This document shows, piece after piece, positions 1-64,000 of a stretch of DNA of 64,000 nucleotides. The notes beneath the pieces were generated by a model. It was given only the letters and a program-made list of their open reading frames with translations, was not told where the DNA came from and made no database searches. The position numbers and the translations under genes are program-made. Location: the NCBI RefSeq assembly GCF_004137255.1, contig NZ_SDWT01000001.1, positions 1 to 64,000 of the forward strand, read 5' to 3'. The DNA is from Nocardioides oleivorans (GTDB lineage: Bacteria > Actinomycetota > Actinomycetes > Propionibacteriales > Nocardioidaceae). The first letter of the stretch is position 1. Each line of letters opens with the position of its first letter.

Positions 1-2
1 GC

Positions 3-80
3 ACCGTGACCAGCGGCGACGAGTGGGCGTCGACGCCGGGCGCGCGCCATGACGCGGCCTGGCTCTCGGAACGCTCATAG
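3..80 (+). CDS. C-terminal tail of an unidentified protein (partial)
   Basis: One forward frame is open from the left edge to a TAG at 78-80 and gives a 25-residue tail ending WLSERS. The other two forward frames hit stops within the first 51 bases. It is probably the end of a gene that starts outside the window. The tail is too short to recognise a family, and it could be chance. Confidence 0.35.
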   Translation, partial: TVTSGDEWASTPGARHDAAWLSERS

Positions 81-249
81 GGGGCGGCACTCACAGGACA
101 CGGACCTCTCCACGCCCTTCGGGGCGCGGTCGACGACAAGGAACGGGGTCTGTGTCTGAGGTGTGTACGGCCGGAGATCGGCTCAACTGGAGGACCCGAG
201 CACGCTGGCTCGAAACTGTCTCCAACCCTAGCCGCGGCCACCGACACCG

Positions 250-501
250 GGTTTCGAGACGGTCGCTGCGCGACCTCCTCAACCAACGGCGGCCGGGGCT
301 TGGGTTTCGAGACGGTCGCTGCGCGACCTCCTCAACCAACGAGGGGCGGGTCGCTGCGCGACCTCCTCAACCAACGAGGGGCGGGCCCGATCATCGACCT
401 CCTCAACTAGCGATGCGGGGCGGGCTGGTTTCGTGACGGTCGCTTCGCGACCTCCTCAACCAACGCAGGGCGGGGCCGGGCTTCGACCTCCTCAACTAAC
501 G
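250..501. repeat. Cluster of short stem-forming repeats
   Basis: A 38-nt unit starting GGTTTCGAGACGGTCGCTGC and ending CTCCTCAACCAACG occurs complete at about 250-288, 303-341 and 427-465. Truncated copies lie at about 351-376, 394-412 and 482-501. The core GGTCGC-TGC-GCGACC is a 6-bp perfect hairpin; the third full copy has loop TTC and intact arms, so the arms are kept while the loop varies. Units are separated by G-rich spacers such as GAGGGGCGGG. No convincing gene lies between 81 and 516. It looks like a dispersed intergenic repeat, which I believe is common in this group of actinobacteria, and it could act as a transcription stop or be a small non-autonomous element. Confidence 0.8.
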
Positions 502-516
502 CCGCCGGCGCGGCGG

Positions 517-978
517 TCAGAGCCAGCGGCGCACGCGGCGGGTGTAGGCGGCGTACTGCTCCCCGAAGCGGGCGTGGAGGAAGCGCTCCTCGGGGCGGAC
601 GGAGCCCCACCGGACGAGCAGCCAGGAGACCGGGAGCAGGAGGACGGCCCAGGTGCTGCCCGCCAGCAGCGCGAGGGACAGGTGAAGCGCGAGGAGACCG
701 ACGTACAGCGGGTTGCGGGAGAGCCGGTAGGGACCCTCCTCGATCAGCGACAGCGTCGCGCCGCCCGGCAGCAGGCCGGTGTCGTGGCGGGCGAAGAGCC
801 AGAGCGACCATCCGTTCCACACCGCGAAGAAGGCCAGCAGCGCCCAGCCGAGGGTGACCCGCCACCCTCCGAGCGCGAACGGGTCACCCCAGCGGGCAGT
901 GGCCAGCAGCCCGGCCAGGAGGGGCGTCCCGATCGCGACCGGCAGCCAGAGCCGGAAGCGGACGACGTCGCCGCTCAG
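517..978 (-). CDS. Isoprenylcysteine carboxyl methyltransferase-like membrane protein
   Basis: The C-terminal 100 residues carry the signature of the ICMT/PEMT methyltransferase superfamily: GPYRLSRNPLYVG followed by EERFLHARFGEQYAAY. These are integral membrane enzymes using S-adenosylmethionine; the substrate here is unknown. The start is a problem. The first GTG (822) would remove about 50 in-frame residues containing two hydrophobic stretches (LWLPVAIGTPLLAGLLATA and WALLAFFAVWNGWSLWLF) that the fold needs. The frame is open up to a TGA at 985-987 with no ATG, GTG or TTG. A CTG at 978, just after GAGGA, is the best candidate. It lies 6 nt behind the DUF5709 gene. Confidence 0.7.
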   Translation of the reverse strand: MSGDVVRFRLWLPVAIGTPLLAGLLATARWGDPFALGGWRVTLGWALLAFFAVWNGWSLWLFARHDTGLLPGGATLSLIEEGPYRLSRNPLYVGLLALHLSLALLAGSTWAVLLLPVSWLLVRWGSVRPEERFLHARFGEQYAAYTRRVRRWL

Positions 979-984
979 GAGTCC

Positions 985-1455
985 TCAGATCTCGTCGGTC
1001 TCCGGCGGCTCCGGCTCGCGGGTGACGTGCATCGCGGCCTCCTCGGCGGATGCGCCGGCGCCGTCGATGCCCACGTCGTAGGCCACCTCCTGCTTGTCGA
1101 GGTCCTCGCCGAGCCCTTCGTCGGGCGCCACGAGCCGACCGGTCCGCTCGTCGACCTCGTCGAGGCCGAGCTGCTCGTCGAGGGCGTTCTCGTCCTCGCG
1201 GTCGACGTCCTCGTCGTCCTCGGCGTAGGGGTCGATGTCGGGCTCCTCCTCGGCGAGCTTCTCGTCGAGGGACTCGCCCTGCAGGCGCTCGGCCTCCGTC
1301 GGGTAGTCGTCGTAGCCCTTGGGCGCGCGGTCCGGCGGGGAGTACCCGCGGTCCAGCACGTCGGTGAGGTCACCGTCGTCGAGGGTGTCCTCGGGCTGGA
1401 GCTGGTCCTCGTCGTCGACGGACATGTCCAGGTAGGTCTCGCGGTCCTCAGTCAT
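985..1455 (-). CDS. DUF5709 family acidic protein
   Basis: A 156-residue, very acidic protein rich in Asp and Glu with no membrane segment. It matches in character the actinobacterial DUF5709 family (GYSPPDRAPKGYDDYPTEAERLQGESLDEKLAEE is the conserved block; key residues are GYSPPDRAPKG). Start is ATG at 1455. The function of the family is unknown; it is probably largely disordered and cytoplasmic. The methyltransferase-like gene follows almost immediately, so the two may be co-transcribed. Confidence 0.75.
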   Translation of the reverse strand: MTEDRETYLDMSVDDEDQLQPEDTLDDGDLTDVLDRGYSPPDRAPKGYDDYPTEAERLQGESLDEKLAEEEPDIDPYAEDDEDVDREDENALDEQLGLDEVDERTGRLVAPDEGLGEDLDKQEVAYDVGIDGAGASAEEAAMHVTREPEPPETDEI

Positions 1456-1510
1456 GCCCTCAGGACTACCGGACCGCGAGGGGCGGGACAAGGGCCGCCG
1501 GGGTGGGGCC

Positions 1511-3625
1511 TCAGCCGAGCTCGCGCTCCAGGGCGTCGGTGAGGAGCGCGACCAGGGCCTCGGTCTGGATGTTGGCCGAGGAGCCGACCTCCTCGTCGGA
1601 GCCGTCGAGCGCGCGGGCGGCAAGACCGGCCTTGGAGTCGATGAGCTCCGCGATCCGGGTGTCGATCGTCTGCGCGGCGATGATCCGCCACGCGGTGACC
1701 GGGTCGCTCTGGCCGATGCGGTGCACCCGGTCGATCGCCTGGGTCTGCTCGGCGTCGGTCCACGAGAGCTCGGAGAGGACCACGTTGGAGGCGACCTGGA
1801 GGTTCACGCCGACGCCGGCGGCGGCCAGCGAGCACACGATGACCGCGACGTCGGGGTCGTTGACGAACGCCTCGATGGCCTTCTCGCGCGCCTTCGGCGT
1901 CTGGTCGCCGCGGATCGAGGTGTGCTTCAGGCCGCGGCGGGTGAAGGTGTCCTCGGCGATGTCCATGACGTCGACGTGGCGGGCGAAGAAGACGACCTTG
2001 CCGACGTTGCGGGCGAGCTGCGCGGCGTAGTCGGCAGACAGGCCGGCCTTGGCGCGGCCGATGCGGCGGAACATCGAGAAGACGTTCTCCCCGCCGGTGC
2101 CCTGGTCCATCTCCTCGCGCTCCCACGTCGCGACGCGGCGTACGAGCTCGTGGTCGATGCCGTCGACGACGGAGCCGGTACGACGGGTCTCGAGGGCGGC
2201 GCGGTAGCGCTGGACGAGCCGCCGGGCGAGGTCCTCCTCCGCCGCGCGGATCGAGCGGGTGTCCTCGTCGTCGAGCTCGACGGGGATGTCGGCGATGCGG
2301 CGGGCGGGGATGTCCTCGGCGACGTCGACCTTGCGGCGACGCACGATGCCCATGTCGATCACGGCCTTGCGTGCGGCCGGGTAGAACGGCGGGTCGGCCG
2401 GGGTCAGGTCGGTCTCCTCGAGGGCCTCCATCAGCCGGGCCATCGGCTTGTGGTCGTCGATCCAGCCGAGGAACTGCCAGATCGCGCGGAAGTCCTCGAT
2501 GTCGTTGATCAGCGGGGTGCCGGTCAGCGCCATCAGCAGCGGCCGGGCGGTGCGCGCGCGCAGCCGCTCCGAGAGCTCGAGCACGTGGCGCGAGCGCTGC
2601 GAGGTCTTGTTCTTGATGAAGTGCGCCTCGTCGACGACCATCCCGCGGAAGCCGAACTCGCCGAGCCAGCCGGCGTGGCGGTCGAGGATCTCGTAGTTGA
2701 CGATGATGACGTCGGCGAACGCGTCGACCTGGTCGCCGTCACCGTGGATGACGGTGGCGCGGCGGCGCGGGGTCCAGCGCTCGGTCTCGCGGGCCCAGTT
2801 GGTCTTGACGACGTTGGGGCACACGACCAGGAGCGGGAAGGCGTTGGCGGCCTGCGCGGCGAGCAGCGCCTGCGCGGTCTTGCCGAGGCCCGGCTCGTCG
2901 GCGAGCAGGAAGGTGCGGTGCCCCTCCGCGGCCGAGGCGATCAACGCGGCCTGGTGCGGCATCAGCTCGAGCTTGCCGGGCGCGTCGAGGGTGGTGGGCT
3001 CGGGCAGCGCCATGCACGACGACGAGCCGCCGAGCTCGAAGGAGCGGAAGAGCGGGCCGAGGAGCTCCCAGGTGGTGAGCCGGCCGTGGGTGCTGCGGCG
3101 CTCGCGACCGATCCCGAAGTCGGGCACGAGGAACGGGTTCGCCAGCTGGTGCTGGGCCACGGACTGCGGGATCACCCGACGCTCGCCGACGCCGGGGCCG
3201 GACTCGTCGGCCGGCTTGGGCTCCTCGGGGACGGCCTCGACGCCGGCCTTGCGGAGCATCTCCAGGCGGAGGTCGCGGGCACTGTCGGTGATCATCGACT
3301 CCTCGGACAGCAGGCCGAAGAGGGAGGGGTCGCGGGTCGCGGTCTTGGCGAGGATCGTGCCGATGCCGTCGAGGCGCTTGAGCTCGTCGGCCTTCTGCGC
3401 GTCGGTCAGCTCGACGGACGCCTTCACGTCCTGGCGGTGCTCGCGCGCCAGCAGCGCGACGACCTGGAAGCGCACCCGCTGGCCGGGGGCGAGCGGTCCA
3501 CGCTGCACGGCGGACTCGAGCTCGCGCACCGCGCGCGCCAGGACGGGGACGATGCCCTCGTTGTCCTTGTGGCGGGCGTGGGCAGGGGTGCGACGGTTGC
3601 CGCGTGAACGCTGGCGCTGGGCCAA
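1511..3625 (-). CDS. SNF2-family DEAD/DEAH ATP-dependent helicase
   Basis: An SF2 motor with motif I DEPGLGKTAQ, Walker B/DEAH box VVDEAHFIKN, motif III LTGTPLIND and a helicase C-terminal domain ending in the Q-motif/arginine-finger block QAIDRVHRIGQ. The compact layout resembles bacterial SMARCAL1-like DNA translocases, which remodel or anneal DNA rather than unwind it. The frame is open to a GTG at 3793, but that N-terminus is low-complexity Pro/Ala/Arg. A TTG at 3625 is preceded by GGAGGA with 4-nt spacing and gives 704 residues, so I choose it. The nuclease or zinc-finger modules of phage-defence SNF2 systems are absent, and no partner gene is adjacent. The 208 bp to paaK hold no gene. 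Confidence 0.85.
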   Translation of the reverse strand: MAQRQRSRGNRRTPAHARHKDNEGIVPVLARAVRELESAVQRGPLAPGQRVRFQVVALLAREHRQDVKASVELTDAQKADELKRLDGIGTILAKTATRDPSLFGLLSEESMITDSARDLRLEMLRKAGVEAVPEEPKPADESGPGVGERRVIPQSVAQHQLANPFLVPDFGIGRERRSTHGRLTTWELLGPLFRSFELGGSSSCMALPEPTTLDAPGKLELMPHQAALIASAAEGHRTFLLADEPGLGKTAQALLAAQAANAFPLLVVCPNVVKTNWARETERWTPRRRATVIHGDGDQVDAFADVIIVNYEILDRHAGWLGEFGFRGMVVDEAHFIKNKTSQRSRHVLELSERLRARTARPLLMALTGTPLINDIEDFRAIWQFLGWIDDHKPMARLMEALEETDLTPADPPFYPAARKAVIDMGIVRRRKVDVAEDIPARRIADIPVELDDEDTRSIRAAEEDLARRLVQRYRAALETRRTGSVVDGIDHELVRRVATWEREEMDQGTGGENVFSMFRRIGRAKAGLSADYAAQLARNVGKVVFFARHVDVMDIAEDTFTRRGLKHTSIRGDQTPKAREKAIEAFVNDPDVAVIVCSLAAAGVGVNLQVASNVVLSELSWTDAEQTQAIDRVHRIGQSDPVTAWRIIAAQTIDTRIAELIDSKAGLAARALDGSDEEVGSSANIQTEALVALLTDALERELG

Positions 3626-3833
3626 GGTGTCCTCCAGGACTGGGCTACGCGTCGTGGAGCGGGCGAGTGGAGCAGGCGAGCCCGTCGGGCTCGGTCCCGC
3701 ACGCCACGGCGTCAGGTGTGGAGCGGGCGTCCGGGTCGTGGCCGGCGGATCGGGGGGATCAGCTGCGGCACGGCGTCGGGACGCTGTGCCCACTGTAGCC
3801 CCGTCGGCGGCGGCTGCGGCAATTACCCGCGGA

Positions 3834-5141
3834 TCAGCGCGCCGGGCGGTGGTCGACGATGCGGCGCATCTTGCCGACCGACCGCTCGATGGATGCCACG
3901 TCGACGACCTCCACGGCCACGCTCACCCCGATCGAGGCCTTGATCCGCGCGGCGAGGTCGGCCTGCGCGGCGTACGCCTCCTCGTCGCTCGCGTGCTCGC
4001 GGCGCTCGACCCTGACGGTCAGGCTGTCGAGGTTGCCGCTGCGGTCGAGGTGGCACTGGAAGTGCGGCGAGAGCGCCGGGATGGCGAGCACGAGCTCCTC
4101 GATCTGCGTCGGGAAGAGGTTCACCCCGCGCAGGATGATCATGTCGTCGGTGCGGCCGGTGATCTTCTCCATCCGCCGCATGGTGCGGGCGGTGCCCGGC
4201 AGCAGCCGGGTGAGGTCGCGGGTGCGGTAGCGGATCACGGGCATCGCCTGCTTGGTGAGCGTGGTGAGGACCAGCTCGCCCTCCTCGCCGTCGGGCAGCA
4301 CCTCCCCCGTCACCGGGTCGATGACCTCCGGGTAGAAGTGGTCCTCCCAGACGTGCAGCCCGTCCTTGGTCTCGACGCACTCGCTCGCCACGCCGGGGCC
4401 GATCACCTCGGAGAGGCCGTAGATGTCGACCGCGTGCATGTCCGTCCGCTCCTCCATCTCGCGGCGCATGTCGTTGGTCCACGGCTCGGCGCCGAAGATG
4501 CCGACCTTGAGCGAGGTGGAGCGCGGGTCGACGCCCTGCGCCTCGAGCTCGTCGATGATCGAGAGCATGTAGGACGGCGTCACCATGATCACGTCGGGCT
4601 CGAAGTCGAGGATCAGCTGCACCTGGCGCTGCGTCATGCCACCGGAGACGGGTACGACGGTGCAGCCGAGGCGCTCGGCACCGGCATGGGCACCGAGGCC
4701 GCCGGTGAAGAGGCCGTAGCCGTAGGCGTTGTGCAGGACCATCCCCTTGCGGCCGCCCGCGGCGCGGATCGAGCGCGCGACCACGTCGGCCCACATGTCG
4801 AGGTCGTCGCGGGTGTAGCCCACGACGGTCGGCTTGCCGGTGGTTCCGCTCGACGCGTGCAGGCGTACGACGTCCTCGCGGGGGACGGCGAACATGCCGA
4901 ACGGGTAGTTGTCCCGCAGCGTCGCCTTCGTCGTGAACGGGAGGCGGGCGAGGTCGGCCAGCGTCTCGATGTCGTCCGGCACGACCCCGGCGGCGTCGAA
5001 GGCCTGCCGGTAGTGCGCGACGTGCTCGTGGGCGTGGCGCACCGACCACCGCAGGCGCTCGAGCTGCAGGGCCCGCAGCTCCTCGACGGGCGCGGTCTCG
5101 ATCGGGTCGAGGTCACCGGGTCGCGGCGTGAGGTCGTGCAT
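3834..5141 (-). CDS. paaK: Phenylacetate--CoA ligase
   Basis: A 435-residue adenylate-forming enzyme that converts phenylacetate, ATP and CoA to phenylacetyl-CoA, the entry step of aerobic phenylacetate breakdown. The AMP-binding P-loop is LHASSGTTGKPT (about residue 95), the adenine-binding motif DIYGLSEVIGPG lies near residue 240, and the hinge region reads RTRDLTRLLPGT. Full length for the family. It diverges from the TetR regulator with only 45 bp between the start codons, so their control regions overlap. It is separated from the oxygenase operon by the regulator and paaI. Confidence 0.95.
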   Translation of the reverse strand: MHDLTPRPGDLDPIETAPVEELRALQLERLRWSVRHAHEHVAHYRQAFDAAGVVPDDIETLADLARLPFTTKATLRDNYPFGMFAVPREDVVRLHASSGTTGKPTVVGYTRDDLDMWADVVARSIRAAGGRKGMVLHNAYGYGLFTGGLGAHAGAERLGCTVVPVSGGMTQRQVQLILDFEPDVIMVTPSYMLSIIDELEAQGVDPRSTSLKVGIFGAEPWTNDMRREMEERTDMHAVDIYGLSEVIGPGVASECVETKDGLHVWEDHFYPEVIDPVTGEVLPDGEEGELVLTTLTKQAMPVIRYRTRDLTRLLPGTARTMRRMEKITGRTDDMIILRGVNLFPTQIEELVLAIPALSPHFQCHLDRSGNLDSLTVRVERREHASDEEAYAAQADLAARIKASIGVSVAVEVVDVASIERSVGKMRRIVDHRPAR

Positions 5142-5186
5142 GTGTCGTCCTCCAGGTCAGGCGTCGGGGCGTGGGAAGGTGGGTCC

Positions 5187-5816
5187 ATGTCGGAAGGCGT
5201 GTCGGACGAGACGGGGGCGCGCCCCGGGAGTGCACCCCGGCGTGGCCGTCCCGGCCACGACCAGGCGTCGGTGCTCCGGGTCGCGATCGGGCTGTTCAAC
5301 AAGCAGGGCTACGACGCCACCAGCGTCGGCGACCTGGCTCGCGAGCTGGGCCTGACCAAGTCCGCGATCTACCACCACGTCCCCAGCAAGGAGCACCTGC
5401 TCGAGCGGGCGCTCGACGAGGCGCTCGGTGAGCTCAGCTCGGCGCTCGACGCGGTCCGCGCCGATGCGTCGTACGGCCCCGAGGAGCGGCTGCGCGCCGC
5501 GGTGCACGCCAGCGTCGTGGTCCTCGCCGGGCACCTGCCGGCCGTCACCCTGCTGCTGCGGGTGCGCGGCAACACCCCCGCCGAGCAGGCCGCGCTCGCC
5601 CGGCGCCGCGACATCGACCAGCGTCTCGCGGAGATGGTGCGCGAGGCCGCGGACGCCGGCGCGATCCGCGACGACATCGACCCGCTCGTGATCAGCCGGC
5701 TGATCTTCGGCATGGTCAACTCGCTCACCGAGTGGCTGCGCCCTGACGGCGAGACCGCAGGGCTCGCCGACGCGGTCACCACGCTCGCCTTCGACGGCCT
5801 GACCAGGCACGACTAG
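5187..5816 (+). CDS. TetR family regulator, probable phenylacetate repressor (PaaR-like)
   Basis: A 209-residue protein with an N-terminal TetR helix-turn-helix (VLRVAIGLFNKQGYDATSVG then LGLTKSAIYHHVPSKEHLL) and a ligand-binding C-terminal domain. Its position inside the paa cluster, between paaK and the convergent paaI, points to a repressor that senses phenylacetyl-CoA, as known for PaaR of Corynebacterium and relatives. The perfect palindrome at 10121-10132 is the likely operator; I see no equal copy in the 45 bp upstream of this gene. Start ATG at 5187. The stop codon shares the palindrome CTAG with the stop of paaI. Confidence 0.85.
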   Translation: MSEGVSDETGARPGSAPRRGRPGHDQASVLRVAIGLFNKQGYDATSVGDLARELGLTKSAIYHHVPSKEHLLERALDEALGELSSALDAVRADASYGPEERLRAAVHASVVVLAGHLPAVTLLLRVRGNTPAEQAALARRRDIDQRLAEMVREAADAGAIRDDIDPLVISRLIFGMVNSLTEWLRPDGETAGLADAVTTLAFDGLTRHD

Positions 5817-6280
5817 GCCCGGCGGTCCGCGAGCGTCCGGCTCCGGCCGCGGAACTCGGCCACGACCTCCCCGTCGACCGGGTGGTCGGCGCGGACGGTG
5901 ACGTCGTAGACCCCCGACCGGCCCCGCGACGACACCTCGCGCGCGTCGGCGTGGAGCCGCTGGCCCAGCCGGCCCGGGCGCAGGAAGTCGACGGTGAAGC
6001 CGGCGGCGACGGTGACCGGTCCGTGGGAGTTGCATGCGAGGGCGAACGCCGAGTCGGCGAGGCTGGCGATCAGGCCGCCGTGGCAGAGCTCGTGGCCGTT
6101 GACCATGTCGGGGCGGACGAGCATCGAGACCCGCGCGGTGCCGGCGCCGAGGTGGTCGACGTGCATCCCGAGCGCCGCACTGGCGGCGTCGGCGGCCCAC
6201 ATCGCGCGGGCCTCAGGGAAGTCGGCGGGGCCCGCGAGGTCGGCGAGGGCGTCAGGCAGGTCGGGGACGGCGTCAGGCAT
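5813..6280 (-). CDS. paaI: Hydroxyphenylacetyl-CoA thioesterase
   Basis: A 155-residue hot-dog-fold thioesterase. The motif VNGHELCHGGLIASLADSAF contains the HGG and Asp used by PaaI enzymes. PaaI hydrolyses (hydroxy)phenylacetyl-CoA and other dead-end thioesters, which frees CoA when the oxygenase stalls. It overlaps the end of paaE by 8 nt and is the last gene of the leftward operon. It also overlaps the convergent regulator by 4 nt. Confidence 0.92.
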   Translation of the reverse strand: MPDAVPDLPDALADLAGPADFPEARAMWAADAASAALGMHVDHLGAGTARVSMLVRPDMVNGHELCHGGLIASLADSAFALACNSHGPVTVAAGFTVDFLRPGRLGQRLHADAREVSSRGRSGVYDVTVRADHPVDGEVVAEFRGRSRTLADRRA

Positions 6281-7328
6281 CGAAGTCGACCGTGACCGCG
6301 TCGCTGACGGGGAACGTCTGGCAGGTCAGCACGAACTGCTGCTCGACCTCGGCGGGCTCGAGGGCGTAGTTGCGCACCATCTCCACCTCGCCGTCGGTGA
6401 CCTTCGCCCGGCAGGTGCCGCAGACCCCGCCCTTGCAGGCGAACGGGAGGTCGGAGCGCACGGCCTGGGCGGAGTCGAGCAGCGTCGTGTCGCGCGGCAC
6501 CGGCGTGGTCGTCGTGCGCCCGTCGAGGACGACCGTGACGTCGCTGGTGACGCCCTCGACGACCCGGTCGGCGTGGCGCAGGGCGGGCGGCGGCTCGTCG
6601 ACGAAGAACAGCTCGAAGTGGATCTTCTCCGGCGCCACCCCGAGCTCCTCGAGCACGGCGCGGGAGTCCTCGATCAGGCCGAGCGGGCCGCACAGCCAGA
6701 CGTGGTCGAGCGCCGCGAGCGGCACCTTGATCGGCAGCAGCCGGCGGAGCCGGTCGGCGTCGAGGCGGCCGGAGAACAGCTCGACCTCGCGCGGCTCGCG
6801 GGAGAGCACGTGGACGAGGTCGAAGCGCGGGCCGTGGAGGTTCTTGAGGTCGCCGAGCTCCTCGGCGAACATCACCGACGTCGTCTCGCGGTTGCCGTAG
6901 AGCAGGGTGACGGTGCTGTGGGGGTTGGCCAGCACGGACGCGGCGATCGAGAGCATCGGCGTGATCCCCGAGCCGGCCGCGATGCACAGGTGGCGTCCGG
7001 CCATCGCGGGGTCGGCGCGGAAGCTGCCCGAGGGCTCGGCGACCTCGACGGTCTCCCCCGGCGCGACGTCGCGGATCAGCCACGAGGAGAACAGGCCGCC
7101 CGGGATCTCGCGGACCCCGATGCGCGGGGCGGCGCCGGCAGGTGCGCAGATGGAGTACGTCCGGCGGTGCTCGACGCCGTCGACGACGCGGCGCAGGGTG
7201 AGCGACTCCCCCGGCTCGAAGTCGAAGACCTCGCGCAGGTCGTCGGGGACGTCGAAGGTCACGGCGGCCGAGTCGTCGGTGAGCACCTCGACGCCGCGGA
7301 CCTTCAGGGGGTGGAAGGTCGTGGCCAC
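6273..7328 (-). CDS. paaE: 1,2-phenylacetyl-CoA epoxidase, reductase subunit
   Basis: A 351-residue flavo-iron-sulfur reductase passing electrons from NADPH to the PaaAC oxygenase. The N-terminal half is a ferredoxin-reductase domain with FAD-binding RRTYSICAP and the NAD(P)-binding block GSGITPMLSI. The C-terminus is a plant-type 2Fe-2S ferredoxin with CKGGVCGTCRAKV and a final LTCQ cysteine. Start is GTG at 7328, 1 nt from the paaD stop, so translation is tightly coupled. Confidence 0.95.
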   Translation of the reverse strand: MATTFHPLKVRGVEVLTDDSAAVTFDVPDDLREVFDFEPGESLTLRRVVDGVEHRRTYSICAPAGAAPRIGVREIPGGLFSSWLIRDVAPGETVEVAEPSGSFRADPAMAGRHLCIAAGSGITPMLSIAASVLANPHSTVTLLYGNRETTSVMFAEELGDLKNLHGPRFDLVHVLSREPREVELFSGRLDADRLRRLLPIKVPLAALDHVWLCGPLGLIEDSRAVLEELGVAPEKIHFELFFVDEPPPALRHADRVVEGVTSDVTVVLDGRTTTTPVPRDTTLLDSAQAVRSDLPFACKGGVCGTCRAKVTDGEVEMVRNYALEPAEVEQQFVLTCQTFPVSDAVTVDFDA

Positions 7329-7329
7329 G

Positions 7330-7833
7330 TCAGATCTCCTTGAGGTGGTCGAAGGGCTCGAGGCAGGAGCTGCAGCGGTACTGCGCCTTGCACGCCGTCG
7401 AGCCGAACTCCGAGACCAGCTCGGTCGCGGGCGAGTCGCACTGCGGGCACCGCACCTGGCGTGCGGTGGGCAGCAGCGTCAGCGGGATCGGGCCGTCGGT
7501 CGACGGGGCCGGACCGGGCGGCGAGATGCCGGCGGCGGCCAGGGCGGCCCGTCCCTCCGGCGTGATCCAGTCGGTCGTCCAGGCCGGGTGCAGGCTGACC
7601 CGTACGTCGACCCGGCCGAAGCCGGCGCCCTGCAGCTCGCGCACGAGGTCGTCGCGCATCGCGGCCATCGCCGGGCAGCCGGAGTAGGTCGGGGTGATGT
7701 CGACGACCACATGGCCCTCGCCCACGACGTCGACGTCGCGCAGCACCCCGAGGTCGGCGAGGGTGAGCATCGGCAGCTCGGGGTCGGTGACCCTCCGGGC
7801 CACGGACCGGGCCTTCTCGAGGGTGCGGCTCAT
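7330..7833 (-). CDS. paaD: 1,2-phenylacetyl-CoA epoxidase subunit PaaD
   Basis: A 167-residue protein with an N-terminal MIP18/DUF59 domain (ARRVTDPELPMLTLADLGVL; SGCPAM) and a C-terminal zinc-ribbon-like region with two CxxC pairs (CPQC and CSSC). PaaD is needed for a working epoxidase and is thought to help cluster assembly. ATG at 7833 is preceded by GGTGAG. The paaC stop lies 5 nt upstream. Confidence 0.93.
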   Translation of the reverse strand: MSRTLEKARSVARRVTDPELPMLTLADLGVLRDVDVVGEGHVVVDITPTYSGCPAMAAMRDDLVRELQGAGFGRVDVRVSLHPAWTTDWITPEGRAALAAAGISPPGPAPSTDGPIPLTLLPTARQVRCPQCDSPATELVSEFGSTACKAQYRCSSCLEPFDHLKEI

Positions 7834-7838
7834 CAGTC

Positions 7839-8777
7839 TCACCACTGCCCCCTCGGGTGGGCCCGGGCGACCGACTGCATCTCGGCGAGCATCCGGCTGA
7901 GCGGCTCGCCGTGCATGCCGTCGCGGCCCGTGCGGCCGAGCACGCCCACCCGGCGCGCGGCCTCCGAGCGCGGGACGTCGGCGGCGGCCAGGACCTGGTC
8001 GAGCACGGCCTCCGCGGCCTCGCGGACCCCTCCCGGGTCGACCCCGAAGCCCTGCTCCGCCGCGGCGGCCTCCACCTCGTGGGTGTCGAAAAGCTCGGGC
8101 CACAGCGGCCAGAGGGCGTCGTACGCCACCAGGAGGCGCGCCCGAGACTCCTGGGTCCCCTGGGCGAGGGTGACGAACCAGCGCGCGGCGTAGTCGCGGT
8201 GGTAGGCCAGCTCCTTGACGCCCTTGACGGCGACGGCGGCGAGCACGTGGTCGCTGCTGGCGCGCAGCCGCTCCCAGGTCGCCAGCCGCCACACGGAGAA
8301 CAGCAGCACCCGCACGGTCGCCTCGGCGAAGTCGCCGTTGTCGAGCTCGGCGAGGCGGACGTTGCGGAAGTCGTGGGCCTCGCGGAAGTACGCCAGCGCG
8401 TCCTCGGGCGGGGCCGGCGAGCCCTCCGGCAGCACCGGCACGACCGACGCGTCGGCCTTGGCCGCGCGGGCGAGCAGCAGCCGGGCCTGGCCGAGCAGGT
8501 CGAGCGCGATGTTGGACAACGCGATGTCGTCCTCGAGGTCGGGAGCGTTGCTCGTCCACTCCGACACGCGGTGCGACATGACGAGGGCGTCGTCGCCGAG
8601 CATGAGCGCGTACGCCGCCAGGGTCGCCGCGTCGACGCCCTCCGGGATGGTCGTGTCGACGCCGGCGAGCGGGTCCTCGAAGTCGGTGCCGAAGGCCCAG
8701 TGGGCGTCGTTGACGAGGAGGCCGGAGTAGGCGGACTCGTGCTCGTCCTCGGGCGGGGTGTGGATGTGCTCGTTCAT
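7839..8777 (-). CDS. paaC: 1,2-phenylacetyl-CoA epoxidase subunit PaaC
   Basis: A 312-residue ferritin-like helical protein, the structural partner of PaaA in the epoxidase core. Recognisable blocks are ALMLGDDALVMSHRVSEW and LVNDAHWAFGTDFEDP. The N-terminus is longer than in enterobacterial PaaC by an acidic segment. Start ATG at 8777 overlaps the paaB stop by one base (TGATG), which fits translational coupling. Confidence 0.95.
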   Translation of the reverse strand: MNEHIHTPPEDEHESAYSGLLVNDAHWAFGTDFEDPLAGVDTTIPEGVDAATLAAYALMLGDDALVMSHRVSEWTSNAPDLEDDIALSNIALDLLGQARLLLARAAKADASVVPVLPEGSPAPPEDALAYFREAHDFRNVRLAELDNGDFAEATVRVLLFSVWRLATWERLRASSDHVLAAVAVKGVKELAYHRDYAARWFVTLAQGTQESRARLLVAYDALWPLWPELFDTHEVEAAAAEQGFGVDPGGVREAAEAVLDQVLAAADVPRSEAARRVGVLGRTGRDGMHGEPLSRMLAEMQSVARAHPRGQW

Positions 8778-9157
8778 CACATGTGGGGGACGTTGTCGGG
8801 GATGTCGTAGAAGGTCGGGTGGCGGTAGACCTTGTCGCCGCTCGGCGCGAACATCGGGTCCTTCTCGTCCGGGCTCGACGCGGTGACGGCGTCGGCGCGG
8901 ACGACCCAGATGCTCACGCCCTCGTTGCGGCGGGTGTAGACGTCGCGCGCGTGCAGCAGCGCCATCCGGTCGTCGGCGGCGTGGAGCGAGCCGACGTGCA
9001 CGTGGTTGAGCCCGCGCTTGCCGCGCACGAAGACCTCGTAGAGGGGCCACTCCTTCTCGGGCGGCGAGACCCCGATCCCGCTGGCCACTCCCTCGAGGGG
9101 CACGGCCCCGTGCCCGCCCTCGGCGGTGAACTCCTGGCCGGTCGGCTGGTCGCTCAT
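8777..9157 (-). CDS. paaB: 1,2-phenylacetyl-CoA epoxidase subunit PaaB
   Basis: A 126-residue subunit of the epoxidase, about 30 residues longer than the E. coli protein because of a Gly-rich N-terminus. The conserved core is [20 protein letters not shown] followed by [10 protein letters not shown] and SIWVV. PaaB bridges PaaAC heterodimers. ATGA overlap with paaA upstream and TGATG overlap with paaC downstream. Confidence 0.95.
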
Positions 9158-10098
9158 GCGCTCGCCTGCCTCGCGGCGTAGGCGGTGGCGGCCTCGCGGA
9201 CCCAGGCGCCGTCCTCGTGGGCGCGACGGCGGTGCGCCATCCTCTGGGCGTTGCAGGGTCCGTTGCCCTTCACGCCCTGCATGAACTCCTCCCAGTCCGG
9301 CTGGCCGAAGTCGTGGTGGCCGCGCTCGGCGTTCCAGACGAGCTCGGGGTCGGGCAGCGTGACGCCGAGCGCCTCGGCCTGGGGCACGGACATGTCGACG
9401 AACTTCTGGCGCAGCTCGTCGTTGGTGTTGCGCTTGATCCCCCACGCCATCGACTGCGCCGTGTTGGGCGAGTCGGCGTCGGGCGGGCCGAACATCATCA
9501 GCGCCGGCCACCAGAACCGGTCGACCGACTCCTGCACCATCGCGCGCTGCTCGTCGGTGCCGCGCACCATCGTGGTCAGCAGCTCGTAGCCCTGGCGCTG
9601 GTGGAAGGACTCCTCCTTGCAGACCCGGATCATCGCGCGGCCGTAGGGCCCGTAGGACGTCCGGCACAGCGGGACCTGGTTGCAGATCGCGGCGCCGTCG
9701 ACCAGCCAGCCGATCGTGCCGACGTCGGCGTAGGACAGCGTCGGGTAGTTGAAGATGGAGGAGTACTTCTGCTTCCCGGCGAGCAGCAGCTCGGTGAGCT
9801 CGAGCCGGGAGACGCCGAGCGTCTCGGCCGCGGAGTAGAGGTAGAGCCCGTGCCCGGCCTCGTCCTGCACCTTGGCCAGCAGGATCGCCTTGCGGCGCAG
9901 GCTCGGCGCCCGGGTGATCCAGCTGCCCTCCGGCTGCATGCCGATGATCTCGCTGTGCGCGTGCTGCGCGATCTGGCGCACGAGCGTCCTGCGGTAGCCC
10001 TCGGGCATCCAGTCGCGTGGCTCGATGCGGTCGTGGCGGGCGATCGTCGCCTCGAAGTGGCTCTCCAGCTCGTCGGGTGCGGTCTCCGTGAGCGTCAT
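9154..10098 (-). CDS. paaA: 1,2-phenylacetyl-CoA epoxidase, catalytic subunit PaaA
   Basis: A 314-residue di-iron oxygenase subunit that inserts one oxygen atom into the aromatic ring of phenylacetyl-CoA to make the 1,2-epoxide. Two ExxH iron motifs are visible: DEAGHG near residue 84 and EESFHQ near residue 170. [20 protein letters not shown] is the conserved core. First gene of the paaABCDE-paaI operon; ATG at 10098 has GGAGG 7 nt upstream. Expression should be controlled by the palindrome 22 bp upstream. Confidence 0.96.
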
Positions 10099-10120
10099 CG
10101 ATGCCTCCAGCGCATTTACT

Positions 10121-10132
10121 GACCGATCGGTC
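10121..10132. promoter_or_regulatory. TetR-type operator between paaA and paaZ
   Basis: GACCGATCGGTC is a perfect 12-bp palindrome in the 99-bp divergent region, flanked by near-symmetric TAC/GTA. It resembles known TetR/PaaR boxes (ACCGACCGGTCGGT-like). Placed between the two genes, it can control paaA and paaZ at once. Candidate -35 (TTTACT, 10115-10120) and -10 (TAGTGT, 10139-10144) hexamers for paaZ flank it, so bound repressor would block polymerase. Confidence 0.8.
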
Positions 10133-10197
10133 TGGTATTAGTGTGTCACCAGTCACCGTGGCACGCAACCAGCCGCCTGGACCCGAGGGAGAGCACC

Positions 10198-12225
10198 GTG
10201 AGCCGACTGCTGGAGAGCTACGCCGCCGGACGCTGGTACGCCGCCTCGGCGGAGGGCCACCCGCTGCTCGACGCCGCGACGGGCGAGGAGGTCGCCCGCA
10301 TCTCCAGCGCCGGACTCGACCTCGGCGAGATGGTCCACCACGCCCGCACCGTCGGCGGCCCCGCGATCCGCGAGCTGACCTTCCACGAGCGCGCCCTGCT
10401 CCTCAAGGACCTCGCCACGCACCTCACCGGCCTCAAGGACGAGCTCTACGAGCTGTCCCTGGCCACGGGTGCGACGAGGCGCGACTCGGCGATCGACATC
10501 GACGGCGGCTTCGGCACCGTCTTCTCCTACTCCTCCAAGGGCCGCCGCGAGCTGCCCAACGACACCGTCGTGTGCGACGGCGACCTCGAGCAGCTCGGCC
10601 GGACGGGCGTCTTCCTCGGCCAGCACGTCTACACGTCGCGACCGGGCGTCGCCGTCCAGGTCAACGCCTTCAACTTCCCCGTCTGGGGGATGCTCGAGAA
10701 GCTCGCGCCGGCCTTCATCGCCGGGCTCCCCTCGATCGTCAAGCCGGCCAGCCAGACGGCGTACCTCACCGAGCTCGTCGTGCGGCGGATCGTGGAGTCG
10801 GGGATCCTGCCCGAGGGTTCGCTGCAGCTGCTGTCCGGATCGGCGGGCGACCTGCTCGACCACCTCACCGTCCAGGACTCGGTCGCCTTCACCGGCTCCG
10901 CGCACACCGCCGGGATCCTGCGCCAGCACCCCTCCGTGCTCCACGGCGGCGTGCAGCTCCAGGTCGAGGCCGACTCGCTCAACTGCTCCGTGCTCGGCCC
11001 CGACGTGGCGGCCGGCGACCCGGAGTGGGACCTGTTCGTCAAGGGCGTCGTCACCGAGATGACCGCCAAGGCCGGCCAGAAGTGCACCGCCATCCGCCGC
11101 GTGATCGTGCCGGCGGCGCTCGCCGACGAGGTCACCGAGGCGATCGCGGCCCGACTGGCCTCGACCGTGGTCGGCCACCCCGGCGACGAGTCGACCCGGA
11201 TGGGTCCGCTCGCCTCGCTCGGCCAGCGCGACGAGGTCCGCAAGGCCGTCGAGGCACTGCGCTCGTCCTGCGACGTCGTGGTCGAGGAGCACGACGTCGA
11301 CGGCTCCGGGCGTGGTGCCTTCATGTCTCCCGTGCTGCTGCGCGCCCGCACCGGCGCCGTCGAGCCGCACGACGTGGAGCCCTTCGGCCCCGTCTCGACG
11401 GTGATGTCGTACGACACCCTCGACGAGGCCGTCACCCTGGCCGCCCGCGGCAAGGGGTCCCTCGTCGGCTCCGTCGTCACCCACGACCCGGCCGTCGCGC
11501 GCCGGCTCGTGCTCGGCCTGGCGCCGTGGCACGGCCGGATCCTGGTGCTCGACCGCGACGACGCCCCCGAGTCCACCGGCCACGGGTCGCCCCTGCCGAT
11601 GCTGGTGCACGGGGGTCCCGGTCGCGCCGGCGGCGGCGAGGAGCTCGGCGGGGTGCGTGGCGTGCTCCACCACATGCAGCGCTCGGCGATCCAGGCCTCC
11701 CCCGACATGCTCACCGCGATCACCGGTCGCTGGACCCGCGGGTCGCAGCGCACCGCCACGCCCGAGCACCCGTTCCGCCACTCCCTGGCGACACTGCGCA
11801 TCGGCGACACGATCGCCTCCGAGCCGCGGGTGATCTCACTCGAGGACATCGACCACTTCGCGGACTTCACCGGGGACACGTTCTACGCCCACACCGACCC
11901 CGAGGCCGCCGCGGCCAACCCGCTCTTCGGCGGCATCGTCGCCCACGGCTACCTCATCGTCTCGATGGCCGCCGGCCTCTTCGTCGATCCCGCCCCCGGT
12001 CCGGTGCTCGCCAACTTCGGCGTCGACCACCTCCGCTTCCTCACCCCCGTCAAGGCCGGCGACTCGATCCGCGTGACCCTCACCGTCAAGCAGATCACCC
12101 CGCGGTCCTCCGCCGACTACGGCGAGGTGCGCTGGGACGCACTCGTGGTCAACGGCGACGACGAGCCGGTCGCGACCTACGACGTGCTGACGCTGGTGGC
12201 CAAGCACGACAACCAGCAGGCCTGA
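10198..12225 (+). CDS. paaZ: Bifunctional oxepin-CoA hydrolase / semialdehyde dehydrogenase
   Basis: A 675-residue fusion that opens the oxepin-CoA ring and oxidises the resulting aldehyde to 3-oxo-5,6-dehydrosuberyl-CoA. Residues 1 to about 520 are an aldehyde dehydrogenase (catalytic Cys in KAGQKCTAIRR; NAFNFPVWGM cofactor region). Residues from about 530 form a MaoC hot-dog hydratase with FTGDTFYAHTDP and GGIVAHGY, both catalytic Asp and His visible. I choose GTG at 10198 because GAGGGAGA sits 5 nt upstream; a longer in-frame start exists but overlaps the promoter. It diverges from the paaA operon. Confidence 0.95.
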   Translation: MSRLLESYAAGRWYAASAEGHPLLDAATGEEVARISSAGLDLGEMVHHARTVGGPAIRELTFHERALLLKDLATHLTGLKDELYELSLATGATRRDSAIDIDGGFGTVFSYSSKGRRELPNDTVVCDGDLEQLGRTGVFLGQHVYTSRPGVAVQVNAFNFPVWGMLEKLAPAFIAGLPSIVKPASQTAYLTELVVRRIVESGILPEGSLQLLSGSAGDLLDHLTVQDSVAFTGSAHTAGILRQHPSVLHGGVQLQVEADSLNCSVLGPDVAAGDPEWDLFVKGVVTEMTAKAGQKCTAIRRVIVPAALADEVTEAIAARLASTVVGHPGDESTRMGPLASLGQRDEVRKAVEALRSSCDVVVEEHDVDGSGRGAFMSPVLLRARTGAVEPHDVEPFGPVSTVMSYDTLDEAVTLAARGKGSLVGSVVTHDPAVARRLVLGLAPWHGRILVLDRDDAPESTGHGSPLPMLVHGGPGRAGGGEELGGVRGVLHHMQRSAIQASPDMLTAITGRWTRGSQRTATPEHPFRHSLATLRIGDTIASEPRVISLEDIDHFADFTGDTFYAHTDPEAAAANPLFGGIVAHGYLIVSMAAGLFVDPAPGPVLANFGVDHLRFLTPVKAGDSIRVTLTVKQITPRSSADYGEVRWDALVVNGDDEPVATYDVLTLVAKHDNQQA

Positions 12226-12241
12226 GCACTAGCGTCGCCCC

Positions 12242-12541
12242 ATGAGCAGGGCAGCGCAGCGCGTCGTCGGGATCGTGGTGCTCGTCGTGCTGGGGATGCT
12301 CAGCCTCCCGATGTCGGCGTACGCCATCGACGGCGAGGGCGCGGAGAACTGGATCATCGTGGTCCAGCTCGGCGCGATGGCGCTCCTCGGCGCCGCGGTC
12401 ACGGTCGGGCTGCCCGGCCTCGCGCGGGAGGGCGCGGGAACCGGCCGGCGGGCGCTGACCGGGGTCTGGTGGGGACTGCTCGCGGCCCTGGTCGGGGTGG
12501 TCGTCTTCTGGTTCCTGCTCAACGGCGTCCGCGGGGCCTGA
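12242..12541 (+). CDS. Small two- to three-helix membrane protein, unknown
   Basis: 99 residues with hydrophobic segments at about 8-28, 38-57 and 72-94 separated by short charged loops. No family recognised and no catalytic motif. It begins 16 bp after paaZ, so it may ride on the same transcript, but nothing suggests a role in phenylacetate breakdown. Confidence 0.6.
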   Translation: MSRAAQRVVGIVVLVVLGMLSLPMSAYAIDGEGAENWIIVVQLGAMALLGAAVTVGLPGLAREGAGTGRRALTGVWWGLLAALVGVVVFWFLLNGVRGA

Positions 12542-12565
12542 GGGTCGGCCCGCTAGCGTGCGGCC

Positions 12566-12805
12566 ATGGCGAAGAACGTGGTGAACAACGTGGCGAAGAA
12601 GTCGTGGTCGGACATGTCCAACACCCAGAGGACCGTCGTCGTGGTCACCGGCGTCGCGGAGATCGCCCTCACCACCTGGTGCCTGCGCGACCTCAAGGCA
12701 CGGCCGTCGGAGCTGGTCCGCGGCCCCAAGGTCCTGTGGGGCCCGGCCATGTCCGTGCAGCCCGTTGGCCCGATCGCCTACCTGGTGTGGGGTCGCAAGC
12801 GCTGA
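12566..12805 (+). CDS. Small membrane protein with PLDc_N-like region
   Basis: 79 residues. One hydrophobic helix (RTVVVVTGVAEIALTTWCL) is followed by a short region ending VQPVGPIAYLVWGRKR. This pattern of Trp, Pro, Gly, Tyr and a terminal GR is typical of the PLDc_N-type membrane anchor found in many small actinobacterial proteins. Function unknown. Confidence 0.6.
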   Translation: MAKNVVNNVAKKSWSDMSNTQRTVVVVTGVAEIALTTWCLRDLKARPSELVRGPKVLWGPAMSVQPVGPIAYLVWGRKR

Positions 12806-12838
12806 GCCGGCCGCGGGCCAGCCGCGAGCCGGCCCGGG

Positions 12839-13516
12839 TCAGCCGCGGTACGGCACCTCGCTGAGCCAGTCGCCCTCGCCGGTCGTGACGGCCGACCAGA
12901 TCGCCTCGGCGACGCGGTCGGGTGTGAACGCACCGTCGCGCGCGAGGGCGCCGCACACGGTCACCGACACCGCGCGGATGCCGTCGTCCTGCAGCGACTT
13001 GTCGAGCGAGTGGACGAGGTTGCGCACGCCCGCCTTCTGCACGCCCAGCGAGGCGGCGCCCTGCCACGGCTCGTCGGCGGCCATGCTCCCGGTGACCGAG
13101 ATCCGCGAACCTGCGACCAGGTACGGACGAGCCGCCTGGACGACCGTCAGCAGCGCGCCGACTCCGAGCGCCACGTCGGTGAGCAGCTCGTCCACGGTCA
13201 GCGTGAGCGGGTCCTTCTCGCGGTAGGCGCTCGGGTTGAAGTGCAGGACGTCGATCCGCCCGGTGTGCTCGCCGAAGCGTCGTACGGCGTCGCGGGCGGC
13301 CCGCTCGTCGGTCACGTCGGCGACCGTGTGGCCGACCGCCGCACCGAGGGCCTCCAGCCCGGGCACCAGGTCGTCCAGGACGGCCTGGTCGGCGCCGAGG
13401 AGGGCGACGTCGTACCCCTCGCTCGCGAAGCGGCGGGCCACCGACCCGCTCACGCCCGGACCGGCGCCGACGACGACGATCACCGGCTTGCTGTCCTCGT
13501 GGACCTGCTCGTTCAT
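12839..13516 (-). CDS. SDR-like NAD(P)-binding protein lacking the catalytic tyrosine
   Basis: A 225-residue Rossmann protein of short-chain dehydrogenase type. The N-terminal dinucleotide motif is VVGAGPGVSGSVA, the usual NNAG motif is replaced by FNPS (residues 94-97), and the active-site region reads SVTGS then SLGVQK. The YxxxK motif is broken: the lysine is present (K161) but the residue four before it is Leu157. Either the enzyme uses another acid/base or it is a non-catalytic binding protein. No operon partner is evident; the small acidic gene is 20 bp upstream on the same strand. Confidence 0.85.
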   Translation of the reverse strand: MNEQVHEDSKPVIVVVGAGPGVSGSVARRFASEGYDVALLGADQAVLDDLVPGLEALGAAVGHTVADVTDERAARDAVRRFGEHTGRIDVLHFNPSAYREKDPLTLTVDELLTDVALGVGALLTVVQAARPYLVAGSRISVTGSMAADEPWQGAASLGVQKAGVRNLVHSLDKSLQDDGIRAVSVTVCGALARDGAFTPDRVAEAIWSAVTTGEGDWLSEVPYRG

Positions 13517-13536
13517 GCGTCGTTCCTACCGCATGC

Positions 13537-13782
13537 TCACGTGGTCGTGTGGGGATGCTTGCCGGTGGGGTCGTCGGGGATCGCGTTGGGGCCCTGGGCG
13601 CCCTCCTCCACGTCGCCGGACTCCTGCTCGGGCTGACCGGCGACGGAGTCGCCGGCGCTGATCTCCTGCGGCTCCTCGCCGGCGACGGCCATCTCGGAGA
13701 CCTGGCCCTCCGGCTCAGCCGTGTCGTCGTGGTCGTGGTCGGCGTGCTCGTGCTCGGTGGGGTCGTGCTCCTGTGTGGCCAT
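13537..13782 (-). CDS. Small His/Asp/Glu-rich disordered protein
   Basis: 81 residues, highly acidic with an N-terminal His-rich segment (EHEHADHDHDD) and His residues again at the end (GKHPHTTT). No predicted fold or membrane segment. The His clusters could bind metal ions, which is inference only. ATG at 13782; same strand as the downstream SDR-like gene. Confidence 0.6.
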   Translation of the reverse strand: MATQEHDPTEHEHADHDHDDTAEPEGQVSEMAVAGEEPQEISAGDSVAGQPEQESGDVEEGAQGPNAIPDDPTGKHPHTTT

Positions 13783-13866
13783 GCCTCCACACAAGCACGC
13801 GGGGGCTCCGCACAGCCCACCTGATCGGGCGGTTCCCCCGGATCGCGTGCTGGCTACGTTCGAGGC

Positions 13867-14853
13867 ATGACCCGCTTCGGATACACCCTGATGACCGAGC
13901 AGAGCGGCCCGCGGCAGCTCGTGGACTACGCCGTCGCCGCCGAGAGGACCGGCTTCGACTTCGAGGTGATGAGCGACCACTACTCGCCCTGGCTCACCGA
14001 GCAGGGCCACGCGCCGTACGCCTGGACGGTGCTCGGCGCCGTGGCCCAGGCGACCGAGCGCGTCGACCTGATGACCTACGTGACCTGCCCGACGCTGCGC
14101 TACCACCCGGCCGTCGTGGCGCAGAAGGCCGCGACGCTGCAGCTGCTCGCGGAGGGCCGCTTCACCCTGGGCCTCGGCAGCGGCGAGAACCTCAACGAGC
14201 ACGTCGTCGGTGGCGGCTGGCCCGCGATCGCCGAGCGCCAGGACATGCTCGCCGAGGCGATCGAGGTCATCCGCGCCCTGCACACCGGCGAGCTGGTCGA
14301 CCACCGCGGTGAGTTCTTCCAGGTCGACTCCGCCCGCATCTGGGACCTCCCGGACGAGGGCGTCGACATCGGTGTCGCCGTCGCCGGCAAGCGCGGGATC
14401 GAGCGCTTCGCACCGCTGGCCGACCACCTCGTCGCCGTCGAGCCCAAGACCGAGATCGTCGAGCAGTGGAACGCCGTCGACGGCGCCCCCACCATCGGCT
14501 CCGGCGCTCGCGCCGTCGGACAGATCCCGATCTGCTGGGACCCCGACGAGGACGCCGCCGTGGCCCGGGCGCACGAGCAGTTCCGCTGGTTCGGCGGCGG
14601 CTGGTCGGTCAACGCCGACCTCCCCACCCCGGCAGGCTTCGCGGGCGCCACCCAGTTCGTCCGCCCCGAGGACGTCGCGGACGCGATCCCCTGCGGTCCG
14701 GACCTCGACCAGGTCGTCGAGGCCGTCTCCGACTACTGGGAGGCCGGCTTCACCGATGTCGCCCTCGTCCAGATCGGCGACGAGGGCCAGGACCGGTTCC
14801 TCGCCGAGGCGGCCGGCCCGCTGCTGGAGAAGCTGCGGGCGGCCGCCCCCTGA
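13867..14853 (+). CDS. F420-dependent LLM-class oxidoreductase
   Basis: A 328-residue TIM-barrel protein of the luciferase-like family, in the branch that uses coenzyme F420 (FGYTLMTEQSGPRQLVDYAV start; LGLGSGENLNEHVVG phosphate-binding region; GKRGIERFAPLADHLV). Such enzymes transfer hydride to or from F420 on sugars or xenobiotic substrates; the substrate cannot be told. Length is normal for the group. Convergent with the next gene. Confidence 0.85.
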   Translation: MTRFGYTLMTEQSGPRQLVDYAVAAERTGFDFEVMSDHYSPWLTEQGHAPYAWTVLGAVAQATERVDLMTYVTCPTLRYHPAVVAQKAATLQLLAEGRFTLGLGSGENLNEHVVGGGWPAIAERQDMLAEAIEVIRALHTGELVDHRGEFFQVDSARIWDLPDEGVDIGVAVAGKRGIERFAPLADHLVAVEPKTEIVEQWNAVDGAPTIGSGARAVGQIPICWDPDEDAAVARAHEQFRWFGGGWSVNADLPTPAGFAGATQFVRPEDVADAIPCGPDLDQVVEAVSDYWEAGFTDVALVQIGDEGQDRFLAEAAGPLLEKLRAAAP

Positions 14854-14859
14854 GGTCCG

Positions 14860-15510
14860 TCAGGCGATCGCGGTGAAGCGACCGCGGCGCGCGGCGGGCG
14901 ACTCGACCTCGTCGAGGATCGCGAGGGCGAGGTCGTCGGCCGAGATCGTCGAGGCACCGTCGGCGTCCTTGAGCAGGACGTCGCCACCGCGGGTGTAGGT
15001 GCCCTTCGACGCCGTGCCGAGCCACGAGCCGAAGTCCTGCGGCGGGCTGACGTAGAACCAGTCGAGCGACTCGGGGCTGTCCTGCAGCGCGGCGAGGGCG
15101 TCGAGACCGGTCTGCACCTCGGGCTTCACCTCGTCGGGCATGTGCTCCGCGGTCACGTCCCACAGCCGCGGTCCGCCCTCCTCCACCAGCAGCGACGACG
15201 CGCCGCCGACGAAGCCCAGCCGGGTCGGCTGACCTGCGAGGCGGTCGACGAGGTCGGCGAGGACGCCCTCGACCTCGCCGGCCATGTCGCCGCGCGGCGA
15301 GAGGGCGCTCACCACGACGTCGGCGCCGTCGAGGGCCCGGTCGAGCACGGCGGCGTCGAGGACGGAGCCCTCCACGTAAGTGGCCCCGTCCACGGGCGCC
15401 GTCGGGGCGTTGCGGCTCACCGAGGTGACCTCGTGCCCGCGGGTGATCGCCTCCGCGACGATCGCCGCGCCTGCGTAGCCGCTGCCGCCGAGAACAGTGA
15501 TGCGTGCCAT
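14860..15510 (-). CDS. NAD(P)H-binding Rossmann protein (NmrA/SDR_a5-like)
   Basis: A 216-residue protein starting with the dinucleotide motif VLGGSGYAGAAIVAEA and carrying SPRGDM and WFYVSPPQDF blocks seen in the NAD(P)H-binding YwnB-like family, often annotated as putative reductases. It lacks a typical SDR YxxxK. It lies 42 bp downstream of the LLM oxidoreductase at 15553-16575 on the same strand and probably shares its transcript. Confidence 0.8.
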   Translation of the reverse strand: MARITVLGGSGYAGAAIVAEAITRGHEVTSVSRNAPTAPVDGATYVEGSVLDAAVLDRALDGADVVVSALSPRGDMAGEVEGVLADLVDRLAGQPTRLGFVGGASSLLVEEGGPRLWDVTAEHMPDEVKPEVQTGLDALAALQDSPESLDWFYVSPPQDFGSWLGTASKGTYTRGGDVLLKDADGASTISADDLALAILDEVESPAARRGRFTAIA

Positions 15511-15552
15511 CTGATGTCTTCCTTCGTGTCGTCCGTCGTGGAGGTGGGTGGT

Positions 15553-16575
15553 TCAGCGCCAGCCGAGGTCGGGCGCGACGTCGGTGAGCACCGACTCGAG
15601 GAGGTGGGCGTTGTAGTCCACGCCGAGCTGGTTGGGCACCGTGAGCAGCAGGGTGTCGGCCGCCTCGACGGCCTCGTCGTCGGCGAGCTCCTTGACCAGG
15701 ATGTCCGGCTCGGCGGCGTAGGTCTTGCCGAAGACGGCGCGCAGGTTGGCCTCGATCTGGCCGAACTGGTCCGAGCTCGATCCCTCGTGGCCGAAGTAGG
15801 CCCGGTCGAGGTCGGTGGTGATCGGCATGATCGAGCGACTGACCGACACGCGGGGCTCGCCCTCGTGGCCGGCCTCCTTCCACGCCTCGCGGAAGACCTC
15901 GATCTGCTTGCGCTGCTGGACGTGGAACGGCTCACCGGACTCGTCGGCCTTGAGCGTCGAGCTCATCAGGTGCATGCCCTGCTCCGCGGTCCAGCGCGCG
16001 GTCGCGTCGGACGCGGCACCCCACCAGATCCGGCTGCGCAGGCCGGGCGAGTGCGGCTCGGGCCGCAGCAGGCCGGGCGGGTTCGGGAACATCGGGCGCG
16101 GGTTCGGCTGGGCGAAGCCCTTGCCCTCGAGCACCTGGAGGAAGACCTCGGTGTGGCGACGCGCCATGTCGGCCTGGTCCTCGCCCTCGGCGGGCGCGTA
16201 GCCGAAGTAGCGCCACCCGTCGATGACCTGCTCCGGTGATCCCCGGCTGATGCCGAGCTGGAGTCGCCCGCCCGAGATGAGGTCGGCGGCGCCGGCGTCC
16301 TCCGCCATGTAGAGCGGGTTCTCGTAGCGCATGTCGATCACTCCGGTGCCGATCTCGATCCGGCTGGTGCGCGCGCCGACGGCGGCGAGCAGCGGGAAGG
16401 GCGAGGCGAGCTGGCGGGCGAAGTGGTGGACCCGGAAGTACGCCCCGTCCGCGCCGAGCTCCTCGGCCGCGACCGCGAGGTCGATCGACTGGAGCAGGGT
16501 GTCGGACGCGGTGCGGACCGCCGACTGCGGCGAGTCGGTCCAGTGGCCGAAGTTGAGGAACCCGATCTTCTTCAT
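15553..16575 (-). CDS. LLM-class flavin-dependent oxidoreductase
   Basis: A 340-residue bacterial-luciferase-like monooxygenase. Recognisable are GFLNFGHWTD at the N-terminus, the GTGVIDMRYENP strand, GGRLQLGISRGSPEQVIDGW and a C-terminal LTVPNQLGVDYNAHLL. These enzymes use reduced FMN supplied by a reductase; the substrate is unknown. I start at ATG 16575. The Rossmann gene downstream might be a partner, which is inference. Confidence 0.85.
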   Translation of the reverse strand: MKKIGFLNFGHWTDSPQSAVRTASDTLLQSIDLAVAAEELGADGAYFRVHHFARQLASPFPLLAAVGARTSRIEIGTGVIDMRYENPLYMAEDAGAADLISGGRLQLGISRGSPEQVIDGWRYFGYAPAEGEDQADMARRHTEVFLQVLEGKGFAQPNPRPMFPNPPGLLRPEPHSPGLRSRIWWGAASDATARWTAEQGMHLMSSTLKADESGEPFHVQQRKQIEVFREAWKEAGHEGEPRVSVSRSIMPITTDLDRAYFGHEGSSSDQFGQIEANLRAVFGKTYAAEPDILVKELADDEAVEAADTLLLTVPNQLGVDYNAHLLESVLTDVAPDLGWR

Positions 16576-16589
16576 GACTGGTTCAACGC

Positions 16590-17540
16590 TCAACCACCCT
16601 GGTTGTTCCCGAGGTCGCCGGTGAACCCGTCGCCGACCACCGGCGGCCGCCCCGGGGCAGCCAGGGACAGGACCGCCCGGGCGATCCAGGGTCGCTCCTC
16701 GAGGTGGTCCTCGAGGAGCTGCAGCTCCTCGGCAGCCCGGCTCTCGGGGTCGTCGCCGACCAGGTCCACGGAGCCGACGAGGAAGACCTTCTCGGGACCG
16801 ACGTACTCCAGGTGCAGGCTGTTGACCGACTGCACCTCGGGCCGCTCGCGGAGCCACCCGATCACGGCCTCGTAGGCCCGCGGGTCGGCGATCTGGCCGA
16901 CGAGGAAGGCCATGTTGCGCCGCAGCAGGTAGATCGCGATCGCTCCCAGCAGCAGGCCGACGAGGATCGACCCGATCGCGTCCCACACCGGCTGGCCGGT
17001 GACCTGGTGGAGCGCGAGGCCGCTGACGGCGATGACGATGCCGATCAGTGCGGCAGCGTCCTCGAAGAAGACCGCGCGCAGGGTCGGGTCGGAGGTGCGG
17101 TCGAGGAAGGCGGCGCCGCTGATCTCGGCCTCCTGGGCGCCCTTGCGCACCTCCCGGCGTGCCTGGAGGAAGGACGTGCCCTCGAGGAGGAACGCCGCGC
17201 CCATCACGACGTAGGCCCACAGGTAGTCGGCCGACTCCTCCTCGGCGCCGAGGGACTGCACGCCGTGGATCACCGACACGGCGGCGCCGACGGAGAAGAG
17301 CCCGAAGGCCGCGATCATCGACCAGACGTAGGCCTCCCGGCCGTAGCCGAGGGGGTGCAGCTTGTCGGCCGCCTGCTCGGAGCGTCGCTCGGCGACGACG
17401 AGGAAGACCTCGTTGCCGGCGTCGGCCCACGAGTGCGCGGCCTCCGCGACCATCGACGCCGAGCCGGTGACGGCGGCCACGATCGTCTTGAGGACCGCGA
17501 GGATGGTGTTGGCGGCCAGGGCGACGACGACGGTGAGCAC
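16590..17540 (-). CDS. Cation diffusion facilitator (CDF) transporter
   Basis: A 316-residue membrane protein exporting divalent metal ions, probably Zn(II), Co(II) or Fe(II), in exchange for protons. The metal site of helix 2 is visible in [13 protein letters not shown] (HxxxD), and helix 5 has [13 protein letters not shown] cytoplasmic C-terminal domain follows from about residue 210. GTG start at 17540 with GGGAGG upstream. It diverges from the GntR gene; the 53-bp gap carries the palindrome of that gene. Confidence 0.88.
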
Positions 17541-17580
17541 GGGCCCAGCCTCCCACTTGACGCCTGACTCCGGTCAGGTG

Positions 17581-17594
17581 TGCAATATATTGCA
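17581..17594. promoter_or_regulatory. Palindromic operator on the GntR start codon
   Basis: TGCAATATATTGCA is a perfect 14-bp palindrome whose last base is the A of the ATG of the GntR gene. It is strikingly AT-rich in this GC-rich DNA and contains TATATT, a possible -10. It is most likely the autoregulatory site of the adjacent FadR/VanR-type regulator. With no Shine-Dalgarno in front of the ATG, transcription may start at or just before it. Confidence 0.8.
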
Positions 17595-18319
17595 TGCCGG
17601 TACCCGCGTCGGAAGCATCGATCCGCCCCTCCCTCCTGCGCGACACCGTGCACGACCGGCTGCGCGACGCGATCGTCGACGGCACGCTGGCGCCGGGCGA
17701 GGTGGTGCGCGACACCGAGCTCGCCTCCTGGCTCGGCGTCAGTCGTACGCCGGTGCGCGAGGCGCTGCTGCGGCTCGGCGAGACCGGGCTGGTCCGCGCC
17801 GCGCCCGGGCGCTCGACGGTCGTCGCAGAGATCGACCTCGGCGAGGTCCGCGCCGCTCACGCCGTCGTCGCCTCGATGCACCGGCTCGCCGTGGCCGAGG
17901 CCGTCACCCGGCTCACCCCGGCCGACCTCGGTCGGATGCGCGAGGCCAACGACCGCTTCGCGCGGGCCATCGACGACCGGGACACCGACGCCGCGCTGGC
18001 CGCCGACGACGACTTCCACGCCGTGGCCGTCGACGTCTCCGCCAACCGCGCGCTGGCCACCGTCCTCGACCAGTTCAGCCCGGTCGTACGCCGCCTCGAG
18101 CGCCGCCGCTTCGCCTCCCTCGCGGGAGCCGAGTCGGTCACCCTCCACGACCGCCTGGTCGCGGCGTGCGAGGCCGGCGACGTCGACGCGGCGGCCGAGG
18201 TGGCCTTCCGGACCTGGCAGAACCTCGCCGCCCTGATCCCCGAGCCCCCGTCCGGCACCGAGCCCGACACCGAGCCCGACACCGACGCACCCACCACCCA
18301 GCAGCAGGAGACCCCGTGA
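17594..18319 (+). CDS. GntR family (FCD) regulator, probable control of ACC deaminase
   Basis: A 241-residue regulator. Residues about 14-80 are a GntR winged helix ([40 protein letters not shown]) and about 85-215 an FCD ligand domain. The C-terminus is a Thr/Asp/Glu/Gln-rich tail. It overlaps the ACC deaminase start by 4 nt (GTGA). Known acdS regulators in proteobacteria are usually Lrp-type, so a GntR partner is notable. No good ribosome binding site precedes the ATG at 17594, which sits at the edge of the palindrome. The next possible start (GTG at 17648) would cut into the DNA-binding domain. Confidence 0.85.
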
Positions 18320-19356
18320 TCCTCGAGCAGTTCGAGCGCTACCCGCTCACCTTCGGCCCCTCGCCCGTCCAGCACCTCCAGCGGCTGACCGCACACCTGG
18401 CCGCCCGGGGCGGGGGTGCGCAGGTCTGGGCCAAGCGCGAGGACGTCAACAGCGGACTGGCCTACGGCGGCAACAAGGTCCGCAAGCTTGAGTACATCGT
18501 CCCCGACGTGCTCGCCAGCGGCGCCGACACGATCGTCTCGATCGGCGGCTACCAGTCCAACCACACCCGCCAGGTCGCCGCGGTCGCCGCGCACCTCGGC
18601 CTCAAGTGCCGCCTGGTGCAGGAGAAGTGGGTGCCGTGGGACGACCCGACCAACACCCAGGTCGGCAACATCCTGCTCAGCCGGATGATGGGCGCCGACT
18701 CACGGCTCGACCCGGCCGGCTTCGACATCGGCATCCGCGACTCGTGGAAGGACGCGCTCCGCGAGGTCGAGGAGGCCGGCGGGACGCCGTACGCCATCCC
18801 GGCCGGCGCCAGCGAGCACAGGCTGGGCGGGCTCGGCTTCGCCAACTGGGCCTTCGAGGTCGCCGAGCAGGAGAAGGCGCTCGGCATCACCTTCGACACG
18901 ATCGTGGTCTGCACCGTGACCGGATCGACGCACGCCGGCATGATCGCCGGCTTCGCGGCGCTCGAGGACCTCACCGGCGTCCGCCGTCGCGTCATCGGCA
19001 TCGACGCCAGCGCGACCCTGGACAAGACCCGCGACCAGGTCGCCCGGATCGCCCGCAGCACCGCCGAGCTGATCGAGCTCGGCCGCGACCTGCGCGACGA
19101 CGAGATCACCGTGCTCGAGGGCTGGGCGGGCGATCTCTACGGCGTGCCGGTCGACTCGACGATGGAGGCCATGGCGCTGGGCGCGCAGCTCGAGGCGATG
19201 ATCACCGACCCGGTCTACGAGGGGAAGTCGCTCGCCGGCCTCGTCGACCTCGTCGCGGGCGGCGACATCCCCCGCGACTCGCACGTGCTCTACGCCCACC
19301 TCGGCGGTCAGCCGGCGATCAACGCCTACCACTCCCTCTGGCCCGCCCAGGGCTGA
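18316..19356 (+). CDS. acdS: 1-aminocyclopropane-1-carboxylate deaminase
   Basis: A 346-residue PLP enzyme cleaving ACC, the plant ethylene precursor, to 2-oxobutanoate and ammonia. The PLP lysine is K54 in [11 protein letters not shown], the catalytic serine S81 is in [10 protein letters not shown]. The diagnostic Tyr-Glu pair ([10 protein letters not shown]) and the Leu of AHLGGQPA separate true ACC deaminases from D-cysteine desulfhydrases, and all are present. GTG start coupled to the GntR gene by GTGA. It suggests life near plants or on ACC-containing material. Confidence 0.93.
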
Positions 19357-19378
19357 GTCCTCCACTAGCGTCACCCGC

Positions 19379-20230
19379 GTGACCGACGAGTGGAGGGCCG
19401 CCCTCGACTGGGCGGGGGCGAGCCTCGACAGCCCGGTCGTCTCGTCGCAGCCGCTCGAGGGCGGGATGACCTCGTCGATGCTCGCGCTGACCCACGAGGA
19501 CGGCACCGAGACGGTGCTGCGGCTGATGACCCACGAGCCGTGGCGCGCCCACGGCGCCGCGCTCACCTCGCGCGAGCGTGACGCGCAGCGGGCGCTCGCG
19601 GACACATCCGTGCCGGCGCCGGCCAGCATCGCCCTCGACGCGGACGGCACGACGACGGGCGTGGCGGGGCACCTGATGTCCCGCCTGCCCGGACTCGGCC
19701 GTGAGTCCCTCGGAGACTCACGGCTCGGCGCGATGGCCAGGATGCTTGCGATCATCCACGCGATCACTCCATACGAGCCGTTCCGGACCTACGAGACGTG
19801 GGCGTGGGAGGCCAAGTGGGTCGTGCCGGCGTGGACGCGCCACCCGAAGTCCTGGCAGCGCGCCTTCGACCTGCTCGCCGGACCCGCGCCCGCCCACGAG
19901 CCGACCTTCCTCCACCGCGACTTCAGCCACCGCAACCTCCTGTGGACCGACGAGGCGATCACCGGGGTCGTCGACTGGGTCGAGACGTCGACGGGGCCGG
20001 CCTGGCTCGACGCCGGCCACGCCGCGACCACCCTCGCCGTCGCGTCCGGGCCGGAGCCGGCCACCCGCTTCCTGGAGCTGTACGCCGACCACGCACCGGA
20101 GCCGGTCGATCCGTACTGGCTGGTGATGGACGCCGTCGGCTTCCTCCCGCCGCCCGGTCGGGCGCCGTTGTTCGGCAGCCCCGGACAGCTCGCGCGGCTC
20201 GACGACTGGCTCCACCGGCTGGTCGGCTGA
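19379..20230 (+). CDS. APH-family phosphotransferase
   Basis: A 283-residue kinase-like protein of the aminoglycoside phosphotransferase superfamily. The catalytic loop FLHRDFSHRNLLW supplies the Asp and Asn, and GVVDWVETSTGPAWLD is the DxD-like metal motif. Many members phosphorylate small metabolites, so drug resistance should not be assumed. GTG start 19379, 22 bp after acdS. Confidence 0.85.
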   Translation: MTDEWRAALDWAGASLDSPVVSSQPLEGGMTSSMLALTHEDGTETVLRLMTHEPWRAHGAALTSRERDAQRALADTSVPAPASIALDADGTTTGVAGHLMSRLPGLGRESLGDSRLGAMARMLAIIHAITPYEPFRTYETWAWEAKWVVPAWTRHPKSWQRAFDLLAGPAPAHEPTFLHRDFSHRNLLWTDEAITGVVDWVETSTGPAWLDAGHAATTLAVASGPEPATRFLELYADHAPEPVDPYWLVMDAVGFLPPPGRAPLFGSPGQLARLDDWLHRLVG

Positions 20231-20920
20231 TCACGCCAGGGCGAAGTCCACCGCCGCGAGCGCGTGCAGCCGGGTCGTCGCGAAGACCGGCACGTCGACG
20301 TCGTCGGCGCCGATCAGCAGCTCGATCTCGGTGCAGCCGAGGACGACCCCCTCGGCGCCGCGCCCGGCCAGCCGCCGCACCACGTCGACGTACTGCTCCC
20401 GGGATTCGGAGCGCACGACTCCGTGGACGAGCTCGTCGTAGATCACCCGGTGAACCAGCTCGAGGTCCTCGCCCGCGGGGACCACCACGGACAGGCCGTG
20501 GGACTCGAGCCGCTCGCGGACGAACGGCTGCTCCATCGTGAACCGGGTCCCGAGCAGCGCCACCCGGGACAGGCCGGCCGCACGGACGGCCGCAGCCGTC
20601 ACGTCGACGATGTGGATCAGGGGCACCGAGGTCGCGGCCTCGATCGCGCCGGCGACCTTGTGCATCGTGTTGGTGCAGAGGACCAGGCACTCGGCCCCGG
20701 CCGCCTCCAGCGCCCGGGCCTCGGCCGCCAGCAGCTCGCCGGCGGCGTCCCACTCCCCCGCTGCCTGCATCGCCTCGACCTCGGCGAAGTCGACCGACGC
20801 CATCAGCACGCGCGCGGAGTGGTAGCCGCCGAGCCGCTCCCGCACCGCCTCGTTGACGACCTGGTAGTAGAGCGCCGAGCTCTCCCAGCTCATCCCGCCG
20901 AGCAGGCCGATCGTGCGCAT
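20231..20920 (-). CDS. Aspartate/glutamate racemase family protein
   Basis: A 229-residue protein with both racemase cysteines: CTNTMHK near residue 80 and GCTEIELL near residue 190. The N-terminus IGLLGGMSWESSALYYQ is typical of the YgeA-type amino-acid racemases. ATG at 20920 or an in-frame ATG at 20932 are both possible; the shorter fits the family. Convergent with the phosphotransferase (no gap) and divergent from the GNAT gene. Confidence 0.88.
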   Translation of the reverse strand: MRTIGLLGGMSWESSALYYQVVNEAVRERLGGYHSARVLMASVDFAEVEAMQAAGEWDAAGELLAAEARALEAAGAECLVLCTNTMHKVAGAIEAATSVPLIHIVDVTAAAVRAAGLSRVALLGTRFTMEQPFVRERLESHGLSVVVPAGEDLELVHRVIYDELVHGVVRSESREQYVDVVRRLAGRGAEGVVLGCTEIELLIGADDVDVPVFATTRLHALAAVDFALA

Positions 20921-20963
20921 CGCGTGGGGCATGCGCCCATTGAACAGCGCTAGCCTGACGAGC

Positions 20964-21566
20964 ATGGCGACCCAGGCCCTCGCGAGCACCGACGGGCTCC
21001 GGGTGTTCGCGGCCACCCATGCCCGGTTCGACGACGTCCGCACCATGGTCGGCCCGAAGAAGCCGACGTCCAGCGTGTGCTGGTGCCTGAGCCACCGGAT
21101 CCCGGCGAAGCTCAACCGCGAGCTGGCCGGCACCGAGCGCGCCGACTTCGTCGAGGCCCTCACCCGCAGGCGCACCAAGCCCGGCGTGCTGGCCTACGAC
21201 GGCGACGAGGTCGTCGGCTGGGCGGCCGTCGCTCCCCGCGCCGACCTGCCCTTCGCCCGCTCCACGAAGATCCCGCACGTCGACGACCAGGCCGCGTGGT
21301 CTGTCTGGTGCATCCGCGTGCGGCCCGGGCACCGGGGCCGCGGGATCTCGCACGTGCTGCTCGAGGGCGCCGTGGCCTACGCCGTCCAGCAGGGCGCCCC
21401 GGTGATCGAGGGCTACCCGGTCGACAACCGCGGAGAGAAGGTCGACCTGACCATGGCCTACGTCGGCACCCGCAAGGTCTTCGAGGCCGCCGGCTTCGAG
21501 CTGGCCATGCGCACCGAGGCGACCTCGGCCGGCTTCCCCCGCGTGATCATGCGTCGCAACGCCTGA
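20964..21566 (+). CDS. GNAT family N-acetyltransferase
   Basis: A 200-residue GNAT protein with the acetyl-CoA binding motif RVRPGHRGRGISHVLL (motif A) and a distinctive Cys/Trp block SSVCWCLSHRIP near the N-terminus, typical of one actinobacterial GNAT branch. Substrate unknown. It is followed by a perfect 10-bp tandem duplication (GACCCGAGCC, 21565-21584). Confidence 0.85.
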   Translation: MATQALASTDGLRVFAATHARFDDVRTMVGPKKPTSSVCWCLSHRIPAKLNRELAGTERADFVEALTRRRTKPGVLAYDGDEVVGWAAVAPRADLPFARSTKIPHVDDQAAWSVWCIRVRPGHRGRGISHVLLEGAVAYAVQQGAPVIEGYPVDNRGEKVDLTMAYVGTRKVFEAAGFELAMRTEATSAGFPRVIMRRNA

Positions 21567-21684
21567 CCCGAGCCGACCCGAGCCGGCCAGACCTGACGGC
21601 GGACAGCGCGCCGACTCGCCCGACCGCCGCACCGCTTGCTACCTTTAGTCGCGTAATTCACTGCATTAATGGGACGGAGTGGTC

Positions 21685-24348
21685 ATGGCGCCGATGGGGA
21701 CGAACGAGGGCGACTGTCGGGTCGTGGTGGTCGGTGCGGGCGCCGGCGGCACGCTGGTCGCGACGCACCTGGTGACCGCGCTCTCCTCCCGGTTCCGCGT
21801 CGAGCTGGTCGACCCGGCTCCCACCACCGGGCGCGGCCAGGCCTACTCCACCACCGACGAGCGCCACCTCCTCAACGTCCCGGCCTCCGGCATGAGCGCC
21901 TTCCCGCGCGACCCGGAGCACTTCCTGCGGTGGCTGCGCAACCACCACGACCCGAAGTTCCAGCCCCACGACTTCGCGCCGCGTGCCGTCTTCGGTCGCT
22001 ACATCGAGAGCCTGCTGACCACCGCGACGGAGTTCCCCGGCAATGCCCGGCTCGTACGCCGTCGCGCCGAGGTGGTCGACATCGCCGGGTCCGGCAGCGG
22101 CTTCGTCGTCGACCTCTCCGACGGCGAGCGGCTCGAGGCCCGCGCCGTCGTGCTCGCCACCAGCAGCCGTCCCGGGACCGCGTGGGCGCCCGCCGAGCTC
22201 GCCGCGGACGCGCGGCTCATCGCCGACCCCTGGACCCAGCCGATCCCCGAGGTGGGCGACGTGCTGATGCTCGGCTCCGGCCTGACGATGGTCGACCTGG
22301 CGATCAGCGCCGACCGGCCCGACCGCACGGTCCACGTGGTCTCGCGCACCGACGCCGTGCCGCAGCCGCACGTGCTCCCCACCACTCCCCCGGTGCCGCC
22401 GCCGCCGGGCATCACCCGCACGCAGGGACTCGACGCCCTGCGCGCCACGCTCGACGCCCACGTCGAGGAGACCGTCGACACGACCGGCGACTGGCGCGCG
22501 GCCATCGACGGCCTGCGCCCGGTCACGGCGCAGGTCTGGCGCGGGCTCTCCGACGCCGACAAGCGCCGCTTCATCGGCGAGGACGCCCGCCGCTGGGACG
22601 TCCACCGCCACCGGATGGCCCCGGCCACCGCACGCCGCTTCGACGCGATCGGGGACGCCGGCCGGATGCGGCGCCACCGCGGCACCATCGCCGGCGTGCG
22701 CGCCGACGCCAGCGCCCTGCAGGTGACGCTCGACGACGGCACCACCCTGCGCGTCGCCGCCGTCGTCAACTGCACCGGGCCGTCCGGCTCGATCGCCACC
22801 GACCCGCTGCTCTCCCGCCTGGCGCAGACCGGGCTGGTCCGGCCCGGCCCGGCCGGGCTCGGCATCGACACCACCGACGACGGCCGGATCCTCGGCACGC
22901 TCCCCGACACCGTGCCGTTCCTGGCCGTCGGGTCGCTGCGCAAGGGCAACCTGTGGGAGTCCACGGCGATGCCCGAGATCCGCGAGCAGGCCTACGACGT
23001 CGCGCGGGTGGTGAGCCGCTCGATGCATGGCGAGTCCCGGCGCCGCCCGGTCGACCCCTACGGCCTCACGCTCTCCACCGGCACCGACGCCGCCGACCGC
23101 TACAACGCCGCCCTCGGCCGGCTCCTGCGCCTCCAGGGCGGGGTCGAGGAGGGCCTCGCCGAGGCCGTCGCCGCCGACGAGGGCTTCGTCCAGGCCCACG
23201 CCGCACTCGCGCTGCTGGGCCACGAGTGGGGCACCAACACGCACTGGGCGGCCTCGCTGCGAGCCGCGCACCGGGCCGCGGCCGAGCGCCACCTCGACGA
23301 CCGCGAGAGCTCGTTCCTCGACGCGGTGACCACCCGCCTGCGCTCCGACGAGGCCACCGGTGCGGCCGCTCTGCTGCGCCACGTCCGGCTGTTCCCGCGC
23401 GACGCGCTCGCCGTCAGCGTCGCCGTGCCCACGGTCGCCTTCGGCGGCCTCACGAGCGGCTCGCAGACGGGCGAGCTCGTCGAGTCGCTGGGCCGCTCCT
23501 ACGGCGACGACTGGTGGTACGCCGGCCAGCTGGCGTTCGTCCGCCAGGACCAGGAGCGCTGGTCCGAGGCCGAGGAGCTGTCGTCGTACGCCCTCTCCGT
23601 CGAGCCCGCCTCCGGCCACGCCGTGCACGCCCGCGCCCACGTCTTCTACGAGACCGGCGACCACACCGCCGGACTGGCCTGGTTGGACGAGTGGATCCGC
23701 ACCCGCGGCCCCGAGGCCAACCACCGCTCGCACTTCTCGTGGCACGCCGCCCTGCACGAGCTCATGCAGGACGACGTGGAGGCCGTACGCCGTCGCTGGC
23801 GCCGCGAGCTCGCGCCGTCGGTCGTCAGCGGCAGCCGGGTCGTGGTCGACAGCGGCGCCCTCCTGTGGCGCGGGCGCGTCACCGGCGCCTGGACCGAGGA
23901 CCTTCCCGTCAGCGAGGTCCGCGAGCAGGCGCCCGCCGAGTGGCTGAGCGCCCCGACCACGCCGTTCGCGGCGATGCACAGCGCCGTCCTGCTCGCCGCC
24001 GACGGCGACGGCGCCGGGCTCACCGCGCTCGCCGCGCAGTCGGCGCAGAGCCAGGACGCCGTCTTCCGCGACATCGTGGCACCGCTGTGCCGCGGGCTCG
24101 AGCAGGTCGTCGAGGAGCGCTGGAACGCCGCCTCCGCCACCCTCACCGACGTCGTCCGCACGATGGCTCCCCTCGGCGGCAGCAAGGCCCAGCGCGAGGT
24201 CGTCGAGGACACGCTCGTCCACGCCCTCGCCATGGCCGGGCGCAACGCCGAGGCCGCGGCACTCCTCGACGAGCGCCTCAGCCGCCGGTCCTCGGCGCTC
24301 GACGCCCGCCGTCGGGCCGCCGTCGCCGGGACCCTCACCCGGTCGTGA
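21685..24348 (+). CDS. FAD/NAD(P)-binding protein fused to a TTC38-like TPR domain
   Basis: An 887-residue two-part protein. Residues 1 to about 450 form an FAD/NAD(P)-binding module of the Pyr_redox_9 type: VVVVGAGAGGTLVATHL, an ERHLLNVPASGMSAF block, a second nucleotide site DVLMLGSGLTMVDLAI, and FLAVGSLRKGNLWESTAMPEIREQ at the end. Residues from about 455 match the layout of tetratricopeptide protein 38: GLTLSTGTDAADRYNAALG, then AHAALALLG, AVSVAVPTVAFGG, WWYAGQLAFVRQDQERWSEA, AVHARAHVFYETGDHTAGLA and HFSWHAALHEL. No membrane or signal segment. ATG 21685 has GGAG 5 nt upstream. The function is not known; a redox sensor or modifier scaffolded by TPRs is a guess. It is coupled by GTGA to a small membrane gene. 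Confidence 0.8.
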   Translation: MAPMGTNEGDCRVVVVGAGAGGTLVATHLVTALSSRFRVELVDPAPTTGRGQAYSTTDERHLLNVPASGMSAFPRDPEHFLRWLRNHHDPKFQPHDFAPRAVFGRYIESLLTTATEFPGNARLVRRRAEVVDIAGSGSGFVVDLSDGERLEARAVVLATSSRPGTAWAPAELAADARLIADPWTQPIPEVGDVLMLGSGLTMVDLAISADRPDRTVHVVSRTDAVPQPHVLPTTPPVPPPPGITRTQGLDALRATLDAHVEETVDTTGDWRAAIDGLRPVTAQVWRGLSDADKRRFIGEDARRWDVHRHRMAPATARRFDAIGDAGRMRRHRGTIAGVRADASALQVTLDDGTTLRVAAVVNCTGPSGSIATDPLLSRLAQTGLVRPGPAGLGIDTTDDGRILGTLPDTVPFLAVGSLRKGNLWESTAMPEIREQAYDVARVVSRSMHGESRRRPVDPYGLTLSTGTDAADRYNAALGRLLRLQGGVEEGLAEAVAADEGFVQAHAALALLGHEWGTNTHWAASLRAAHRAAAERHLDDRESSFLDAVTTRLRSDEATGAAALLRHVRLFPRDALAVSVAVPTVAFGGLTSGSQTGELVESLGRSYGDDWWYAGQLAFVRQDQERWSEAEELSSYALSVEPASGHAVHARAHVFYETGDHTAGLAWLDEWIRTRGPEANHRSHFSWHAALHELMQDDVEAVRRRWRRELAPSVVSGSRVVVDSGALLWRGRVTGAWTEDLPVSEVREQAPAEWLSAPTTPFAAMHSAVLLAADGDGAGLTALAAQSAQSQDAVFRDIVAPLCRGLEQVVEERWNAASATLTDVVRTMAPLGGSKAQREVVEDTLVHALAMAGRNAEAAALLDERLSRRSSALDARRRAAVAGTLTRS

Positions 24349-24518
24349 CCGGCACGTCGTCCGGATCGGTGGTCGGATCGGTGTTCGGGTCGGCGTTCAG
24401 CTCGGTCGCCTTCACCACGCTGGTGACGCTCGCGATCGTCGAGCTGCACACGGAGCTGGTCGCCGGGGCGGCCGCGTTCCTGGCCGCGTGGTGGCTGCTG
24501 CGCGAGGACGCTGCCTGA
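24345..24518 (+). CDS. 57-residue membrane protein coupled to the redox-TPR gene
   Basis: It starts at a GTG that overlaps the TGA of the preceding gene (GTGA) and encodes a Ser/Gly-rich N-terminus followed by hydrophobic stretches ([27 protein letters not shown]). Such coupling argues for a real gene and for roughly stoichiometric production with the fusion protein. It may anchor that protein to the membrane, which is inference. Confidence 0.6.
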
Positions 24519-24540
24519 GGTCTCGGCCTATCCTCGGACC

Positions 24541-24882
24541 GTGCACAGGATCTTCACCACCAGCGTCGCCTCGGTCTACCCGCACTACGTGACCAAGGTG
24601 GAGAAGAAGGGCCGCACCCGCGCGGAGCTCGACGAGGTCATCGCGTGGCTCACCGGCTACGACGACGCGACGCTCCGGGCGCACCTCGAGCAGGAGACGA
24701 CCTTCCAGGACTTCTTCGCCGACGCGACCCTCAATCCCCACGTCGACCAGATCACCGGCTCGGTGTGCGGGGTGAAGGTGCAGGAGGTCGAGGACCCGCT
24801 CATGCGGCAGATCCGCTACCTCGACAAGCTGGTCGACGAGCTCGCCAAGGGCCGGCCGATGGTCAAGGTGCTGCGCGGCTGA
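24541..24882 (+). CDS. DUF2200 family protein
   Basis: A 113-residue cytoplasmic protein matching the DUF2200 family throughout ([59 protein letters not shown]). The family is widespread and its function unknown. GTG start at 24541. It converges on the AraC-DinB gene with a 4-bp gap. Confidence 0.9.
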
Positions 24883-24886
24883 GCGC

Positions 24887-25792
24887 TCACTCCTCGCCAC
24901 GCTGCCCGCGCAGCCAGGTGATCGGGTCGCCCTCGTCGACCGTGACGCCGTGGCGGCGGAGGACGTGCCGTGCGACCTGCCGGCGGGCGGCGGCGTACGT
25001 CACCACGTGGGCGAAGACGCTGCCCATCACGAAGCTCTCGGGCGGGTCGCACAACGCGTCGACCAGCCGGTCGTCCCACGCCCCGCGGGCGTCGAGGTCG
25101 CGCACGGTGGCGAGCCAGCGCGGTGCGACGGCGTCGTGACGCTCGAGCAGCTCGATCGCGCCGCGCCCGCCCCCGGTGGGGAGCTCCTCCCCCGCGATCG
25201 CGGCGAGCCAGATCTCCTTGGACGCCACCAGGTGCTCGAGCAGCTGGCCGAGCGACTCGTCGGGCCCGTCGAAGCCGAGCACCGCGAGGCCCTCGACCAC
25301 CGGGGCGTCGTACGCCGACCCCGGCACGCCCTTCGCGAGGTCGATCAGGTGCCGGGTGTCGTCCAGGTCGTGGCGGACGAGGTGCTCGGTGATCGGGTTC
25401 ATGGCCTGCTCCGTGGAGGTGACCCACAACGACATGGGTGGGTGGAAGTGGATGCCGTTGGGCGCGGGCAGCCAGTGCCCGGCCGCGGGGGTGCTCGGCG
25501 GGTGCCCGAACGCCCGGGCGTAGGCCCGCGCGAAGCCCTCGACCGACTCGTAGCCGGACTCGAACGCCGCGTCGGTGACGCTCGCGCCCTCGGAGAGACG
25601 CCACGCGGCCCGCTCCAGCTGGACCCGCCGGCGCAGGGCGACCGGCGGCTCGCCGGTCCCGCTCCGGACCCGGCGGTTGAAGTGGTGGGGCGAGGAGAAC
25701 GCGCCCCCGGCCATGTCGGCCAGGGTGGCGTGCTCCTCGTCGAGGACGGCGTCGAGCAGCTCGCGGAGGCGGTCGCGTCCGGGCTCGCTCAT
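24887..25792 (-). CDS. AraC-type regulator fused to a DinB-like domain
   Basis: A 301-residue protein with AraC helix-turn-helix motifs at the N-terminus (residues about 20-105: HHFNRRVRSGTGEPPVALRR; VTDAAFESGYESVEGFARAYARAFG) and a four-helix DinB-like C-terminal domain (HLVRHDLDDTRHLIDLA; LLEHLVASKEIWLAAIAG; FAHVVTYAAARRQVARHVL). The DinB fold often binds a metal and may bind a ligand or thiol here. The usual order in AraC proteins is reversed, with DNA binding first. Target genes unknown. Confidence 0.85.
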   Translation of the reverse strand: MSEPGRDRLRELLDAVLDEEHATLADMAGGAFSSPHHFNRRVRSGTGEPPVALRRRVQLERAAWRLSEGASVTDAAFESGYESVEGFARAYARAFGHPPSTPAAGHWLPAPNGIHFHPPMSLWVTSTEQAMNPITEHLVRHDLDDTRHLIDLAKGVPGSAYDAPVVEGLAVLGFDGPDESLGQLLEHLVASKEIWLAAIAGEELPTGGGRGAIELLERHDAVAPRWLATVRDLDARGAWDDRLVDALCDPPESFVMGSVFAHVVTYAAARRQVARHVLRRHGVTVDEGDPITWLRGQRGEE

Positions 25793-25859
25793 GGAGCCCA
25801 GTCTGCGACACCGGCGGGCTCGGCCACCCGACCGGAATTGCGCAACGACCCCGAGGGGG

Positions 25860-27581
25860 TCAGGGCACCTCGAAGCGGACCGTCTTCACGGGGTTGTCGA
25901 ACTCGCTCGTGCGCAGCGAGACCTGGACCTCCCAGGTGCCGTTGGTCGGCAGCACCAGGTCACCGGCGTAGATCCCCGGCCCGAGGTTGGTCAGGGCCAC
26001 CTCCCCGAGGTCCACGTCGGTCGCGGACAGGCTCAGGCGTGGCGACTCGTAGCCCTCGGTGGGCCGTCCGTCGTCGTCGGTCAGCGTGATCGTGATCGTC
26101 GTGGGGCCCACCGCGAGCGGATCGAGGGTGACGTCGGCGGAGATGGCGTCGAGCTCGACCACCTGGTCCGCGCTCTGCCCCTCCCCGGAGGGCGAGGTGA
26201 CCGCGACGTCGGGCTCGGGGCTGCGGTCGACGAGGAAGCCGGTGACCAGGAGCACCGCGACCAGCACGCCGGCCTCCGCGAGCGTCGTACGCACCAGGAT
26301 CGACGCAGCCCCCCGGCGCTCGTCACGCGCCGTCGCCGACGCCAGGCCCGGCAGGAGCGCGAACCGGTTCCACGCGGCGACCACGATGGCGACGAGCACG
26401 ATGAGCACCTTCACGAGGAGGAAGCTGCCGTAGCCCGTCTCGAGCAGCGCGCTCCACGACCCGGCCACCCGCCACGCCGTGAACGTCCCCGTGACGACCA
26501 GCAGCGCCAGGACCGCCGACGCCCAGGTCGAGAAGCGGGCGAGCACGCGCGCGCCCGCGTCGTCGCGGTCCGCGAGGTCGCGCAGCACGAGCCCGATCGC
26601 CAGCAGCCCACCCAGCCAGAGCGCGCCGGCCACGAGGTGGAGCACGTCGACGGCGATCACCAGCGCCTCGGGCGTCGTCGCGCGCGTGTGCCCGGTGAGC
26701 GACGGCGCGGCGAGCGCCACGGCGCACCCGGCGAGCACCAGCCCGGAACGCGTCCGGTCGGGAGCCGACGTCGGCAGACCCACCACGGCGAGACCGAGGC
26801 CGGCCGTGACGGCGGCGGGCACGACGTACTCCCAGGCCGAGAGCGCCGACCAGGTCGACCCCTCGCCGAGCGCCGAGGCCGGCAGGCCGAGCTGGTAGAG
26901 CGCCACCATCGGCACGGCGAGCCAGAACGCGACCGCTGCCACCACGGCGGCGATGCGGGCTGCGGTGCGCAGCCGACGGCGGCTGCCGTCGTCGGCCGGC
27001 TCGCGCGGCAGGAAGAGGACGGAGAAGGCCGCGAGGCCCGCCGCGGCGAGCAGGCCGAGGTAGCCCAGCCACCGGACCACGCTGAGCAGGAAGGGGGCGT
27101 CCGTCCCGGCGTCGGCGCTCGTCTCGGGTACGTCGACCACGGCGCTCGGCTCGCCGACCGAGAACGACAGCGAGCCGCCGATCGGGTGGCCGTCGGCGGA
27201 GACGAGTCGCCAGACGACGACGAGGGTGCCCTCGCCGACGTCGTCCTCGAGCTCCACGACGAGCTCGGCCTCGCGCACGGTCGCGGTCGACGCGACCACG
27301 GCGCCCGTGGCGTCGAAGACCTGGATGCCGGCGGGCACCCCGATCACCGACTCGTTGAAGGTGAAGGTGACCTGGTCGGGGGCGGCGTCGAGGACGGCGC
27401 CCTCGGCCGGGTCGGTGCTCACCAGTGTCGCGTGGGCGGACGCGGGCGCTGCCGACCCGAGCACGAGGAGCGAGGTGAGCGGGAGCAGGAGCGCCACGAG
27501 CAGCAGGGGCACGACGCGCCGGCTCCTCGAGCGGCGACCCGGTCGGCGTCCCGGCCCCGGTCGCGGGTGGGCGTCGGTCAT
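25860..27581 (-). CDS. CopC-CopD fusion copper resistance/import protein
   Basis: A 573-residue membrane protein (YcnJ type). A signal peptide ends at ASA, and the mature CopC domain begins HATLVSTDPAEGAVLD with the N-terminal His ligand and the second His in SADGHPIGGSLSFSVG. A CopD domain with about eight helices (residues 150-440; GHTRATTPEALVIAVDVLHLVAGALWLGG) follows, then a periplasm-facing Ig-like tail. CopC carries Cu(II) outside the cell and CopD is thought to pass it across the membrane. Coupled by ATGA to the YcnI gene. The neighbouring copper radical oxidase could be a client of this copper supply. Confidence 0.9.
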   Translation of the reverse strand: MTDAHPRPGPGRRPGRRSRSRRVVPLLLVALLLPLTSLLVLGSAAPASAHATLVSTDPAEGAVLDAAPDQVTFTFNESVIGVPAGIQVFDATGAVVASTATVREAELVVELEDDVGEGTLVVVWRLVSADGHPIGGSLSFSVGEPSAVVDVPETSADAGTDAPFLLSVVRWLGYLGLLAAAGLAAFSVLFLPREPADDGSRRRLRTAARIAAVVAAVAFWLAVPMVALYQLGLPASALGEGSTWSALSAWEYVVPAAVTAGLGLAVVGLPTSAPDRTRSGLVLAGCAVALAAPSLTGHTRATTPEALVIAVDVLHLVAGALWLGGLLAIGLVLRDLADRDDAGARVLARFSTWASAVLALLVVTGTFTAWRVAGSWSALLETGYGSFLLVKVLIVLVAIVVAAWNRFALLPGLASATARDERRGAASILVRTTLAEAGVLVAVLLVTGFLVDRSPEPDVAVTSPSGEGQSADQVVELDAISADVTLDPLAVGPTTITITLTDDDGRPTEGYESPRLSLSATDVDLGEVALTNLGPGIYAGDLVLPTNGTWEVQVSLRTSEFDNPVKTVRFEVP

Positions 27582-28210
27582 GCTCGGCGTCGACGCATCA
27601 CGAGGACGGCGCCGCTGGCCAGGCACCCGGCGGCGAGGACACCGACGGCGCCGTAGGCCATCAGGCGCCCGTCGCCGGGTCCGGCGGCGGCGGTCGGGGC
27701 GGACCCGTCGGAACCCTCGGACCCGTCGGCACCCGTCACCACGATCACCGGTGCCGGCATGTCGAGCTGCTCGCGGCTGGCGGCGTCCTCGGCGACCTCG
27801 GTCCAGGCGGACTCGCCCTCCTCGCACCGCTGGACGATCGGGAAGACCAGCTCGGCGCCCGGCTCGTCGGGCAGCCGCACCGAGAAGGCCACCTCGTCGC
27901 GCAGGGCGTCGGGCAGCGGGTCGTCGGTGCGGAAGGTGATCGACTCCCCCGCGGCCTCGGCGACCCAGCGGTCGGTGCTCGACGCGGTCAGCTCGCTGAC
28001 CCCGGCCGGCATCCGCACGGCGAGCTCCGTCGTCGCCGACCCCGCGCAGCCGTGCGGGACCTCGAGGCGCACCAGCGCGGTCGCTCCGGCGGCGGTGGTG
28101 GACGCGGAGATCGTGACGTGCGCGGCCGCTGGCCCACCTGCCAGCAGGAGGATCGCGCTCACCAGGGCACCCGACACGGCCGCACGCAGCGTCGCGCGGG
28201 TGCGGTTCAT
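27578..28210 (-). CDS. YcnI-family copper-binding membrane protein (DUF1775)
   Basis: A 210-residue secreted protein with a signal peptide ending AAA, a mature N-terminus HVTISAST whose first His binds Cu(II) in YcnI proteins, a DUF1775 domain to about residue 150, a Ser/Gly linker and one C-terminal membrane helix followed by RRRR. Family members work with CopC/CopD in copper handling. ATG at 28210 has GGAGAAC upstream. Confidence 0.9.
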   Translation of the reverse strand: MNRTRATLRAAVSGALVSAILLLAGGPAAAHVTISASTTAAGATALVRLEVPHGCAGSATTELAVRMPAGVSELTASSTDRWVAEAAGESITFRTDDPLPDALRDEVAFSVRLPDEPGAELVFPIVQRCEEGESAWTEVAEDAASREQLDMPAPVIVVTGADGSEGSDGSAPTAAAGPGDGRLMAYGAVGVLAAGCLASGAVLVMRRRRA

Positions 28211-28361
28211 GGAGTTCTCCTGGAGGGCTGGGGTGACCGTGCTCACACAACCAGCCCGTAGAACTGTTGTCAAGGATGTGAACTGCCACTACCGTGATTC
28301 ACGTCACTGAAGTGAAGTCCCACGTGTGAACGAGCACGTCGAATCCCCGAAGGGAACACCC

Positions 28362-28586
28362 ATGCCCAACATCACCGTCGAGCTGCTCAAGGGGCGCTCG
28401 GTCGACCAGCGCCGCGAGTTCGCCAAGGCCGTCGCGGACAGCGCCGTGGAGATCCTCGGCGCCCGCCGCCAGGACGTCCGCATGGTGTTCAGCGAGATCA
28501 CCCCGGACATCGTGGCCAACGGTGGCGTCCTGGCCAGCGAGGACGACAGCCGCGCCGGCGTCGTCGCTGCCCTCGCCGACGACTGA
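28362..28586 (+). CDS. 4-oxalocrotonate tautomerase family protein
   Basis: 74 residues starting Met-Pro, so that Pro becomes the catalytic N-terminal residue after Met removal; PNITVELLKGRSVDQRREF and a conserved Arg near residue 40 fit the family. An upstream in-frame GTG exists at 28326, but only ATG 28362 exposes the proline and has AAGGGA 6 nt upstream. Possible role in aromatic or uronate-derived keto acids is open. Confidence 0.85.
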   Translation: MPNITVELLKGRSVDQRREFAKAVADSAVEILGARRQDVRMVFSEITPDIVANGGVLASEDDSRAGVVAALADD

Positions 28587-28636
28587 GTCCGACCGCACCA
28601 CCGCGCCCACGCACGACCCGGGCGCCGCAGCACCGC

Positions 28637-28682
28637 AACGGGACGGGCCCCGGAGGATCTCTCCTCCGGGGCCCGTCCCGTT
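28637..28682. terminator. Strong bidirectional hairpin terminator
   Basis: A perfect 21-bp inverted repeat (28637-28657 and 28662-28682) with loop TCTC lies between the convergent tautomerase gene and the giant oxidase gene. Arms are very GC-rich, beginning AACGGGACGGG. There is no U-run, as is common in actinobacteria. It should stop transcription from both sides. Confidence 0.92.
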
Positions 28683-28690
28683 CTCGTTGC

Positions 28691-31600
28691 CTAGCGCTTG
28701 CGGACCTTGATCCTCAGCTGCTCGCTGGTGGACTCCGCGGCCGCGCTGCCCGCGTAGGTCACGGTCAGCCTGATCCGCTTGCCCTTCGCCTTCGGCAGCT
28801 GGATGAAGACGCGACCGTCCTTCAGCGTCCCGGAGAGCGTCTTGCCCCCCGCGATCGTGAAGTCCACGTCACCGGTGACCGCCACGCCGTCAGGTGCCTC
28901 GAGGGAGACCCTGATCGTGGCGCGGTTGCCCTTCTTCACCTTCGACGGCGCCTTGACCGTCATCTCGGGCACGACCTTCGCGACCACGACCGACACCGTC
29001 GAGGACGACGGCTTGTGGCCGGCGTCGCCGAGGTAGCGCAGCGTGAGGGCGTAGGTCCCGGGCAGCAGGCCCTTGGCCGCGAGCTCGAGCCTGGCCTGGC
29101 CCGAGGCGAGCGTGCCGGTGCCCACCACGTCGGTGCCGCTGACCAGCTCGACCTTGCCCGTGGCCGTCGCCGGGGCGACGCTGACCACGAGGTTGCCGGC
29201 CTGGCCGTAGGTGTACGACGCCGAGGCGCCTGCCACCGCGGAGTTGACCGGACCGGTCTCGCCACCGTTGCCGCCACCGTTGCCGCCGCCGTTGCCCGTG
29301 GGCTTGACGGTGATCGTGACCGTCGCCGGTGTCGAGGCGACCTTGCCGTCGTTGGCGACGTAGGTGAACGTGTCCTTGCCCACGAAGCCCGCGTCGGGGG
29401 TGTAGGTGAAGGAGCCGTTCGCCCGCACCTCGACCGTGCCGTTGATCGGCTGGGTCGCACCACCGGCGGTGAGCACGTCACCGTCGGCGTCGGTGTCGTT
29501 GCCGAGGACGCCTGGCGCCGCCAGGGTCAGCGGCTCACCGGAGATGGTGCTGAACGCGTCGTCCACCGCCACCGGGGCCCGGTTGGGCGTCTGGGGCTGG
29601 CCCGTCACCGTGATGGTCACCGTCGTGGCCGCCGACTTCGACGTCCCGTCGTTGGCCCGGTAGGTGAAGGTGTCCGTCCCCGTGAAGCCCGCGTCGGGCT
29701 TGTAGGTGAACGAGCCGTTGGCGGACATCACGACCACACCGCTGGCGGGCTGCACCACGTCACCGGCCGTGAGGGTCGCGCCCTCGGCGTCGGTGTCGTT
29801 GGCCAGGACGCCGGGCGCGGGAACCGTGAGGGTCTCCCCCGCCGTGGCGGCGTAGGCGTCGGGCGCACCGACCGGCGAGGCGTTCGACGTGGCCGAGAAG
29901 ATCGCCTGGACCTCCTGCTCGCTCAGCTCGTAGCCGTAGATGCGGAAGTCGTCGACCCGCTCGGTGGGACGCGGGTCGTTCCAGCTGCCGTTGCCGATGA
30001 AGTTGGCGGTGGTGCCGCCGTCGGCGATGTCACCGATGGTGACCGGGATGTTGTCCCGGGTGCCGCCGGCCTGCAGGACACCGTTGAAGTAGATCTTCAC
30101 CGTCGTCCCGGTTCCCGTGGGCGACTTGCCCAGGGTCACCGCGACGTGCGTCCACTGGTTCAGCGGCAGGTCCGTGTTGCCCGTGAGCTGGGTGCGGTAC
30201 TGCTCGCCGTTGTTCATGCGCAGCGTGGCGGCGAAGCCCCGGGTCCCGTTCTCCGTCCTGGACTGCAGGAGCAGGAACTCCGTCGTGTCCTTGCCGATCT
30301 GGACGTGGGTGGTCCAGTTGGGCAGGGCGGTGGGACGGATCCAGGTGGAGATCGTCGCGTCCGTGGCCATGCCGAACGTGACGTCGTTCGGCAGCTGGAC
30401 GTGACCGCCACCCGGGAGGTTGACGGCGTTGCCGTACTTGCCCTCCGTGCTCCAGGCGGCGTTGCCCGTGAGCGTGGCGTTGCCGATGGCCGGGTCGGAT
30501 CCCGAGTTGGCCGCCGTGGTGCCGGTTCCCTCGTCGAACTTGTAGTGGACGGGGATGCCCTCACCCACCGGCGGACGGGCCACCGTGTGCTGGACCGTGC
30601 CGGTCGAGTCGCGCCAACCGGCGGCCGCGGTGAAGCGGACCTCGATGGTGTGGGCACGGGGGGTCAGCGTGACGGCCGGGAAGGAGACCTGGCCGTTGGT
30701 GACCGTGGCCTGGCTGCCGACGCTCTCGCCGTCGACCCACAGGTCGGCGACACCGGTCGGGTTCGCGTTGGCCGAGTCCTTGACCGTCGCCGACACCGTG
30801 ATGGGGGTGTTGAACGGCGACGGGGAGGCCGGCGTGACGCTGACCGTCGTGGTGGTGTTGAGCGCCGTGCCGTCGGCGTACATCCCGGCGACGTCGGCGT
30901 CGGACAGGGCCGAGGTGTAGAGGCGCACGTCGTCCATCAGGCCGTTGTAGGCCGGGTCCGGATAGCCGTTGCGGCCGAGCCAGTTGTTCGTCGTGGGACC
31001 GATGTCGGTCATGGTGAGCGTCAGGTTGTTGTTCGTGGCGACCTTCGCGCCGTTGAGGTAGAGCGATCCGACGGCACCCTGGCGCGTGAACACGACGTGG
31101 TTCCACTGACCGGCCACGACGTCCTTGGTCGGGGTCGCGTAGACGCGCTCCTGGACGTTGCTGCCCTTCTTCTTGAACGTCGCAGCCAGGCCGGTGTTGC
31201 CGCTCGCCTGGGTCTGCATCTGGATCTGGAAGAAGCTGCCGGCGTCGCCGAGCCCGTCGCCGATGTGGAACATGCCGATCCAGTTGCCCTTCTCGTCCGG
31301 GCGCGCCCAGAACGAGGTGGTGAAGTTCGCCTCGTTCTGCAGCAGGTTGTCCGGAAGGTCCACGGCGTTGGCGTTGGTGCCGCCCAGCAGGTCGACCGAC
31401 TTGCCGGTGACGCCGCTCGTGCTCCAGGTGGTGCTGCCCGTCAGCACGGCGTCACCGACGGTGGTGTCGGAGCCCGTGTTGGCGGCGGTGGTGCCGGTGC
31501 CCTCGTCGAACTGGTACGACACCTGGGCGTCGGCGACCCCGAGGCCCGTGCCCACGACGACGAGGTCGTCGAGGACGAGGCCGGCGGCACCGCTGCCGGT

Positions 31601-34561
31601 GATCGTCAGGTCCTGCTGCCGCCTGGTGGCGACGAAGGTCCCGGCGAAGGTCTCGAACGCGGCGGTGGAGGCCGTCGTGCTCGTCAGGGCCTGCGAGAGG
31701 TTGGCGACAGCCAGGGTCGCCGTGCCCGGCGCAGTGCCGGCCGTGCGGCTGTCACGGGCGTAGCGCACCGACACGCGGTACTCCTTGCCCACGTCCAGTC
31801 CCTTGATGGTGCGGGTCAGCTTGCCGGCCGTGCCCACCGCGAGGTGGTAGCCGGTGCCACCGAGGCCGCCCATGCTGCCGCCGCTGGCGCGCGTGAGCCG
31901 GACCTCGTTGTCGACCTTCCAGGGCGACATCCGGCCGTTGCCGGGAGCCACCACGACGTCGTCGGTCGAGTAGCCACCCGACAGGTACGACGCCGGGATC
32001 CGCGGGTACTCGAACTGGTCGACCACCGTGGGGGCCGGCTTGTTCATCTTCACCGTCGGGTCGATCTGGACGATGTTGGCGACCGACGGCGTGCCGTTGC
32101 TCCACACGAAGACCATGTAGGCGCCGGGAGGCGCGAAGTTGGCGTTCGTCGGGGAGGTGATGTTGACGGTGTTGCCGCTGGTCGTGAAGGCCAGGTCCTG
32201 GAAGTTCTGGTCGTTGTTGAAGCCGTGGGTGACCGAACCGTTGCGGACCAGGGTGACCCGGTCGACCGTCTTGTCGGACGTCAGCGAGAACGAGCCGTTG
32301 TATGCGATCCGCTTCGGGGCGTTGGTGACCACCGGACGCACGGCCGGGGTGTTGCCGTCGAAGAGGTAGGCCGGGGAGTAGTACTCGACGTCGGTGTAGT
32401 TGTGCGGGCCGGGAGCACCGCCACCACCGATCATGATCCGGCCGTCGGGCAGGAGCAGCGCGGTCGAGTGGTAGAGCCGGGCGTGCTCGTAGGGGATCTT
32501 GACCTCGGTCCACTGCGAGCCGCTGGGAGCGTCCGGGTTCCAGATCTCGGCGTTGGTGACGTAGCCGGACTGGCCGTTGTTGTCGCGCGAGCCACCGGTG
32601 ACGATGACCTTGCCGTCGGGCATGACCGTCGAGGACGCCCAGTGGCGGGCGTACTTCATCGGGTCGGTCGCGGCGACCACCGGGCTGGCGGTGCCACCCG
32701 AGATGTCGACGGTGAAGCCGGCGCGGGCGCCGGCGGGGCCGCCGCCGTTGGCCCACCAGCCGCCACCGACCTGCAGGATCTTGCCCGGGCGGTACATCGT
32801 CGCGGTCGACGTGGCGCCGACCGGGTTGCCCAGGGTGCCCTGGTTGCCGCTGCCGTTGCCCAGGGTGCCGCGCATGGTGACCGCACCGTTGCCGGACGGG
32901 TCGAGCTCGAACATCTGGGTGCCGGTGATGGTGAAGACGTTGCCGTTGGTGGGGGCGACGAAGGCGCGCGGGTACCACCAGCGGTTCTCGTCCTGCGGCG
33001 CGTTGGCGCCGTCACCGTAGGCCTGGGCGCTGGTGGCGCCGGTGAGCAGCTTCCACGAGTTGCCCTGCGAGGGGTCGTAGATCTCGGGCGTCTGGACACC
33101 GGGGCCGCCGGGGCCGCCGCGCAGCGAGCCGCCCTGGACCACGATGGAACCGCTGGGCAGCGTCGTACCGGTGGGGTACCAGCGCGGGTAGTTCATCGGC
33201 GCCTCGTTCTTGAGGCCCGCACCCGAGGAGTAGCTGGTGACACCGATGGCGGCGTCGTTCGGGGCGTTGCCGCCGAGGCTGTCGTCACCACCGACGGTGA
33301 AGGTCGAGCGGCGGTGCGGCATCTGCACCTGCATCGAGCAGAAGAGGTCGGTGTAGGTCGCGTTGGGCACCACGCCGGAGACGAGGTTGGCCAGCGTCCG
33401 CGGGATCTTCGGGTCCCACACGTCGATCTGGGTCTGGCCACCCTGGCTCACGCAGTCGTTGCCGCTGTAGTCGTAGGGGTTGGCGTCGGTGCAGCCCGTG
33501 CTGACGGAGCCGAAGGACTGGACCTTGCCGTCGGAGGTGAGGGCGGCGTTGATCGGCATGACGGGCCACGGGGTGACCGCGCTCATCTCGCCCTGCTGGT
33601 CCTTCTGCGGCGGCGAGCAGTCGGCCGCGAGCAGGCCGGCCGAGTAGGCCATGCCGTAGCGCAGCTGGCTGCGCACGAAGTCGTCGGCGCGGTTGTCGTC
33701 GGCGTTGCCGTCGTCACCGGAGGTCCACGTCGTCGCGTGGTGCCCGAGCGAGGAGTACCACGACCGGCCGGAGTCGATCTTCTGGCACCACGTGACGGGG
33801 TGCGAGGTGCCCTCCTCGCCGATGCGCCCGCCGCTGTACGTCGACTCGTCGACGGTGACCAGCGTCTTGACGTTCTGGGTCGGGTTGACGTCCCACTCGT
33901 ACCACTCGTCGGTGTAGGACAGCGGTGACTCGAGGCCCTGCGTGAGCGGGCTGGCCGCGTCGGAGACCGAGATGGTGCCCCGGTAGCCGCCCGCCGGCTC
34001 GGGGTGGCCGGTGGCGGCCGCGCCGACGAGGCGGCGGTAGAAGGGGTTCACGTCGTGCTCGGTCTGGTCGGGCGACCACGCGGTGTAGTGGATGCCGACG
34101 AAGCCGCCGCCGCCGCGGATGTAGGACTCGAGCGCGGTGCGCTGGTCGGTGTTGAACAGCACGCCGGCGGTGTGGGCGAAGACCAGGAGGTCCTTGCTCG
34201 CCAGGTTCTCGGGCGTGAAGGCGGAGGCGCTGGTCGTCTCCTGGATGTCGGCGACGGCAGCGCTCTGGCCGTTGTTGTCGAGGCCGTACTGCGAGGCCAG
34301 CGCGTTGGCCATCTCGCGCACGGCGGCGCGCGTGTTGGCCACGGAGCCGTGCACGCCGTCACCGCTGCTGAACAGCAGGACGCGCAGCACGTCGTCGTCG
34401 CCGGGAGCGGCTGCGGCGACGGGCGCGGCGGTGACCGCGGACAGCGGCAGGGCCACCGCGGTGGCGGCCGCGATGGCCACGAGGTGCTTCAGCGCGCGAC
34501 CGGATCCTCTGGTCTGGCGTCCTGACGGGCGCCGGCTGGCTGATCTGGAGAACAGGTTCAT
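28691..34561 (-). CDS. Secreted ThuA / galactose-oxidase-type copper radical oxidase, multi-domain
   Basis: A 1956-residue exported protein. Signal peptide 1-52; ThuA-like domain about 57-310 (GGGGFVGIHYTAWSPDQTEHD; GRSWYSSLGHH); seven-blade Kelch oxidase with early-set domain about 320-835; carbohydrate-binding-like region about 850-1005; LamG about 1010-1225; Ig-like; second LamG about 1325-1525; two cadherin-like repeats (GVLANDTDAEGATLT, GVLGNDTDADGDVLT); Gly-rich hinge; C-terminal Ig-like. The active site is complete by comparison with galactose oxidase: Cys408 (DLFCSMQ) and Tyr462 (RWYPT) for the Tyr-Cys cofactor, Tyr697-His698 (RLYHSTALLLPDGR) and His779 (THGFNNDQ) for copper. It should oxidise an alcohol or aldehyde with O2, making H2O2. 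The LamG and Ig modules suggest binding to a polymer. The first ATG with AGGGA upstream is 34561. Confidence 0.9.
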   Translation of the reverse strand: MNLFSRSASRRPSGRQTRGSGRALKHLVAIAAATAVALPLSAVTAAPVAAAAPGDDDVLRVLLFSSGDGVHGSVANTRAAVREMANALASQYGLDNNGQSAAVADIQETTSASAFTPENLASKDLLVFAHTAGVLFNTDQRTALESYIRGGGGFVGIHYTAWSPDQTEHDVNPFYRRLVGAAATGHPEPAGGYRGTISVSDAASPLTQGLESPLSYTDEWYEWDVNPTQNVKTLVTVDESTYSGGRIGEEGTSHPVTWCQKIDSGRSWYSSLGHHATTWTSGDDGNADDNRADDFVRSQLRYGMAYSAGLLAADCSPPQKDQQGEMSAVTPWPVMPINAALTSDGKVQSFGSVSTGCTDANPYDYSGNDCVSQGGQTQIDVWDPKIPRTLANLVSGVVPNATYTDLFCSMQVQMPHRRSTFTVGGDDSLGGNAPNDAAIGVTSYSSGAGLKNEAPMNYPRWYPTGTTLPSGSIVVQGGSLRGGPGGPGVQTPEIYDPSQGNSWKLLTGATSAQAYGDGANAPQDENRWWYPRAFVAPTNGNVFTITGTQMFELDPSGNGAVTMRGTLGNGSGNQGTLGNPVGATSTATMYRPGKILQVGGGWWANGGGPAGARAGFTVDISGGTASPVVAATDPMKYARHWASSTVMPDGKVIVTGGSRDNNGQSGYVTNAEIWNPDAPSGSQWTEVKIPYEHARLYHSTALLLPDGRIMIGGGGAPGPHNYTDVEYYSPAYLFDGNTPAVRPVVTNAPKRIAYNGSFSLTSDKTVDRVTLVRNGSVTHGFNNDQNFQDLAFTTSGNTVNITSPTNANFAPPGAYMVFVWSNGTPSVANIVQIDPTVKMNKPAPTVVDQFEYPRIPASYLSGGYSTDDVVVAPGNGRMSPWKVDNEVRLTRASGGSMGGLGGTGYHLAVGTAGKLTRTIKGLDVGKEYRVSVRYARDSRTAGTAPGTATLAVANLSQALTSTTASTAAFETFAGTFVATRRQQDLTITGSGAAGLVLDDLVVVGTGLGVADAQVSYQFDEGTGTTAANTGSDTTVGDAVLTGSTTWSTSGVTGKSVDLLGGTNANAVDLPDNLLQNEANFTTSFWARPDEKGNWIGMFHIGDGLGDAGSFFQIQMQTQASGNTGLAATFKKKGSNVQERVYATPTKDVVAGQWNHVVFTRQGAVGSLYLNGAKVATNNNLTLTMTDIGPTTNNWLGRNGYPDPAYNGLMDDVRLYTSALSDADVAGMYADGTALNTTTTVSVTPASPSPFNTPITVSATVKDSANANPTGVADLWVDGESVGSQATVTNGQVSFPAVTLTPRAHTIEVRFTAAAGWRDSTGTVQHTVARPPVGEGIPVHYKFDEGTGTTAANSGSDPAIGNATLTGNAAWSTEGKYGNAVNLPGGGHVQLPNDVTFGMATDATISTWIRPTALPNWTTHVQIGKDTTEFLLLQSRTENGTRGFAATLRMNNGEQYRTQLTGNTDLPLNQWTHVAVTLGKSPTGTGTTVKIYFNGVLQAGGTRDNIPVTIGDIADGGTTANFIGNGSWNDPRPTERVDDFRIYGYELSEQEVQAIFSATSNASPVGAPDAYAATAGETLTVPAPGVLANDTDAEGATLTAGDVVQPASGVVVMSANGSFTYKPDAGFTGTDTFTYRANDGTSKSAATTVTITVTGQPQTPNRAPVAVDDAFSTISGEPLTLAAPGVLGNDTDADGDVLTAGGATQPINGTVEVRANGSFTYTPDAGFVGKDTFTYVANDGKVASTPATVTITVKPTGNGGGNGGGNGGETGPVNSAVAGASASYTYGQAGNLVVSVAPATATGKVELVSGTDVVGTGTLASGQARLELAAKGLLPGTYALTLRYLGDAGHKPSSSTVSVVVAKVVPEMTVKAPSKVKKGNRATIRVSLEAPDGVAVTGDVDFTIAGGKTLSGTLKDGRVFIQLPKAKGKRIRLTVTYAGSAAAESTSEQLRIKVRKR

Positions 34562-34650
34562 CAACGATTCCCTAGGGCTCGGCGGGGCGGAGCTCGATGG
34601 GCGGCGGGTGCGGGCAGCGCTCACGGAGTCACGAGGGTGGAGACAGGCTG

Positions 34651-34679
34651 AACGTATGACGGCCGTCACACAGAGTCAA
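34651..34679 (-). promoter_or_regulatory. Promoter and operator of the copper radical oxidase gene
   Basis: On the minus strand TTGACT (34679-34674), a 17-bp spacer and TACGTT (34656-34651) make a sigma-70-type promoter, 90 bp before the ATG. The spacer holds the palindrome TGACGGCCGTCA within TGTGACGGCCGTCATA, which resembles a Crp-type site (TGTGA-N6-TCACA). A second inverted repeat CAGAGT-N5-ACTCTG spans 34671-34687 over the -35. TGAAC-N14-GTTCA lies at 34698-34721. The kduI promoter has the same layout. The 260 bp between this gene and kdgK hold no other gene. Confidence 0.65.
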
Positions 34680-34821
34680 GAACTCTGTCCAGAATTGTGA
34701 ACTCTTTGCTAATTGCGTTCAGATACATGAAAACAGGCCTGGGCGGCCGATCCCCCGCACGGGGTCGACCACCCAGACCTGGTCCGGGGGGTGTGCTGCT
34801 CGGGGCAGCGTCAGGGTGTGC

Positions 34822-35922
34822 TCACCGGCGTACGCGCGCGCTGCCGCCGCCGGCGAGCGCACGGACCTCCGCCGCCGTCGCCATGGACGTGTCGCCGGGC
34901 GTGGTCATCGCCAGCGCGCCGTGGGCGGCGCCGAGCTCGAGGCACTGCTGGAGGGGCTCGCCCTCGAGCAGGCCGTAGACGAGGCCGGAGGCGAAGCCGT
35001 CGCCGCCGCCGACCCGGTCGAAGATGCCCAGGTGGTCACGCGGGGTGGAGGCGAGCACGCCCGTCTCCGGGGACCACGCGATGGCCTGCCAGTCGTTGTC
35101 GCTGGCCGAGTGGACCGTGCGCAGCGTCGTGGCGATCACCTTGAACCACGGCATCTTCTCCGCGACCGTGCCGACCATCGCCTCGAAGCTGTCCATCGGC
35201 AGCGAGCTCAGGTTCTCGTCGACGTGGGCGACCTCGAAGCCGAGAGCGGCGGTGAAGTCCTCCTCGTTGCCGATCATCACGTCGACGTGCCCGGCGAGCC
35301 GGGTGTTGACGTCACGGGCGAACTCCTGGCCACCGATCCCGGCCCACAGGCTGGGGCGGTAGTTGAGGTCGAAGGAGACGATCGTGCCGTGCTTCTGCGC
35401 AGCCGCCATCGCCTCCTCGGCGACCGCCGCGGCGTTCTCCGACAGCGCGGCGTAGATGCCGCCGGTGTGGAGCCAGCGCACCCCGCGACGACCGAAGAGG
35501 TCGTCCCAGTCGACGGTGCCGGGTCGCATGTGGGCGATGGCGGTGTTGGCCCGGTCGGACACGCCGACCGCACCGCGGACGCCGTACCCCCGCTCGGTGA
35601 AGTTCAGGCCGTTGCGCACGGTGCGCCCGATGCCGTCGTAGTCCTCCCAGCGGATCAGCGAGGTGTCGACGCCGCCCTGCATGATCAGGTTCTCGACCAG
35701 GTGGCCGATCTCGTTGTCGGCCAGTGCGGTGACGACGCCCGCGCGCTTGCCGAAGACCTTGCGCATGCCTCGCGCGACGTTGTACTCGCCGCCGCCCTCC
35801 CACGCCTCGAACCGGCGGGCGGTGCGGATGCGCCCCTCCCCCGGGTCCAGGCGCAGCATCACCTCGCCGAGCGCGACGATGTCGAGCTCGCACTCCTCGG
35901 CGGGTCGGGTCTCGATGGTCAT
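34822..35922 (-). CDS. kdgK: PfkB-family sugar kinase, probable 2-dehydro-3-deoxygluconokinase
   Basis: A 366-residue ribokinase-fold enzyme. FEAWEGGGEYNVARGMRKVF is the substrate-binding GG motif; the catalytic base lies in DRVGGGDGFASGLVYGLL (GAGD-type). Context, directly after eda and in an operon with kduI and kduD, points to phosphorylation of 2-keto-3-deoxygluconate to KDPG. Start ATG 35922 overlaps the eda stop (ATGA). Last gene of the uronate operon. Confidence 0.9.
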   Translation of the reverse strand: MTIETRPAEECELDIVALGEVMLRLDPGEGRIRTARRFEAWEGGGEYNVARGMRKVFGKRAGVVTALADNEIGHLVENLIMQGGVDTSLIRWEDYDGIGRTVRNGLNFTERGYGVRGAVGVSDRANTAIAHMRPGTVDWDDLFGRRGVRWLHTGGIYAALSENAAAVAEEAMAAAQKHGTIVSFDLNYRPSLWAGIGGQEFARDVNTRLAGHVDVMIGNEEDFTAALGFEVAHVDENLSSLPMDSFEAMVGTVAEKMPWFKVIATTLRTVHSASDNDWQAIAWSPETGVLASTPRDHLGIFDRVGGGDGFASGLVYGLLEGEPLQQCLELGAAHGALAMTTPGDTSMATAAEVRALAGGGSARVRR

Positions 35923-36575
35923 GCGGTCACTCCTTGGACGATCGGGTGCAGATCAGGTGCGTAGAGGGCGGTCGAGGCGGCGCACTTGGCGGCCACGTCG
36001 TCCCAGCGACCGGCCTTGAGCAGGTCGCCGGCCACCATCCAGCTGCCGCCGACTGCGGCGACGGACGGGTGGGCGAGGTAGTCCGGGGCGGTGTCGACGG
36101 TGATCCCGCCGGTGGGCATGAAGCGCACCTGCGGGAACGCGGCGGCGAGCGCCTTGATCGTGGCCAGCCCCCCGTTGGCCTCGGCCGGGAAGAACTTCAC
36201 GGTGTCGAGGCCCAGGTCGAGGGCGAGCATGATCTCGCTCGGGGTCGCCACGCCCGGGATCACCGGCACGCCGGCGTCCTGGCAGCGTCGTACGACGGAC
36301 GCACTGAGGCCCGGGGACACGACGAACTTCGCCCCCGCCTCGATCGCCTGGTCGACCTGGCGGTCGGTGAGGACGGTGCCGGCGCCGACGACGAGGTCGT
36401 CGTTGGCGGCGAGGCGGCGCAGGACCGCGGCCGCCTCCGGCGTGCGGAACGTCGCCTCGGCGACCGGCAGCCCGCCCTGCACGAGGGCCGCGCCGAGGGC
36501 GTCGGCCTTGGCTGGGTCGTCCAGGACGACCACCGGCACGATGCGGTGGCCGCCCAGGACGTCAGTGGCGTTCAC
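35919..36575 (-). CDS. eda: 2-dehydro-3-deoxyphosphogluconate (KDPG) aldolase
   Basis: A 218-residue class I aldolase splitting KDPG into pyruvate and glyceraldehyde 3-phosphate. The Schiff-base lysine is in DTVKFFPAEANGG, the catalytic Glu in VAEATFRTPEA, and the phosphate site in FMPTGGITVD. GTG start at 36575. Coupled to kdgK, and only 20 bp from the aldehyde dehydrogenase gene. Confidence 0.94.
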   Translation of the reverse strand: MNATDVLGGHRIVPVVVLDDPAKADALGAALVQGGLPVAEATFRTPEAAAVLRRLAANDDLVVGAGTVLTDRQVDQAIEAGAKFVVSPGLSASVVRRCQDAGVPVIPGVATPSEIMLALDLGLDTVKFFPAEANGGLATIKALAAAFPQVRFMPTGGITVDTAPDYLAHPSVAAVGGSWMVAGDLLKAGRWDDVAAKCAASTALYAPDLHPIVQGVTA

Positions 36576-36595
36576 GGTAGGAGTCGACCCCTCGA

Positions 36596-38098
36596 TCAAC
36601 GGAGCTCGGCGATGACGGTCTTGAGCTCGGTGTAGTCGTCGAGGCCGAAGGAGCCGAGCTCGCGACCCCAGCCGGACTGCTTGAAGCCGCCGCGGGGCAG
36701 CGTCACGTCGTCGGCGTGCCACGTGTTCAGCCACACCGTGCCGGCGCGGAGCTTGCTGCCGACCCGGTGCGCGGTGCCGAGGTCCTTCGACCAGACACCG
36801 GCGGCGAGGCCGTAGACGGTGTTGTTGGCGGCCGCGACGACCTCGTCCTCGGTGTCGAACGGGATGGCGGTGATGACGGGGCCGAAGATCTCGTCGGTCT
36901 GGACGGCCATGTCCTCGGTGACCCCGGTGATGAGGGTCGGCGAGAAGAAGTAGCCGGTCTCGGCGGCCCGGTCCGGGCTGCCGGCGACGATGTTGGCGCC
37001 GTCCTTGACCGCGCCCGCGACGTAGCCCATGACCTTCTCGTGCTGCTCCTGCGAGACCAGCGGTCCCATCGTGGTGCTCGGGTCGAAGCCGTCGCCCACC
37101 TTGATCGCCTTGGCCGCGGCCGCGACGCCCTCGATGACCTGGTCGAACACGTCGCGCTGGACGTAGAGGCGCGAGCCGTTGACGCAGCACTGGCCCTCGT
37201 TGAAGTAGCCGGCGAGCGCGGCGCCCGCGATGGCCGCCTCGAGGTCGGCGTCGTTGAAGATGATGTTGGGGGCCTTGCCACCGAGCTCGAGGGAGACCTT
37301 CTTGAGGTTCTTCGAGGCGCCGGCCGCGATCTTCTTGCCGACCTCGGTCGAGCCGGTGAAGGCGACCTTGTCGACGTCGAAGTGGTCGACGAGCGCGGCA
37401 CCGGCGTCGCCGAAGCCGGGCAGCACGTTGACGACGCCGGCGGGGACGCCGGCCTCGAGGAGCAGCTGGCCGAGGTAGAGCGCGGTGAGCGGGGTCTGCT
37501 CGGCCGGCTTGAGGACAACCGTGTTGCCGGCGGTGATCGACGGGATCACCTTGAAGGCAGCCATCGTGAGCGGGAAGTTCCACGGCACGATGCCGGCCAC
37601 GACGCCGAGGGCCTCGCGGCGGGTGTAGGCGTGGAACTCACGACCCGGCACCGACATCGGGATGGTGGTGCCCTCCATCTTGGTGGCCCAGCCGGCGAAG
37701 TAGCGGAAGAGCTCGGCGGCCACGCCGGCGTCGCCGCGGGCGGAGGCGAGGCTCTTGCCGTTGTCGAGCGACTCGAGCTGGGCGAACTCCTCGATCCGGT
37801 CGTCGATCATGTCGCCGATGCGCCACAGCAGGTGCGAGCGGTCGCGGGGAGTCATCTTCGACCACGACGAGCCGGACTCGAAGGCGTTGCGGGCAGCCAC
37901 CACGGCGCGGTCGGCGTCGACCGCGGACGCCTGGGCGACCGTCGCGAGGACCTGCTCGGTCGCGGGGTTGATGGTGTCGAAGGTCTTGCCGTCCTTCGCG
38001 TCGACCCACTCGCCGTCGATGAGGAGCTGGCGCGGCGAGGAGAGGAACGAGGAGACGGCGGGCAGGAGCTGGGAGTTCAGCTGGGAGTTCTCGGACAT
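36596..38098 (-). CDS. NAD(P)-dependent aldehyde dehydrogenase
   Basis: A 500-residue ALDH with catalytic Cys in NEGQCCVNGSR, general base in SLELGGKAPN, cofactor region VPWNFPLTMAAFK and GFKQSGWGRELG at the end. Similar to betaine/indoleacetaldehyde-type ALDHs, so substrate cannot be read from sequence. In this operon it may oxidise a sugar aldehyde such as a dialdose made by the neighbouring copper oxidase, or an alpha-ketoglutarate semialdehyde-like intermediate. Both are inference. The 85 bp to the permease gene contain no gene. Confidence 0.9.
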   Translation of the reverse strand: MSENSQLNSQLLPAVSSFLSSPRQLLIDGEWVDAKDGKTFDTINPATEQVLATVAQASAVDADRAVVAARNAFESGSSWSKMTPRDRSHLLWRIGDMIDDRIEEFAQLESLDNGKSLASARGDAGVAAELFRYFAGWATKMEGTTIPMSVPGREFHAYTRREALGVVAGIVPWNFPLTMAAFKVIPSITAGNTVVLKPAEQTPLTALYLGQLLLEAGVPAGVVNVLPGFGDAGAALVDHFDVDKVAFTGSTEVGKKIAAGASKNLKKVSLELGGKAPNIIFNDADLEAAIAGAALAGYFNEGQCCVNGSRLYVQRDVFDQVIEGVAAAAKAIKVGDGFDPSTTMGPLVSQEQHEKVMGYVAGAVKDGANIVAGSPDRAAETGYFFSPTLITGVTEDMAVQTDEIFGPVITAIPFDTEDEVVAAANNTVYGLAAGVWSKDLGTAHRVGSKLRAGTVWLNTWHADDVTLPRGGFKQSGWGRELGSFGLDDYTELKTVIAELR

Positions 38099-38183
38099 GA
38101 GAAGCCTTCCGGGTGCGGGATCAACGTGCGGGGGTGCTGGATGGGGCGGTCTGGAGGAGCGGGTGCTCGGGCGGGTGCTGCGA

Positions 38184-39194
38184 CTACTTGATGATCGCCA
38201 CCTTCGAACGGTCGAGGGTCAGCGCGACGGCGGCGACGATGATCGCGCCGTAGAGGATCTGCTCCCAGGCCGACGGCACGCCGACGATGGGCAGGCCGAC
38301 CCGCAGGAGGGTCACCACGAGCGCTCCCGCGAGGCTGCGCCAGAGCGAGCCGTGGCCGCCCGTGATCGCCGTACCACCGACGACGATGGCCGCGACGGCG
38401 GGCAGGAGCAGGTTGTCGGCCATGGTCGGGCTGCCGCTGAAGTTGCGGGAGGCGAGCATGACGGCGGCGAGACCGGCGCAGGCGCCGGAGATCGTGAACG
38501 CCGCGACCTTGACGATGTCGACGGGCGTCCCGGCCAGGCGGGCGGCGGACTCGGAGTAGCCGATGGCCTTGACGAAGCTCTCGAGCGGGGTGAGCTTGAG
38601 GACGAGCGAGACGACCGCGACGACCAGCACCGCGACGAAGAACGACATCGGGACGTAGCCCGCGACGTAGAGGTTGAGCCACTTCGTCGCGTCGCGGTCG
38701 ATGACGCGGATCGGGCCGGCGTCGGAGATGACGAGCGCGACGGCGGAGAAGATGCTCATGCCTCCGAGCGTCACCACGAAGGACGGGATCCGGAGCAGCA
38801 CGTGGGCCAGGCCCTGGATCGCGCCGATCGCACCGGCGGCGGCGATCACGACGAGGATGGTGAGGCCGCCCAGGTCGGGCAGCCACATCGCGAAGAAGAC
38901 CGTCGAGAGCGAGCAGAGTGCCGCGATCGACAGGTCGATGCCGCCGCACAGCACCACGAGCGTGGCGCCGGCCGCGAGCACCACGAGCGGTGCCGAGGTG
39001 CGGACGGCCGCGGTGAGGCTGCGCTGGGTCAGGAAGTCCGGGTCGGCGATCGTCAGTGCCGCGAGCAGCGCGACGAGGGCGATGACCGGCATGAACGACG
39101 TGACGCGCTGGGCGAGGGTCGGACCGCCCTTGACGACGGCGGCCTCGGCCGACGGGGTCTGGCCGGACTCGGGAGCCAGGACTGGGGTGGCCAT
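38184..39194 (-). CDS. Sugar ABC transporter permease (RbsC type), second copy
   Basis: A 336-residue membrane protein of the branched-chain/ribose permease family with about ten helices. Signatures: LVVLCGGIDLSIAALCSLS, FVVTLGGMSIFSAVALV, GYSESAARLAGTPV (EAA-like loop) and VVGGTAITGGHGSLW. The operon encodes two different permeases around one ATPase, so the channel is probably a heterodimer. ATG 39194 overlaps the ATPase stop by one base. Confidence 0.93.
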   Translation of the reverse strand: MATPVLAPESGQTPSAEAAVVKGGPTLAQRVTSFMPVIALVALLAALTIADPDFLTQRSLTAAVRTSAPLVVLAAGATLVVLCGGIDLSIAALCSLSTVFFAMWLPDLGGLTILVVIAAAGAIGAIQGLAHVLLRIPSFVVTLGGMSIFSAVALVISDAGPIRVIDRDATKWLNLYVAGYVPMSFFVAVLVVAVVSLVLKLTPLESFVKAIGYSESAARLAGTPVDIVKVAAFTISGACAGLAAVMLASRNFSGSPTMADNLLLPAVAAIVVGGTAITGGHGSLWRSLAGALVVTLLRVGLPIVGVPSAWEQILYGAIIVAAVALTLDRSKVAIIK

Positions 39195-40756
39195 CAGACC
39201 ATCTCCTTGACGAGGTCGAGCGGGGTCGGCTTGCCACCGGAGGGGCACGCGACCTCCTTGGTCGCCCGGCCGTCGTTCATCACGATGATCCGGTCGGACA
39301 TGCCGATGGCCTCCTCGAGGCTGTCGGCGAGCAGGACGGTGGCCACGCCGCTGTTGGCGAGCTCGCGCATCAGGCGGTAGACCTCCGAGCGCGCGCCGAT
39401 GTCGAGCCCCCGCGTCGGGTGGTCGAGCAGCAGCAGCCGGATGTCACCGGCGACGAGCCAGCGGGCCAGGACGACCTTCTGCTGGTTGCCCCCGGAGAGC
39501 CGACCGATCTGGGTGCCGCGGTGCGGGGTGCGGATCGAGAGGCGCTCGATCCACTTGTCCACCAGGGTCGCCTGCTTCTGCGGTATGACCATCGGGCCGG
39601 CGCAGCGGGACTTCTGCTTGGTGAGGGTCATGTTGTCGGCGACCGACATCGGCCCGACCATGCCCTCGATCTTGCGCTCGGCCGGGACGTACCCGACACC
39701 GGACGCGACCGCGGCACGGGTGCCGGACAGGTCGAGCTTCGCGCCGTCGAGGGTGACCTCGCCGGCCAGGGTGGGCTCGGCGCCGAAGAGCGCGCGGCAC
39801 ACGTCCTCGCGACCGGAGCCGTGCACGCCGACGATGCCGACGATCTCGCCGGCCTTCACCTCGAGGTCGACGTCGCGGAAGGTCTTGCCGGACATGCCCT
39901 TGACGACCAGCCGGGGCTCGGCCTCCGCGGCGGACCGCTCGGACATGCCCTCGTGGTAGTGGTCGTCGGACCCGGTGGAGCCGATCATCAGGCGGTGCAG
40001 GTCGGTCGGCGCGGCGTCAGCGGTGGGCATCTCGCCCACGGACTGACCACCGCGCAGCACGGCGACGCGGTCGCACACGTCGAGGACCTCGTCGAGGCGG
40101 TGCGAGACGAAGACGACCGACGCGAACTCGCGGAGCCGGCGCACCTGCGTGAAGAGGGTCTCGATCTCCTTCGACTCCAGCACCGAGGTGGGCTCGTCGA
40201 GGATGATCACGGGCGGGTTGGAGGTGCGCTCCTCGATGCGGAGCACCTTGGCGATCTCCACCATCTGGCGCTCGGCGAAGGTGAGGGTGTCGGTGCGCGC
40301 AAGGGGGTCGATGTGGGAGCCGATCTTGTCGAGCTGCTCCTGCGCCATCTTGCGCAGCGTGTCCCAGCGGTAGATGCCGCGCCGGACGCCCGCGCCCTCG
40401 CTGCCGAGGACGATGTTCTCGGCGGCGGTGAGGTTGGGGACCAGCGACTGCTCCTGGAACACCATGCCGATGCCGTGGTCTGCCGCCTCGACGACGCTGC
40501 GCAGCCTCACCTTCTCGCCGCGCACCCAGATCTCGCCGGCGTCGGGCCGGACCAGGCCGACCAGCGCCTTGAGCAGGGTGGACTTGCCGGCTCCGTTCTC
40601 GCCGGCGAGGCCGAGCACCTCGTTCTGGCGCACGACCAGGTCGACGCCGTCGAGCGCCTTGACGCCCGGGTAGTGCTTGACCAGGCCGCGCACCTCGAGG
40701 GCGTGGACCGGGGCCGGCGCCTCCGTCTCGGGGTGGGCCTGCACGTGGGTGGTCAC
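39194..40756 (-). CDS. Sugar ABC transporter ATP-binding protein (RbsA/MglA type)
   Basis: A 520-residue protein with two nucleotide-binding domains. The first has Walker A GENGAGKST and Walker B VIILDEPTS, but its signature is TFAERQ rather than LSGGQ. The second has a degenerate Walker A (GVHGSGRED, Lys replaced by Arg), a good LSGGNQQK signature, and LLLDHPTRG with His for the catalytic Glu. Such asymmetry is normal in the ribose/galactose importer ATPases. ATGA overlap with the upstream permease. Confidence 0.95.
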   Translation of the reverse strand: MTTHVQAHPETEAPAPVHALEVRGLVKHYPGVKALDGVDLVVRQNEVLGLAGENGAGKSTLLKALVGLVRPDAGEIWVRGEKVRLRSVVEAADHGIGMVFQEQSLVPNLTAAENIVLGSEGAGVRRGIYRWDTLRKMAQEQLDKIGSHIDPLARTDTLTFAERQMVEIAKVLRIEERTSNPPVIILDEPTSVLESKEIETLFTQVRRLREFASVVFVSHRLDEVLDVCDRVAVLRGGQSVGEMPTADAAPTDLHRLMIGSTGSDDHYHEGMSERSAAEAEPRLVVKGMSGKTFRDVDLEVKAGEIVGIVGVHGSGREDVCRALFGAEPTLAGEVTLDGAKLDLSGTRAAVASGVGYVPAERKIEGMVGPMSVADNMTLTKQKSRCAGPMVIPQKQATLVDKWIERLSIRTPHRGTQIGRLSGGNQQKVVLARWLVAGDIRLLLLDHPTRGLDIGARSEVYRLMRELANSGVATVLLADSLEEAIGMSDRIIVMNDGRATKEVACPSGGKPTPLDLVKEMV

Positions 40757-41772
40757 TTCGTCACCTGGTTCCTACGACGCTGGGGGATGACCGCGGCCGA
40801 GACGGCCGCGACGACGATGAGTCCCTGGACACCGCCCTGCCAGTAGGGGCTGACGCCGATCTGGACGAGGCCGTTGGTGAGGACGATGACGAGCAGCACG
40901 CCCACGGCGGAGTGGAGCACTCCCCCGCGCCCGCCGGTGAGCAGGGTGCCGCCGACGACGGCCGCGGTGATCGCCGCGAAGTCGTAGCCCTTGCCGGCCT
41001 GGACGAGGCCGGCGCTGAGCTGGCTGGTCACCATCACGCCCGCCAGCCCGTAGAACGAGCCGGCGAGGGTGAAGACGGCGACCTTGAACGGGGCGACCCG
41101 CACGCCCGAGAGCGCGAGCACCTCCTCGGCGCCGCCGATGGCGTACGCGTAGCGGCCCAAGCGCGAGTAGCGCTGGATCAGCCAGCCGACGAGCACGCAG
41201 CCCATCGCGATCCAGGTCAGGTAGGCCAGGCCCAGGAAGCGGTTGACGGCCCAGCCGTGCAGCATCTCGTCGGAGATGTTGGGCTGCACGCCCGAGAACA
41301 TCAGCGTCGCGATGCCGAGCCCGACGGCGGAGACGCCGAGCGTGGTCATGAACGACGGCACCTTCAGGCCGACCAGCGCGACCCCGCTCAGGCAGCCGAG
41401 GGCCGCACCGAGGCCGATCGCGACCAGGACCCCGAGGAGTCCCAGGTCGTTGCCGTTGCGGTTGTTGGCGACCAGGAGGGCCACCGCGATCGCGGAGGCC
41501 CCCATGACGCCCGGGGCGGAGAGGTCGATCGACCCCATCATCAGCACGAAGGTGATGCCGCAGGTCACGACGGCGAGGACCGCCGCCGCGTCCATGATGT
41601 TCTGCACGTTGCCGACCGTGCGGAAGTCAGGGCTCAGCACCGCGAAGATGCCGAAGATGACCACCAGTGCGATCGGGGGACCTGCGTCCCGGAGCGACAC
41701 CCCCCGCCGAGGCTGGGGGCGCGGCCCGACTGCGACCTCGTCGTCAGCCTTGGCGGGGGATGTCATGGTCAC
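40753..41772 (-). CDS. Sugar ABC transporter permease (RbsC type), first copy
   Basis: A 339-residue permease, about ten helices, with LMMGSIDLSAPGVMGASA, FMTTLGVSAVGLGIAT, GGAEEVLALSGVRV and VVGGTLLTGGRGG. GTG at 41772 overlaps the stop of the binding-protein gene (GTGA); an ATG two codons later is also possible. It works with the second permease, the ATPase and the lipoprotein to import a sugar, probably a uronate or uronate-containing oligosaccharide given the operon. Confidence 0.93.
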   Translation of the reverse strand: MTMTSPAKADDEVAVGPRPQPRRGVSLRDAGPPIALVVIFGIFAVLSPDFRTVGNVQNIMDAAAVLAVVTCGITFVLMMGSIDLSAPGVMGASAIAVALLVANNRNGNDLGLLGVLVAIGLGAALGCLSGVALVGLKVPSFMTTLGVSAVGLGIATLMFSGVQPNISDEMLHGWAVNRFLGLAYLTWIAMGCVLVGWLIQRYSRLGRYAYAIGGAEEVLALSGVRVAPFKVAVFTLAGSFYGLAGVMVTSQLSAGLVQAGKGYDFAAITAAVVGGTLLTGGRGGVLHSAVGVLLVIVLTNGLVQIGVSPYWQGGVQGLIVVAAVSAAVIPQRRRNQVTK

Positions 41773-42860
41773 GAAATCGCGCCCTGCGAGCGGCTGAAGA
41801 CGTTGTCGCAGGCGAAGTCGGCCTCGTCCACGGCGGGCGCGGAGAAGTCGGCGACGTTGTCGGCGGTGATGAGGAACTGCTCGGCGAACCAGGCGCGGTC
41901 CTCGGCGGCGATGTCGTCGACCGAGAGCTCACCGGTGGCCACGCAGTAGCCGATCGCCAGGCCGATGCCACCCTGCCACGGGCCGTCGGAGGAGACGGTC
42001 GCGGTCATGGTGCCGTCCTCGATGGCGGTCAGCGCGTCCGGGACGGCGTCGATGCCGACCACGGCCACGTCCGTGCGACCGGCCTGCTCGAGCGCGGCGA
42101 GCGCACCGAGGGCCATGTCGTCGTTGGCGGCCCAGATGCCCTTGACCTTGTCACCGTGCTTGGTGAGCAGGGTCTTGGTGACGGCCAGCGCCTCGTCGCG
42201 CGAGAAGTTGGCGGTCTGCTGGTCGAGGAGCTCGACCTCGGGGTTGGCCTCAAGCGACGCCTCGAGACCGGCGAAGCGGTCCTTGGCGGCACCGGTGTCG
42301 AGGATGCCCTGGAGGGCGATGATGCCGCCCGAGCCGCCGATGGCCTCGGCGAGCGCGTCGCCGATCTGCTGGCCGGAGTCGACACCGTCGTAGGTGATGT
42401 GGCTCAGCCACTGCGAGTAGTCCTCGACGTTGACGTCGGAGGGCTTGTTCCACTGGGTCACGAGGAAGGCGCCGGCCTCCTGCGCACCCTCGACGATCGG
42501 AAGGGTGTCCGAGTCGCCGTTGGGCAGGATGTTCATGACGAGGCAGTCGGTGTTGCCGGCGAGGAGCTGGGTGATCTGCTCCTGCTGCTTGGTCGAGTCG
42601 CCGTCGTAGGTCAGGCGCTGCTGCTCGAGGCCCATCTGCTCGGCGAACGCGTCGCCGCCGTCGAGCCACGAGGCCTCGTAGGGGTTGGACTCGTTGCGCA
42701 CCTGACCCACCAGGGTGACGTCCTCGGGCGCGCAGGCGGAGGCCTCGGAGCCGCCGTCGGTGCCGCCGCCGCCGCTGGCCTCTTCACTGCAGCCGGCGAG
42801 GGCGGCAGCAGCCAGGGTCAGGCCGAGCACGACTGCGGTCGGTCGAGAGGTGAACTTCAT
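41769..42860 (-). CDS. Sugar-binding lipoprotein of the ABC importer
   Basis: A 363-residue periplasmic-binding-protein-type I lipoprotein. Signal peptide with lipobox LAGC (Cys about 24) followed by a Gly-rich linker. Binding-protein blocks VGQVRNESNPYEASWLDGG, GIWAANDDMALGALAAL and VVGIDAVPDAL are typical of the ribose/galactose group. Several Trp and Asp residues line the likely sugar pocket. Substrate inferred from the kdu genes upstream. Confidence 0.93.
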   Translation of the reverse strand: MKFTSRPTAVVLGLTLAAAALAGCSEEASGGGGTDGGSEASACAPEDVTLVGQVRNESNPYEASWLDGGDAFAEQMGLEQQRLTYDGDSTKQQEQITQLLAGNTDCLVMNILPNGDSDTLPIVEGAQEAGAFLVTQWNKPSDVNVEDYSQWLSHITYDGVDSGQQIGDALAEAIGGSGGIIALQGILDTGAAKDRFAGLEASLEANPEVELLDQQTANFSRDEALAVTKTLLTKHGDKVKGIWAANDDMALGALAALEQAGRTDVAVVGIDAVPDALTAIEDGTMTATVSSDGPWQGGIGLAIGYCVATGELSVDDIAAEDRAWFAEQFLITADNVADFSAPAVDEADFACDNVFSRSQGAIS

Positions 42861-42950
42861 GGTCGATCCTCATTCTCTTTCGGTGCCGGTTGCCCCGGCG
42901 GTGGGACTGACTGGGTCAGGTACTGCCCCGAGGTGGTGGATTCCTTGCTG

Positions 42951-42980
42951 GGTGGTGCCGGGTGGTGCTGGGTGGTGCCG
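42951..42980. repeat. Three 10-bp tandem repeats
   Basis: GGTGGTGCCG, GGTGGTGCTG and GGTGGTGCCG follow one another in the 141-bp gap between kduD and the binding-protein gene. The gap contains no open frame of note. The repeat may be slippage-prone and might affect read-through into the transporter genes, which is speculative. Confidence 0.7.
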
Positions 42981-43001
42981 GATGAAGCAGGTCGTGCAGG
43001 T

Positions 43002-43775
43002 CTAGCGGGCCATCCAGCCGCCGTCGACGACCAGCACGTGGCCGTTGACGTAGTCGGCGGCGGAGGAGCTGAGGAACACCGCGGCGCCCGCGATGTCGTC
43101 GGCGGAGCCCCAGCGTCCGGCCGGGATCCGCTCGAGGATGGAGCGGGAGCGGTCCGGGTCCTCGCGCAGGGCGGTGGTGTTGTCGGTGGAGATGTAGCCG
43201 GGCGCGATGGCGTTGACCTGCACGCCGTGCGGGCCCCACTCGTTGGCCAGTGCCTTGGTCACGCCCGCGACGGCGTGCTTGCTGGCGGCGTACGACGCCA
43301 CGCGGATGCCGCCCTGGAAGGTCAGCAGGCTCGCGATGCTCACGATCTTGCCGTGGCCACGCTCGACCATCGGGCGGCCGAGCGCCTGCGCGAGCAGGAA
43401 CACGCCGTTGAGGTTGATGTCGAGCACGCGCTCCCAGTCCTCGCGGGAGACGTCGACGGTGTCCTGGCGGTCGATGATGCCGGCATTGTTGACCACGATG
43501 TCGACCTGCCGCGACGCGGCGAGCTCGGCACCGGTGCGCTCGACGGCGTCGAGGTCACCCATGTCGAGGTCGACCACGTCGACCTTGCCACCGAGCTCGA
43601 CCACGGCCTCGCGGGTCGCGTCGTTGCTGCCCGGACGACCGACGAGCACGACCTCGGCGCCCGCGCGGGTCATCCCGAGCGCGATCGCCCGGCCGATGCC
43701 CCGGCTCGCGCCGGTGACGACGGCGCAGCGGCCGGTCAGGTCGAAGGGGGAGACCGCCTGGGACGGGTGGGTCAC
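43002..43775 (-). CDS. kduD: 2-dehydro-3-deoxy-D-gluconate 5-dehydrogenase
   Basis: A 257-residue classical SDR. TGASRGIGRAI cofactor site, NNAGI motif, catalytic Ser (SIASLLTF) and YAASK with its Tyr and Lys all present; the C-terminus VLVVDGGWMAR is typical of KduD. It reduces 2,5-diketo-3-deoxygluconate to KDG after KduI. GTG start at 43775 overlaps the kduI stop (GTGA). Confidence 0.93.
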   Translation of the reverse strand: MTHPSQAVSPFDLTGRCAVVTGASRGIGRAIALGMTRAGAEVVLVGRPGSNDATREAVVELGGKVDVVDLDMGDLDAVERTGAELAASRQVDIVVNNAGIIDRQDTVDVSREDWERVLDINLNGVFLLAQALGRPMVERGHGKIVSIASLLTFQGGIRVASYAASKHAVAGVTKALANEWGPHGVQVNAIAPGYISTDNTTALREDPDRSRSILERIPAGRWGSADDIAGAAVFLSSSAADYVNGHVLVVDGGWMAR

Positions 43776-44590
43776 AGGTCCTCCACGGCCACGGGGGCGA
43801 GGTCGGTGTAGCAGTTGTTCTCGCCGGCCATCGCCCAGATGAAGGCGTACGAGCCGGTGCCGGCGCCCGCGTGGATCGACCACGGCGGCGCGATGACGGC
43901 CTCACGGTTCTTCATGACGATGTGGCGGGTGGCGCCGGGCTGGCCCATGAAGTGGAAGACGCGGTCCTCCTCGGCCAGGTCGACGTAGCAGTAGACCTCG
44001 GTGCGACGCGCGTGCAGGTGCGGCGGGAAGGTGTTCCACACCGAGCCGTTGGAGATGACGGTGACGCCGAACTGGAGGACGGACGTCGCGACGTCCTGGC
44101 CCCAGACGTAGCGGAACAGGCTGCGCTCGTTGGCCGAGTCGGACGACCCGAGCGCGACGGGCTCGACCTCGGAGTGGCTCAGGTGGGAGGCGGGGTACGT
44201 CGCGTGGGCGGAGGCGGACACGAAGTAGTAGGCGGCCTCGGCACCGGCGAAGGTGACCTCGCTCCCCCGGCCGACGTAGAGGCCGTCGAGGTGCTCGAGC
44301 TCGAACTTCTCGCCGTCGACGAGGACGTGGCCCGCGCCGCCGACGTTGATGATGCCGAGCTCGCGACCCTCGAGGTGCGTCTCGGTCCCGAGCACCTCGG
44401 CGTAGGCCGGGAGCTCGAGCTGGCCGGAGCCGGGGACGGCGCCGCCGATCACCATGCGGTCCTCGTGGGTGTAGGTCGCGTTCACCTCGCCATTGACGAA
44501 CAGGTCCTGGACCAGGAAGTTGTCACGGAGCTCCGCGGTGGTGGACGTCTCCGCACTGGTGGGAGAAGTCGAGTATCGGACCTGGATCAC
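43772..44590 (-). CDS. kduI: 5-dehydro-4-deoxy-D-glucuronate isomerase
   Basis: A 272-residue cupin. The zinc ligands are in PPHLHARRTEVYCY (HxH-x4-E) and a later His in WSIHAGAGTGSYAFIWAM. It isomerises the unsaturated uronate product of pectin, hyaluronan or similar lyases to 2,5-diketo-3-deoxygluconate. First gene of the uronate operon; GTG start at 44590 with AAGGAGC upstream. No polysaccharide lyase is in the window, so the supply of its substrate is unexplained. Confidence 0.94.
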   Translation of the reverse strand: MIQVRYSTSPTSAETSTTAELRDNFLVQDLFVNGEVNATYTHEDRMVIGGAVPGSGQLELPAYAEVLGTETHLEGRELGIINVGGAGHVLVDGEKFELEHLDGLYVGRGSEVTFAGAEAAYYFVSASAHATYPASHLSHSEVEPVALGSSDSANERSLFRYVWGQDVATSVLQFGVTVISNGSVWNTFPPHLHARRTEVYCYVDLAEEDRVFHFMGQPGATRHIVMKNREAVIAPPWSIHAGAGTGSYAFIWAMAGENNCYTDLAPVAVEDL

Positions 44591-44609
44591 GCGGAAGCTC
44601 CTTGGTTTA

Positions 44610-44637
44610 TGAACTGCGTTCGTCTATGTGAACTGCG
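44610..44637. promoter_or_regulatory. Repeated TGAACTGCG boxes in the kduI leader
   Basis: TGAACTGCG occurs at 44610-44618 and 44629-44637, exactly 19 bp apart. The first copy continues to TTC, forming GAAC-TGC-GTTC, an inverted repeat. They lie between the predicted kduI promoter and its start codon and are candidate IclR sites. A looser TGAAC...GTTCA pair occurs upstream of the oxidase gene. Confidence 0.5.
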
Positions 44638-44641
44638 GAGG

Positions 44642-44671
44642 ACGCTACATGTGACGGCCGCCACTGGTCAA
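44642..44671 (-). promoter_or_regulatory. kduI promoter with operator in the spacer
   Basis: Minus strand TTGACC (44671-44666), 18-bp spacer, TAGCGT (44647-44642). The spacer carries GTGGCGGCCGTCA, which matches 12 of 13 bases of the element in the oxidase promoter, and extends on the plus strand to the Crp-like TGTGACGGCCGCCACT (44650-44665). Bound protein would sit between -35 and -10 and repress. Confidence 0.65.
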
Positions 44672-44756
44672 GCACCTGAATACTGTCCATGTATGCGAAC
44701 TCGCGCTACAGTCAGGAGAAGTGGGGCAGGGGGCCCCTGACACCACGAGGAGTTCG

Positions 44757-45554
44757 ATGTCCACCCAGCAGCTTCAGAGGGAGACCAGCGGCGCGGCCGC
44801 GGGACCGGTCAAGTCAGCGGCGCGAGCCCTGGACCTCCTCGACGAGATCGCCGCCAACGGCCCCGGCACCCAGCTCCAGCTGTCGACGCGGCTGAGCATC
44901 CCCAAGAGCAGCCTGCACGCGCTGCTGCGCACGATGACCGACCGCGGCTGGCTCCAGACCGACCAGACCGGCAGCGTCTACCAGCTCGGCATCCACTCCC
45001 TCGTCGTCTCGTCGGCCTACCTCGACGGCGACCCCGTCCTCGCCCGGGCCCAGTCGGTGCTCGACGAGGTGGCCGCCGCCACGGAGGAGACCGTGCACCT
45101 CGGTCGCCTCGACGGCGACGACGTCATCTACACGGCCAAGCGTGAGTCGATGCACCCCCTGCGCATGCACTCCGCTGTCGGCCGCCGGCTCCCGGCCTAC
45201 GCCACCTCGCTGGGGCGCGCCCTCCTCGCCGAGCTCCCCGTGGAGCAGCGCGTGGGCATGGTGCCCGAGCACATCAGCGCGATCACGCCCAACACGACGA
45301 CGCGCAAGGAAGCGGTCCTCGAGATCATCGACCGCGCCGTCGTCCAGGGCTACGCCACCGAGAGCGAGGAGTCGTGCATGGGCGTGCGCTGCTTCGGCGT
45401 GGCGCTGCCCTTCAGCCACTCGGCCGTCGACGCGCTGAGCGTCGCGGTGCCGATCAGCCGCCTCGACAACGGCCGCGAGGACCTCATCATCGAGACGCTG
45501 CTGAGCGTCAAGGCGCGCCTCGCCGCCGTGCACGGCAACAGCATGGTCCGCTGA
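44757..45554 (+). CDS. IclR family regulator of the uronate operon
   Basis: A 265-residue protein with an IclR winged helix (residues about 20-85: AARALDLLDEIAANGPGTQL; LSIPKSSLHALLRTM) and an effector domain with the conserved ESEESCMGVRCFGVALPF block. KdgR-type IclR proteins repress pectin/uronate genes and are released by KDG. Divergent from kduI with 166 bp between them, holding two kinds of repeat element. ATG 44757 has GAGGAG 6 nt upstream. Confidence 0.9.
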   Translation: MSTQQLQRETSGAAAGPVKSAARALDLLDEIAANGPGTQLQLSTRLSIPKSSLHALLRTMTDRGWLQTDQTGSVYQLGIHSLVVSSAYLDGDPVLARAQSVLDEVAAATEETVHLGRLDGDDVIYTAKRESMHPLRMHSAVGRRLPAYATSLGRALLAELPVEQRVGMVPEHISAITPNTTTRKEAVLEIIDRAVVQGYATESEESCMGVRCFGVALPFSHSAVDALSVAVPISRLDNGREDLIIETLLSVKARLAAVHGNSMVR

Positions 45555-45566
45555 GGGTCGCCGCCC

Positions 45567-46430
45567 TCAACCCTTCACCAGCCGCTCCATCACCGCCCGC
45601 AGCGGCGGCCACGTGTCGCGACCGCGCCGCACCACGGCGTACGCGCGCAGCATCGTGACCGGGTCGCGCAGGCGTACGACGCTCACCCCGCGCCGCGTCG
45701 TACGACCGCGCGGCAGCAGCGCCACTCCCCTGCCGTCGAGGATCAGGTCGTCGACCAGCTCGAGGGAGTCGATGCGGTGCACGATCCGCGGCACGAACCC
45801 GGCGCGCGAGGCCAGGGTGCGCAGGGCGTCCTCGTCGGCGGTGTTGCGCGAGTTCACGATCCAGTCGCGGTCCGCCAGGTCGGCCAGCGACAGGCGACGG
45901 TCCCTCGTCGGCACGCCGACGCCCCACTCCATCTGCCACAGCGGCGTCACGTCGTGGTCGTCGCGCCACTCTGCCGGGGCGAGGTCGTAGTCGTAGACCA
46001 GCGCCAGGTCGACCTCGTCGCGCGCCAGCAGGTCGAAGGACTCCAGCGGCTCGTGCTCCAGGATCCGCACGTCGATGCGTGGGTGCGTGCGCCGCAGGTC
46101 GTCGATCGCCGGCGACAGCGACCGACGGATCGCCGAGGCGAAACCGGCCACCCGCAGCACGCCCGCGGGCTCGGCCGCGGGGTCCAGGTCGAGCCGCGCC
46201 GACTCGACGGCGGCGAGGATCGTGACGGCATGGTCGGCGAGCCGGCGACCGGCCGGGGTGAGCCGGACCCGGCGCCCGTCGGGCTCGAGGAGCGGCGTGC
46301 CCACGTCACGAGCCAGGGCCGCGATCCCCTGGGAGACGCTCGACGTGGTGGTTCCCAGCGCGTCGGCGACCTCGTGCATCGAGCCGAGGCGCGACAGCTC
46401 GAGGAGCATCGTCAGCCGGCGGACGTCCAT
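45567..46430 (-). CDS. LysR-like transcriptional regulator
   Basis: A 287-residue protein with an N-terminal LysR helix-turn-helix ([38 protein letters not shown]) and a substrate-binding domain from about residue 90. It diverges from the EamA exporter with 59 bp between them and probably controls it. The end abuts the IclR gene, with a 12-bp gap between convergent stops. Confidence 0.88.
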
Positions 46431-46489
46431 TCCGTCATTGTGTCGATCCGCCGAACGATCTGTACAGCAAAGTCACGTGGACGCGAACG

Positions 46490-47413
46490 ATGGCGCTGCC
46501 CTTCACTGGAGCCATGACCGGCCCCACCTCCCTCTCCCCGGCCCGCACCGGCGCCGCGATGGCCGTCGCCTCGATGCTCTGCGTCCAGCTCGGGCTCGCC
46601 GTCTCGGTCGGCCTCATCGACGACATCGGCTCGTCCGGCGCCGCGTGGCTGCGCCTGTTCTGGGCCGGGATCCTGCTGCTCGTCATCGTGCGGCCGCGGC
46701 TCGCGCTCTACACCCGCGAGGCCCTGCTGGCCGGTACGGCGCTGGGCGTGGTCACCGCCGGCGTCACCCTCCTCTTCATGGAGGCCGTCGCCCGGCTGCC
46801 GCTCGGCACCGCCAGCGCCCTGGAGTTCCTCGGCCCGCTGACCGTCGCGGTCGTGCGCAGCCGGGGCTCCGGCCGGGCGTGGGCGGGACTCGCCGCAGCC
46901 GGGGTCGTGTGCCTGACCCAGCCGTGGTCCGGGCACGCGGACCCTGCCGGCGTGGCCTGCGCGCTCGGCGCGGCCGTGTGCTGGGCGGCGTACATCCTGC
47001 TGACCCAGCGCGTCGGCGACGCGGTCAGCGGCCTCGGCGGCCTGGCGATCTCGATGCCGGTCGCCGGGCTCGTGGCGACTCTGGTCGCCGGCCCCGGGGT
47101 GGTCGACCACCTCACGCCGGAGCTGCTCGCCTACGGCCTCGGGCTGGCGATCCTGCTGCCGGTGGTGCCGTTCACGCTCGAGCTGCTGGCCCTGCGCCGA
47201 CTCACGACCGGTGCCTTCGGCACCCTGATGGCGCTCGAGCCGGCCTTCGCCCTCGTCATCGGGTTCCTCGCCCTCAGCCAGGTCCCCAACGGGCTCGCGG
47301 TCGCCGGGATCGCGCTGGTCGTCACGGCCGGCATCGGCGCCGAGCGCAGCGGGGCGCGCGCCGAGGATCCCGCGGATGGACTTCCACGCACTCGGGTGGA
47401 AGTCCAGCCGTAG
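46490..47413 (+). CDS. EamA-family drug/metabolite exporter (RhtA-like)
   Basis: About 300 residues with ten hydrophobic helices in two EamA repeats. The block [22 protein letters not shown] and the second-repeat [15 protein letters not shown] resemble threonine/homoserine exporters of RhtA type. ATG 46490 or 46514 are both possible; the latter has a GGAG only 3 nt away. The LysR neighbour is the likely regulator. Confidence 0.85.
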
Positions 47414-47429
47414 GCCCTCGGCGCCGCGA

Positions 47430-47708
47430 TCAGCCCGCCGAGACGGCCTGCTTGAAGCCCGCCGCCGGCTTGAACGCCGGAGAGACGCCGGCCGCGATCT
47501 CCATCGCCTCGCCGGTCTGCGGGTTGCGCCCGGTGCGGGCCGCGCGGTCGCGACGCTCGAACGTCCCGAAGCCCGGCAGCGTCACGCGGTCGCCGCCGGC
47601 GACCGCACCGGTGATCGCGTCCAGCACGGCGGCGAGCGAGGCGTCGGCCTCGGCCTGGGTCCGGCCGGTGGCGGCGGCCACGGCCTCGACGAGGTCCTTG
47701 CGGTTCAT
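47430..47708 (-). CDS. HU-family DNA-binding protein
   Basis: A 92-residue histone-like protein without the Lys/Ala-rich C-terminal tail found in the main actinobacterial HupB. The beta-arm consensus [12 protein letters not shown] is present, and [17 protein letters not shown] is the family core. AAGGAG precedes the ATG by 6 nt. It diverges from the Zur-controlled L31 gene and may be a second HU paralogue; Zur control of this gene is possible as the box is 63 bp upstream. Confidence 0.93.
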
Positions 47709-47770
47709 GTGGTGCTCCTTGCGTCGTGTCGTGCCGGACCCCTTGCCCGGCTCCACGAGTGTGCCATACT

Positions 47771-47791
47771 TGAGAACGATTCTCGTTCTCA
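47771..47791. promoter_or_regulatory. Zur box
   Basis: A 21-bp palindrome with perfect 9-bp arms TGAGAACGA and TCGTTCTCA around TTC; a nested GAGAA-CGA-TTCTC repeat lies inside. The length, symmetry and central AACGATT match zinc uptake regulator boxes of actinobacteria. It touches the AGGAGG of the zinc-free L31 gene, so Zur with zinc would shut off that operon. Confidence 0.88.
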
Positions 47792-47801
47792 GGAGGACTT
47801 C

Positions 47802-48068
47802 GTGAAGCAGGACATCCACCCCACCTACGGACCCGTGGCCTTCCGCGACCGTGCCACCGGCCGTCTCTTCGTCACCCGGTCGACGCTCGCCGGGCGTCCC
47901 CGGGGCGACGGGGCTGACGCACGGGTCGACGTCGACGGGACGTCGTACCCCGTCATCGACGTCGACGTGACCAGCGACAGCCACCCGTTCTGGACCGGGA
48001 CCGCCCGCACGCTCGACAGCGAGGGCCGCGTCGAGAAGTTCAGGCGGCGCTACGGGGCGGGCGCATGA
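47802..48068 (+). CDS. rpmE2: Zinc-independent ribosomal protein L31 (type B)
   Basis: 88 residues ([35 protein letters not shown]). It lacks the CxxC pairs of zinc-binding L31, so it is the low-zinc replacement that lets the ribosome give up zinc. GTG start at 47802 is placed by AGGAGG and by the conserved N-terminus. ATGA-type overlap with the COG0523 gene shows they form one operon under Zur. Confidence 0.94.
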
Positions 48069-49141
48069 GGACGCCGCTCGTCGTGGTCGCCGGCGTCGAC
48101 CCGGTGGCGATGGACTCGACGCTGATGACGCTCGCGTGGGACCTGCCGCGCACCGTGTCGGTGCGCCACCGCATCGACCCCCACTCGCAGGTGCTCACCC
48201 GGGTCGTGAGCGACGTCAGCGGCGTCCTGGAGCAGGTGCACACCCAGCTCGAGCACGCATGCGTGCACTGCGCGCTGCGCGAGGACATCCTGCCGACGCT
48301 GGAGCGACTGGCCCGCGACCCGCGCTGGGGGACGATCGTGGCCGGCCTGCCCGTCGGCACCGAGGCCGGTCGGCTCGCCACCGTGCTCGCCCGCGACACC
48401 CGGCTCGCGCGCCACATCAGGCTCAGCAGCGTCGTGGCCACGCTCGCGTCCGGCGAGCTGGTGCGCGACCTGCTCAGCAACGACCTGCTGCGCGAGCGCG
48501 ACGCCCACTGCAACCCCGGTGACGACCGCGGCGTCGGCGAGGTGGCGTGCGCGCAGCTCGAGCTGGCCGACCACGTCGTGCTCGACGCCGATCCCGGCGT
48601 GGAGGCGACCGACCTGCTGCGCGCGCTCGCGCGCCCCGGCGTGCCGCTCGTCGTCGGGGTCGACCAGGTGGACGCCGCCGAGGTGGCGACCGGGCGGCAC
48701 CACCACCAGCTCGCGCACGGCTGGTGCTCGCCGGAGCTCGACACCGAGCTGCCGCCCCTCGGGGACAGCCGGGCCTGGCGGCTGCGGCTCGCCTCCCCGC
48801 GTCCGTTCCACCCCGAGCGGCTGCTCGACCAGATCGAGCGCCTCGGCAGCGGCGCCTTCCGCGCACGCGGCACCTTCTGGCTGCCGACCCGTCCGGGCGA
48901 CCAGCTGGAGTGGTCGGGTGCCGGCGGCCAGCTGAGCATCGGCGCACACAGCCCGTGGGGACGTCGTACGCCGTCGACGCGGCTGTTGTTCACCGGGCTG
49001 GGGGCACCACCCGCCGAGCTCGTCGCGGCGTTCGAGGACATCCTCCTCACCCCTGCCGAGGCCGCACGCGAACCGCGCGCCTGGCACGTCCTCGAGGACG
49101 GGCTCGAGCCCTGGCTCGGCACGATCCGCGACGTCGCCTGA
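48065..49141 (+). CDS. COG0523/CobW-like protein without a P-loop
   Basis: A 358-residue protein. The CobW hallmark region is present as [11 protein letters not shown] (Cys66, Cys69), a His-rich stretch HHHQLAHGW occurs in the middle, and a CobW C-terminal domain ([21 protein letters not shown]) closes it. The Walker A site that should sit near residue 10 (GxxGxGKT) reads [10 protein letters not shown], so GTP binding there is not expected. Family members are metal chaperones, and Zur control suggests zinc delivery. It could be a degenerate chaperone or a zinc-binding partner of an active paralogue elsewhere. Confidence 0.85.
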
Positions 49142-49160
49142 CCCGCACCGACCGCACGGG

Positions 49161-49185
49161 GCCGGAGAGGCAGGAGATCTCCGGC
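49161..49185. terminator. Hairpin between convergent genes
   Basis: GCCGGAGA and TCTCCGGC form an 8-bp stem with a 9-nt loop in the 48-bp gap between the COG0523 gene and the convergent ELWxxDGT gene. It is a modest candidate terminator with no U-run. Confidence 0.5.
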
Positions 49186-49189
49186 AGCG

Positions 49190-51235
<2,046 letters not shown>

Positions 51236-51333
51236 GCGCAGGAGTATCGCGACAGGTCGCCCGCCGTCGGGTGCCCCAGCCCACCGACATCGCTCAATCT
51301 CGGTAGGGCGCACACGCCACAAGGAGCAGGAAC

Positions 51334-51369
51334 GACGAAGGCCCGGACCTGGTGGTCCGGGCCTTCGTC
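51334..51369 (-). terminator. Terminator of the tRNA-fMet gene
   Basis: A perfect 16-bp stem (51334-51349 with 51354-51369) around TGGT, 6 bp beyond the 3' end of the tRNA on the same strand. No U-run. Confidence 0.88.
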
Positions 51370-51375
51370 ACTGTG

Positions 51376-51449
51376 TAGCGGGGGCAGGATTTGAACCTGC
51401 GACCTCTGGGTTATGAGCCCAGCGAGCTACCGAGCTGCTCCACCCCGCG
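51376..51449 (-). tRNA. Initiator tRNA-Met (CAT)
   Basis: Cloverleaf on the minus strand beginning CGCGGGGTGGAGCAG, anticodon loop CTCATAA with stem CTGGG/CCCAG and T arm GCAGG-TTCAAAT-CCTGC. The first acceptor pair is a mismatch (C1 against U72) and the anticodon stem has three G:C pairs at its base, both initiator features. The CCA end is not encoded; the next bases are ACACA. Confidence 0.97.
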
Positions 51450-51497
51450 TCGGTGAACAGAACATTACAGGGGTGGTCCGGCACTCCCAAATCGGGG

Positions 51498-54400
51498 TCA
51501 GCCGGCGAGGTTCACCGCCTGCTCGATGAGCGCGCGAGCCTCTTCCATCAGCCGGGCCCACTTGACCGTGTTGCCGTTGCGCTGGGCCTCGTCGGCCTGG
51601 GCGAACTTGGTCTCGGCCTGCTGGAGCAGGTCGCGGACCTGGGCCTGCGTGCCGCCACCGGACGGGGGCGTCGTCGGCTCCTCGGTGGGCGACTCGGACG
51701 GCGAGGTGGTCGGCGTCTCGCTGGGCGTCTCGGTCGGGGTGGACCCGCCATCGGTGCCGCCGGTCGAGCCGGAGTCACCGTCGAGGGCGTCCTCGATCGC
51801 CGAGGTGAGCGTCGTACCGATCCCCACGTTGCCCTTGTAGGACACGAGCACGAACGTGAGCACGGGGAACGCCGACTCGTTGTTGCGCCGGGTGTAGAGC
51901 GGCTGGACGTACATGAAGTCCTCGCCGACCGGCAGCGTCAGCAGGTTGCCGTAGATGATGTCGGCGTCGCCCTGGGTGTAGGGCAGCAGCTGGTCGCGCA
52001 CCGCGTCGTTGGTGCTGAGCTGGTTGGCGATCAGGCGTGGTCCGTCGGTGCCCTCGTCGGGCAGCTCCTTGACCGAGATCTTCCCGTAGCTGTCCGAGGT
52101 GGCGTCGCTGTCGACCTCCATGAAGGCGGCCAGCTTGTCGCGCTTGGGCCAGACGTAGGTCGAGGTCAGCGACCAGACCTGGCTGCCGTCCTGGTCGGTG
52201 AAGAGGCGGTACGGCGGCTGCACCTTGTCGGTCGCCTGCGGGTCCTTCGGCGCCTCCCAGCGCTCGGAGCCCTCGAGCCACGACTGCGGGTCGGTGACGT
52301 GGTAGCGCTGGTACTGGTAGCGCTGGGCCTTGAAGAGGTCCTCGGGGTAGCGCAGGTGGTCCATGAGCGCGTCGGGGATCTCGTCGTAGCCCTTGACCGT
52401 GCCGGGGAAGACCGCCGACCACGCCTTGAGGATCGGGTCGTCCTGGTCCCACTGGTAGAGGGTGACCGTGCCGTCGTAGGCGTCGACCGTCGCCTTGACC
52501 GAGTTGCGCAGGTAGTTGACCTCGTCGGTCGGCAGCGTGGCGTACGCGTTGTCGTCCTGGAGCGCGTCCTGGGTCATCGAGTCGAACGACGCCTTCTGCG
52601 ACCCGGGGTACTTGTCCGTGGTCGTGTAGCCGTCGAGGATCCACTGGATCTTCCCGTCGATCACGGCCGGGTAGGGGTCGGAGTCCACCGTGAGCCACGG
52701 GGCGACCTTCTCGACCATCTCGCGCGGGTTGCGGTCGTAGAGGATCTTGGAGTCCGAGTCGACGCGGCCGGAGAGGACCAGGTTGGGCTCGGAGTACTTG
52801 ATGGCGTAGAGCAGCTTGGTGAAGACGTTGCCGATCGGCACGCCGCCGTTGCCGGTGTAGGTGGTGAGGCGGTCCTGCTCCTCCGCCGCGTCGGTGCTGG
52901 AGTCGGTCGTCAGGTCGAGCTCGATCGAGTTGCCGTTGGGCCGGGTGCCCACGACGCTGTAGGTCGGGCTCATCTCGCCGTAGTAGACGCGCGACTCGTA
53001 GCCCTCGGGGTCCATCGTCGCGAGCGCGTTCTGGTTGGCGGCCTGGCCCTCGGCCCACTGGATGGTGCTCGACTGGCGCTCGTCGTCCTCGGGGCGCTGG
53101 TTGGCGTAGGCCGCGATCACGCCGTTGCCGTGCGTGTAGACGGTGTGGAGGTTGGCCCACGTCTGGTTGTCCTCGGCGATGTTGCTCTGGTCGAGCTCGC
53201 GCACGCCGAGCACGATGGCCCGGTCGTTGCCGTCGAGCTCGTAGCGGTCGACGTCGAGGACGTTGTTGACCGCGTAGTAGGGCCGCACCTGCTGCTGGCG
53301 CTGGAAGGTCTCGCTGGCGACCTTCGGGTCGACCAGCGGGACGGACGAGGTGATGCCGTCGAGCGCCTGGAGCCGGCCGTCGGCGGGGATCGGGGAGCCG
53401 GCGAACTGCTCCTCCTCGATCTGGTCGAGCATGAACGCCTGACGGGTCGCCTCGATGTTCTTCTCGAGGTAGGGGCCCTCGCGGTCGGGCACGTTCGGGT
53501 TGACCTGCAGTGCCTGCACCAGGGTGGGCACGACGAGTCCGAGGATGATCGCGGACAGCGCGAAGAGCGCGACGCCGACCGACGGGAGCAGCCAGGTGCG
53601 TCGCCAGATGTTGGCCAGGAAGAGGGCGGCGCAGACGATCGCGATGCCGGCGAGGATCTCCTTGGCGGGCAGCACGGCCTTGTCGTCGGTGTAGCCCATG
53701 CCGGTGAAGATCGAGCCGGAGCTGGTGACCAGGTCGAAGCGGTCGAGCCAGTAGTCGACCGCCTTCGCGATCACGAACATCGCGAGCAGCGCCGACACCT
53801 GGATCTGGGCGGCGCTGGTGAGCCGCTCCCCCGGACGGGCCGAGAGCCGGATCCCGCCGAAGAGGTAGTTCATCAGGATCGAGGCGAGCAGGCCGATGAC
53901 GGCCAGGGCCATCACGTAGTCGACGAGGTAGTGCCAGAACGGCAGCTGGAAGACGTAGAACCCGATGTCCTTGCCGAAGTACGGGTCGTCGGTGCCGAAG
54001 CTCTCGCTGTGTTGCCACAGCGAGTAGCTGCGCCACTGGCCGGTGGCCGAGGCGCCGGCGAAGAGTCCCATCACGCCGGCGGCGCCGGCGATGACCCAGC
54101 CCATGCGCGGCGAGAGCAGCTCGCGGTAGCGGTCCATCCCGTCGTCGGGCATGCCCGGCATCCCCGGGAAGATGACCGGCCGGAACCGGTAGGCCATCGA
54201 CATGGTCACCGCCACCGTCGCCGCCATCAGGCCCGCGAAGACGAGGAAGAGGCCGATGCGTGTCAGCAGCAAGGTCGTGAAGACCTCGCTGTAGCCGACC
54301 GACTTGAACCACAGGCGGTCGGTCCAGAAGGACGCGAAGCCGCTCAGCAGCATGAAGAGGACGATCAGGATGATCGCGGTGATGACCAGCGCGCCGGGTC

Positions 54401-54500
54401 GGCGCGAGGGGGCTGCGGGGCGTTGCCCGCCGGTGCCACCCGGTCGCTGGGGGCCGTCGGGCCCGTTCGGTCCGGTCGGTCGGTCGAATGGAGTGCTCAT
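51498..54500 (-). CDS. UPF0182 family membrane protein
   Basis: A 1000-residue protein with seven membrane segments in the first about 320 residues (ALVITAIILIVLFMLLSGFA first) and a large outward-facing domain with the family blocks FGKDIGFYVFQLPFW, VNYLRNSVKATVDAYDG and YPEDLFKAQRYQYQRYHV. After residue about 900 there is a Thr/Pro/Ser/Glu-rich hinge and a short Gln/Ala-rich helix, likely coiled coil. Function unknown, conserved in actinobacteria. Coupled by ATGA to the PPA1309 gene. Confidence 0.94.
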   Translation of the reverse strand: MSTPFDRPTGPNGPDGPQRPGGTGGQRPAAPSRRPGALVITAIILIVLFMLLSGFASFWTDRLWFKSVGYSEVFTTLLLTRIGLFLVFAGLMAATVAVTMSMAYRFRPVIFPGMPGMPDDGMDRYRELLSPRMGWVIAGAAGVMGLFAGASATGQWRSYSLWQHSESFGTDDPYFGKDIGFYVFQLPFWHYLVDYVMALAVIGLLASILMNYLFGGIRLSARPGERLTSAAQIQVSALLAMFVIAKAVDYWLDRFDLVTSSGSIFTGMGYTDDKAVLPAKEILAGIAIVCAALFLANIWRRTWLLPSVGVALFALSAIILGLVVPTLVQALQVNPNVPDREGPYLEKNIEATRQAFMLDQIEEEQFAGSPIPADGRLQALDGITSSVPLVDPKVASETFQRQQQVRPYYAVNNVLDVDRYELDGNDRAIVLGVRELDQSNIAEDNQTWANLHTVYTHGNGVIAAYANQRPEDDERQSSTIQWAEGQAANQNALATMDPEGYESRVYYGEMSPTYSVVGTRPNGNSIELDLTTDSSTDAAEEQDRLTTYTGNGGVPIGNVFTKLLYAIKYSEPNLVLSGRVDSDSKILYDRNPREMVEKVAPWLTVDSDPYPAVIDGKIQWILDGYTTTDKYPGSQKASFDSMTQDALQDDNAYATLPTDEVNYLRNSVKATVDAYDGTVTLYQWDQDDPILKAWSAVFPGTVKGYDEIPDALMDHLRYPEDLFKAQRYQYQRYHVTDPQSWLEGSERWEAPKDPQATDKVQPPYRLFTDQDGSQVWSLTSTYVWPKRDKLAAFMEVDSDATSDSYGKISVKELPDEGTDGPRLIANQLSTNDAVRDQLLPYTQGDADIIYGNLLTLPVGEDFMYVQPLYTRRNNESAFPVLTFVLVSYKGNVGIGTTLTSAIEDALDGDSGSTGGTDGGSTPTETPSETPTTSPSESPTEEPTTPPSGGGTQAQVRDLLQQAETKFAQADEAQRNGNTVKWARLMEEARALIEQAVNLAG

Positions 54501-55126
54501 GCCGGCCCTTGCTCGCTTGTCTGGGGGTCGTGGGGGGTGTCGTGCAACGTCGCGTGGAGGAGGTCGAGGAGACCGGGCACCAGCTCGGTGCCGTTGACGA
54601 CCGACTGCTCGTCGTCGTGGGCGCGCAGCCGGAGGGCGCAGTACGACGCCCCGGCGCGGGTCACGCCCGCCACCATGCGTACCTCCTGCCGGTCGGGGTG
54701 CTCGCGCGCGAACAGCTCGGCCGCCGTGGGGTCGTCGGGGATGTCGTCGTCGGTGCCGGGCGGGAGGACGAGGCGCTCGATCACCGCCGCGCAGCCGGAG
54801 ACGCTCTCGGGCCAGGCGATGGTCTGCAGCGCCTCCTCGAGCGCCTGGCCGTGGGGCAGGCCGTCCTGCTCGATGGGGGTGAAGGATCCGTCGTCGCCGG
54901 GCCCGTCGATCGACATCGCGGCGGCCAGCGACGGCTCCTGCGCCACGAGGGTCGCGGTGTCGACGAGGGCGTATAGCCGTGCCGGCTGGTCCCAGCCGTC
55001 CTGCGCGACGTGGGCCTCGATCTCCAGGACGGCCGCGGCCAGCGCCGGGTCCTCCGGGAGCGGCTGGTCGGGCAGCGAGGGCTCGGGGTAGGGCTCGTGC
55101 ACGGGCTGGTCGGGCAGGTCGGTCAT
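54497..55126 (-). CDS. PPA1309 family protein
   Basis: A 209-residue soluble protein matching the actinobacterial PPA1309 family (LPEDPALAAAVLEIEAHVAQDGWDQPARLYALVDT; CAAVIERLVLPP; VAGVTRAGASYCALRLRAHDDE; GTELVPGLLDLL; key blocks only). Function unknown. It is translationally coupled on both sides (ATGA overlaps) between the Lon-like protease and UPF0182, so the three products probably work together at the membrane. Confidence 0.92.
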   Translation of the reverse strand: MTDLPDQPVHEPYPEPSLPDQPLPEDPALAAAVLEIEAHVAQDGWDQPARLYALVDTATLVAQEPSLAAAMSIDGPGDDGSFTPIEQDGLPHGQALEEALQTIAWPESVSGCAAVIERLVLPPGTDDDIPDDPTAAELFAREHPDRQEVRMVAGVTRAGASYCALRLRAHDDEQSVVNGTELVPGLLDLLHATLHDTPHDPQTSEQGPA

Positions 55127-56175
55127 GAGGCGGTGTCCTCGCAGCTCGGGAGTACGGCGTCGTGGTCGGCGACCCAGTCGGACAGGGCCTGCACGGCACT
55201 GTCCATCGTGGTCGCCCTGGCCAGGCGCATGTCACCGGGGTCCACTCCCCCGATGCCGTCGCAGTTGTCGGCCGGGACGAGGAAGAGCTCGGCGCCGGCG
55301 TCGCGGGCGGCGGCGATCTTCTGCTGGATGCCCCCGATCGGGCCCACCTCGCCGGCAGGGGTGATCGTGCCGGTGCCGGCGATGTCGGCCCCGTCGGTCA
55401 TCGACCCGGGGGTGAGCGTGTCGTAGATGGCGAGCGACATCATCAGCCCGGCGCTGGGTCCGCCGATGTTGTCGGCGATGTTGACGCTGACCTGGAAGGG
55501 GAAGTCGTAGCCGACGCCGGGGGTGATGCCGACGCGGAGGTCGCCGTCGACGTCCTTCGGCGTTACCTCGACGGTCTTCTCCGTGCCACCGCGGCGCACG
55601 ACGAAGGTGATCGGCTGGCCGGCCTTGGCCCGGTCGACCGCGTCGACGACGTCCTGGGCCTCGGTGATGTCGTTGCCGTCGATCTCGAGCAGCACGTCGC
55701 GGACCTCGAGCCTGCCCTCGGCGGGCAGTCCGGGCGTGACGTCCTGGACCTCGACGACGGGGTCGACCTCCTCGCCGAGCTGGGTCAGCGCCGCCGCGAC
55801 CGCGGTGTCCTGCGACGACACCATCGCCACCGCCGACTCGCGGTCGCTGGACTCGTCGGTCTCGTCGGGCGCGTAGATCGAGGAGCGCGGCCACACCGCG
55901 GCGTCCGGGTCGAAGTAGGCCTTCAGCAGGATCGGGAGCGTCACGTCCTGCTCGGGCTGGCTGACGTAGACGGTGGTCATCCGCATCTCGCCGTCGTCGT
56001 AGTAGGCCCGGTGCCCGGTGACCTGCACGGTCTCCTCGCCGTCGCTCTTCGCGAGGATGTCGACGGTGGGCCCGGGGTAGTAGGTGACGTAGGGCAGCGG
56101 CACGAAGGCAGCCGTCCCCCACAGCACCGCCAGCAGGCACAGCGCGAGCAGCCCCGCCCTGGTCCGCTGACTCAT
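55123..56175 (-). CDS. Membrane-anchored PDZ-Lon (S16) protease
   Basis: A 350-residue protein: membrane helix about 7-27, PDZ domain about 140-205, Lon-type proteolytic domain about 210-335. The catalytic pair is Ser241 (NIGGPSAGLMM) and Lys286 (GGIQQKIAAARDAG), so it should be active. There is no AAA+ domain, as usual in this YlbL-like family, which acts outside the membrane. First gene of the coupled trio. ATG at 56175. Confidence 0.93.
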   Translation of the reverse strand: MSQRTRAGLLALCLLAVLWGTAAFVPLPYVTYYPGPTVDILAKSDGEETVQVTGHRAYYDDGEMRMTTVYVSQPEQDVTLPILLKAYFDPDAAVWPRSSIYAPDETDESSDRESAVAMVSSQDTAVAAALTQLGEEVDPVVEVQDVTPGLPAEGRLEVRDVLLEIDGNDITEAQDVVDAVDRAKAGQPITFVVRRGGTEKTVEVTPKDVDGDLRVGITPGVGYDFPFQVSVNIADNIGGPSAGLMMSLAIYDTLTPGSMTDGADIAGTGTITPAGEVGPIGGIQQKIAAARDAGAELFLVPADNCDGIGGVDPGDMRLARATTMDSAVQALSDWVADHDAVLPSCEDTAS

Positions 56176-56237
56176 GGGCGCAACTCTCTCAAACGGCCGC
56201 AACTGCACGGCACCCCGGCACGTCCGGCGGGGCAGTC

Positions 56238-56507
56238 TCAGGAGGCGCGACGGGCCCGGTCGCCCGGAGGCGTGCCGGCACTGGGGCGTACGGCGATGCC
56301 GGTGCTGCGGTCGTGCGCCGGGGTCGTGCCGCGCGACGGCGTACGACGTGCGCCGGCAGGAAGCTCCTTCGCGAGGGCCTTGCCGAGCCGCTCGACGGCG
56401 ACGTCGCGGTCGACCTCACCACGCCCGTCGCGACCGACCCACGAGACCCACAGCATCGCCAGCACCGTCGCGACGACGGCGGGCACGAGCCACAGCAGGA
56501 TCTCCAC
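56238..56507 (-). CDS. Small single-helix membrane protein
   Basis: 89 residues: an N-terminal membrane helix (ILLWLVPAVVATVLAMLWVSWV) then a basic, Arg/Pro/Ser-rich cytoplasmic tail. GTG start at 56507. No family recognised. Separate from the Lon operon by 62 bp and from moaE by 42 bp, all on the same strand. Confidence 0.65.
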   Translation of the reverse strand: MEILLWLVPAVVATVLAMLWVSWVGRDGRGEVDRDVAVERLGKALAKELPAGARRTPSRGTTPAHDRSTGIAVRPSAGTPPGDRARRAS

Positions 56508-56549
56508 GGACCGAGCCTAGGTCCCGGTCGAGCCCTCGGCTGGGAGCGG

Positions 56550-56987
56550 CTACGGCGCGCCGACCCACTCCTCGGTCTCGTCGTCGAAGAGCTGGTGCTT
56601 CCAGATCGGCACCTCGGCCTTGAGCGTGTCGATCAGCGCGCGCGAGGCGGCGAAGGCGTCGCCCCGGTGGGCCGCGGTGGTGGCGACGACCACCGCGAGG
56701 TCGCCGATGCGCAGCGCGCCGACCCGGTGGACGGCGGCCACACCGCGGACGTCGTGCTCGTCGGCGACGCGTCGGCACACGTCCTCGAGCCGCGTCAGCG
56801 CGGTCGGGTGGGCGGAGTAGTCGAGACCCACGACGCCCTTGCCGCCGTCGTGGTCGCGCACCCGGCCGACGAACAGCGTGAGGCCGCCGGCGCCGTCGTC
56901 GTCGAGCGCGTCGAGCACCTCGGCCACGTCGAGGGGCGTGTCGCGGATGGCGACGAGGCGCACCAGGTCGGGCTCGGGATCGCTCAC
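56550..56987 (-). CDS. moaE: Molybdopterin synthase catalytic subunit
   Basis: A 145-residue protein carrying the MoaE blocks GGLTLFVGRVRDHDGGKGV, VAAVHRVGALRIGDLAVVVA and AEVPIWKHQLF with the catalytic Lys. MoaE transfers sulfur from MoaD to precursor Z to form molybdopterin. GTG start at 56987. No other mo genes are in the window. Confidence 0.93.
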   Translation of the reverse strand: MSDPEPDLVRLVAIRDTPLDVAEVLDALDDDGAGGLTLFVGRVRDHDGGKGVVGLDYSAHPTALTRLEDVCRRVADEHDVRGVAAVHRVGALRIGDLAVVVATTAAHRGDAFAASRALIDTLKAEVPIWKHQLFDDETEEWVGAP

Positions 56988-57036
56988 GACGGTGAGTGTA
57001 GGGCGGCATGTAGGTCGGGTGGGTACCGTGGACGGC

Positions 57037-58380
57037 ATGAGTGACACCCCCGGTGGCCCCGGATCGTCCGGTCAGGACCCCGACGAGAACAACCCCTTCA
57101 AGGGCACGCCCTTCGAGCAGATCTTCTCGCAGATGGGCGGTTTCGGTGCGGGCGGGCAGATGCCCGACCTCAACGCCCTCATGTCGCAGATGCAGTCCCT
57201 CTTCGCTCCCGGCGGGGACGACGGACCCGTGAACTGGGAGACCGTCACCGACCTCGCGCGCAGGGCCGCGGCCCAGGAGCCCGACCCGACGGTGACCCCG
57301 GCGCAGTCCGGTGCGGTCGCCGACGCCGTGCGACTGGCCGACCACTGGCTCGACACCACCACAGGGTTCTCCTCCGGGGTGACCACCACCGCCGCCTGGT
57401 CGCGCGCGGAGTGGATCGTGGAGACCATCGACGTCTGGAAGGTGCTCGTCGAGCCGATCGCCGGCTCCGCCACCACCGCCCTCGGCGACGCGATGCCCGA
57501 GGAGATGCGCCAGCTCGCCGGCCCGCTCATGGCCATGCTCGGCAAGGCCAGCGGTGCGATGGTCGCCTCCCAGGTCGGCAGCGGCCTGGGCGCGCTGGCC
57601 GGTGACGTGCTGAGCGCCTCCGACATCGGCCTGCCGCTCGGCCCGATCGGCAAGGCCGCCCTGCTGCCCACCAACGTCGCCGCCTTCGCCGCCGAGCTGC
57701 CGGACGTCACCGCCGACGACGTGCTCCTCTACCTCGCGCTCCGCGAGGCCGCGCACCAGCGGCTGTTCGCCGGTGTCCCGTGGCTGCGCGACCACCTGAT
57801 CGGCGCGGTGGCGGAGTACGGCGCCGGCATGGACTTCGACACCTCCGGCATGGAGTCCAAGCTCCGCGACATCGACATGACCAACCCGCAGGCCATGCAG
57901 GACGCGCTGGCCGGGGGGCTCTTCGACCCCGAGCCGTCGCCCGCGCAGAAGGCCGCGCTGGAGAAGCTCGAGGTCACCCTCGCGCTCGTCGAGGGCTGGG
58001 TCGACGAGGTCGTCGGCCAGGCCACCGCCGAGCGGATGCCCGCCGCCACCAAGCTGCAGGAGACCGTACGCCGCCGGCGTGCCGCGGGCGGCCCCGCCGA
58101 GCAGACCTTCGCGACCCTCGTCGGCCTCGAGCTGCGCCCGCGCCGGCTGCGCGACGCCTCCACGCTGTGGGGCTCGCTGCGCAACCGCCAGGGCGCCGAG
58201 GCCCGCGACGGCGTGTGGATGTCGCCGCACCTGCTCCCGACCGCCGCGGACCTCGACGACCCGCTCGGCTTCCGCGAGGGCTCCGAGGCACCCGACGCGA
58301 TCTCGGAGGAGGAGTTCGACGCCGAGCTGCGCAACCTGCTCGACGGCGGCTCCGACTCCGGCGCCGCTCCGCAGGAGTGA
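57037..58380 (+). CDS. Zinc-dependent metalloprotease-like protein (DUF2342)
   Basis: A 447-residue protein. The N-terminus is disordered and Gly-rich; the folded part contains LVEPIAGSATTALGDAMP, LREAAHQRLFAGVPWLRDHL with the proposed zinc His, VTLALVEGWVDEVV and a LRPRRLRDASTLWG block. The family is often annotated as zinc-dependent metalloprotease or coenzyme F420 biosynthesis-associated; the proteolytic activity is weakly supported. GTGA overlap with the NUDIX gene. Confidence 0.87.
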   Translation: MSDTPGGPGSSGQDPDENNPFKGTPFEQIFSQMGGFGAGGQMPDLNALMSQMQSLFAPGGDDGPVNWETVTDLARRAAAQEPDPTVTPAQSGAVADAVRLADHWLDTTTGFSSGVTTTAAWSRAEWIVETIDVWKVLVEPIAGSATTALGDAMPEEMRQLAGPLMAMLGKASGAMVASQVGSGLGALAGDVLSASDIGLPLGPIGKAALLPTNVAAFAAELPDVTADDVLLYLALREAAHQRLFAGVPWLRDHLIGAVAEYGAGMDFDTSGMESKLRDIDMTNPQAMQDALAGGLFDPEPSPAQKAALEKLEVTLALVEGWVDEVVGQATAERMPAATKLQETVRRRRAAGGPAEQTFATLVGLELRPRRLRDASTLWGSLRNRQGAEARDGVWMSPHLLPTAADLDDPLGFREGSEAPDAISEEEFDAELRNLLDGGSDSGAAPQE

Positions 58381-59012
58381 TCCTCCGACACGGGCGCGGG
58401 GCGCCCTGCTCAGGGACCGCCCTCCACGCGAGCGCCGTCGCCACGCTGACCGACTGGTCGGCGCCGACGGAGGAGCAGGACACGCTGCGCCGGCGCTACC
58501 TCGACCACCTCGCCGCGCACCAGGACGGCCTGGCCAAGGCATGCTTCCCCGACCACCTCACGGCCGGCGCGATCGTCGTGTCGCCGGGCGCCGACGCGGT
58601 GCTGCTCAACCACCACCGCAAGGCCGGCGCGTGGCTCGCGTTCGGCGGACACCTCGAGCCCGGCGACGCCTCGTTGGCCGACGGCGCGCGGCGCGAGCTC
58701 GTCGAGGAGTCCGGCCTCGCCTCGTTCGACTTCGACGACGAGCCCCTGTCGCTCGACGCCCACGCCGTGGAGTTCTGCTCCGACCGCGGCACCGTCCACC
58801 ACCTCGACGTGCGCTTCGTGGCCGTCGCCGACCCCGACGGGTCGCACGCCACCAGCGAGGAGTCGCTCGACGTGCGGTGGTGGCCGACCGACGCGCTGCC
58901 GGAGACGTTCCCCGACATGTACGCCCTCATCGACGTCGCGCTGGAGCGCGTGCGCTCGCGTCAGTCGTCCTCGACGCCCGGCGGCGGCTCGAGCCGCGCC
59001 CCCGCGGAGTAG
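58377..59012 (+). CDS. NUDIX hydrolase
   Basis: A 211-residue protein with the NUDIX box GGHLEPGD...RRELVEESG (key Gly, Glu, Arg-Glu and Glu-Glu all present, near residue 90). Substrate probably a nucleoside diphosphate derivative. GTG at 58377 coupled to the upstream gene. Its last 52 bp overlap the convergent M48 gene. Confidence 0.9.
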   Translation: MILRHGRGAPCSGTALHASAVATLTDWSAPTEEQDTLRRRYLDHLAAHQDGLAKACFPDHLTAGAIVVSPGADAVLLNHHRKAGAWLAFGGHLEPGDASLADGARRELVEESGLASFDFDDEPLSLDAHAVEFCSDRGTVHHLDVRFVAVADPDGSHATSEESLDVRWWPTDALPETFPDMYALIDVALERVRSRQSSSTPGGGSSRAPAE

Positions 59013-59524
59013 CCCTCGAGGTAGCCCTTGGCCTTCTCGGCCTTCGGGTAGCGGTCCACCCAGGCCCAGAACTCGGGGGTGTGCCCGGGCTCGAGCAGGT
59101 GGGCGAGCTCGTGCACGAGGACGTAGTCGACGACCCACGCCGGCACCTGCTGGAGCCGGTCGCTGAGCCGGATCGTCCGGTCCCCCGGCGTGCACGAGCC
59201 CCAGCGGGCGTTCTGGTTGGTCACCCACCGCACCGACGCGGGGACGGCCAGCCCGCCGAAGTAGAGGTCGTTGAGCTTGGCCGCGCGGGTGACGAGGTCG
59301 TCGTCCGAGCGCAGCTTGCGCCGCTCCTGGCGCTGGATCCGGGCGACCATGTCGGCGACCCAGGTGGCCTCGTCACGCTTGCTCATCGTGGCCGGGATCA
59401 ACACCACGATCCGGTCGCCGTCGCGGTAGGCCGAGACCGTACGACGACGCCGGCGCGAGCGGCGTACCTCCACGGCAGGCGGGACGTCGGGCGTGACGTC
59501 AGGCGTGCCGGCCGGGGCGCTCAT
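58961..59524 (-). CDS. M48-type (YgjP-like, DUF45) metallopeptidase
   Basis: A 187-residue protein with the zinc motif HELAH in VHELAHLLEPGHTPEFW and the conserved NQNARWGSCT block. Family members are soluble zinc proteins of unclear substrate. Its C-terminal 52 bp are shared antisense with the NUDIX gene. ATG at 59524. Confidence 0.9.
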   Translation of the reverse strand: MSAPAGTPDVTPDVPPAVEVRRSRRRRRTVSAYRDGDRIVVLIPATMSKRDEATWVADMVARIQRQERRKLRSDDDLVTRAAKLNDLYFGGLAVPASVRWVTNQNARWGSCTPGDRTIRLSDRLQQVPAWVVDYVLVHELAHLLEPGHTPEFWAWVDRYPKAEKAKGYLEGYSAGARLEPPPGVEDD

Positions 59525-59625
59525 GCGGCGAATTTAGCCGTCGGGGCCGTCCGCGGCACGCGTCCACGCGGTTCCTGACCGGTTCGTGACGTTTCGGGTC
59601 GGCTCCCGGACGGGTCCCGGGCCGC

Positions 59626-60705
59626 TCAGAGTCGGCGGGCGGCCCACTCCAGCAGCCGGTCGCGCTCCCAGGTGGTGACGATGCGGTCGGGGTCGATGCC
59701 CGCCTCGGTGGCCCGGGCCGCGCCGAAGTCGAGCATGTCGAGCTGACCGGGCGCGTGGGCGTCGGAGTCGATCGAGAACAGGCAGCCGAGGTCACGGGCG
59801 AGCTCGAGGAGCCTGGTCGGCGGGTCGCGCCGCTCGGGCCGGGAGTTGATCTCCACGGCCACGCCCTCCTCCGCGCACGCGGTGAACACCGCGGTCGCGT
59901 CGAACTGGCTCTGCGGGCGGGTGCCACGGTTGCCCGTCACCAGGCGTCCGGTGCAGTGCCCGAGGACGTTGGTGTGCGGGTTGCGGACCGCGCCGACCAT
60001 CCGGCGGGTCATGGCGGACGCGTCCATCCTGAGCTTGGAGTGCACGGAGGCGACGCGCACGTCGAGGCGTCCCAGCATCTCGGGGGTCTGGTCGAGCGAG
60101 CCGTCGTCGAGGATGTCGACCTCGATCCCCTTGAGCAGGGTGAACGTGCCGCCGAGGTGCTCGTTGACCGCGTCGACCACGCCGAGCTGACGGGTCAGCC
60201 GCTCGGCACTCAGGCCGTTGGCCACCCGCAGCCGGGGGCTGTGGTCGGTCAGCACGAGGTAGTCGTGGCCGAGCTCCATCGCGGTCATCGCCATCTCCTC
60301 CAGCGGCGAGCCGCCGTCGGACCAGTCGGAGTGCGAGTGCAGGTCGCCGCGCAGCCGCGCGCGCAGCTCCTCGCCGCCTGTGGCCAGCGGTCCGGCGGTC
60401 TTCTCGAGCCTGGCCAGGCGCTCGGGGACGACGCCGTTCACCGCGTCGGTGATGACCGCGGCCGTGCTCGGCCCGATCCCGGCGAGGTCGGTGAGCGTGC
60501 CTGCCTCGGCCCGCTGGCGTACCTCGTCCTCGGGCAGCGGCAGGATCGTGCGCGCCGCCTTGCGGAAGGCCTCGATCCTCCGGCTCTCCTCGCGCTGGCG
60601 CTCCATCAGGAAGGCGATGCGGCGCAGGGTGGCCACGGGACCGCGCTGGACCTCGCTCAACTTTTCTCCCTCCACAGCACCGTGCGGCGCGTCTGGGCTG
60701 GTCAC
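59626..60705 (-). CDS. HhH-PHP domain phosphoesterase-like protein
   Basis: About 359 residues: a helix-hairpin-helix DNA-binding region (FRKAARTILPLPEDEVRQRA; LTDLAGIGPSTAAVITDAVN) and a PHP domain with GDLHSHSDWSDGG, LTDHSPRL, GIEVDIL, HCTG and SIDSDAHAP, carrying most of the metal ligands. It resembles the C-terminal half of bacterial family X DNA polymerases and may be a repair nuclease. GTG 60705 chosen; an ATG at 60756 is also in frame. Confidence 0.85.
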   Translation of the reverse strand: MTSPDAPHGAVEGEKLSEVQRGPVATLRRIAFLMERQREESRRIEAFRKAARTILPLPEDEVRQRAEAGTLTDLAGIGPSTAAVITDAVNGVVPERLARLEKTAGPLATGGEELRARLRGDLHSHSDWSDGGSPLEEMAMTAMELGHDYLVLTDHSPRLRVANGLSAERLTRQLGVVDAVNEHLGGTFTLLKGIEVDILDDGSLDQTPEMLGRLDVRVASVHSKLRMDASAMTRRMVGAVRNPHTNVLGHCTGRLVTGNRGTRPQSQFDATAVFTACAEEGVAVEINSRPERRDPPTRLLELARDLGCLFSIDSDAHAPGQLDMLDFGAARATEAGIDPDRIVTTWERDRLLEWAARRL

Positions 60706-60961
60706 CGGCACAGTACGACGATCGCCCGGGCGTGTCGCCCACAGGGTGCTCCCCATGTCGAGCGCCGTGCTCCACGGAGAGCGGGCAGTCCTCAACACGT
60801 CGTCCACAGGTCTGTCCACAGGGGTGGAGACCCCACCGTTGACCGCGGCCGACCGCGCTCCTAGCGTTGCGCAGCAGTCGGGCCCCACGGCCCCTCGACG
60901 TCAGCAGGGGAAGGCAGGCGTCGCAGGGTCGCGGGGCCCGACATTCCTGTGTCGAGCCAGG
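60706..60961. other. 256-bp intergenic region with long-range hairpin and DnaA-box-like motifs
   Basis: Contains four CCACAG motifs on the plus strand, two of them as GTCCACAGG close together (about 60803-60822), similar to actinobacterial DnaA boxes (TTGTCCACA). Farther right GTCGGGCCCC (60877-60886) and GGGGCCCGAC (60933-60942) form a perfect 10-bp inverted repeat with a 46-nt spacer. It could be a structured RNA or a terminator for the crotonase gene. No gene seen. Confidence 0.45.
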
Positions 60962-61804
60962 TCAGCGGCCCTCGAAGTGCGGGGCCCTCTTCTCCTTCGC
61001 CGCGCGGATCCCCTCCTGGAGGTCGGCGGTGGCGAGCGTCATGGGCTGGGCGAGGGCCTCCCACTGCAGGGCGGACTCGAAGTCGGCGTGGCCGCCGTCG
61101 GCCAGCGCGACCTTGGTGAGGCGGGCCGCGATGGGCGCGGTGGCGGCGATGCCGGCCGCGGTCTCGAGCACCTGGTCGAGGAAGGTGTCCGGCTCCAGCA
61201 CGCGGGAGACCAGGCCCAGGCGCAGCGCCTCGTCGGCCTCGACCACCCGGCCGGTGAGCAGCAGGTCCCGCGCCAGGGCCGGGCCCACGACGTTGGGCAG
61301 CAGCCAGGTGCCGGCCATGCCCGCGTGCATGCCGAGCCGGTTGAAGGGCATCCCGAGCCTCGCGCCCGACGCGGCGTGGCGGATGTCGCAGGCGAGCGCG
61401 AGGCACAGGCCGGCGCCGATGGCCGGACCGTTGACGGCGGCGATCGTCGGGACCTCGAGGCGCCGGATCGACAGCCACGCCCGGTAGAACGGCAGCATCC
61501 GCCGGCGCAGGTGGTCGACGCTGGCGTCGGGCTCGCTCGCGATCCACGACGTGTTGCCACCGGAGCAGAACGCACTCCCCTCGCCGGTCACCACGACGGC
61601 GCGCACGGAGGTGTCGTCGGCGAGCTCGTCGATGGCCGCCGACCACGACGCCGTCATCTCGTCGCTCATCGCGTTGCGCATGTCGGGGTTGTCGAGGGTG
61701 AGCAGCACGACGCCCTCGGAGGGGCGCTCGACGCGGAGATGGGTGGGGAGGTGGGCGCGGAGGTGGGTGGGGCCGGGATCGGGTCGGGAGGGGGTCTCGG
61801 ACAT
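60962..61804 (-). CDS. Crotonase-fold protein lacking both catalytic glutamates
   Basis: A 280-residue enoyl-CoA hydratase/isomerase superfamily member. CoA-thioester oxyanion-hole motifs are clear (FCSGGNTSW; NGPAIGAGLCLALACDIRHA). The two Glu residues of true hydratases are replaced: one by Cys (GAGLCLALACD), the other by Phe (GMPFNRLG). It may therefore be an isomerase, hydrolase or decarboxylase rather than a hydratase. It starts at ATG 61804 after a Pro/His-rich N-terminus. Divergent from the zinc-ribbon gene across a 13-bp inverted repeat. Confidence 0.85.
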   Translation of the reverse strand: MSETPSRPDPGPTHLRAHLPTHLRVERPSEGVVLLTLDNPDMRNAMSDEMTASWSAAIDELADDTSVRAVVVTGEGSAFCSGGNTSWIASEPDASVDHLRRRMLPFYRAWLSIRRLEVPTIAAVNGPAIGAGLCLALACDIRHAASGARLGMPFNRLGMHAGMAGTWLLPNVVGPALARDLLLTGRVVEADEALRLGLVSRVLEPDTFLDQVLETAAGIAATAPIAARLTKVALADGGHADFESALQWEALAQPMTLATADLQEGIRAAKEKRAPHFEGR

Positions 61805-61821
61805 GGCCCGAGGGTACTGAT

Positions 61822-61878
61822 CGCGCTGAGCGTGCGGAGAACCGGTTTCACGCTCAGCGCGTGTGGTGCGTGAGCGTG
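61822..61878. promoter_or_regulatory. Inverted repeat between crotonase and zinc-ribbon genes
   Basis: CGCGCTGAGCGTG (61822-61834) and its exact complement CACGCTCAGCGCG (61849-61861) form 13-bp arms around 14 nt. TGAGCGTG repeats at 61871-61878. The TGAGCGTG cores at 61827, 61849 (inverted) and 61871 are exactly 22 bp apart, two helical turns. Operator or structured leader; which regulator is unknown. Confidence 0.55.
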
Positions 61879-61894
61879 GCCCACGCGTGGCGTA

Positions 61895-61990
61895 GGGTCT
61901 TCGTCGGAGCGCTGGCAACCGCCAGGGTTCCCCGGCGGGCTTCCCCTACGACAACCCCGTCGCGACGACCAAGAAGTAACGAAGCAAGGA
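61895..61990 (+). other. Structured leader upstream of the zinc-ribbon gene
   Basis: The leader contains CTGGC-AACC-GCCAG (61912-61925), a pyrimidine/GC stretch, and TCGTCG (61901-61906) that can pair with CGACGA (61963-61968), enclosing the hairpin. One frame runs open to AAGAAGTAA at 61977 without a usual start codon. It could be a cis-regulatory RNA or a short leader peptide. Confidence 0.35.
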
Positions 61991-61997
61991 GGCCGTC

Positions 61998-62156
61998 ATG
62001 GCGGAGACCTGGAGCGGTGAGTTCTACTGCGTCAAGTGCAAGGAGAAGCGCGAGGCGGAGGGCGAGATCAAGGTCAACGACAAGGGCACCAAGATGGCCA
62101 AGGGCGTCTGCCCGGTCTGCGGTACCAACCTGAACCGCATCCTCGGCAAGGCGTGA
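61998..62156 (+). CDS. 52-residue zinc-ribbon protein (DUF5679)
   Basis: Begins ATG with AAGGAGG at 7-nt spacing and encodes 52 residues with two CxxC pairs (FYCVKCKEKR and VCPVCGTNL), a minimal zinc ribbon. It matches the DUF5679 family, common in actinobacteria and annotated as a single small domain of unknown function. It is too short for many gene finders. Followed by a hairpin and a strong terminator. Confidence 0.85.
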   Translation: MAETWSGEFYCVKCKEKREAEGEIKVNDKGTKMAKGVCPVCGTNLNRILGKA

Positions 62157-62193
62157 CCTCAGCCCTTCGGAGCTGAGCGCACCCGCGCTGATC

Positions 62194-62226
62194 ACAGCGG
62201 CGTCACCCCCTGGGTGGCGCCGCTGT
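62194..62226 (+). terminator. Terminator after the zinc-ribbon gene
   Basis: A 15-bp stem (one U-G pair), ACAGCGGCG...CGCCGCTGT, loop CCT, 62194-62208 with 62212-62226. A smaller CTCAGC/GCTGAG hairpin precedes it at about 62159-62176. It may also serve the convergent formylglycine gene from the other side. Confidence 0.88.
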
Positions 62227-62268
62227 TGCGTGTCCGGGCAGGCCAGGCAAGCAGGTCAGGCAGGCAGC

Positions 62269-63171
62269 TCAGGCAGGCAGGTCAGGTCGGTCGGCGGCGA
62301 TCCGGAAGCCGAGGTTGCCCGCGGTCGAGTCCGGCGTGTGCGACTGCCGCGCCGAGACCCGGTAGCGGCGGCAGTACGACGCGTGGCACAGGTAGGAGCC
62401 GCCCCGGCTGACGCCTCCGGCGTCCCCCGGCGCCCACGGGCCCGCGCACCACTCCCACACGTTGCCGGTCGTGGCGTGCAGGCCGAGCGCATTGGGCGGG
62501 TAGGCGCGCACGGGTGCCGTGCCGCGCCAGCCGTCCTCGGCGGTGTCGTGGGTCGGGAAGGTCCCCTGCCAGACGTTCATCCGGTGCTCGCCACCCGGCT
62601 CGAGCTCCTCGCCCCAGGGGAACGGCTGTCCGACCAGTCCCCCGCGTGCGGCGTGCTCCCACTCGTCCTCGGTCGGCAGCCGGCCGCCCGCCCAGGCGGC
62701 GTACGCCTCCGCGTCGCGGCGCGACACGTGCACCACGGGGTGGTCGCCGCGGTCGTCGACGCCGGACTGCGGGCCCTCGGGGTGGGCCCAGTCGGCCCCG
62801 TGGACCTCGCGCCACCACGGCGCGGCCGCGACCCCGCGCGTGGGCGGGAAGTCGTCGGGCAGCAGCCCGCCGAACACGAACGACCAGCCGAAGGCCTCGG
62901 CCTCGGTGCGGTGCCCGGTCGCCGACACGAACCCGGCGAACTCCGCGTTGGTCACGGTGCAGCCGGCGATCCGGTAGGGCGCGAGGACCACCTCGCGCAC
63001 CGGCCACTCCTCGGGGTGGTCGGGGTCGTCGCTGCCGACGAGGGCGGTCGCGCCGGGGAGGTCGAGGAGCGCGGACGGCCCGCCCGGACGTCGTACGACG
63101 ACGGGCTCGGGCTCCCGGCCCCCGGTCCGGCCCTCGCGATCCCCGGCCGACGGGGAGCAGCACCCGCTCAC
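62269..63171 (-). CDS. Formylglycine-generating enzyme (SUMF1/FGE-type)
   Basis: A 300-residue copper-dependent enzyme that converts the active-site Cys of type I sulfatases to formylglycine. Family blocks: VTNAEFAGFVSATGHRTEAE, HPVVHVSRRDAEAYAAWAGG, RLPTEDEWEHAARGG, TTGNVWEWC and the copper/catalytic Cys pair in CHASYCRRYRVSARQ. GTG at 63171 overlaps the arylsulfatase stop (GTGA), so the enzyme is made with its substrate. The last residues run into a CAGGCAGG-rich stretch (62240-62285). Confidence 0.94.
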   Translation of the reverse strand: MSGCCSPSAGDREGRTGGREPEPVVVRRPGGPSALLDLPGATALVGSDDPDHPEEWPVREVVLAPYRIAGCTVTNAEFAGFVSATGHRTEAEAFGWSFVFGGLLPDDFPPTRGVAAAPWWREVHGADWAHPEGPQSGVDDRGDHPVVHVSRRDAEAYAAWAGGRLPTEDEWEHAARGGLVGQPFPWGEELEPGGEHRMNVWQGTFPTHDTAEDGWRGTAPVRAYPPNALGLHATTGNVWEWCAGPWAPGDAGGVSRGGSYLCHASYCRRYRVSARQSHTPDSTAGNLGFRIAADRPDLPA

Positions 63172-64000
63172 TGGTGGACCAGCACCCCCTGCTCGCGCCC
63201 CTCGTCGGTGCCCGGGTCGACGACCTCGTCGAGGTCGAACCGGACCCGGTGGATCAGCCCCTCGAAGGCGTTGCGCACGGGCAGGTAGTCGTCGACCACC
63301 GGCGTGCCGCGGTCGACGCCGACGTTGAAGGTCTCGTCGAAGGAGAAGTAGTAGGCGGTGGTGGTCGGGATCCGGCCACTGCCGACCACCACGTTGTCGA
63401 CCTCGAGGAGCACGTTGGCACCGCTGCCGACGGGACCGCCGTCGTACTCGAAGCGGACGACGAGGTCGTGGCGACCCGGGGTCATCGTCTTGCCGCCGCG
63501 CACCACGTTGAGGTCGCGGCCGACGAAGTTGTAGGCGTAGTGCGGCACGCCGTTGACGACGTAGAGCGACCACCCGCCGAAGCGCCCGCCCTGGGCCACG
63601 ACGACGCCGCTGGCGCCGGTGATGACCTCGAGGTCGGCGGTGATCACGTGCGAGCGGTTCTTCACGTTGGGCGCGGCCTCCTCGGTGAGCCGGCCGACCC
63701 GCGGGCCGAACGACAGCGACGAGCGGCCGAGGTGGAGGTCGAGCCGGCCGGCGACGTCGGGGTTCTCGCGCTCGGTGACCCGGTCGTCGAGCGGCAGCAC
63801 GTGGTAGCGCGCGGCCTCCTGGATGAAGAGCTCCTGGAGCTCGCGCAGCTTGGCGGGGTGCTCGGCCGCCACGTCGTGCGCCTGGCTCCAGTCGCCGCTG
63901 GTGTGGTCGTAGAGCTCCCAGACGTCCTCGTCGAACGGCGGCTTGTCGTCGCCGACCATCTCCCACGGGATGCTGTGCTGGGTGACGGCGGTCCAGCCCT
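63168..64000 (-). CDS. Arylsulfatase, C-terminal part (cut by right edge)
   Basis: The last about 277 residues of a type I arylsulfatase: TAVTQHSIPWEM near the edge, then DEDVWELYDHTSGDWSQAHDVA and a long beta-rich C-terminal domain ending VLVHQ. The active-site CxPxR lies outside the window. The coupled formylglycine-generating enzyme supports a sulfatase that needs the modification. It likely releases sulfate from organic sulfate esters. An internal ATG at 63959 is not the start, since the frame and homology continue through it. Confidence 0.9.
   Translation of the reverse strand, partial: GWTAVTQHSIPWEMVGDDKPPFDEDVWELYDHTSGDWSQAHDVAAEHPAKLRELQELFIQEAARYHVLPLDDRVTERENPDVAGRLDLHLGRSSLSFGPRVGRLTEEAAPNVKNRSHVITADLEVITGASGVVVAQGGRFGGWSLYVVNGVPHYAYNFVGRDLNVVRGGKTMTPGRHDLVVRFEYDGGPVGSGANVLLEVDNVVVGSGRIPTTTAYYFSFDETFNVGVDRGTPVVDDYLPVRNAFEGLIHRVRFDLDEVVDPGTDEGREQGVLVHQ

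Follow-up and report, generated by a model that had tools for sequence, protein, structure and literature searches.

A ThuA domain fused to a putative secreted copper radical oxidase within a conserved KduI/KduD gene cluster of Nocardioides oleivorans

Introduction

We know of no natural substrate for most bacterial copper radical oxidases (CROs). Solved relatives of the protein described here include galactose oxidases from Pseudarthrobacter (9g43/9g8h) and Fusarium (1gof), GlxA of Streptomyces (4unm) and the fungal glyoxal/aldehyde oxidase FgrAldOx (9n3u). In the available part of PMC3543389, GlxA is described with kelch and E-set domains only and adjoins cslA, and the available part of PMC13094651 gives FgrAldOx a WSC domain. 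The protein from N. oleivorans, hereafter ThuA-CRO, instead carries ThuA and LamG modules and lies in a KduI cluster; it also differs from galactose oxidases in the N-terminal part, which in ThuA-CRO is a ThuA domain. For the ThuA domain itself, the literature matches listed yielded no demonstrated function or assayed activity; its structural counterpart BACUNI_01602 (4jqs/4pxy), whose entry titles name no function, was solved without a CRO part.

Among described gene neighborhoods, the closest are the pectin and glycosaminoglycan KduI/KduD clusters (PMC12838403, available part). The KduI-KduD core is shared with the ThuA-CRO loci, and KDG kinase and KDPG aldolase with part of them; the ThuA-CRO loci add ThuA-CRO itself, an aldehyde dehydrogenase and, in many cases, a 4-OT-like tautomerase. 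The available text of that paper mentions neither "oxidase" nor "tautomerase". Literature searches on ThuA with galactose oxidase returned nothing relevant by title and abstract start, and the phrase "thua domain" was absent from the matches listed. Among the matches listed, galactose oxidase was not mentioned with KduI or its substrate, and no title concerned a cluster of KduI with ThuA-CRO; a search for Nocardioides with copper radical oxidase found no publication.

Results

Domain architecture of ThuA-CRO

The gene occupies positions 28691..34561 on the minus strand of the window, the 64,000-nucleotide stretch analyzed, and encodes 1956 aa from an ATG; an alternative GTG start at 34669 would give 1992 aa. 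The third-position GC of the reading frame is 0.95. A signal-like N-terminal segment (aa 1-52, 34406..34561), read from the sequence as a basic stretch followed by a hydrophobic run, precedes a ThuA domain (aa 60-281, 33719..34384; PF06283, E 6.6e-44, 151.1 bits against a cut-off of 33.4). The copper radical oxidase core follows (aa 315-835, 32057..33619), holding C408, W461, Y462, Y697, H698 and H779 and including a GO-like_E_set domain (aa 742-833, 32063..32338; PF09118, E 5.6e-23, over cut-off). The remainder comprises a first LamG domain (aa 1063-1225, 30887..31375; PF13385, Laminin_G_3), a second PF13385 stretch whose bounds come from a match to 5hon (about aa 1337-1552, 29906..30553), two cadherin-like/Big_9 repeats (PF17963 and PF17892; approximate bounds aa 1555-1755, 29297..29899) and C-terminal Ig-like Big_3_5 repeats (PF16640; approximate bounds aa 1779-1956, 28694..29227). 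The analysis bears out the architecture that a sequence-only reading had proposed, namely ThuA, a galactose-oxidase-type core, LamG and cadherin/Ig modules in a single chain of 1956 aa. It is plausible that the LamG/Ig part would serve as a wall or polymer tether, as that reading had suggested.

The copper site and oxidase class

The model of the CRO core (pLDDT 88.4, pTM 0.91) has a kelch-type propeller with an E-set fold. Its best match to solved oxidases is the Pseudarthrobacter galactose oxidase (Z 48.0, rmsd 2.2 over 458, 31% core identity); the Fusarium enzyme (Z 46.3, rmsd 2.2 over 466, 28% core identity), GlxA (Z 41.2, rmsd 2.6 over 454) and FgrAldOx (Z 39.2, 24% identity) share the fold. 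C408, Y462, Y697, H698 and H779 were found where the sequence-only reading had counted them, aligned to the Cys, Tyr, Tyr-His and His of galactose oxidase, and the same five residues are present in both galactose oxidases and GlxA. They are invariant in all 13 ThuA-CRO proteins that 11 genomes of the genus encode. Another set, 71 named loci, was fetched with the patterns [DG]ENRWWY and HGFNNDQ. C408 and Y462 are kept in 71/71 of these, and Y697, H698 and H779 in 69/69 with two gapped, the conservation of N526-Y530, H779, D784 and Q785 being partly by construction because these residues lie inside the retrieval patterns. The predicted active site is backed by its alignment, in sequence as in fold, with solved oxidases.

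The second shell departs from that of galactose oxidase. W461 directly precedes the cofactor residue Y462 in all 71 loci, the GlxA/glyoxal-oxidase arrangement: it parallels W288-Y289 of GlxA and W509-Y510 of FgrAldOx (PMC13094651, available part). The aromatic second-shell residue of galactose 6-oxidases (AA5_2), W290 in 1gof, is absent and replaced by L480 (L 56, V 8, S 4 and I 2 across the 71 loci), and the partner of galactose oxidase R330 is Q523 in a hand-read alignment of a gapped, variable stretch. The glyoxal-oxidase N-terminal profile PF07250 scored 35.0 bits, just below its cut-off of 37.5, and the GlxA equivalog NF052501 gave 117.9 bits, far below its cut-off of 800. The core therefore looks like a copper radical oxidase (AA5-like, by sequence and model) but not like a plain galactose oxidase, an assignment that L480 and W461-Y462 weaken. 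A glyoxal-type second shell with leucine at the W290 position speaks against simple galactose 6-oxidase activity, which in turn weakens the C6-alcohol step of the pathway proposed below.

The ThuA domain

The sequence-only reading had treated ThuA as a second redox module, by way of trehalose metabolism. A redox role finds no support in profile, fold or sequence matches and was rejected on that account: no sign of a redox cofactor was found, and the connection to trehalose amounts to the family name. In Foldseek comparisons, the ThuA part matched the ThuA-like structure 4jqs at a target TM of 0.70 (0.70-0.71 for 4jqs/4pxy; sequence E 2.4e-9) and a GATase1-like protein more weakly; this came from a ThuA+CRO model (13 rows) with pLDDT 59 and long CRO stretches below 50, of which only the ThuA half was used. 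H186, E188, D218, E219, W220, H254, R266 and H274 are kept in 71/71 loci. Overall, the ThuA half is less conserved than the CRO half among the 13 ThuA-CRO proteins of the genus. In the same genome, a sugar oxidoreductase of another kind (GSDH) also has a ThuA domain next to it.

Neighboring genes in the window

Upstream of ThuA-CRO, after a 260-base gap covered by a promoter and terminator scan of 34400-34900 on both strands that returned nothing, a run of minus-strand genes begins with a PfkB sugar kinase resembling KDG kinase (34822..35922; PF00294 over cut-off, best NCBIfam model NF041633 below cut-off). It is followed by a KDPG/KHG aldolase (35919..36590, start approximate; PF01081, 5.6e-69; TIGR01182 and NF004325 over cut-off) and an aldehyde dehydrogenase (36596..38098; PF00171, 3.3e-173; no NCBIfam model over cut-off among the 25 shown). 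A sugar ABC importer (38184..42860; PF02653, PF00005 and PF13407) consists of a permease (38184-39248), an ATPase (39194-40756), a second permease (40753-41772), assigned by clustering with the other permease rather than by profile scan, and a binding lipoprotein (41769-42860). Next come a KduD-like dehydrogenase (43002..43883, real start probably near 43775; TIGR01832, 338.8 bits against a cut-off of 338.85) and the 5-keto-4-deoxyuronate isomerase KduI (43772..44590; NF002091, 361.9 bits against 250), with a divergent IclR-type regulator on the plus strand (44721..45554; PF01614 and PF09339).

Downstream lie a plus-strand 4-OT-like tautomerase (28326..28586; PF01361, 5.7e-12; NF001966 below cut-off), whose likely start is the ATG at 28362, leaving Pro-1, with the start MPNITVELL conserved in most loci; a minus-strand DUF1775 protein (27578..28273; PF07987, 9.4e-26), which we take to be YcnI-like; and a minus-strand CopC-CopD fusion (25860..27584, start approximate; PF04234 and PF05425 over cut-off).

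These neighbors bear on a doubtful alternative, in which the CRO is a glyoxal-type aldehyde oxidase that turns sugar- or lignin-derived aldehydes into acids outside the cell, for the cluster to take up and degrade with no elimination involved. The Trp-Tyr adjacency, a hallmark shared by GlxA and the aldehyde oxidases of fungi, agrees with this, as does GlxA being the best NCBIfam match, far below cut-off as it is; in addition, KduI of E. coli also facilitates galacturonate and glucuronate breakdown (PMC3578941, available part). Such a role would not account for the retention in one cluster of a cytosolic aldehyde dehydrogenase, as well as a tautomerase at most loci, and no altronate/mannonate dehydratase family occurs among the nine window neighbors scanned.

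Conserved linkage and co-occurrence

The architecture search that the sequence-only reading had called for yielded the 71 named loci, from several actinobacterial families, with ThuA fused in all. That reading had passed over what we regard as the main clue, the location of the gene within a conserved cluster of KduI, KduD, ABC importer and aldehyde dehydrogenase. KduI, an ABC permease and the IclR regulator lie upstream of ThuA-CRO in 11/11 genus genomes, and cluster genes fall within the fetched stretch in 69 of the 71 loci. By gene, KduI or KduD is found beside ThuA-CRO in 66/71, the aldehyde dehydrogenase in 66/71, the ABC ATPase in 66/71 and the tautomerase in 47/71; KDG kinase and the aldolase accompany it in only 32/71 and 34/71, and well-supported branches of the CRO tree force at least five to six gains or losses of these two. 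The families carrying the clustered gene are intermixed in that tree, and at least three arrangements occur, with the cluster upstream, downstream (L078, L081, L101) or divergent (L114, L115). Two loci (L077, L127) have ThuA-CRO without the cluster, and a paralogue in the same genome (G000:C1:1126334) also lies outside it. The linkage shows a common use and does not imply an order of reactions.

Of the 96 genus genomes, 12 have a KduI scoring over its cut-off, the 11 ThuA-CRO genomes among them, and the tautomerase is found in exactly those 11. In a class-wide sample (n = 394), each of the nine genomes with ThuA-CRO (at E 1e-100 or better) also encodes the tautomerase and a KduI scoring over cut-off; among the other 385, KduI occurs in 22 and the tautomerase in 13. 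The tautomerase was rejected at class level as a partner of ThuA-CRO only, being also found beside KduI in seven genomes lacking ThuA-CRO. In two of these a PL3 pectate lyase is nearby, and the tautomerase therefore fits the handling of 4,5-unsaturated uronates; in three (G151, G366, G413), PF09118 proteins are encoded on other contigs. The genome G379 has the KduI/KduD/ABC/aldehyde dehydrogenase cluster with the tautomerase and no PF09118 match anywhere, an instance of the cluster occurring with no CRO at all. The tautomerase lies about 15 kb from KduI in G000, G021 and G247.

A dedicated copper supply is suggested by the YcnI-like and CopC-CopD genes that adjoin the oxidase at some loci; copper genes as a universal partner were rejected, as CopCD or YcnI is present in 43/71 loci.

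It is also conceivable, though improbable, that ThuA-CRO works on the glycan coat of the cell itself, modifying it as Streptomyces GlxA does, and that its neighbors recycle that glycan. GlxA, together with a cellulose-synthase-like partner, is implicated in the morphogenesis of the cell wall (PMC13094651, available part), and the paralogue outside the catabolic cluster would fit such a function. Against it, glxA and cslA form a putative operon (PMC3543389, available part) and no glycosyltransferase was found among the nine window neighbors scanned; near ThuA-CRO, no unlabelled gene family extends beyond 11 of the 71 loci, and the sugar importer and IclR regulator point to nutrition.

Lyases and unsaturated uronyl hydrolases

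The genome-wide search covered PL1, PL8 (whose control was silent) and GH88/105. Neither the GH88/105 unsaturated uronyl hydrolase nor PL1 lyase was found in any of the 11 ThuA-CRO genomes of the genus, the control being detected for each. In contrast to the pectin and glycosaminoglycan clusters, the nine ThuA-CRO cases of the class sample have no GH88/105 beside the cluster. GH88/105 is found, at a distance from KduI, in 2/9 of these genomes; the comparison is with 14/22 other KduI genomes (P 0.054, P values ignoring shared ancestry). A PL3 probe matched 2/175 sequences, both from KduI loci without ThuA-CRO and one of them the source of the probe; it thus found no PL3-like gene in the ThuA-CRO locus stretches, the rest of the genomes being outside its scope.

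These results bear on a rather unlikely explanation, that the cluster is an ordinary pectin/uronate operon with lyases encoded elsewhere, ThuA-CRO being an accessory enzyme that produces H2O2 or detoxifies aldehydes under shared regulation. Cellulomonas and Promicromonospora, which host ThuA-CRO, are biomass degraders, in keeping with this explanation, and the genome-wide search for lyases was confined to PL1 and PL8. The presence of the tautomerase in KduI clusters that lack ThuA-CRO, two of which have a PL3 pectate lyase, and the CRO-free cluster of G379 argue in the same direction, and KduI, KduD, KDG kinase and KDPG aldolase make up the standard route (available part of PMC12838403). Running counter to it are the missing GH88/105, PL1 and PL3-like genes, each within the scope given above, and the persistence of KduI/KduD/ABC/aldehyde dehydrogenase with ThuA-CRO in 69/71 loci while KDG kinase and aldolase vary. 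Nor, to our knowledge, does the standard KduI/KduD route include an aldehyde dehydrogenase.

Discussion

Our computations establish the fold, the complete set of metal and cofactor residues, the fusion and the conserved linkage. We consider it probable that ThuA-CRO is a secreted, polysaccharide-associated CRO with an active site of the glyoxal-oxidase/GlxA type, and that it serves, outside the cell, as the entry enzyme to a dedicated pathway of sugar catabolism. The cluster context suggests that a hitherto undescribed route for using sugars starts with extracellular oxidation, and a putative oxidative sugar-to-KDG pathway entered through ThuA-CRO is the most likely reading.

In this pathway, the CRO would oxidize C6 of hexose residues, as the primary alcohol and/or its aldehyde. 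The C6 carbonyl would allow the C4 substituent to leave, giving a 4-deoxy-4,5-unsaturated sugar aldehyde; galactose oxidase reactions yield the 6-aldehyde, the uronic acid and, by non-enzymatic elimination, an α,β-unsaturated aldehyde (PMC3388858, available part). The ThuA domain may act on the oxidized sugar, by elimination or by setting the unsaturated unit free. The monosaccharide product would be imported, the aldehyde dehydrogenase would convert the sugar aldehyde to the acid, and the tautomerase would give the 5-keto form (DKI = DHU), which KduI, KduD, KDG kinase and KDPG aldolase would take to pyruvate and glyceraldehyde-3-phosphate. The C6/elimination route taken alone is less likely than not. 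Less probable still is a lyase-free entry to KDG, in which the CRO would oxidize C6 of neutral hexoses, a ThuA eliminase/hydratase would remove the C4 or C1 partner, and the aldehyde dehydrogenase and a KdgF-like tautomerase would lead to DKI.

Since the cluster ties the CRO and ThuA to KduI, KduD, KDG kinase and KDPG aldolase, the candidate product is a 4-deoxy-5-keto sugar acid or its precursor, a narrowing that makes the CRO substrate and the ThuA function directly testable. If the lyase-free entry were true, a single secreted chain would replace both a uronate lyase and an unsaturated uronyl hydrolase in acting on an uncharged polysaccharide, and ThuA may have a general role in processing oxidized sugars (compare the GSDH-linked ThuA of the same genome). 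If the oxidative route is real, neutral polysaccharides would be degraded by uronate-lyase-like chemistry with no uronate in the polymer.

Architecture of the oxidase and its active site

The window gene at 28691-34561 (- strand) encodes a protein of 1956 residues, hereafter ThuA-CRO, in which Pfam places a ThuA domain at residues 60-281, a galactose-oxidase E-set domain at residues 742-833, two LamG stretches, two cadherin/Big_9 stretches and C-terminal Ig repeats. The kelch-type core of a copper radical oxidase (CRO) occupies the stretch from ThuA to the E-set. Five catalytic residues had been proposed in the sequence-only reading (C408, Y462, Y697, H698 and H779); all were found at these positions and align with the residues that bind the metal or form the cofactor in galactose oxidase chains. 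A structure model of residues 315-840, with 57 aligned sequences as input, gave a pLDDT of 88.4 and a pTM of 0.91. When PDB chains were aligned to this model, galactose-oxidase-like copper oxidases occupied all 25 best rows (Z 48.0 and rmsd 2.2 over 458 residues for bacterial galactose oxidase 9g43, Z 46.3 for 1gof, Z 41.2 for GlxA 4unm), and the next row, a propeller lectin, reached a Z of only 24.2.

In galactose oxidase, W290 is the Trp that stacks against the Tyr-Cys cofactor. GlxA and the fungal aldehyde oxidase FgrAldOx supply this Trp (W288 and W509, respectively) from a different chain segment, directly before the cofactor Tyr (PMC13094651 and the GlxA sequence). In the alignment, ThuA-CRO has Leu-480 at galactose oxidase position 290, and residue 461, directly before Y462, is Trp in 71/71 loci from named genomes. 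The predicted active site thus belongs to the GlxA/glyoxal-oxidase type, even though the protein falls far below the cut-off of the GlxA model (117.9 bits against 800) and slightly below that of the glyoxal-oxidase N-terminal family model. A site of this type would allow that the CRO may act mainly on aldehydes. Judging by a paper's title, a glyoxal oxidase reportedly carries out both oxidation steps on glycerol.

The ThuA half matches 4jqs/4pxy both in structure comparison (target TM 0.70-0.71) and in sequence (E 2.4e-9). Its overall conservation is lower than that of the CRO half (13 genus proteins). Nevertheless, H186, E188, D218, E219, W220, H254, R266 and H274 are kept in 71/71 loci, H71, H158, E168 and D170 in every row with data (69 or 70), and H169 in 68/70; this fixed set of polar residues makes a working pocket likely. 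Among the open-access papers listed on ThuA, none was found that reports a tested reaction for it.

Distribution of ThuA-CRO

Among the matches listed in a protein search (in E-value order, full-length on top), full ThuA-CRO was found in 11 of 98 genus genomes, two of which (the window's own and G071) have a second copy. Scanning of named genomes yielded 71 loci, from Nocardioidaceae, Promicromonosporaceae, Cellulomonadaceae, Micromonosporaceae, Streptosporangiaceae, Geodermatophilaceae, Jiangellaceae and Kribbellaceae, plus one Microbacterium. In all 71, a single frame covers ThuA and some or all of the CRO; in two (L123, L127) the gene is seemingly broken further on. Of 394 genomes in a class sample, 88 have E-set proteins and 9 have ThuA-CRO (E 1e-100 or better).

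The second copy in the window's genome (G000:C1:1126334-1131205; loci L002 and L006:2577-7781) is 75% identical and lies without a KduI cluster beside a DUF4397 gene, a pair also present in G071. Near it, a 2439-aa ORF (L005:5363-12682) carries ThuA, GSDH (glucose/sorbosone dehydrogenase), PKD, CBM6, GH43_C2 and DUF1349, another case of ThuA joined to a sugar oxidoreductase.

A conserved gene cluster accompanies ThuA-CRO

KduI, an ABC permease and an IclR regulator lie upstream of ThuA-CRO in 11/11 genus genomes. Also called there were the binding protein (10), ATPase (9), aldehyde dehydrogenase (ALDH; 9), a sugar kinase (8) and KduD (3), counts that are lower bounds since the simple gene caller skips or merges genes; for example, G053 and G046 lack a called ALDH, and the gene is present in the corresponding loci L060 and L064. 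Downstream, a CopC-CopD-type gene follows in 10/11 (the eleventh contig stops at this point), and at least 6 have YcnI. In the window, KduI reaches 361.9 bits (cut-off 250) and KduD 338.8 (cut-off 338.85); the aldolase is above the cut-offs of its models.

A tblastn search (E 1e-12) of the 71 loci found the binding protein in 68, KduD, ATPase and ALDH in 66 each, KduI in at least 47 and IclR in at least 37 (several stretches stop short of these two), tautomerase in 47, CopCD or YcnI in 43, aldolase in 34 and KDG kinase in 32; the last two, where upstream of ThuA-CRO, fall within the searched stretch. The cluster is upstream in most loci, downstream in L078, L081 and L101, and divergent in L114 and L115. 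It is absent from L077, whose genome has a second copy with the cluster (L098), and from L127, with CopCD, tautomerase and an IclR gene only. In a CRO tree of 70 rows (without L123 and L127; quick method, SH-aLRT only), host families are intermixed, and the presence of the kinase/aldolase pair, as assigned from tblastn, must have changed at least 5-6 times to account for the well-supported branches. Given these mixed families, changed arrangements and kinase/aldolase turnover, the association of ThuA-CRO with the cluster has survived transfer and rearrangement.

YcnI-like and CopC-CopD copper genes lie directly downstream of the oxidase (window 25860-28273), as in many Nocardioides, Promicromonosporaceae, Cellulomonas and Kribbella loci; among Micromonosporaceae loci, CopCD matched in L112 only, at the opposite end of the stretch. 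Elsewhere in the window, 49190-51322 (- strand) encodes a secreted-looking 710-aa protein in which ELWRTDGT-like segments recur; Pfam gave no match for it at 0.001.

KduI was above cut-off in 12/96 genus genomes, the 11 with ThuA-CRO and G006, in which a GH88/105 gene lies ~3 kb away (other genes there were assessed by their opening residues alone); the match in G082 is partial and below cut-off (225.6 against 250). The window tautomerase (E 1e-10) was found in 11/96, precisely those with ThuA-CRO; G080 carries it on a separate contig, the ThuA-CRO contig being cut off at that point. All 9 ThuA-CRO genomes of the class sample have KduI above cut-off (31/394 overall) and tautomerase (E 1e-8; 22/394 overall). 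Fisher P values for co-occurrence (1.4e-13, 1.1e-14, 3.5e-11 and 8.6e-13) overstate the evidence because genomes share ancestry.

Supply of the cluster and a possible role of the tautomerase

The usual route to the KduI substrate DKI (the 5-keto form, also DHU) passes via a GH88 hydrolase, with ring opening non-enzymatic or by KdgF (PMC12838403, in excerpt). Neither GH88/105 nor PL1 was found in any of the 11 ThuA-CRO genus genomes, with positive controls; PL8 gave no match there, its control being silent too. Of the class sample, 31 genomes have KduI; GH88/105 lies <=10 kb from it in 0/9 with ThuA-CRO versus 11/22 others (P 0.012), and anywhere in the genome in 2/9 versus 14/22 (P 0.054).

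Tautomerase is on the KduI stretch in 15 of these 31, ~15 kb from KduI and adjoining ThuA-CRO in three (G000, G021, G247) and <8 kb away in the other 12. It never occurs together with a nearby GH88/105 gene (P 6.8e-5); five genomes, G080 among them, have neither near KduI. Of the 15, seven lack ThuA-CRO, and six of the seven come from one family (f18). Three of these six (G151, G366, G413) have proteins of the galactose-oxidase-type E-set family PF09118 on other contigs. By Pfam, G151 has a PL3 pectate lyase near KduI, and a probe from it matched near KduI in G413 and in none of the other four stretches. The seventh, G379 (L166), has the same KduI/KduD/ABC/ALDH cluster with tautomerase and no PF09118 match in its genome. 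The tautomerase therefore accompanies KduI where GH88/105 is not adjacent, lyase-fed cases included. This pattern is consistent with conversion of a 4,5-unsaturated sugar acid to DKI by an enol-to-keto step, suggesting passage of ThuA-CRO clusters, too, through a 4,5-unsaturated compound. Possibly, the enzyme is a stand-in for KdgF.

The window tautomerase (28326-28586), a 4-OT-like protein with Pro-1, shows striking conservation across families and is linked to KduI clusters without nearby GH88/105. Loci L160 and L164 (G151, G413) each combine a KduI-KduD-IclR-tautomerase cluster with a PL3-type pectate lyase; a sodium:solute symporter is also present in L160.

Proposed pathway

In the shortest scheme employing every conserved gene, the CRO would oxidize C6 outside the cell, the C4 substituent would be lost beside the new carbonyl, and the monosaccharide-type ABC system would import the product; ALDH would then oxidize the aldehyde, followed by tautomerization and the action of KduI, KduD, kinase and aldolase in turn. 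Galactose oxidase reactions offer chemical precedent for the elimination: PMC3388858 describes a 6-aldehyde, galacturonic acid and an alpha,beta-unsaturated aldehyde, of which the last arises non-enzymatically, is promoted by heat and alkali, and was avoided at moderate pH without heating. A cell would thus need a catalyst, for which the ThuA domain would be the obvious candidate.

CRO, ThuA, LamG, KduI and the remaining parts are known families. Among the open-access papers listed, none was found to describe a fusion of ThuA to a CRO or a link between a CRO and KduI. To that extent, the architecture of this CRO and its conserved genomic setting are apparently undescribed.
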